Source: a virus. Taken from it: a stretch of DNA of 24,132 nt. The notes beneath the pieces were generated by a model. The model was not told the DNA's origin and ran no database searches. It was given only the letters and a program-made list of their open reading frames with translations. The position numbers were made by a program, and so were the translations under genes. This document shows positions 1-24,132 of this stretch, one piece after another. The DNA is taken from positions 1 through 24,132 of IMG/VR virus record IMGVR_UViG_3300044825_001897; one strand, written 5' to 3'. Each line of letters opens with the position of its first letter. Within the stretch, counting starts at the first letter, position 1.

Positions 1-1632
1 GCCATCGGCTACATCGCCCCGCGCGTGGCCGCGCGGCGCCTGGTGGCGCGCCAGCAGCTGGCCGTGTTCGGCGGCTACAACGGCGCCCGCAAGGACAAGG
101 CCGCGCTGGCCAGCTGGCGCACCAGCAGCGGCTCGCCCGAGACCGACATCATTGCCGACCTGCCCACCCTGCGCGAGCGCTGCGCCGACCTGGAGCGCAA
201 CGCACCCGTGGCGGCCAGCGTGGTCAACAGCCACTGCACCCACGTGGTGGGCACCGGCCTGGCGTGCAACCCGCAGATCGATGCCGACTACCTGGGCCTG
301 AGCGAAGACGAGGCCCAGGCCTGGCAGAAAGACACCGCCCGGCGCTGGCGCGCCTGGGCCGAGACGCCCGACTGCGACCTGGCGCGCGTGCTCAACTTCT
401 ACGGCCTGCAAGACCTGGCGCTGCGCGGCGTGCTGTCGAGGGGCGACATCTTCGCGCTGACGCCGCGCATTGCGCGCCAGGGTGCGCGCCCCCGGCTTGC
501 GCTGCAGCTGGTGGAGGCCGACCGCGTGAGCAACCCGGGGCTGCGCAGCAACACCGCCACACTGACCGACGGCGTGGAGTGCAGCCCCGAGACCGGCGAG
601 GCCATTGCCTACCACGTGTGCAGCCATTACCCCATGGACGGGCTGCAGCAGGGCGCGCGCACCTGGCAGCGCGTGGCCGCGCGCGGCGACAGCACCGGCC
701 GGCGCAACGTGCTGCACCTGTACCGCCAGCTGCGCCCCGGCCTGCGCCGCGGCGTGCCCGTGCTGGCGCCGGTGATCGAGCCCATCAAGCAGCTCACGCG
801 CTACAGCGAGGCCGAGCTCGACGCCGCCGTCACCAGCGCGCTGATGGCCGTGTTCATGCGCATGGACCCGCAGGCCTTCAGTGACCTGTTCGAGGACAGC
901 GACCGCGCCACCTACCTGAACAAGGTGAGCGACTGGTCGGGCGAGATGGAAAGCGGCAAGGTGATCAACCTGCTGCCGGGTGAGGAGCCCGTGACGCCCA
1001 ACACCGGGCGGCCCAATGCGCAGTTTGACGCCTTCACCACCAGCTGCATGCGGCAGATCGGCATGGCCATCGGCATGCCCTACGAGGTGCTGGTGATGCA
1101 CTTCCAGAGCAGCTACAGCGCCGCGCGCGGCGCGCTGCTGCTGGCCTGGCGCAACTACAGCGGCTGGCGCGCCTGGCTGGCCACCACGCTGTGCCAGCCG
1201 GTGTACGAGCTGTGGCTGGCCGACGAGGTGGCCGAGGGCCGCATCGCGGCGCCCGGCTTCTTTGCCGACGCGGTGGTGCGCGCCGCCTGGTGCCATGCCC
1301 AATGGGTGGGCGACGGGCCCGGCAGCATCGACCCGCAGAAAGAGGTGGCCGCAGCCCGAGACCGCATTGCGCTGGGCACCAGCACGCTCGAGGCCGAGAG
1401 CCTGCTGCACGACGGCGTGGACTGGGAGACCAAGCACCGCCAGCAGATCAAGGAGGCCTCCGCGCGGCGCGAGGCCGGCTTCGTGGTGGCTGGCGCGTCG
1501 GCTGAGCCGGCGCCGGCGCCCAGCGAGGCCAACCCGGCCGACGACGTGGATGCTGCCACCGATGCTGCCACCGATGGCGCCAAAGATGGCGCCAAAGATG
1601 GCGCAGGCGCCAATCGGCCGGCGGCCATGTAA
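1..1632 (+). CDS. Phage portal protein, lambda family (5' partial)
   Basis: The dodecameric portal forms the DNA entry vertex of the capsid and docks terminase and the head-tail connector. The reading frame is open to the left window edge (AIGYIAPR precedes the first in-frame GTG at 25), so the true start is upstream and 25 is probably not the start. The N-terminal region (ARRLVARQQLAVFGGYNGAR, then TDIIADLPTLRERCADLERN) and the middle (MGMAIGMPYEVLVMHF, SYSAARGALLLAW) are typical of the lambda gpB-like portal family (Phage_portal_2). About 540 residues are visible, near the usual family length. The C-terminus is a low-complexity Ala/Asp/Gly/Lys tail. The family normally follows terminase and a gpW-like gene, which would lie left of the window. 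It is first in a + strand late operon. Family assignment is from recognised motifs, not a search. Confidence 0.9.
   Translation, partial: AIGYIAPRVAARRLVARQQLAVFGGYNGARKDKAALASWRTSSGSPETDIIADLPTLRERCADLERNAPVAASVVNSHCTHVVGTGLACNPQIDADYLGLSEDEAQAWQKDTARRWRAWAETPDCDLARVLNFYGLQDLALRGVLSRGDIFALTPRIARQGARPRLALQLVEADRVSNPGLRSNTATLTDGVECSPETGEAIAYHVCSHYPMDGLQQGARTWQRVAARGDSTGRRNVLHLYRQLRPGLRRGVPVLAPVIEPIKQLTRYSEAELDAAVTSALMAVFMRMDPQAFSDLFEDSDRATYLNKVSDWSGEMESGKVINLLPGEEPVTPNTGRPNAQFDAFTTSCMRQIGMAIGMPYEVLVMHFQSSYSAARGALLLAWRNYSGWRAWLATTLCQPVYELWLADEVAEGRIAAPGFFADAVVRAAWCHAQWVGDGPGSIDPQKEVAAARDRIALGTSTLEAESLLHDGVDWETKHRQQIKEASARREAGFVVAGASAEPAPAPSEANPADDVDAATDAATDGAKDGAKDGAGANRPAAM
1549..1605 (+). repeat. 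12-bp tandem repeats in the portal gene 3' end
   Basis: Two copies of GATGCTGCCACC (1549-1572) are followed by GATGGCGCC and then two near-identical units of AAAGATGGCGCC/A (1582-1605). They encode the low-complexity DAATDAATDGAKDGAKDGA tail of the portal. The units keep the reading frame, so copy number can change without breaking the gene. Confidence 0.75.
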
Positions 1633-1658
1633 CCCGCAGAACCCAAGGACATCGCGCT

Positions 1659-2555
1659 ATGGCACTCACACGCAACAAGGCCCGCAGCTACAGCGGGCAG
1701 TCGACTGGATCACTGCCGCTGGCCGCCAGCACCACCGTTTACGAGGGCGCCGCCATCGGCATCGATTCGGCCACCGGCCGGGCGCGCAGCGTGGTGGCCG
1801 GTGATCTGTTCGCCGGGTTCGCGTGCCACCAAGCCAGCAGCGTTGCCGACGTGTCGGGGGCCGCGCCATCGCTGGTGTGCCTGGTGTGCGCTGGCGAGGT
1901 GCAGCTGGCGGTGGCGTCGGCCGTGGCCACCAGCGTGGGGGCCAGCGTGTTCGCCACCGACGACGACACATTCGCGCTGTCGGGCACCACGCTGGTGGGC
2001 ACCATCGTGCGCGTGCCTTCCGACGGCGTGGCCGTGGTGGCGTTCCGCGCCGGGGTGCCGGCGCTCAGTTCGGCGCACGTGAGCGCGCTGCAGGCGCTGC
2101 TGGACGAGGGCACCGTCACCGTGTTCCGCCCATCGGTGGTGCCGACGCTGGGCGGCTCGTCAACGCCCAGCATCACCATGGATGCCGGCAGCGGCAACAC
2201 CATCAGCGGCGCGCGCGTCACGATCAACCCGGACACCGACACCATCGGCGCGCAGCGCCTGCTGAGCGTCACCGACCAGACCGTGGCCATCAGCGCGCTC
2301 AACCGCACGCTGGTCGTCGAGAGCGCGGTGGCCATCACCGCGCTGCACCTGGCGGGCGTGAGCAGCAGCACCACCTACACCGGCGCGGCCTACGTCATCG
2401 GGTCGGCCGAGACCGACCTGTCAGACGCCATCGCCAACGACGCGCGGTTCGAGTTCGCCAGCGACGACGACGTGCGCACCGTGGTGATCGTGCTGCAGCA
2501 GGGCAGCACCGCGCGCACCGCGCTGTGCCAGGTTACCGGCTACAGCCACGCCTGA
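1659..2555 (+). CDS. Capsid-cement-like protein, paralogue of the protein at 6192-6962
   Basis: This 298-residue protein starts at an ATG with an AAGGAC ribosome site 9 bases upstream. Its first ~135 residues match the N-terminus of the cement protein at 6192-6962 block by block: ARSYSGQS/PRSYEQGS, VYEGAAIG/IYEGAAVG, AGDLFAGFA/AGDRFVGFA, GEVQLAV/GEIQLAV, ATDDDTF/ASDDDTF, DGVAVVAF/SGVAVVEF. The remaining ~160 residues differ: Ser/Thr/Gly/Ala-rich beta-strand-like sequence, as in phage decoration or fibre domains. It probably binds the capsid surface through the shared N-terminus and displays the C-terminal domain; this is inference. It lies between portal and protease genes, not the usual place for a cement gene, and is followed 9 bp later by a LamG-like gene. 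A structural fibre role is also possible. Confidence 0.65.
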   Translation: MALTRNKARSYSGQSTGSLPLAASTTVYEGAAIGIDSATGRARSVVAGDLFAGFACHQASSVADVSGAAPSLVCLVCAGEVQLAVASAVATSVGASVFATDDDTFALSGTTLVGTIVRVPSDGVAVVAFRAGVPALSSAHVSALQALLDEGTVTVFRPSVVPTLGGSSTPSITMDAGSGNTISGARVTINPDTDTIGAQRLLSVTDQTVAISALNRTLVVESAVAITALHLAGVSSSTTYTGAAYVIGSAETDLSDAIANDARFEFASDDDVRTVVIVLQQGSTARTALCQVTGYSHA

Positions 2556-2564
2556 GGCCCCGCC

Positions 2565-3410
2565 ATGACCGCCAACGCCCTGATCCTGCGCCCCGGCATC
2601 ACGCCGCCGTCGTCCATTGCCGTGGCCGATGAAAACCCGGCCATCTGGTATCCGTACCACGAAGGCACCGGCACCACGCTGAGCGATGCGCTGGGCGCCG
2701 GGCCCGACATGACGCTGGCCGGCACCACCCCGGGCAACGGGTGGACCAATGCCGGGCTCTACACCCCCAACGGCACCGACAACGTGGCCACCTGCGCGGC
2801 CAACTCGCATGTGGACAGCGTGATGAGCCTGGCCAACATTGCCGCGGGCGGCATGCTGGTCATCGGCTGCGAGGTGCAACTGGCCAGCGCCAGCGGCACG
2901 CAGCAGTACATCCACTTCTGGGGCCGTGACAGTTCCACCGCCGGCTACGGTGGCTGGGGCATGTCGGTGTCGGCGGCCGATGCCTTCAACGTGCTGGTGC
3001 GTGGCAACGGCGCTGGCAGCAGCAACAACACCGCGCTGGGCGTGCAGATCGGCGACAGCCACACCGCGCCCGTCAAGGTGCTGGTGGTGGCATGGTTCGA
3101 GGGGCCCTACCTGATGATGGAGATGCGCCAGTCGGGCACCGCTGCGCCTGGCAGCATCGGCACCAACCAGCTCGACCTGACGGGCCTCACGCTTCAGACG
3201 GCGGCCAGCGACGGCCTCACGCTGATGGCCCGGCGCACCAGCTCGGGCACGCCCAGCACGCTGCCGCTGGGGGGTGGCAGCAGTGGCGCGCGCATCAACA
3301 ACTGGTTCGTGCAGCGCCGCGCGCAGTACAGCAGCCTGATCGCCGACGACGCCTATGCCGCCATGGTGGCCGCGCCGCGAGAGTTCCCGCTGCCGCTGCG
3401 GGGGAGCTGA
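2565..3410 (+). CDS. Putative LamG/concanavalin-like virion protein
   Basis: This 281-residue protein has no signal peptide. Residues ~28-70 (WYPYHEGTGTTLSDALG, then MTLAGT and GWTNAGLYTPNG) match the characteristic opening of LamG/concanavalin A-like jelly-roll domains: aromatic, acidic-Gly-x-Gly-Thr, Asp, then a strand followed by a Trp. The rest is rich in short beta-strand-like segments, with a late NNWFVQRRAQYS motif where such domains usually describe their last strands. Such domains bind carbohydrate or protein and occur in phage decoration and fibre proteins. It begins 9 bp after the cement paralogue and ends 3 bp before the phosphoesterase gene, so the three appear co-translated as one insert. 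The fold is read from motifs only; ligand and virion location are unknown. Confidence 0.55.
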   Translation: MTANALILRPGITPPSSIAVADENPAIWYPYHEGTGTTLSDALGAGPDMTLAGTTPGNGWTNAGLYTPNGTDNVATCAANSHVDSVMSLANIAAGGMLVIGCEVQLASASGTQQYIHFWGRDSSTAGYGGWGMSVSAADAFNVLVRGNGAGSSNNTALGVQIGDSHTAPVKVLVVAWFEGPYLMMEMRQSGTAAPGSIGTNQLDLTGLTLQTAASDGLTLMARRTSSGTPSTLPLGGGSSGARINNWFVQRRAQYSSLIADDAYAAMVAAPREFPLPLRGS

Positions 3411-3413
3411 GGC

Positions 3414-4631
3414 ATGGCCTTCTGCATCGTCGTGGCCTCGTGCGACGAATCGTCGCAACCCCTGCGCGCGGCCGGCGCCATGCTGGCGCTGAACCCCAAG
3501 CTGATGGTGATGCTGGGTGACGACCCCTACTACAACGCCGCACTCACCTGGGCGCAGTACACCACCACGCGCGTCACCACGTCCAGCACGGCCAACAGCA
3601 TCAAGCAGCGCGTACATGCCATGTTTGCAAAGCCCGGATGGCGCGAGATCCTGGCCGAGCGCGCTGCGGGCCGGCTGCGCATCTCGTGGGCCGGTGGCGA
3701 CGACCACCGCTGGGCCGATTCAGCCGACCACACCGTCACCCAGGCGCAAAGCGGCGGCGGATCCACGGGCGCCACCACGCAGGCGCAGGTCAACGCCATC
3801 GCCACGGCCTGGTACACCGCGCACCGCGAGCTTGCAAACCTGTATTGGGACTACCCCACCGCGGCCAGCATGGCCGGTTACAACGGCGACATGCCCAGCG
3901 AGCCGGCAGCCCAAGGCGCCGCCATGGCGGCCAGCGCGTTCCCGGTGATCTATCACTATCTGGACTTCAGCGGCGACGGGGCCCTCGGCGGCACGCATGC
4001 GCGCGTGATCGTGCCCGATCTCATCACCTACCGCAGCCCGATCACCGCGACGGACGACGCCAGCAAGGTGTGCATGGGCGCCGTGCAAGAGGCCTGGTTC
4101 CTGGCCGCGGTTCGCCAGGCCTGGGCGGCGGGCTTCAAGCACATCGTCATTGCCAGCAGCAAAAAGCTCTACATCAAGGATTCAGACGGCCGCTACGGCA
4201 GCGGCGAGAACAGCGACACCTGGGGCGCCTACGCCACCGAGCGCGACCGGGTGTTCGGCGCGCTGCATGCCGATGGCATCCGCGTCACGGTGATGAGCGG
4301 CGACCGGCATACCCCCAACGTGGTGCGCCGCACCGTGGCCGACCATGCCGCCGCGTTCGACAGCCTGGACCTGTGCGCCTGCCCCACGGGCGTGCAGAAC
4401 AACGACACCGGGCAGGGCGACACCCTGGGGCAGCTGTGGCTGCGCTCTGCGCCCAGCAAGTACGACAGCGTGTTCGGTGCGCTCGAGTTTGCCGACGACG
4501 ACACCCTGCGCCTGAGCATCTGCAACGCCGCCACCGGCAGCCGGCGCTGGACATGCACCGTGGCGCCGCGCAGCAACGAGCCGCTGTACGACGCCGGCCG
4601 CTCCAGCGTGGTCAGTGCCACGGTGTCGTGA
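3414..4631 (+). CDS. PhoD-like metallophosphoesterase
   Basis: This 405-residue protein starts at an ATG preceded by GGGGAG. It shows the ordered landmarks of PhoD-like calcineurin-fold phosphoesterases: VASCDE at residues 7-12, LGDDPYYN at 34-41 (GDxxY metal-binding loop), a GGDDHRW block at 94-100 (counterpart of the PhoD WDDHE motif), TWGAYATERDRVFGAL at 269-284 and VMSGDRHTPNV at 293-303 (the late GDxH metal ligands). PhoD enzymes are metal-dependent phosphodiesterases/monoesterases, usually exported; here there is no signal peptide, fitting a virion-borne or cytoplasmic enzyme. It is the last gene of the three-gene insert between portal and protease. An enzyme of this class in a head operon is unusual. 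Its substrate cannot be deduced; an envelope phosphodiester is one guess. Loss of activity is possible, but all main ligand motifs look intact. Confidence 0.72.
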   Translation: MAFCIVVASCDESSQPLRAAGAMLALNPKLMVMLGDDPYYNAALTWAQYTTTRVTTSSTANSIKQRVHAMFAKPGWREILAERAAGRLRISWAGGDDHRWADSADHTVTQAQSGGGSTGATTQAQVNAIATAWYTAHRELANLYWDYPTAASMAGYNGDMPSEPAAQGAAMAASAFPVIYHYLDFSGDGALGGTHARVIVPDLITYRSPITATDDASKVCMGAVQEAWFLAAVRQAWAAGFKHIVIASSKKLYIKDSDGRYGSGENSDTWGAYATERDRVFGALHADGIRVTVMSGDRHTPNVVRRTVADHAAAFDSLDLCACPTGVQNNDTGQGDTLGQLWLRSAPSKYDSVFGALEFADDDTLRLSICNAATGSRRWTCTVAPRSNEPLYDAGRSSVVSATVS

Positions 4632-4643
4632 CGCGGCGCGCTC

Positions 4644-4674
4644 GTGTCTCAGCGTCCCCCTGACCGTGAGACAC
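4644..4674. repeat. Inverted repeat between phosphoesterase and protease genes
   Basis: GTGTCTCA at 4644-4651 is exactly mirrored by TGAGACAC at 4667-4674 with a 15-nt loop. It occupies the 80-bp non-coding gap that ends the three-gene insert, the largest gap in the head operon. There is no T-run after the stem, so an intrinsic terminator is not well supported. A protein-binding site, a weak attenuator or a recombination scar are alternatives. Confidence 0.45.
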
Positions 4675-4711
4675 CCGCCGCGGCACGATGCGCAGCATTG
4701 ACCGGCCACCC

Positions 4712-6136
4712 ATGAAACTGCTCGACATCATCAATGCGCCCTGGGCCATTGCGCCCGAGAAGCTGGTGGAGATCCAGGAGATCTACGCCACGCACCTGCG
4801 CGGCGAGAAGATCGACCTGGCCGCCGTCGAGCAGCGCCTGGGCCGGCCGCTGGCCAACGAGCCCAAGGGCTACGACATCATCGACGGCGTGGCCGTTCTG
4901 CCCATCGAGGGCGTGTCGGCCCGGCGCATGAACCTCATGAGCCAGATCAGCGGCGGCGTGTCTACCGAACTGGTGGCGCGCGACATGCGCCAGGCCATCG
5001 CCGACCCGGCCGTGCACAGCCTGGTGCTGGCCATCGACAGCCCCGGCGGCACCGTGGACGGCACCCAGGCGCTGGCCGCGCAGGTGCGTGAGCTGGGCGC
5101 GCACAAGCCCATCGTCACGCTGGCCACCGGCACCATGGCGTCGGCCGCGTACTGGTACGGCTCGGCCGCGCAGGCGCGCTACATCAGCGATGCCAGCACC
5201 GTGGTGGGAAGCATCGGCGTGGTGGCCCGGCACCTGGACGTGTCGGGCGCCGAGGCGCAGCGCGGTGTGAAAACCACGCTGATCTCGGCCGGCAAGTACA
5301 AGACCGCCGGCCACCAGTACGGCCCCCTCAGCCAGGAAGACCGCGCCATCCAGCAGGACCAGGTGGACTACATCTACAGCCTGTTCGTGGCCGACGTGGC
5401 CGCGCACCTGGGCAAGACCCCCGAGGCCGTGCACCAGGGCATGGCCGACGGGCGCGTGTTCATCGGTCAGCAGGCCGTGGCCGCCGGCCTGGTGGACGGC
5501 ACGGCCACGCTCGAGCAACTGGTGCAGCAACTCAACCGCGACCGCAGCGCAGCGCCGGCCGTGCGCGGCGCTCGCCTCGTCAGCCTGCCGGGCCCCGTTG
5601 CGCGCCCGGCCGACCACCCCTCACCCACCGCAGAAGGACCGACCACCATGTCGCTCGACCGTGAACAGCTGGCCGCCCAGCACCCCGAACTGTTGGCCGC
5701 CGTGCTGGCCGAAGGCGCTGCGGCCGGTGCCGCCGCCGAGCGCGCGCGCATCCTGGCCGTGGAGGCGCAGGCCCTGCCCGGGCACGACGCGCTGATCGCC
5801 ACCCTCAAGGCCGACGGCAAGACCACCGGCGCCGAGGCCGCCGCCGCCGTGCTGGCCGCCGAGCGCACGCTGCGCACCAGCGCCGCCGCGCGCCTGGCCG
5901 CCGAAGCGCCGCAGCCGGTGGCCACCGCCGCCGCGCCGGCGGTCGACATCGGCGCGGCCGCCGCCGCGCAGGCCGCCGAGGCGGCCGAGGCCGCGCTGCC
6001 GCTGGCCGAGCGCTGCGAGGCGCAGTGGAAGCGCGACGCCAAGGTGCGCGGCGAGTTCCCCGACCTGGCCGCCTACACCGCCTACACCCGCGCCAGCGAG
6101 TCCGGCCGCGTCAAGCGGCTGAGCAAGGCCGCCTGA
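4712..6136 (+). CDS. S49-family (SppA/ClpP-fold) prohead protease with C-terminal scaffold domain
   Basis: This is the counterpart of lambda gpC, the serine protease that matures the prohead. The start at 4712 gives MKLLDIINAPWAI, the usual N-terminus of the family; an in-frame ATG at 4688 would add eight residues and neither has a good ribosome site. Counting from 4712, the oxyanion/strand block AIDSPGGTVDG is at ~107-117. The catalytic Ser is Ser144 in GTMASAAYW, and the general-base Lys is Lys197 in SAGKYKTAG, a Ser/Lys dyad. The protease part ends near residue 290. The remaining ~160 residues are Ala/Glu-rich and helical, equal to the separately translated scaffold at 5648-6136. Position upstream of cement and capsid genes fits this role. 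Confidence 0.88.
   Translation: MKLLDIINAPWAIAPEKLVEIQEIYATHLRGEKIDLAAVEQRLGRPLANEPKGYDIIDGVAVLPIEGVSARRMNLMSQISGGVSTELVARDMRQAIADPAVHSLVLAIDSPGGTVDGTQALAAQVRELGAHKPIVTLATGTMASAAYWYGSAAQARYISDASTVVGSIGVVARHLDVSGAEAQRGVKTTLISAGKYKTAGHQYGPLSQEDRAIQQDQVDYIYSLFVADVAAHLGKTPEAVHQGMADGRVFIGQQAVAAGLVDGTATLEQLVQQLNRDRSAAPAVRGARLVSLPGPVARPADHPSPTAEGPTTMSLDREQLAAQHPELLAAVLAEGAAAGAAAERARILAVEAQALPGHDALIATLKADGKTTGAEAAAAVLAAERTLRTSAAARLAAEAPQPVATAAAPAVDIGAAAAAQAAEAAEAALPLAERCEAQWKRDAKVRGEFPDLAAYTAYTRASESGRVKRLSKAA
5648..6136 (+). CDS. Nested in-frame capsid scaffold (Nu3-like) from an internal start
   Basis: An internal ATG at 5648 lies in frame with the protease gene (residue 321 counted from 4688) and is preceded by AGAAGGACCGACCACC. 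This resembles the leader of the major capsid gene (AGAAGGACCATCACC before 7016) and, less closely, that of the cement gene. The product would be 162 residues starting MSLDREQLAAQHPELL, Ala-rich and predicted mostly helical, ending EFPDLAAYTAYTRA. Lambda C/Nu3 uses exactly this gene-in-gene arrangement to make excess scaffold from the protease C-terminus. The strong ribosome site inside a coding region is direct sequence evidence; scaffold function follows from the family. Confidence 0.75.
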   Translation: MSLDREQLAAQHPELLAAVLAEGAAAGAAAERARILAVEAQALPGHDALIATLKADGKTTGAEAAAAVLAAERTLRTSAAARLAAEAPQPVATAAAPAVDIGAAAAAQAAEAAEAALPLAERCEAQWKRDAKVRGEFPDLAAYTAYTRASESGRVKRLSKAA

Positions 6137-6191
6137 GGCCGGCGCCCGAGCAGCCCGCGCCGCCACCCACCCACACCCAGAGGACCCCACC

Positions 6192-6962
6192 ATGACCACC
6201 CTGGCCGCCCGCAAGCCCCGCTCCTACGAGCAGGGCAGCATGAACGATCTGCCCGTGATCGCCAGCGACATCATCTACGAGGGCGCCGCCGTCGGCATGG
6301 TGCAGGCCAGCGGCCACGCCCGCCCGCTGGCCGCGGGCGACCGCTTCGTCGGCTTTGCCGAGGCCACCGCCGACAACTCTGCCGGCGCCGCCGCGGCCAT
6401 CAACGTGCGGGTGTACGGCATCGGCGAGATCCAGCTCGCCGTCACCGGCGCCACCATCACCGACGTGGGCCAGCCGGTGTACGCCAGCGACGACGACACC
6501 TTCAGCTTCTCGCCCGTGTCGGGCGTGTTCGTGGGCTTCGTCAAGCGCTACGTTTCCAGCGGCGTGGCGGTGGTGGAATTCAACGCCGCCGGCTTCGTGG
6601 ACCCGTACCGCTCGCGCACCGTGCGCGAGGTGATCAGCGCCAACAAGACGCTGGACGCCGAGGACACCGGCAAGCTGTTCTGGGTGGACACCGATGCGGT
6701 GACGATCACCCTGCCGGCGGTGGCCGCGGGCGTGTTCGGCGCCATGATCGTCAACGGCGGCAGCTACGGCACCATCGCCGTCACCATCAGCCCCAACGCA
6801 TCCGATTCCATCCTCGGCCCCGACATCACGGCCGCCGACGACAAGGACCTGATCAACACCAAGGCCACCGCCAAGCGCGGCGACTACGTGGTGATCGACA
6901 GCGGCGACGCCGACGGCTACCTGGCCACCGAGCTGCGCGGCACCTGGGCCCGCCAGGCCTGA
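6192..6962 (+). CDS. Capsid decoration (cement) protein
   Basis: This 256-residue protein starts after an AGAGGACC ribosome site and lies directly between the protease/scaffold and the major capsid gene, where lambda-like phages carry the head decoration protein. The N-terminal ~135 residues (IIYEGAAVG, AGDRFVGFAEA, GEIQLAV, VYASDDDTFS) form a beta-rich module shared with the protein at 1659-2555. Residues ~150-256 (NKTLDAEDTGKLFWVD, VTITLPAV, GDYVVIDS) form a second beta domain often seen in phage surface proteins. It is expected to bind the capsid lattice and stabilise it. Assignment rests on position and recognisable pattern; a DUF2190-like label would be an alternative. Confidence 0.75.
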   Translation: MTTLAARKPRSYEQGSMNDLPVIASDIIYEGAAVGMVQASGHARPLAAGDRFVGFAEATADNSAGAAAAINVRVYGIGEIQLAVTGATITDVGQPVYASDDDTFSFSPVSGVFVGFVKRYVSSGVAVVEFNAAGFVDPYRSRTVREVISANKTLDAEDTGKLFWVDTDAVTITLPAVAAGVFGAMIVNGGSYGTIAVTISPNASDSILGPDITAADDKDLINTKATAKRGDYVVIDSGDADGYLATELRGTWARQA

Positions 6963-7015
6963 CCCCCGCCTAGCAGCCGCCGGCACCACACCCCACCCTC
7001 AGAAGGACCATCACC

Positions 7016-7966
7016 ATGGACCAGTCCCTGCTCAGCTCGCGTGCCATCATGGGCATGTACTTCGCACGCCTGGAGGCCGACCAGTCGGGCCTGTGGCTGC
7101 CGGCCGTAAGCAACCTGTTCAGCTCTGACCAGGCCAGCGAGACCTACAACTTCCTCGGCCAGTCGCCGGCCATGCGCGAATGGGTGGGCGGGCGCCAGGC
7201 CAAGGGCTTCAGCGGCCAGGGCGTCACCATCATCAACAAGCACTACGAGGCCACCATCGAGGTGGCGGTGCGCGATGCCCGGCGCGACAAGACGCCGCAG
7301 ATCCAGGCCCGCATGCAGGAGTTCGCCGACCGTGGCATGACGCACTGGGGCAGCCTGATCAGCGACCTGATCATCGCCGGCGAGACCACCGCCTGCTACG
7401 ACGGGCAGTACTTCTTCGACACCGACCACTCCGAGGGCGATTCGGGCTCGCAGAGCAACGACATCAGCGTGGACATCAGCGCGCTGCCGGCCGTGGCGCA
7501 CGGCAGCACCACCGCGCCGTCGGTGGAGGAGATGCAGCAGACCATCCTGGCGGCGGTGGCGCAGATCCTCAGCTTCAAGGACGACCGCGGCGAGCCCATG
7601 AACGAGGGCGCGCGCAGCTTCATGGTGATGGTGCCCGCCGCGCTGTACCCGGTGGCGCTGGCGGCCACGTCCATCATGGCCACGGGCGCGCAGTACAACA
7701 ACCAGAACCCCAACGCGCTGTCGCGCTTCAACGTCACGGTGGAGATGAACACCCGCCTGACCTGGACCACCAAGATCGCCGTCTTCCGCGTCGACAGCCC
7801 CATCAAGGCGCTGATCCGCCAGGCCGAGACCGATACCGAGCTCAAGGCCAAGGCCGAGGGCAGCGAGTTCGAGTTCGACAACGATGCCTGGCAGTTCGGC
7901 ATCGACGCCTGGCGCGGCGTGGGCTACGGCTACTGGCAGCGCGCCTGCCTGGCCACCATGGTCTGA
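7016..7966 (+). CDS. Major capsid protein, Mu gpT-like
   Basis: This 316-residue protein has the best ribosome site of the operon (AGAAGGACC). The body matches the Mu gpT major head subunit family: an N-terminal YNFLGQSPAMREWVGGRQAK block, the INKHYEATIEVAVRDARRDK strand, YFFDTDHSEGDSGSQSN (the F-x-T-D-H element), YNNQNPNALSRFNVTVEMN, and a closing FGIDAWRGVGYGYWQRA. Family members are about 300 residues with an HK97 fold. It is not the lambda gpE type, although the portal is lambda-like. It follows scaffold and cement genes and precedes the connector genes, as expected for the most abundant head protein. Confidence 0.87.
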   Translation: MDQSLLSSRAIMGMYFARLEADQSGLWLPAVSNLFSSDQASETYNFLGQSPAMREWVGGRQAKGFSGQGVTIINKHYEATIEVAVRDARRDKTPQIQARMQEFADRGMTHWGSLISDLIIAGETTACYDGQYFFDTDHSEGDSGSQSNDISVDISALPAVAHGSTTAPSVEEMQQTILAAVAQILSFKDDRGEPMNEGARSFMVMVPAALYPVALAATSIMATGAQYNNQNPNALSRFNVTVEMNTRLTWTTKIAVFRVDSPIKALIRQAETDTELKAKAEGSEFEFDNDAWQFGIDAWRGVGYGYWQRACLATMV

Positions 7967-7994
7967 CGCCGGGCTACCGCCGCAGCACCGCACC

Positions 7995-8276
7995 ATGGCC
8001 TTTGTCGAAGACCCCTCCGTGTTCCTGGCCGATTTCGGCCGGGCCTGCACGCTGGCGGGTGCGGATCTGCAGGCCATCGTCGACGTCGAGACGGTGGCCG
8101 ACGAGGCCACGGGCGTGCTCACCCAGCGCCCGGTGGCGCGCGTGGTGGCCGCCGATGCCAGCGGCGCCGCATCGGGGCAGGCCTTCGTGGACGACGGCAC
8201 CGCCTACACCGTGCGCCAGGTGCTGACCGAGCCGCCCGACGGCGTGATGCTGGCGCTGGTGCTGGCGCGGGACTAG
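7995..8276 (+). CDS. Head-tail joining protein (FII-like)
   Basis: This 93-residue protein begins at the ATG at 7995; an upstream in-frame ATG at 7884 would lie inside the capsid gene and was rejected. Sequence MAFVEDPSVFLADFG, then a run of beta strands (TQRPVARVVAAD, GQAFVDDGTAYTVRQV, DGVMLALVLAR) fits the small beta-barrel head-tail attachment proteins of the lambda gpFII type, which cap the connector and receive the tail. Size (lambda FII is ~117 residues) and position between capsid and tail terminator agree. It ends 8 bp before the next gene. Confidence 0.68.
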   Translation: MAFVEDPSVFLADFGRACTLAGADLQAIVDVETVADEATGVLTQRPVARVVAADASGAASGQAFVDDGTAYTVRQVLTEPPDGVMLALVLARD

Positions 8277-8284
8277 GGCCCGCC

Positions 8285-8740
8285 ATGGCGCTGGCCGCAG
8301 CCCAGGTCGTCACCGTGCTGGCTGCGCGGCTCGATGCGCTGCCGGCCTACACCGGCCGCGTATTCACCAGCCGGCGCTGGCCGCTGGCCGATGCCGACCT
8401 GCCCGCCTGGCGCCTGTACGCCACCGACGAGGCCGTGGCCCGCGTGGCCATCGGCGCCAACGTCAACCGCCACCAGGTGGAGATCGCCGTGGTGGGGCAC
8501 GTGGCCGCCACGGCTGACCTGGACGACGCCCTCAACGCCATGGCCGCCGACGCCAGCGCCGCGCTGTTCGAGGTGACGGCGCCCACCACCATCGACGAGC
8601 TGGCGCCCTACGCGCTGCAGCTGCTGGGCATACGGCGCGCCGAATCTGCCGAGGGCGAGGCCGCGCTGGGCACCGTCACCCTCACCGTGCAGGCCGAGAT
8701 CTTCGTGGACGCGGCCCACCCTGAAACCATCCTCTCCTGA
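8285..8740 (+). CDS. Tail terminator / minor tail protein (gpU-like)
   Basis: This 151-residue protein starts MALAAAQVVTVLAARLDAL and contains RVFTSRRWPLADADLPAWRLY, HQVEIAVVGHVAA, DDALNAMAADASAALF and a final strand GTVTLTVQAEIFV. The alternation of a helix with four beta strands and the 'inputs a coordinate, decorates, returns a strand' pattern is that of phage tail terminators (lambda gpU, HK97 gp10-like), which stop tail-tube growth and bind the head connector. Position between head-tail joining protein and tail-tube protein agrees. No diagnostic residue is visible, so a gpZ-like completion protein cannot be excluded. Confidence 0.66.
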   Translation: MALAAAQVVTVLAARLDALPAYTGRVFTSRRWPLADADLPAWRLYATDEAVARVAIGANVNRHQVEIAVVGHVAATADLDDALNAMAADASAALFEVTAPTTIDELAPYALQLLGIRRAESAEGEAALGTVTLTVQAEIFVDAAHPETILS

Positions 8741-8757
8741 CATCGGAGCACACCACC

Positions 8758-9408
8758 ATGTCCTACACCCTCGCCGTCGGCACCAAGGCCTACATCGCCA
8801 GCACCTACGGGTCGTCCAAGACCATGTCGGCGCTGTCCAACGCCACCAGCGCCGTCGCCACGCTGGAGTCCTCGCACGGCGTGATCGTCGGCGATTTCGT
8901 CGAGATCTCCAGCGGCTGGGGCGAGGCGGACGACCGCATCGCCAAGGCCACCGTGGTGTCCACCAACGACGTCACGCTGGGCAACATCGACACCAGCAGC
9001 ACCACCAACTTCCCGGTCGGCACCGGCACCGGCAGCGTGCGCGAGATCACTGCGTGGACGGAAGTCACGCAGATCACGCCCGACTACGTGGTGCAGGGCG
9101 GCGAGCAGGAGTACGCCGACATCTCCACGCTCGACCAGCGCCTGCGCAAGCGCCTGCCCACGCGGCGCGGCGCCATCGGGGTGGAGCTGGAAACCTACTT
9201 CGACCCCACGCTGTCGTGGTGGTCCACCGTCAAATCGGCGGCCGACGGCGCCACGCCGGTGGCGGTGAAGTTCGTCTACCCCAACGGCACCGTCATCGTG
9301 GCCAATGCCTACTGGAGCCTGCAGGAGGTGCCCACCGTGGGCGACAACACCCTGCGCGCGAAGATCAACATCGACTTCTGCGCCACGCCCACCACCTACA
9401 CCAGCTGA
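8758..9408 (+). CDS. Major tail tube protein (gpV-like)
   Basis: This 216-residue protein starts at an ATG with CGGAG upstream. The early segment GDFVEISSGWGEADDRIAKATVVS and the later TQITPDYVVQGGEQEYADIS, LDQRLRKRLPTRRG and LSWWSTVKSAADG, followed by AYWSLQEVPTVGDNTLRAKINIDF, fit the tail-tube family with a beta-sandwich core whose hexameric rings stack into the tail lumen. It sits directly before the G/G-T chaperone genes, the universal location for the tube protein. The moderate length and absence of a C-terminal Ig-like domain suggest a plain tube subunit. Confidence 0.8.
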   Translation: MSYTLAVGTKAYIASTYGSSKTMSALSNATSAVATLESSHGVIVGDFVEISSGWGEADDRIAKATVVSTNDVTLGNIDTSSTTNFPVGTGTGSVREITAWTEVTQITPDYVVQGGEQEYADISTLDQRLRKRLPTRRGAIGVELETYFDPTLSWWSTVKSAADGATPVAVKFVYPNGTVIVANAYWSLQEVPTVGDNTLRAKINIDFCATPTTYTS

Positions 9409-9422
9409 CCGGGCGGCGGCCC

Positions 9423-9815
9423 ATGGACCTGCACGACATCCAGCGCCACGCGCTGGCGCAGCGCGAGGTGAGCGAGGAGGTCGAACCCGGCATCTTCGTC
9501 ACCCTGCGCATCCCCACCCGCCACGAGATCACCGTGGCCGGCCTGCGCGCCGGCGTGCACCGCGGCTACGATGCGGCCAGCCTGTCGGTGATGCAGCGCA
9601 CCCTGCTCGAGCAGGCCGTGGTGGCCTGGACGCAGACCGTGCGCCTGTCGCACCTGCTGGCCGCGCCCGATGCCGACGAGGCCGTGCCCTACACCCCCGG
9701 CGCCGTGCCGCTGCTGCTGGACGCCCAGCCCGCCTGGGCCGAGCGGCTGGCGCTGCGCCTAACCCAAGGCATTGCCGACCGTGACCGATCGAAAGACAGC
9801 GCCGCGGGAAACTGA
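9423..9815 (+). CDS. Tail assembly chaperone G
   Basis: This 130-residue protein (MDLHDIQRHALAQREVSEEV...) lies between the tail tube and tape measure genes, where siphophages encode the chaperone that coats the tape measure during tail assembly. The start at 9423 is 14 bp after the tube stop; longer readings of the same frame would run back through the tube gene. It ends at TGA 9813-9815, immediately after a GGGAAAC slippery heptamer, so most ribosomes make this short form and a minority shift into the T frame (see 9423-10054). The sequence is helical and Ala-rich. Position and the frameshift signal, rather than homology, carry the assignment. Confidence 0.82.
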   Translation: MDLHDIQRHALAQREVSEEVEPGIFVTLRIPTRHEITVAGLRAGVHRGYDAASLSVMQRTLLEQAVVAWTQTVRLSHLLAAPDADEAVPYTPGAVPLLLDAQPAWAERLALRLTQGIADRDRSKDSAAGN

Positions 9816-10054
9816 TCGCGCGCCTCGGCTGGCAGAAGTCCCAGGCCGAGGCGCAGAAATCAGGGCAGGAATGGATGCGTGCCGCCCTGGGCCAGGCACC
9901 GCCGCTGTGCGTGGAATCCGCCCGCGCCATGCATGCGTGGAACTGGTGCGGCGGCTGGCGGCCCGAGCTGTGGCCCATGTACGCCTCGCTGCACCCCGTG
10001 CCTGACTGGCACCTGCTGGCCGACCTGATGGAAGTGATCCGCGCCCGTGTCTGA
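9423..10054 (+). CDS. Tail assembly chaperone G-T, made by -1 frameshift
   Basis: A second open frame, -1 relative to G, runs from the slippery site to TGA 10052-10054. The product is G residues 1-130 followed by 80 T residues beginning LIARLGWQKSQAEAQKS, for 210 in total. The T part contains QEWMRAALGQAPPLC, AMHAWNWCGGWRPELWPMY and LHPVPDWHLLADLMEVIRARV, rich in Trp and Pro, compact and typical of C-terminal extensions in these chaperones. T has no convincing start of its own near its beginning, which supports fusion. Its stop overlaps the GTG start of the tape measure gene by GTGTCTGA. In lambda the T part recruits the tail tube while G coats the tape measure; the same roles are inferred. 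Confidence 0.82.
9806..9812 (+). promoter_or_regulatory. -1 ribosomal frameshift slippery site GGGAAAC
   Basis: In the G frame the bases read G GGA AAC followed at once by TGA, an ideal X XXY YYZ heptamer. Lambda uses GGGAAAG at the same point of its G-T pair. A -1 slip re-pairs the tRNAs with GGG AAA and enters the open T frame. The adjacent stop codon should slow the ribosome on the heptamer and help the slip. Confidence 0.85.
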
Positions 10055-12191
10055 CGCCAAGATCGTCATCACCGCCCAAGACCGCACCGCCGCGGCCTTT
10101 GCCAGCCTGCGCGGCAACGTGCGGGCGGCCGAGGCCAGCGTGTCCGGGCTCAATGCCGCGTTCGGCGGCATTGCGCGCATCGCCGGGCCGGCGTTTGCAG
10201 GCATCACGTTTACATCGTTCGTCAAGAGCGCCATTGACGGGCTGGACGCCCTGAACGACCTGAAAGACGCCACCGGCGCCAGCATCGAGAACCTTAGTGC
10301 GCTTGAGGACATCGCGGCTCGCACGGGCACCAGCTTTGACACAGTGACGCAGGCACTGATCCAGTTCAATAAAGTGCTTGGCGATCCATCGCTGGAACAG
10401 AAGAACATCATCAAGGCGTTGGGGCTGGACCTGGAGGAATTGCGAAGGCTTGATCCGGCGGAGGCTTTCAGGCGCACTGCGGTTGCCATCAATTCGTTTT
10501 CCGAATCCGGGGATCGGCAGCGTTCCGTCCAGATCCTGCTGAAGAAGAATCTTTCCGAGATTGCTCCGCTGCTCAAGGACGTTGCCGAGGGCGGCGAGCT
10601 GGTGGCAAAAGTTACCACGCAAGAAGCTGAAGCAGCGGAGGCATTCAATAAGGAAGTGTTCAAGCTGCAGAAGAATGTCGCCGATCTGGCCCGTTCATTG
10701 GCCAGTGAGTTGCTGCCCGCAATCAACGGAATTTTCAGCAACTCACGCGAGGGTGGGCTGGCAAAAGTTCTTGGGCTGGAAGATTTCGGGTCGCTGGCCA
10801 AGCAGGCCGTGGCTGCCTACAGGCTCGTCGGTTTGGCGCGTGAGCGGATCACGCCACTGTCGATTCTGGATAAAGATCCAACGAATGCCGGCGCACTGGC
10901 AGAGTTGGCGCGAATTGACGCGAAAGCCAAGGAAATCGCGGAGAGTTTCAAGAATGCGCGCACGGACTACTTGAAGATCGGTGAAAGCAAGGCCGGTGCG
11001 GGCCGTGGGTTTATCAATCCGCCGCTGATCAAGCCTGATCTGAACGTAGGTGTCGGTGGCGGCAAGAAAGAGCCCAAGGAAAAGCCCGAGACCATCGACC
11101 AGTCCACCAAGGCGCTGGAGTCCTACGTGGAGGCGCTGCGCGAGCGGGTGGAAGTCACCGCCGAGGCCACCGAGTTCGAGCGTGCGCTGTACGCCGTGAA
11201 CAAGAGCGGCGCGCTGGCTACCGACCGCGCGCTGGCCGAGCAGGCGCTCAGCCTGGCCTCGCTGCTGGACCAGCGCAAGGCCATCACCAAGGAGAGCGAG
11301 GACGCCACCAAAGCCGACGAGGAGCAGGCCCGCGCGCTGCGCGCGATCGACGCGCAGCTCGAGGAGTTCTCCGGCCGCACTGTGGAGGCCATGCGCCAGG
11401 CGCAGATCGCCCGGCTGCAAGCCCGCCAGGCCGCTGGCGAAGTGTTCAGCCCCGAGGAGCTGCGCCGCATCTACGCCGGCATCTACGGCCTGCGCGAGGC
11501 CACCGAGGACACGGTGGAACAGGCCGACAACGTGCTGCGCAAGTTCAGCGAGAACGTGCAGGACGCCTTCGGCGACACCGTGCTGGCCACGCTGGAGGGC
11601 AACTACAGCAACATCCTCAAGCTGTGGGGCAACCTCATCAAGCGGCTTGTGGCCGAGGCCATCGCCGCCGATCTCACGCGCGCGCTGTTCGGCGACCTGG
11701 CCAAGGGCAAGGGCAACAACACCAGCGAGCTGCTGGGTGCGCTGTTCAAGGCCGTGGGCGGCGCCTTCGGAGGTGGCGGCGGATCGGGCTACCCCGATGA
11801 CCTGCCCACCCGCGGCGGGCGCGCCGGCGGCGGGCGGGTGGATGCGGGCCGGCTGTACGAGGTGAACGAGGGCGCCGGCCCGGGCGAGCTGTTCCGCACC
11901 GGCGGGCGCGACTATCTGCTGCCCGCCAATGACGGGGTGATCATCCCCAACGGCGAGCGCGGCGCCGGCGGTGCGGCCACGCAGGCCGGCGCGGTCACGG
12001 TGCAGATCGTCAACAACGGCCGGCCGCTCGAGGTGCAGCAGACCAGCCAGGAATCCACCAGCGTGGGCACGCTCATCAAGGTGGTGACGCGCGAGCTCGC
12101 GCGCGACTTTGCCACCGGCGGCGCCGTGGCCAAGGCCGCCAGCGCCACCTTCGGGCTGCAGCGCGTGGCCGGTGCGCCGCGGCGGGGGTAG
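10047..12191 (+). CDS. Tail tape measure protein
   Basis: This 714-residue protein starts at a GTG overlapping the T stop; no ATG lies near. It sets tail length and is ejected with DNA. The N-terminus (SDAKIVITAQDRTAAAFASLRGNVRAAEASVSGL) is the usual tape-measure opening. Residues ~50-75 hold a hydrophobic segment, and the middle has heptad-rich coiled-coil stretches (e.g. TKALESYVEALRERVEV, ATKADEEQARALRAIDAQLEE). The C-terminus has the lambda gpH-like element DAFGDTVLATLEGNYSNILKLW, then a Gly-rich GGRAGGGRVDAGRLYEVNE and LFRTGGRDYLLPANDGVIIPN. The DNA from ~10210 to ~11060 is visibly less GC-rich and uses A/T-ending codons far more than both ends and all neighbours, indicating that the middle was exchanged. 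Confidence 0.9.
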   Translation: MSDAKIVITAQDRTAAAFASLRGNVRAAEASVSGLNAAFGGIARIAGPAFAGITFTSFVKSAIDGLDALNDLKDATGASIENLSALEDIAARTGTSFDTVTQALIQFNKVLGDPSLEQKNIIKALGLDLEELRRLDPAEAFRRTAVAINSFSESGDRQRSVQILLKKNLSEIAPLLKDVAEGGELVAKVTTQEAEAAEAFNKEVFKLQKNVADLARSLASELLPAINGIFSNSREGGLAKVLGLEDFGSLAKQAVAAYRLVGLARERITPLSILDKDPTNAGALAELARIDAKAKEIAESFKNARTDYLKIGESKAGAGRGFINPPLIKPDLNVGVGGGKKEPKEKPETIDQSTKALESYVEALRERVEVTAEATEFERALYAVNKSGALATDRALAEQALSLASLLDQRKAITKESEDATKADEEQARALRAIDAQLEEFSGRTVEAMRQAQIARLQARQAAGEVFSPEELRRIYAGIYGLREATEDTVEQADNVLRKFSENVQDAFGDTVLATLEGNYSNILKLWGNLIKRLVAEAIAADLTRALFGDLAKGKGNNTSELLGALFKAVGGAFGGGGGSGYPDDLPTRGGRAGGGRVDAGRLYEVNEGAGPGELFRTGGRDYLLPANDGVIIPNGERGAGGAATQAGAVTVQIVNNGRPLEVQQTSQESTSVGTLIKVVTRELARDFATGGAVAKAASATFGLQRVAGAPRRG

Positions 12192-12194
12192 GCC

Positions 12195-12596
12195 ATGACG
12201 CTGCCCGCCATCACCATGCCCGACAGCCTGCCCGGCTGGCTGTGCATGCCGCACGACGTGACCTACGGCACCCCTTACGCCGACGTGCCCATGTCCACGG
12301 GCGCCGCGCGCCGGCGCCGCGTGGCCAGCGGTGCCGCGCACCTGCTGGACGCCGCGCTCTCGCTCAGCGCCGCGCAGATGGCCGACTTTCACGCCTGGTT
12401 CGAGGACGACCTGCAGGCCGGCGCGCTGCCCTTTGCCGCGCGCGTGATGTCGCCGGCCTACGTGCTGCAGTGGTGGCATGCCAGGTTCGTGACGCCGCCG
12501 CAGCAGGTGCCCGACGCTGCCGTGGGCGGCGTGCGCTGGCTCGTCACCGCCCAGCTGCGCCTGCAGGGCGTGGCCAGCGACGAGGCCCCGGCATGA
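12195..12596 (+). CDS. Minor tail (tail-tip) protein
   Basis: This 133-residue protein lies 3 bp after the tape measure gene, the place of the lambda gpM-type tip proteins. It begins MTLPAITMPDSLPGWLCMP and has a core pattern ALSLSAAQMADFHAWFEDDL, then a Gly, an aromatic strand and a final VRWLVTAQLRLQG strand. The same pattern recurs in the first ~120 residues of the next protein (AALTFALGAAQCEQWMDWWRTVL ... GVRLISLEAHIRG), so the two seem to be related tip domains. Its stop overlaps the next start in ATGA. No enzyme motif is visible. Tail-tip role is inferred from position. Confidence 0.6.
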   Translation: MTLPAITMPDSLPGWLCMPHDVTYGTPYADVPMSTGAARRRRVASGAAHLLDAALSLSAAQMADFHAWFEDDLQAGALPFAARVMSPAYVLQWWHARFVTPPQQVPDAAVGGVRWLVTAQLRLQGVASDEAPA

Positions 12597-15097
12597 CGGC
12601 GCTGGCCTACCCCAGCGGCCTGCCCGTGCCGCAGACCTGCACCATCACCGCGCTGGAGCGCCGCGCGCTGACCGACCAGGCCGTGCAGGCCCCGCTGCAA
12701 GCCAGCGCGCGCCAGCTGGACTACGCCGCCCGCGCCGCGCTCACCTTCGCGCTGGGCGCGGCGCAGTGCGAGCAGTGGATGGACTGGTGGCGCACCGTGC
12801 TGGACTACGGCGGCGCCTGGTTCGACGCGCCGCACTGGCCCATGCCCTGGGGCACCGGCGCGGTGGTGATGTTCGCCACCGCCCCGCGGCTGCAGAACCT
12901 GGGCGGCGGCGTGCGCCTCATCAGCCTGGAGGCCCACATCCGCGGCGCCAGCGCCACGCCGGTGGACTATGCCGACGCGCTGGAGCTGGTGGCGCTGATG
13001 CGCGAGCAGCTGGCGCCCATGGGCGACACGCCGCAGGCCGCCACCGTGTACGCCGGCGGCGACGAGTTCTACGTGCGGCCCGACACCAGCCACGGCGCCA
13101 CCCGCGACGGCACCAGCTACGCCACCGCCTGGGGCGGGTTCAGCGAGATCGACTGGGGCGACCTGGGCCCCGACGCCACGCTGTGGGTATGCGGCGTGCA
13201 CGACGACGCGCGGCTCGACGTGGGCGCCTCGGGCAGCGAGGCGCTGCCGCTGGACATCCGGCTGGACCACCCCACCGACCCGGGGTCCATCTTCAACAGC
13301 CGCGTGATGACATCTGGCGAGTGGACGGCCAGCGGCGTCAATGGCGAGTACTACCTCGGCAGCATCGCATCGCCCGCGCTCATGTTCTACGAAGACGGCG
13401 CGCGCCTGCACGGCCCCAGCACCAGCAGCCGCACGCTGATGAACGTGACCGCCGTCGACGCGGTGGCCGACACCATCACCCACGCCACCGAGCGCCCGTT
13501 CCGCCTGGGCGACGTGGTGGTCATCTCCTACGAGGGCACGGCCGCCGCGCTGCCCGCCATCTCCACCGGCGGCACGCTGCTGCGGCATACCGCTTACTAC
13601 GCCATCCCGGTGTCGTCCTACGTCACCAAGCTGGCCACCAGCTACGCCAACGCCATCGCCGGCACGGCCATCGACATCACCGCCGCGGGCGACGGCAGCG
13701 TGTGGAAGGTGTTCCACCTGAACGAAGACACGCACCAGGATCCGATCATCGGCGCGCTCGAGCCCGGCCAATACCAATGGGACGGCGCGGCCCAGCGCAT
13801 CTACTACAAGCCCAGCACCGGCGCGCCGGCCGACCACGAGCTGCGCATCAGCGAGGAGCGCTACTCGGCCATCGGCGCGTGCATCTACGTCAACACCTGC
13901 ACCGACGTGCGCATCTTCGGCGGTGCCGAGTACGGCGGCCTGTTCGGCGTGGCCGCATCCGGCGCGGTTGGGCTGTGCCACACCAATGCCGTGCAGGTGG
14001 TCAGCAGCACGCGCGTCACGGTGGACGGGCTGGCCGTGGCCGGCTGCCGCAGCGGCGTGGCCTTCGTCGGTGGCTCGGGCCACGTGGCGCGCAACCTGCT
14101 GATCGAGGATGCCGGCTGGCACGCCGCCGGCGGTGAAAGCCCCGACATCACCGAGACCGACGTGCTGGTGGAGCGCTGCTGGTTCCGCGACATCGGCCAG
14201 CGGCACGACTTCGGCGACGTGCAGGGCGGGGTGGTCAACACCAACAGCGACAACAGCATCATCCGCCGCGTGCTGCTGCAGCGCGTGGGGCGCGACCATG
14301 CCTACGTCAACAACGGCGTCATCGTCATCGACACCAGCGACAACGCGCACGCCTACCGCTGCGTGATCGACGACTGCTACGGCGAAGCGTTCGAGATGAG
14401 CCTGGGCGCCAACACCGGCACCATGATCGACAGCAGTATCAGCAGCTGCATCGTGTGGCGGCAAAACCGCGAGCCAAGCCCCGTAAGCGGCGTGGTTGAG
14501 ATGTCGCGCGCCGGGTGTTTCCAGTTCCCCAACAACGACAGCGTGGGCGACAAGACGCACGACGGGTTCTCCATCTTCGGCTGCCTGCTGGTGGCCAGCC
14601 GGTTCGCGGTGTCCGACAACTGGCCCAACGAGCTGGGCGGCGTGCTGGCCATGCGCCCGCTCTACAGCACCGCGGCCATCACCGATGTAACGCTGCGGCG
14701 CACCGCCATCGTCGGCAACCTTACCGGCCCCATCTACGGCATCAACCCCCGCGGCGCCAGCGTGCCGGTGCCCACCTGGTCGGCCGACTGCAACCTGTAC
14801 GCCGGCCTGCCCGAGGGCGAAGACTTCTACCGCCTCAAGGTCACCAGCAGCCCGCCCGACACCGTGGTGACGGTAGCCGACGTCACCCCCACCACCGCCG
14901 GCGCGCTGGCCGGCACCTGGGTGGCCAGCACCGGCAACGACGCCAACAGCCGCGTGTGCGCCGCCCGCGCTGTGGACGTGGAGGCCGACCTGCCCGACGC
15001 GGTGCTCGAGTTCCTGCGCCAGGACGACCAGTACGACACGCTGGACGCGCCCACCGAGGCGCTGGTGGGCAGCTTCCCCTTCCGCCCCGGGCTCTGA
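12593..15097 (+). CDS. Tail-tip protein fused to a right-handed beta-helix (candidate tailspike)
   Basis: This 834-residue protein starts at the ATG overlapping the previous stop; its frame stays open further left but lacks a better start. Residues 1-~122 are a tail-tip domain resembling the preceding protein. From ~153 the sequence switches to YAGGDEFYVRPDTSHGATRDGTSYATAWGGFSEIDW, the typical entry of parallel beta-helix proteins. It continues with short repeating strands and Asn/Asp-rich turns: VSSTRVTVDGLAVAGCRSGV, RNLLIEDAGW, DVLVERCWFRDIG, NTNSDNSIIRRVLLQRVG, NAHAYRCVIDDCYGEAF, SSISSCIVWRQN. This is the pectate-lyase-like fold of many tailspikes and capsular depolymerases. It is inferred to be receptor-binding or polysaccharide-degrading and anchored to the tail tip by its N-terminus. 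Catalytic residues cannot be named from sequence alone. Confidence 0.75.
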   Translation: MTALAYPSGLPVPQTCTITALERRALTDQAVQAPLQASARQLDYAARAALTFALGAAQCEQWMDWWRTVLDYGGAWFDAPHWPMPWGTGAVVMFATAPRLQNLGGGVRLISLEAHIRGASATPVDYADALELVALMREQLAPMGDTPQAATVYAGGDEFYVRPDTSHGATRDGTSYATAWGGFSEIDWGDLGPDATLWVCGVHDDARLDVGASGSEALPLDIRLDHPTDPGSIFNSRVMTSGEWTASGVNGEYYLGSIASPALMFYEDGARLHGPSTSSRTLMNVTAVDAVADTITHATERPFRLGDVVVISYEGTAAALPAISTGGTLLRHTAYYAIPVSSYVTKLATSYANAIAGTAIDITAAGDGSVWKVFHLNEDTHQDPIIGALEPGQYQWDGAAQRIYYKPSTGAPADHELRISEERYSAIGACIYVNTCTDVRIFGGAEYGGLFGVAASGAVGLCHTNAVQVVSSTRVTVDGLAVAGCRSGVAFVGGSGHVARNLLIEDAGWHAAGGESPDITETDVLVERCWFRDIGQRHDFGDVQGGVVNTNSDNSIIRRVLLQRVGRDHAYVNNGVIVIDTSDNAHAYRCVIDDCYGEAFEMSLGANTGTMIDSSISSCIVWRQNREPSPVSGVVEMSRAGCFQFPNNDSVGDKTHDGFSIFGCLLVASRFAVSDNWPNELGGVLAMRPLYSTAAITDVTLRRTAIVGNLTGPIYGINPRGASVPVPTWSADCNLYAGLPEGEDFYRLKVTSSPPDTVVTVADVTPTTAGALAGTWVASTGNDANSRVCAARAVDVEADLPDAVLEFLRQDDQYDTLDAPTEALVGSFPFRPGL

Positions 15098-15112
15098 CGG
15101 ATAGCGCACGCC

Positions 15113-15664
15113 ATGCCCACCTATCAACCCGCCCTGCACGGCGCCAGCTACAGCGAGGCCTATGCCGAGGCAATGGCCGTGGCGCCGCAGCACCGGGCCA
15201 TGCTCAACACGCTGGAGATCGACCACGCCGCGCTGGCCGAGCCGCTGCGCGTGGTGCTCAATGACGTGGACATCACCGCCACGCTGGAGGCTGACGCGCC
15301 CAGCAACGCCGGCGAGCCGGTGCTGTTCACCGCCTGCCAGTTCGGCCTGCAACTGCCGCCCGAGAAAGACCAGACCGCCCGGCCCGAGGTGGCCGTGTGG
15401 GTGGACGGCGTGTCGTCGGCCCTGGCGCACGAGCTGGAGGCCGCCACCCTGTCGCTGGACCCCATCACCCTGTGCGTGCGGGTGTACGCCAGCGACGACT
15501 TCAGCGGCCCGGCCAACCTGCCGCCGCTGCGGCTTAACCTGCACGACGTGCGCGTGAGCGAGACGCGCGTCACCGCCCGCGCCGCGTATGCCGACCTTGG
15601 CAACACGCGCTTCCCGGCCAAGACGTTCACGCGCGCCGAATACCCGGGGCTGGCCTCGCAATGA
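15113..15664 (+). CDS. DUF1833-family tail protein (gpL position)
   Basis: This 183-residue protein contains HRAMLNTLEIDHAALAEPLRVVLNDVDITATLE, FTACQFGLQLPPEKDQTARPEVAVWVDGVSSALAHELE and a terminal RVTARAAYADLGNTRFPAKTFTRAEYPGL, the ordered features of DUF1833 proteins. These occur in siphophage tail-tip operons directly before an NlpC/P60 gene and are thought to be tip-complex structural subunits corresponding to lambda gpL. Its TGA overlaps the next start in ATGA. An FPxxxFtrxxyPGl tail like this one is common in gpL-type proteins that contact the hub. Lambda gpL's iron-sulfur cysteines are not evident: only two cysteines are present. Confidence 0.75.
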   Translation: MPTYQPALHGASYSEAYAEAMAVAPQHRAMLNTLEIDHAALAEPLRVVLNDVDITATLEADAPSNAGEPVLFTACQFGLQLPPEKDQTARPEVAVWVDGVSSALAHELEAATLSLDPITLCVRVYASDDFSGPANLPPLRLNLHDVRVSETRVTARAAYADLGNTRFPAKTFTRAEYPGLASQ

Positions 15665-16059
15665 CCGGCACCACCACCCCCACCACCACCGCGCACTGGG
15701 CCGCGCGCTACATCGGCGCGCCCTACGTCGCCGGTGCGGCCGGCCCGGCGGCGTTCGACTGCTGGGGCCTGGTGCGCGCCGTGGTGGCGCTGCGCCACGG
15801 CATCGACCTGGCCCACTCCGTGCGCCCCGGCGCGGCGCGCGCGCTGGGCTGGCGCCCGGTGCACGGGCCGGCGGCCGATGGCGACGTGGTGTCGCTGCGC
15901 GCGCCCGACGGGCAGCGCCACGTCGGCGTGGCGGTGCTGCGCGGCCGGCGCCTGGTGCTGCTGCACGCCATCCGCTCGCGCGGCGTGTGCTGCCAGCCGA
16001 TCGACGAGCTGCCGGCCTGCGGCTACGCCCACCTGCAACCCTGGAGGCCCGCGCCATGA
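15661..16059 (+). CDS. NlpC/P60-family tail-tip peptidase (gpK-like)
   Basis: This 132-residue protein has the papain-like Cys/His/His pattern of NlpC/P60 endopeptidases. Cys34 lies in AAFDCWGLVRAV; His87 in GQRHVGVAVL; His102 in LLHAIRSRGV. The enzyme cleaves peptidoglycan peptides and probably opens the cell wall during DNA injection. Lambda gpK combines an N-terminal JAMM domain with NlpC/P60; here only the NlpC/P60 part is present, as in many related phages. It lies between the DUF1833 and TipJ genes, with ATGA overlaps at both sides (15661 and 16056), implying coupled translation. Confidence 0.85.
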   Translation: MTGTTTPTTTAHWAARYIGAPYVAGAAGPAAFDCWGLVRAVVALRHGIDLAHSVRPGAARALGWRPVHGPAADGDVVSLRAPDGQRHVGVAVLRGRRLVLLHAIRSRGVCCQPIDELPACGYAHLQPWRPAP

Positions 16060-18824
16060 CCGGCGCCAGGCCGCCCCACGTGCCGCCCCATGTGCCGCAC
16101 CAGCGCGCCGCCGCGCCGCGCATGGCGTCGGTGGCGCTGGCGGCCAACGCGCTGGTGCCCACCGTGCTGTCGGCCGCGCGGCCGGTGGTGCCTGGCACGC
16201 GCATCGCCGACATCGTGGCCCCCACGCAGCCCGCCGTGATGGTGCGGCTGGACGGGCACTGGCTGCTGCGCGAGCATTGGCAGCACCCGCTGGCGCCGGG
16301 CCAGCACCTCGAGGTGCACCTGCTGCCGCAGGACGGCGACGCGCTGCGCCTGGTGCTGCAGGTGGCCGCCATGGTGGCGCTGGGGCCGTCGGGCTTCGGG
16401 CTCACGGGCGTGGAGCTGGCGGTGGCCACCATCGCGGCAAACCTGGCCATCAACCTGCTGCTGCCCGTCAAGCTGCCGCCGCCCACCGCCAGCACCGCGC
16501 CCGGCGAAAGCTACTCCACCAACCTGGGCGGCAACACCGCGGCCATCGACCAGCCCATCCCCGTGGTGTACGGCCGCCACCGCATCTACCCACCCTTCGC
16601 CGCGCAGCCCTACACCGAGTACGACAGCAACGACGACCAGTATTACCACGCCCTGCTGTGCCTGGGCATGGGGGAGTACGAGGTGGAGCAGCTGCAGCTC
16701 GACGACACGCAGCTGGATCACTTTGCCGACGTGCAATACACCGTGCTCGAGCCCGGCACCGCGCCCGCGCTGGTGCTGGCCAACGTGGTCACGGCGCCCG
16801 AGGTGTCGGGCCAGCCGCTCAAGTCGGGCCGGGTGGTGGGCGGCTTCGCGGCCTGCGCGCCGCGCCTGTCGGCGGCCAGCATCGGCATCGACATCGTGTG
16901 CGAGCGCGGCCTGGCCGATGCCACCGGCGCCAGCCTGGCCAACCGATCGGTGGAGCTGCGCATCGACACCCGCACCATCGACGACTGGGGCGTGGCCGCC
17001 ACGCCGTGGGCCGAGCTGGCCAGCGAGACCATCACCGCGGCCACCACCACCCCGGTGCGGCGCAGCTACACCTACACCATCGACCCGCCCGCGCGGGTGG
17101 AGGTGCGCGTGGTGCGCACCGATTCGCGCGACAGCAACCCGCAGGTGCTCAATGACTGCAGCTGGGCCGGCCTGCGCGCCTACCTGGACCAGGAGGCCAC
17201 CCTGGCGGCCAACGCCACGCATCTGGAGGTGAAGATGCGCGCCAGCGAGCAGCTCAACGGGCTGAGCCAGCGGCGCATCGCGGCCATCCTGCGCCGCAAG
17301 GTGCGCAGCTGGCACCCCAGCACCGGCTGGAGCGCATCGGCCGCCTTCACCCGCAGCATCGCCTGGGCGCTGGCCGACAAGTGGAGCAACACCGAATACG
17401 GCGACGGCCTGCCCGACGAGCGCATCGACCTGCAGACCCTGTATGACCTGGACCAGACCTGGACCGACCGGCAAGACCACCTGGACATCGTTTTCGACAG
17501 CGCCACCGACAGCGACCAGGCCGACCAGATCATCGCCCGCGCCGGCCGCGCGCGGCCCTTCTGGCGCAACGGCGTGCGCACCGTCAGCCGCGACGAGGCG
17601 CAGGCCCTGCCCGTCACGGCCTACACCAGCCGCGACATCACGCCCGGCAGCGCCGGCCTGCAATACCTGTGCGATGCCACGGCCGTGCCCGACGCAGTGG
17701 TGGTGGAATACCTGGACCTGCGCAGCTGGGACTGGCGCAGCGTGACCTGCAACGCGCCCGGCGTTACATCGCCCACGCGCCCGCTGTACCTGCGCCTGCC
17801 CGGCGTCACCGGCAGCAAGCAGGCCGAGCGCGAGGGCCTGTACGAAGCCGCGGCGCGCTACTACCGCCGCGTGCTGGGCAGCTGGCAGACCGAGCTGCAG
17901 GGCCTGCTGCCGGCCTTCGGCAGCGCGGTGGTGTTCTCGCCCGCGCTGCAGGGCTGGGGCGCGGCGGGCGACGTGGTGGGCTGGGACGAGGGCACGCTCA
18001 CGCTCACGCTCAGCGAGCCGCCTACCTGGACGCCGGCGGCCACGCACTACATCAGCCTGGTGCGCGACGACGGCAGCCTGCACAGCGCCATCGAGGCCAC
18101 CGAGGGTGCCACCGCCTACGAGGCCGTACTCGACAGCGCGCCCGATTTCACGCCCAGCACCGACGACGCGCGGCGCGAGCGCACGCGCTACCACTTCGGC
18201 CAGGCCAGCGAGCACCGCCGCACGATGCTGGTGCTGGGCATCGAGCCGCAGGAGATCCGCGAAGACGGCGCCATGCTGGTGCAGATGACCGGCGTGCTCG
18301 AGGACGACCGCGTGCACGAGGCCGACGCCGAGCTGCTGCCCGAGGAGGGCGAGGAGCAGGACCCCATCGACAGCCCCACCACCGGAGTGCCCGACGACGG
18401 CGAAAGCTACATCGTGCGCATCCTGCCGCGGCTTATCGAGTTCGACTCCAGCGACGTGCTGGGCGAGATCCGCTTCCGCGCCGACGGCTCGCTGTACGTG
18501 GAGACCGCCGCGGGCGTGGAGCTGGTCGACCAGTGGCTGCTGGGCCAGCCCTTCACGTCGCCCGAGCCGGGCAGCCTGTTCGAGATCCTGGTCACCGAGG
18601 TGGTGGCGGGCGATCTGCAGACCGGCCCGAGTGACGACACCGATACCTGGCTCAGCCTGTCCAGCCAGCGCAGCTGGGTGGTCGGCCGGCCGGGCTGGAC
18701 GCCCACGCCGGGCACTGACCTGACCATCGACACCACGCTGGGCGTAAGCATCCGCACCGCCGCCGACGGCCTGCTGCAGGGCAGCGCCAACTTCCGGTTC
18801 TACTTCTTCTACTCGGGCGCGTGA
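16056..18824 (+). CDS. Host specificity / central tail tip protein J (TipJ)
   Basis: This 922-residue protein starts at an ATG overlapping the peptidase stop. Residues ~1-140 include a small beta domain (TRIADIVAPTQPAVMVRLDGHWL, LEVHLLPQDGD) and a hydrophobic, helix-rich stretch (~100-139, ending AANLAINLLLPVK), resembling the gpI-like part often fused to J. The J body follows: NLGGNTAAIDQPIPVVYG, YYHALLCLGMGEYEVEQLQLDDTQ, RRSYTYTIDPPARVEVRVVRTD, KWSNTEYGDGLPDERID, FDSATDSDQADQIIARAGRARPFW (hub domains), then C-terminal beta-rich sequence. It forms the trimeric tip that closes the tube and contacts the receptor. The last ~150 residues are the likely host-range region. Lambda J is 1132 residues, so this one has a shorter C-terminal fibre part. 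Confidence 0.87.
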   Translation: MTGARPPHVPPHVPHQRAAAPRMASVALAANALVPTVLSAARPVVPGTRIADIVAPTQPAVMVRLDGHWLLREHWQHPLAPGQHLEVHLLPQDGDALRLVLQVAAMVALGPSGFGLTGVELAVATIAANLAINLLLPVKLPPPTASTAPGESYSTNLGGNTAAIDQPIPVVYGRHRIYPPFAAQPYTEYDSNDDQYYHALLCLGMGEYEVEQLQLDDTQLDHFADVQYTVLEPGTAPALVLANVVTAPEVSGQPLKSGRVVGGFAACAPRLSAASIGIDIVCERGLADATGASLANRSVELRIDTRTIDDWGVAATPWAELASETITAATTTPVRRSYTYTIDPPARVEVRVVRTDSRDSNPQVLNDCSWAGLRAYLDQEATLAANATHLEVKMRASEQLNGLSQRRIAAILRRKVRSWHPSTGWSASAAFTRSIAWALADKWSNTEYGDGLPDERIDLQTLYDLDQTWTDRQDHLDIVFDSATDSDQADQIIARAGRARPFWRNGVRTVSRDEAQALPVTAYTSRDITPGSAGLQYLCDATAVPDAVVVEYLDLRSWDWRSVTCNAPGVTSPTRPLYLRLPGVTGSKQAEREGLYEAAARYYRRVLGSWQTELQGLLPAFGSAVVFSPALQGWGAAGDVVGWDEGTLTLTLSEPPTWTPAATHYISLVRDDGSLHSAIEATEGATAYEAVLDSAPDFTPSTDDARRERTRYHFGQASEHRRTMLVLGIEPQEIREDGAMLVQMTGVLEDDRVHEADAELLPEEGEEQDPIDSPTTGVPDDGESYIVRILPRLIEFDSSDVLGEIRFRADGSLYVETAAGVELVDQWLLGQPFTSPEPGSLFEILVTEVVAGDLQTGPSDDTDTWLSLSSQRSWVVGRPGWTPTPGTDLTIDTTLGVSIRTAADGLLQGSANFRFYFFYSGA

Positions 18825-19156
18825 TGGTGGCCGACATGACGCCTGACCGCAGCCCACCCATGCGCACCACCCAGCGCCTGGTCGTCACCGACCCCACGGC
18901 CGCCGTCGAGGAACTGCTGAGAGAGAACCGCGCCCTCAGCGACGCGCTGGCCGAGCTGCAGGTCCGCATGCCCAGCGATGCGGACCTGGAGTTCCTTCAC
19001 CGCCTGCGCATCGAGCGCGAGCGCACCACCTGGGCCTGGGCCACGGCGCGCCGCTGGGTGGCCTGGGGTGTGCCCATCTGCAGCGCGTTGGCCGCTGCGT
19101 TCTACCACGTCATCAAATGGCTAGCGGACAATTTCCAGTTCAGGCCGCACCCATGA
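18824..19156 (+). CDS. Small membrane protein with coiled coil
   Basis: This 110-residue protein is coupled to the J stop (TGATG); a GTG at 18821 is an alternative start. Residues ~20-70 are a charged amphipathic helix (TAAVEELLRENRALSDALAELQ, then DLEFLHRLRIERERTTW). Residues ~76-102 (RRWVAWGVPICSALAAAFYHVIKWL) form one hydrophobic segment near the C-terminus. I recognise no family with a known function. Location after J and before two further membrane-protein genes suggests a lysis, superinfection-exclusion or host-modification role, but nothing in the sequence decides this. The TGA overlaps the next ATG. Confidence 0.65.
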   Translation: MVADMTPDRSPPMRTTQRLVVTDPTAAVEELLRENRALSDALAELQVRMPSDADLEFLHRLRIERERTTWAWATARRWVAWGVPICSALAAAFYHVIKWLADNFQFRPHP

Positions 19157-19617
19157 AAGCCGCCTTTGTGTGGATCTGGCGCCGCGAGTGGCTCGGGTGG
19201 CTGATCACGCTGCCCATGCTGTTGGTGCTGTACGGCTGGGCCACCGATCGCACGCCGCCGCTGATGGTGGCCCACGCCGTGGCCACGCCGGCGCGCGCGG
19301 GCGAGGAAACGCTCGTCACCGGCAGCGCCATCCGTGATCTGGGGCGCGGCTGCTCGGCCCAGCGCAGCCGGGCGTTTCTCGATTCGCGCGGGGTGCGGCA
19401 CGACTACGGCACCGCGGCCATCGTCAGCAACGCCGCGCTGCGCGAGGAGGCCCGCATCATGGGCGACAGCGAGGTGCGCTCGTCGGTGGTGCTGCCCGAG
19501 GCCGCCGCGCCGGGCGTGGGGATGATGATTCTCAGCATCGACTACCGCTGCAACCCCCTGCACTACATCGTGCCGATCAACTACACCCTGATGGTGCCCG
19601 TGGAGGTGCTGCCATGA
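19153..19617 (+). CDS. Single-pass membrane protein of unknown function
   Basis: This 154-residue protein starts at an ATG overlapping the previous stop. Residues ~11-30 (REWLGWLITLPMLLVLYGWA) are an N-terminal signal anchor with basic residues before it, so the rest is probably periplasmic. That part has two cysteines, Cys67 in LGRGCSAQR and Cys133 in DYRCNPLHY, which could pair in the periplasm. It does not look like an Rz spanin or an endolysin, and has no catalytic motif I know. The gene is embedded in a three-gene membrane cassette at the end of the late operon, with an ATGA overlap at each end. Confidence 0.65.
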   Translation: MKAAFVWIWRREWLGWLITLPMLLVLYGWATDRTPPLMVAHAVATPARAGEETLVTGSAIRDLGRGCSAQRSRAFLDSRGVRHDYGTAAIVSNAALREEARIMGDSEVRSSVVLPEAAAPGVGMMILSIDYRCNPLHYIVPINYTLMVPVEVLP

Positions 19618-19835
19618 CCCGCCCCGCCGCCTTCTACGCTGGCGCCGTCACCGCGGCGCTGCTGCCGCTGGTGTACCTGGTGGTGTGGCGCGTGCTGGCC
19701 GGGCCATTCTCGGCCGAGGTGCAGAGCATGGTGATTGGCGCCGTGGTCAGTGGCGTGCTGTCGAGCATCACCGGCTTCTGGCTGGGCAGCAGCGCCAGCA
19801 GCCAGCGCAAAGACCAGCCCGGCTCAACGGATTAG
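19614..19835 (+). CDS. Holin-like two-helix membrane protein
   Basis: This 73-residue protein has two hydrophobic segments: residues ~7-29 (FYAGAVTAALLPLVYLVVWRVLA) and ~38-59 (MVIGAVVSGVLSSITGFWLGSS). A charged, soluble tail follows (QRKDQPGSTD). Small size, two helices and position at the end of the structural operon are holin-like. Holins permeabilise the inner membrane to release endolysin. No endolysin gene lies next to it: the following gene is an oppositely oriented transposase whose stop overlaps this stop (the TAG at 19833-19835 and the complementary TTA at 19832-19834). Function is inferred only from size and topology. Confidence 0.55.
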   Translation: MTRPAAFYAGAVTAALLPLVYLVVWRVLAGPFSAEVQSMVIGAVVSGVLSSITGFWLGSSASSQRKDQPGSTD

Positions 19836-19844
19836 TGTGTGGAA
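19826..19844 (+). repeat. Left copy of an imperfect 19-bp inverted repeat
   Basis: The bases AACGGATTAGTGTGTGGAA match, in 17 of 19 positions, the reverse complement of 22321-22339 (AACGGATTAACGTGTGGAA); only GT versus AC in the middle differ. This copy overlaps the convergent stops of the holin and transposase genes. The pair brackets the transposase plus four small genes (about 2.5 kb). Terminal repeats of a transposable unit are one reading. No flanking target duplication is evident at the outer edges. Confidence 0.4.
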
Positions 19845-21247
19845 TCTGACGCATGACCGCTAGCTTCATCCGTGTGGAATCGTCTGTGGCAGTTCTGGCA
19901 GAGAAGCATCGGCTTTCGATGTTCGCCAGGGACCACAGCAGGGGTCAGGTGGACGAACAGCGAGGCCGGTTCAAACGCTCCGCTGCACGACTGGCACCGT
20001 CCATTCCCTGCCCTGATGAGTTGGGCGCGCTGCAGTGCTTGTTCACCACGGGTCATGATGGGTGTCTCCTTTGGTGGTTGTATTCGGGGCTTGGAGCCGA
20101 ACAGCAACCGTGCCCGCAGCACCTCGAAGCTGTATCCCCGACCGGCACGGTTGATCGTCTTTGCCACCCCATTCAATGCCTCGGTGTAGGCGTTGCTGAT
20201 GGGGTGGTCGAAGTACGCGGTGATCTCAGGGCGCCAGTTCCTCATGGCCGTGAGCAGCACCTTGAAGTCGCCCTTGAGCGCCTGGGGCACGTCGCCCTTG
20301 AAGGCGTCATAGGCAGCCAGGGCCTGGGGCTTCTTCATGGCGTAGATGCCGTAGAAGGCTTCCTTGAGCCGGTAGGCGTCGGCCAGCTCGGGCTCGTTGT
20401 CCAGCCACATCCGCAGGTTGAACGCTTGCTTCTCGGTCAGCGTCGACTCGCGCTTGTTCAGGATGGCCTTGGATCGCATCCAGTCGCGCCGGACCTCCTT
20501 GGTGCGGGTCTTGGCCACCCGGATGCGCACGCGCTCCATGCAGTAGTTCGCCATCCGGACGACGTGGAACTTGTCGATCACGACCGGCACGCCCGGGAAG
20601 ATCGTCCCGGCCACGTCGCGGTACGGGCGCCACATGTCGATGGCCACGCCCTCGACGTGCTTTCGCTCCTTGTGCCGGTGCAGCCAGGTGGTCAGGGTGC
20701 CCTTGTCCCGGTCGGCCAGCATCTCGATGGGGCGCCGGCCGCCGATGTCGGTGATGACGCAGCGCATCTTCCCGTCGATCTGCGTCTCGTCGATGCCCAG
20801 CCAGGCCGGCAGGGAAGGCTTGTAGGCGGCGTCCAATGTGGCGATGTACTCGCCGGCCAGGTTGCGCACCGTCTTGTCGTCACAACCAACGTGGTCGGCG
20901 ATGCTGGTGAAGGTGTCCCGCAGGCACTGCTCCTTGATGTACTCGGCGCACCTGGCAGTCATGCGGCGGTCCTCCTGGATGCCCGCCAGGGGCTGCAGGA
21001 ACGTCTCACCGCACTCTCGGCACTTGTACCGCTGCACGCGGGCCAGGATGCGGGTTGCGTGGCCCCTGATGGGGCTGTCGCGGTAGATGGTGTCCTTGGT
21101 GCCGTGCCGGTACAGACGGTCCAGCACACCGCATTTCTGGCAGGAGGTGGGCTTGACGGTGTACTCAGCTTCAAGCTCGTACTCACGGTCTTCGAGGCGC
21201 TTGGCAAGGACGGTCCACCCGGGGAGGTCGAGGATGTCAGTGGTCAT
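19832..21247 (-). CDS. ISL3-family transposase with C-terminal HNH-like zinc domain
   Basis: This 471-residue protein reads leftwards. The N-terminus is an ISL3 zinc finger: Cys36-x2-Cys39, His48, Cys76-x2-Cys79 (SCQKC ... YKCRECG). A helix-turn-helix-like stretch follows (~110-135, TSIADHVGCDDKTVRNL). The DDE core has Asp153 (WLGIDETQ), conserved Asp204 (AIDMWRPY), Asp225 (VVIDKFHVVR) and Glu356 (SNAYTEALNGVAK), so catalysis looks intact. ISL3 enzymes usually end about here, but this one has ~65 more residues with Cys418-x2-Cys421, His433 (FVHLTP), Cys450-x2-Cys453-His454-x3-His458 (LLCQNCHRRFH), an HNH-nuclease-like zinc motif. The gene is packed against its neighbours: 24 bp from the upstream small gene and stop-to-stop overlap with the holin gene, leaving no room for IS ends at the gene itself. 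Confidence 0.87.
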   Translation of the reverse strand: MTTDILDLPGWTVLAKRLEDREYELEAEYTVKPTSCQKCGVLDRLYRHGTKDTIYRDSPIRGHATRILARVQRYKCRECGETFLQPLAGIQEDRRMTARCAEYIKEQCLRDTFTSIADHVGCDDKTVRNLAGEYIATLDAAYKPSLPAWLGIDETQIDGKMRCVITDIGGRRPIEMLADRDKGTLTTWLHRHKERKHVEGVAIDMWRPYRDVAGTIFPGVPVVIDKFHVVRMANYCMERVRIRVAKTRTKEVRRDWMRSKAILNKRESTLTEKQAFNLRMWLDNEPELADAYRLKEAFYGIYAMKKPQALAAYDAFKGDVPQALKGDFKVLLTAMRNWRPEITAYFDHPISNAYTEALNGVAKTINRAGRGYSFEVLRARLLFGSKPRIQPPKETPIMTRGEQALQRAQLIRAGNGRCQSCSGAFEPASLFVHLTPAVVPGEHRKPMLLCQNCHRRFHTDEASGHASDSTH

Positions 21248-21271
21248 TCACAGATTGTCGGCCGGGCGCCA

Positions 21272-21508
21272 TCACGCCCCGTGGTACTGCATGGAGTCGT
21301 TCCACGCCGCCCAGCGGTCGTGGCAGGGCTGACAGACGCCCTTGTATCCACCCTCGCTGTCGCCCTCCATGACTGGACCGCAGTACCAGGGCACCGAGTT
21401 GCTGTGCCGTCCCAAGACGCCGCACATGTTGCATTCGTAGGCTCCGCCGCCCCACAGGTGGACCACCAAGTAGGAGTTGCCCTCACGGTCAACGCAATCG
21501 GTGTGCAT
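21272..21508 (-). CDS. Small zinc-ribbon protein, HNH-like
   Basis: This 78-residue protein has Cys26-x2-Cys29 (YECNMCG), Cys43 (WYCGP) and Cys59-x2-Cys62-His63 (GVCQPCHDRW), a zinc-ribbon or HNH-like knuckle layout. The last motif resembles the CQNCH motif of the neighbouring transposase's extra domain. The N-terminus (MHTDCVDREGNSYLVVHLWG) is a beta hairpin-like segment. The ATG at 21508 is coupled to the upstream stop (TGAGCCATG). Its role is unknown; small zinc proteins of this type are common in phage accessory operons. It could bind nucleic acid, but no catalytic HNH histidine pair is clear. Confidence 0.65.
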   Translation of the reverse strand: MHTDCVDREGNSYLVVHLWGGGAYECNMCGVLGRHSNSVPWYCGPVMEGDSEGGYKGVCQPCHDRWAAWNDSMQYHGA

Positions 21509-21511
21509 GGC

Positions 21512-21727
21512 TCAGGTCCTGAACGGGCTACCGATGTCGTCGTACTTGCGGCGGGCTTCCACCTTGCGCAGCACGGCATCGGCGAGTTCGTAGGCCGCTT
21601 CGTGGTGCCCGCCATCGTTCGGCGTTGGCGCCGTGGCGTGTCGGATCAGTTCCAGCGTTCGGACCAGCTCGTCGGCGTGTACCTTGTCAACGTAGTCCAG
21701 CGGCAGGGTCGGCGGGTTCATCATCAT
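21512..21727 (-). CDS. Small hypothetical protein
   Basis: This 71-residue protein opens with three consecutive ATG codons (21727, 21724, 21721), the first about 9 bases after AAAGGACC, so the start at 21727 fits best. The sequence (HADELVRTLELIRHATAP, EAAYELADAVLRKVEARRKYDD) is two likely helices without cysteine or hydrophobic anchor. I recognise no family. It is third from the end of a - strand operon of short genes spaced 3-24 bp apart and is coupled to the zinc-ribbon gene downstream. Confidence 0.6.
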   Translation of the reverse strand: MMMNPPTLPLDYVDKVHADELVRTLELIRHATAPTPNDGGHHEAAYELADAVLRKVEARRKYDDIGSPFRT

Positions 21728-21739
21728 GGCGTGGTCCTT

Positions 21740-22070
21740 TCAGGCGTTGGGGTCGACAACATGGCCTTGCGTAGCCGCTGCAATCGTGATGGCTCGTCGC
21801 AGCGCTTTGCCAGGGTCACCGCTGATCGGTATCGAGACGAAGTTGTCGGCGCATCCCTGAACGCGGGCGTGGGCGAACGCCATGTGCGTCGCACAGTCAT
21901 CGCAAGACACCTCCATCCCCAGACAGGTGACGAGGTACAGGGCGTCATCGCCGCTCTCCAGCGAGTTCCAGCGGTGTTTGACGGTCAAACACCCACTGGT
22001 CCCAGGGCAAGGAAACAGAGCGAGCGGCCTTTTCCAGCAGGTGAACGTCGCTCTTCGGTTCAAAGTCCAC
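21740..22070 (-). pseudogene. Small phage-type gene with a frameshift at a palindrome
   Basis: Two frames together make one plausible 109-residue protein. The first frame starts at GTG 22070, eight bases after GGAGGG and coupled to the upstream stop (TGAGCCGTG). It reads MDFEPKSDVHLLEKAARSV, then LPWDQWVFDRQ, and hits TGA soon after. The second frame continues HRWNSLESGDDALYLVTCLGMEV and ends AITIAAATQGHVVDPNA. Its W-N-x-L-(x)-D/G-D-A-L-x-L and late RRAI-x-x-AAA pattern recalls a widespread short phage protein family (WNPLTDDGDALRLAVKL ... RRAIVRAAA), whose members have an N-terminal helix such as frame one supplies. Deleting one A in the AAA at 21977-21979 (read on the - strand) fuses the frames. 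A sequencing error or programmed frameshift are alternatives. Confidence 0.62.
21973..21993. repeat. Perfect 21-bp palindrome
   Basis: The arms GGTGTTTGAC and GTCAAACACC are perfect complements around a single central G at 21983. The element is AT-richer than its surroundings and falls exactly where the two frames of the 21740-22070 gene must be joined. It could be an operator for a dimeric repressor or a hairpin that promoted the frameshift mutation. Confidence 0.7.
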
Positions 22071-22073
22071 GGC

Positions 22074-22310
22074 TCAGCCCTCCACCGGCTTGTTGGTCAG
22101 GAAGCCCTGGCGCTCGCACAGCGCTTTCAGGTACGCAATCCGCTCCGGGCCTTTGACCACGAAGACTGCGGCCTCGGTGTCGGCCACGGTGCAGCCGGCC
22201 ATGAAGACGCTCACTGCGTCGGTGTCCTTCTCGGCGGCCGCAAGCAGTTGCGTCACGGTGCGCCGGTCGCTCCTCAGCACGCTGGTCGTGCTCATGGTGT
22301 CAGTGCTCAT
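22074..22310 (-). CDS. Small hypothetical protein
   Basis: This 78-residue protein starts at ATG 22310, eight bases after GGAAAGGAC; an upstream GTG at 22328 would include the ribosome site and was rejected. The sequence MSTDTMSTTSVLRSDRR is followed by TVTQLLAAAEKDTDAVSVFMAGCTVADTEAAVFVVKG and ERIAYLKALCERQGFLTNK. This is a mixed alpha/beta domain with a V-F-V-V-K-G strand and a closing helix. No family is recognised. It is the first complete gene of the leftward operon ending in the transposase. Its leader overlaps the right copy of the 19-bp inverted repeat. Confidence 0.62.
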   Translation of the reverse strand: MSTDTMSTTSVLRSDRRTVTQLLAAAEKDTDAVSVFMAGCTVADTEAAVFVVKGPERIAYLKALCERQGFLTNKPVEG

Positions 22311-22320
22311 CGGATGTCCT

Positions 22321-22339
22321 TTCCACACGTTAATCCGTT
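22321..22339 (-). repeat. Right copy of the imperfect 19-bp inverted repeat
   Basis: On the - strand it reads AACGGATTAACGTGTGGAA, matching 19826-19844 in 17 of 19 bases in the opposite orientation. It lies in a short AT-rich stretch (22321-22375) just upstream of the leftward operon, so it might instead be part of a promoter or operator. No convincing -35/-10 pair was found. Confidence 0.4.
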
Positions 22340-22340
22340 T

Positions 22341-22445
22341 TCAGACTATAACCGGCAATGAAGGAATCCACATGGAAATCCGGAGAGCCCGGCAGGCTTC
22401 GCGGATGCGCTGCTCGAGCTTGGGTTGGGCGGTGTTAGTGGACAT
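22341..22445 (-). CDS. Possible gene remnant or small ORF (34 residues)
   Basis: On the - strand an ATG at 22445 opens a 34-codon frame: MSTNTAQPKLEQRIREACRAL, then RISMWIPSLPVIV. The first 22 residues look like the start of a normal soluble helical protein. The rest is in AT-richer DNA and unlike it, and the frame stops right at the right copy of the 19-bp inverted repeat. That suggests a gene start truncated by an insertion. There is no clear ribosome site, so it may be untranslated. This entry also covers the 180-bp gap between the coding genes at 22310 and 22491. Confidence 0.3.
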   Translation of the reverse strand: MSTNTAQPKLEQRIREACRALRISMWIPSLPVIV

Positions 22446-22483
22446 GGCCGCGTTATCGGACAGGTGGTGTCGCAGAATTCACG

Positions 22484-22921
22484 TTCGGCCTCACGGGCGC
22501 ATGTTCGCGTCGATGTCCAGGCGCACGCCGCTGAGGCTGCACGTCGGGATGCTCTGGCAAATCGAGCGCACGCGCTCGCGCACCTCCGGGTCGGCGTGGT
22601 CCTCTGCCAGCCAGCGCAGCCGCAGTGCGTCGGCGCGCATCTCGCGATTCATGTCGCGCATGTCGTGCCACTCGGCCGCGTCGGCGCGACGGGCCTCGCT
22701 CATCATGCCCACGGCGTTGCGCAGGCTCACCAGCTCGCGCTCGCGGTCCAGCCAGCGGCGCAGCACGGCGCGCAGGTTATTCCAGAACGTGCCCACGTTC
22801 AGGCGGCGGGCGTCGGTGTCGTATGTGTTCATCGGTTCTCTCGCTTCGGCATCAGGCCGAACTGGCGGGTCAACCGGACCCGCTACGGCGTCCCGCCTAC
22901 GCGGGCCGGTTACCCTGGTCG
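22484..22921 (+). mobile_element. Integron-type gene cassette 1 (438 bp, gene inverted)
   Basis: The unit begins inside the core GTTCGGCC (22483-22490) and ends with the G of the next core at 22921. Its attC starts with GGCCGAAC (22855-22862), the exact complement of its own first core. That is the rule for cassettes, because the circular form joins the two. Nearly all of the unit is one gene on the opposite strand plus its 22-bp leader and the attC. No attC is visible left of 22483, so the left junction may be an attI-like or secondary insertion site. Confidence 0.75.
22491..22832 (-). CDS. Hypothetical helical protein in cassette 1
   Basis: This 113-residue protein starts at ATG 22832 after GAGAGAACCG. 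It is strongly charged and helical: NVGTFWNNLRAVLRRWLDRERELVSLRN, then ARRADAAEWHDMRDMNREM, ALRLRWLAEDHADPEVRERVRSICQSIPT and VRLDIDANMRP. The RLRWLAEDHADPEVR segment resembles short hypothetical proteins common in phages. No membrane segment, zinc motif or catalytic motif is seen. The gene stop at 22491-22493 directly follows the cassette's left core and its start is 22 bp from the attC, so the gene runs opposite to the attC direction and can be transcribed together with the leftward genes. Confidence 0.7.
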   Translation of the reverse strand: MNTYDTDARRLNVGTFWNNLRAVLRRWLDRERELVSLRNAVGMMSEARRADAAEWHDMRDMNREMRADALRLRWLAEDHADPEVRERVRSICQSIPTCSLSGVRLDIDANMRP

Positions 22922-22928
22922 TTATGGC
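22855..22928 (+). repeat. attC recombination site 1 (integron type)
   Basis: The order of boxes is R'' GGCCGAAC (22855-22862), 5-nt spacer, L'' GGTCAACCGG (22868-22877), loop, L' CCGGTTACC (22906-22914), 6-nt spacer, R' GTTATGGC (22921-22928). L'' pairs with L' except for one extra C at 22871, the extrahelical base that marks attC polarity. The stem continues as CCCGC/GCGGG with an unpaired A at 22878. Spacers of 5 and 6 nt match classical attC sites. Folding of the - (bottom) strand would be the recombining form. Confidence 0.82.
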
Positions 22929-23413
22929 GCAGCCTCATGCCAGCAGTACGCGCACGCCAAGCCATACGCCAGCGACGACCAGCAGTACAACTGCGCCGCC
23001 CAGGCCGCCAATCAAGCTGCCGCCAAGCACTGCGCCAAACCAGCCGTCGCTAAGAGTGCGTTCTCGGCGCTCCCACACCACGCCAGCCACCATAGCCGCA
23101 AAGATCACAAGAACGGCAAACTTCGCCACGCCAAGCGCGCTATCTGTCATCTGCGCGGGGTGTAGTCTGTCAATGCAACCAGCGTACTCGCGCATCTCCG
23201 TAACGGTCGCCTGGTCGTGCTGGTATCCACGCACATAGCCCATACACGCCTTGCGTTGTGCCTCTTGCGCCGCAGCATTTGCCGCCGCTGCATTTGCGGT
23301 TGCCGCTGCGCTAATAACAATTGATGTGCCCACTATTTACCTCGTTTCTGCAACAGCGCCATAACATTTCGCTGAACCGGAGCCACGCAAGCGTGGCCCG
23401 GTTAGCTCAAACG
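22922..23413 (+). mobile_element. Integron-type gene cassette 2 (492 bp, gene inverted)
   Basis: It starts inside GTTATGGC (22921-22928) and its attC opens with GCCATAAC (23358-23365), again the exact complement of its own left core. One gene in the - direction fills it, with the gene stop 13 bp from the left end and its GTG start 24 bp from the attC. Together with cassette 1 it forms a tandem array. The next unit begins at 23414 and carries the methyltransferase; its far end is outside the window. Confidence 0.78.
22935..23333 (-). CDS. Two-helix membrane protein in cassette 2
   Basis: This 132-residue protein starts at GTG 23333, with GAGGT seven bases upstream and a stop codon just before in frame. 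Residues 1-27 are Ala/Asn/Gln-rich (ISAAATANAAAANAAAQEAQ). Residues 28-65 contain Cys30 and Cys53 (KACMGYVRGYQHD, REYAGCIDRLHP). Two hydrophobic segments follow, ~66-87 (LGVAKFAVLVIFAAMVAGVVW) and ~99-131 (Gly-rich FGAVLGGSLIGGLGG, then VVLLVVAGVWLGVRVLL), with ERRERTLSDG between them. The function is unknown. Short membrane proteins are frequent in integron cassettes and in phage early regions, so context does not decide. A holin-like or superinfection role would be a guess. Confidence 0.68.
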   Translation of the reverse strand: MGTSIVISAAATANAAAANAAAQEAQRKACMGYVRGYQHDQATVTEMREYAGCIDRLHPAQMTDSALGVAKFAVLVIFAAMVAGVVWERRERTLSDGWFGAVLGGSLIGGLGGAVVLLVVAGVWLGVRVLLA

Positions 23414-23419
23414 TTAGCC
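23358..23419 (+). repeat. attC recombination site 2 (integron type)
   Basis: R'' GCCATAAC (23358-23365), spacer ATTTC, L'' GCTGAACC (23371-23378), stem GCCACGC/GCGTGGC with an AA loop, L' GGTTAGC (23400-23406), spacer TCAAAC, R' GTTAGCC (23413-23419). L'' carries one extra G (23374) relative to L'. Box order, 5/6-nt spacers and the TAACATTTCGCTGAA...TTAGCTCAAACGTTAG wording closely resemble the classical aadA-type attC. It has the same polarity as attC 1. The stop codon of the methyltransferase lies inside its L'-R' spacer. Confidence 0.87.
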
Positions 23420-24132
23420 GTCAACAAGTCACCCTGTGCAAGCCTCGCAGCAATGGCCTGGCACTGTGACTCGCGCTTTTCGATCAAGATCGCCAAGCGC
23501 CCAGTCTTGCGCGCCACGGCGCCAGTGGTGCCGCTGCCTGCGAAGCAGTCGATCACCAGGCCACCGGGCGGCACGCTGTACTGCAGCAGCGGAGCCACGA
23601 TGTCCTCGGGCTTCTGCGTTTCGTTCACCGCGTAGCCGTGGCAGCTCGCCGCGAAGATCACCGAAGTCATGATCCGCTGGCCTTCAATCGTGGCCTCTGC
23701 GCCCACCGTTCCAAGGTGCGGTGTCTTGCCGCGCCGGATGCGCTGCTTTCGTTGTTCCTCGCCGTGCCTCGGCACCTCGCGGTGCAGCGCGTTCCAGTCG
23801 CCCCGGTAGAAGTGCAGCGCAAACTCATGCACGCGCCGGAAGCGGTCATCGTGAAAGCTGCTGCCGTTGTGCTTCTCCCACACGATGTCTTGCGCCAGCT
23901 TCCAATCGGCCAGGTCGGCGCGCTTGTCCAAGAACATGCGCATCGAGCCAAAGCACCACATCTGCGGCGCCACCAGCGCAGCCACGGCGGGCCAGCCATC
24001 CGGCCACACATCCCAGTCAAGCGAGGTTTCGCCATAGGGCGGGTCAGTCACCACCGCGTCGGCCTTGGGCAGCATCGGCAGCAGCGCCAGCGCGTCACCG
24101 TGGTACAGCGTCACCGCCTCGTCTTCGTAGTA
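23407..24132 (-). CDS. DNA (adenine-N6 or cytosine-N4) methyltransferase, 5' partial
   Basis: The frame is open to the right window edge (YYEDEAVTLYHGD...), so the GTG at 24114 is probably internal and the start lies outside. In the visible 241 residues the catalytic motif DPPY is at 30-33 (VVTDPPYGETSLDWD) and the SAM-binding motif is near the C-terminus (VIDCFAGSGTTGAVA). This order, catalytic motif first, is that of beta-class N6A/N4C methyltransferases, with the target-recognition region between (~80-160). It transfers a methyl group from S-adenosylmethionine to DNA. No restriction enzyme is visible, so a phage anti-restriction or regulatory methylase is plausible. The last codons and stop (23407-23409) run into attC 2, so the gene crosses the cassette boundary at 23413/23414. 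Confidence 0.87.
   Translation of the reverse strand, partial: YYEDEAVTLYHGDALALLPMLPKADAVVTDPPYGETSLDWDVWPDGWPAVAALVAPQMWCFGSMRMFLDKRADLADWKLAQDIVWEKHNGSSFHDDRFRRVHEFALHFYRGDWNALHREVPRHGEEQRKQRIRRGKTPHLGTVGAEATIEGQRIMTSVIFAASCHGYAVNETQKPEDIVAPLLQYSVPPGGLVIDCFAGSGTTGAVARKTGRLAILIEKRESQCQAIAARLAQGDLLTANV

Follow-up and report, generated by a model that had tools for sequence, protein, structure and literature searches.

Integrons are systems of gene capture in which the integrase IntI cuts the folded bottom strand of an attC site at the G^TT point and joins the circular cassettes to attI or to another attC. They are usually seen as bacterial tools that are occasionally picked up by phages. Clusters of attC in phages, some of them with DNA methyltransferases, and their recombination by IntI1 have been published in a survey that drew on NCBI phage genomes (Qi et al. 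2023, PMC9892861).

Here we analysed a metagenomic virus record, a fragment of 24,132 bases (the window, meaning the whole stretch of DNA), in which a first-pass annotation had described two tandem integron-type cassettes with inverted genes beside a phage late operon. We consider it very probable that, as a whole, the locus is the attI end of a phage-resident integron, whose inverted cassettes have been shuffled by an integrase within an accessory operon. The features are as follows.

1..19835 (+), late operon of a lambda-like tailed phage (PHROG matches, open reading frames), converging on the operon of the array
19832..21247 (-), ISL3-type transposase whose C-terminal part is HNH-like, situated where the late operon ends
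21272..21508 (-), gene of a 78-aa protein
22374..22445 (-), intI relic, the first 24 codons of a phage integron integrase (MSTNTAQPKLEQRIREACRALRIS); homology stops afterwards
22447..22489 (+), attI, GTTATCGGACAGGTGGTGTCGCAGAATTCAC then core G^TTCGGCC at 22483, aligned to L241 and to attI of intI-bearing phages
22484..22921 (+), cassette 1, bounded by G^TT points, gene inverted
22491..22832 (-), cassette 1 gene, 113-aa protein, stop codon 8 nt from the core
22855..22928 (+), attC1, model R1 24.8 bits, E 2e-4 (22856-22927)
22922..23413 (+), cassette 2, delimited by its cores, gene inverted
22935..23333 (-), cassette 2 gene, 132-aa small membrane-type protein (open reading frame)
23358..23419 (+), attC2, model R1 32.6 bits, E 2e-6 (23359-23419)
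23407..24114 (-), cassette 3 gene, N6/N4 DNA methyltransferase (MTase; PF01555, E 1e-26; phrog_67)

The late operon encodes portal, S49 head protease, major head, tape measure, minor tail and tip J proteins (PHROG), and is faced by leftward genes: the ISL3-type transposase, small genes, the genes of both reported units and the MTase. A relative of the transposase in another contig (L009) lies directly after an MTase gene, with attC absent between them. Relatives of the 78-aa gene adjoin an attC in L131 and intI in L267, so this gene may be a former cassette stranded outside attI.

The attC sites

Both attC sites were recovered, on the strand first reported, by a covariance model (R1) that was trained on 24 bacterial attC only, from plasmid integrons and from chromosomal arrays adjoining intI, and was run on the window with filters off. 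The E-values are rough, since model calibration was shortened; the runner-up in the window, a partial match within a coding region, reached 15.6 bits, and the two sites are more than chance resemblances. A position-weight attC scanner gave zero matches scoring at least 20 on 204 kb of reversed sequence. Folded as DNA, the bottom strands had z-scores of -2.4 for attC1 and -5.4 for attC2.

The order of elements is R''-L''-L'-R', with unpaired bases. Core pairing is symmetric and does not by itself fix polarity; the polarity of the window sites was therefore read from the unpaired base and the L/R asymmetry by comparison with arrays adjoining intI. In those arrays of known polarity the unpaired base lies in the top-strand left arm, and it does so in both window sites, which thus have the same polarity and the extrahelical base in L'' that had been described for them.

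The left core is GTTCGGCC (22483-22490); attC1 has R'' GGCCGAAC (22855-22862) and R' GTTATGGC (22921-22928), and attC2 has R'' GCCATAAC (23358-23365) and R' GTTAGCC (23413-23419). The complementarity of each R'' to the left core of its own unit, first given as 8 nt, is real and longer, at 9 nt (GTTCGGCCT) and 10 nt (GTTATGGCGC). Across the 24 kb of the window GTTATGGC, GCCATAAC and GGCCGAAC are unique, whereas GTTCGGCC has two copies. Of 334 viral cassettes, 63% had own-core matches of at least 9 nt, against 6% for random pairs. Together with attI, described below, the attC model and the cores support cassettes of the integron type, bounded by G^TT.

In some attC of other viral contigs (L005 and L151 of G001) the variable loop contains an ATG with a sequence resembling a ribosome-binding site; the following gene therefore seems to begin within the attC hairpin.

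An attI site and the start of an integrase gene

The stretch 22415-22491 is 85% identical in DNA (E 3e-16) to L241, a phage sequence with intact intI, and within it 22447-22489 shows homology to the attI of phages that carry intI. Many phage integrons share the motif GTTAYSCGACA..GGTGTCG..GAATTnAA^GTT. Read on the minus strand from the ATG at 22445, MSTNTAQPKLEQRIREACRALRIS matches the start of the G139 integrase, MSANTTQPKLEDQIRNACRVRHYS. At the protein level this match is weak (tblastn E 0.002), and the claim of an intI relic rests on the DNA match. The search for an intact integron integrase gene, proposed in the first-pass annotation, found in the window only this relic of 24 codons beside attI. 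With at least two attC and intact intI absent nearby, the window, itself a fragment, corresponds to the definition of a CALIN.

Fragments of intI were also found in G208 and at the end of the array in G150. The latter (G150:13674-13745, L214) is a 24-codon internal piece of phage IntI, 87.5% identical, directly after the last attC, and represents a second intI relic, differing from that of the window.

Cassettes shared between phages

The first-pass annotation had suggested looking for precise excision at 22483, 22921 and 23413. Cassette 1 recurs in phage G016 with 89% identity over 22481-22923 and none outside, that is, between both G^TT points. It is the first cassette in the window array and the last, at the far end, in the G016 array, and the major head proteins belong to phrog_371 in the window and phrog_10 in G016. 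The MTase protein is 98% identical between the window and G001, and homology at the DNA level breaks off close to the core at 23413.

The reading frame of the MTase crosses this core and stops inside attC2. Cassette 3 begins at 23414, and neither its attC nor the right end of the array falls within the window; the third unit that had been predicted is thus right in kind, as the MTase is a cassette in relatives. The gene is flanked by attC on both sides in seven of them (L002, L003, L004, L005, L013, L142, L143), and the attC that comes after this MTase gene differs from phage to phage. Near other relatives of the MTase, the 113-aa and the 132-aa proteins (L006, L008-L012, L014-L016, L020, L021) the R1 search found no attC, and the L016 relative of the 132-aa protein lies outside any cassette. 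Since these relatives sit in phages without nearby attC, the window cassettes look like captured phage genes.

These comparisons bear on a reading in which the hairpins are fixed intergenic elements, for example terminators, that resemble attC by chance. The hairpins do fold well and are placed between operon genes, as such elements would be. This reading, to which we give almost no credence, is refuted by the matches to the attC model, by the varying attC after the MTase and by the cassette-exact homology.

Inverted arrays in other viral contigs

Our survey of viral contigs used a single attC-style pattern, which matched in at least 120 stretches; with R1, hundreds of attC were scored on viral contigs. 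In the related contigs, arrays of about 5-25 attC lie at the junction of an accessory operon and a convergent late operon. This layout is shared by G001, G016, G150, G158, G223, G139, G218 and others, and phage genes were verified by PHROGs in the window, G001, G016, G139 and G218. The contigs related to the window phage by the tip protein are too short to include an empty site. Two further contigs, G186 (L228, L229) and G188 (L230, L231), each have two arrays of opposite polarity flanking a central region.

A chimeric assembly of phage and bacterial integron DNA might be suspected in a fragmentary metagenomic virus record. We rejected it as extremely improbable, because the junction recurs in many independent contigs, and the same architecture is found in a prophage of cultured Thiobacillus and in the circular genome MW202573.

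The inversion of genes relative to attC is confirmed in the window. With a codon model trained outside the arrays, 294 viral cassettes were called inverted and 1 canonical, and 104 of those 294 genes end at the TAA within the core. This model, trained on phage genes, is unreliable on bacterial arrays, which it misjudged; we therefore added a strand-paired test, in which the longest open reading frame of each strand was compared with Pfam (threshold 1e-4), and the 294:1 count stands only together with it. Among 97 viral cassettes, 18 families matched on the inverted strand and 0 on the other, one of the matches being IntI, whereas among 60 bacterial cassettes 28 families were read toward attC and 3 were inverted. 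The longest open reading frame alone, a noisy measure of orientation in GC-rich phage DNA, gave a weaker bias in viral cassettes (236 inverted versus 128), and 8 inverted versus 72 in bacterial ones. The window and, as a rule, the viral arrays thus depart from the usual integron arrangement of genes that read toward attC and are expressed from the attI side.

Most of the recognizable genes in viral cassettes encode DNA methyltransferases (eight N6/N4, six C5, MT-A70, Dam, D12); others encode the restriction alleviation protein Lar, a Mom-like protein, RNA ligase and exonucleases. The bacterial cassettes in the same Pfam test yielded BrnT, RelE, ParE, TIR, SEFIR, HEPN and AbiGi. The shuffled viral genes are probably early accessory functions, largely for DNA modification and anti-restriction. 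Judging from the names of these genes, many of the cassette enzymes would shield phage DNA from host restriction, and the anti-restriction benefit is deduced from those names.

Integron integrases of phages

Inverted arrays have intact intI at their attI end in G139, G218, G226 and the prophage of Thiobacillus denitrificans RG, and in dozens of viral contigs an intact phage IntI is the last gene after inverted cassettes. G139 also encodes portal, major head and tape measure proteins and a phage integrase; in the T. denitrificans prophage the order is antirepressor, MTase cassette, intI, phage integrase and then host gltX. The phage IntI retain the IntI-specific region and the catalytic residues, which we assigned on general features of the family. 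The T. denitrificans RG genome (G021) contains a second integron integrase gene, in two frames and apparently frameshifted (C27:118439-119400, L376).

Relatives of IntI are encoded in 298 viral stretches. Among the best 80 of these, attC lie upstream of intI in about 50, with a single polarity in all but one, and the called cassette genes are about 110 inverted versus 7. Intact intI above the cut-off was present in only 3 of the 98 array-bearing contigs scanned, many of which are fragments.

In a tree with bacterial neighbours the phage IntI form one side of a branch found in every bootstrap tree (100/100). The groups compared were drawn after the first tree: the Thiobacillus prophage and one G332 IntI were counted as phage, and four rows from viral contigs that cluster with bacteria were left out, one of which (L300) still looks inverted. 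The phage IntI lie outside the IntI1 group. Class 1 IntI1 had fallen inside the phage clade in the first tree; this placement vanished once the bacterial IntI nearest to the phage ones were added, and we therefore do not claim an origin of IntI1 from phages. A bacterial integrase in the sample (L348, G527 C13) is 74% identical to class 1 IntI1, the nearest in this sample outside class 1.

Alternatively, the cassettes might now be exchanged solely by homologous recombination between attC repeats, free of integrase, and the arrays would be integron fossils. The relic in the window, the fragments in G150 and G208 and the absence of intI from most array contigs all fit such a history. However, general recombination within attC would blur both the own-core pairs, which are matched over 9-12 nt, and the G^TT ends of shared cassettes, and intact IntI with catalytic residues is widespread in relatives. 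We regard integrase-free exchange as unlikely, though it is the rival that deserves most weight.

A single capture of a bacterial chromosomal or mobile array, by attG-type insertion or illegitimate recombination and with incidental inversion, would have precedents in Vibrio, P1 and Shewanella phages (PMC9892861), and the same model fits phage and bacterial attC. Inversion, however, is present in nearly all viral cassettes and absent as a rule in bacterial ones, the phage IntI form a separate clade, attI and the intI relic are in place in the window, and the position against the late operon is conserved in many phages. We find this explanation quite improbable.

Discussion

The first-pass annotation had left two alternatives: capture of phage accessory genes, or insertion of an integron array into the phage. 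The window's own attI and truncated intI, the relatives with intact intI similarly placed, and a pool of cassettes inverted as a rule favour an array resident in the phage. This reading is more specific and contains the first alternative.

From the sites and their polarity, attI, the intI relic, the exact cassette boundaries, the inverted genes, the phage context and the integrase clade, all read from sequence, we infer the enzyme activity, the source of the enzyme in phages without intI, recombination, expression and benefit proposed here. The window comprises attI and then at least three cassettes (113-aa protein, membrane protein, DNA methyltransferase), in a phage that has lost intI except its first 24 codons. 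By analogy with known integrons, an integron integrase would cut attC, folded from the bottom strand, at G^TT, both to release cassettes and to insert them. In relatives the phage itself encodes this enzyme, as the last gene of the same operon; in the window phage it may be supplied by IntI of the host or of a co-resident phage, or, alternatively, the array may be frozen. As gene direction opposes attC polarity, the inverted genes would not be read from a promoter on the attI side as in bacteria. The cassettes are more plausibly co-transcribed in the accessory operon, which runs toward attI and intI and converges with the late operon. In this inverted layout intI comes last, the core can supply a stop codon, and attC stands at the 5' side of the gene.

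More broadly, we lean towards the view that tailed phages own a distinct integron lineage with its own IntI clade, and with an inverted pool, the whole array being expressed from a phage operon in which intI is last, with the core TAA usable as a stop and attC 5' of the gene. Such a pool would be a shared, reshuffled anti-restriction store, separated from the bacterial pool by the orientation of its genes. Integrons would then be a standing part of many tailed phages, which look to recombine counter-restriction genes in a contest with hosts that have toxin-antitoxin and defence genes in integrons of their own. This suggests a route for site-specific swapping of anti-defence genes between phages, a source of cassette genesis, and a reason why some attC arrays seem wrongly oriented.

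Phage attC clusters were known. Searches of journal papers, largely open-access ones, turned up neither inverted phage arrays nor a phage IntI clade, and the clade and the systematically inverted cassettes, rich in anti-restriction genes, are apparently new. Systematic inversion and a phage integrase clade are likewise unreported in the accessible text of Qi et al. 2023 (PMC9892861) on CALINs and integrons in phages. One of the cases of that study, MW202573 (L372 2069-3738), has attC on the - strand and genes on the + strand beside a convergent late operon, and so belongs to the inverted class; another, TJE1, has the canonical orientation, unlike the window class. In the phage collection only 9 records match phage IntI, and the recognizable ones are of class 1, Vibrio and Shewanella (host) types. 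Genes that define mobile class 1 integrons (IntI1, 3' conserved segment) are absent from the window. Insertions of cassettes into genomes at attG share the G^TT target point, whereas the left boundary in the window is a full attI with an adjoining intI start.

Bacterial integrons, both sedentary chromosomal and mobile class 1, resemble the phage systems in having an integrase of the IntI family with its IntI-specific region, attI beside the start of intI, the structure of attC, matched cassette cores and the canonical polarity of attC relative to intI. In contrast to them, the phage cassette genes are inverted relative to attC and read toward intI, the functions recognizable among them concern DNA modification and anti-restriction, in place of toxin-antitoxin or defence, and the phage IntI form a clade of their own.
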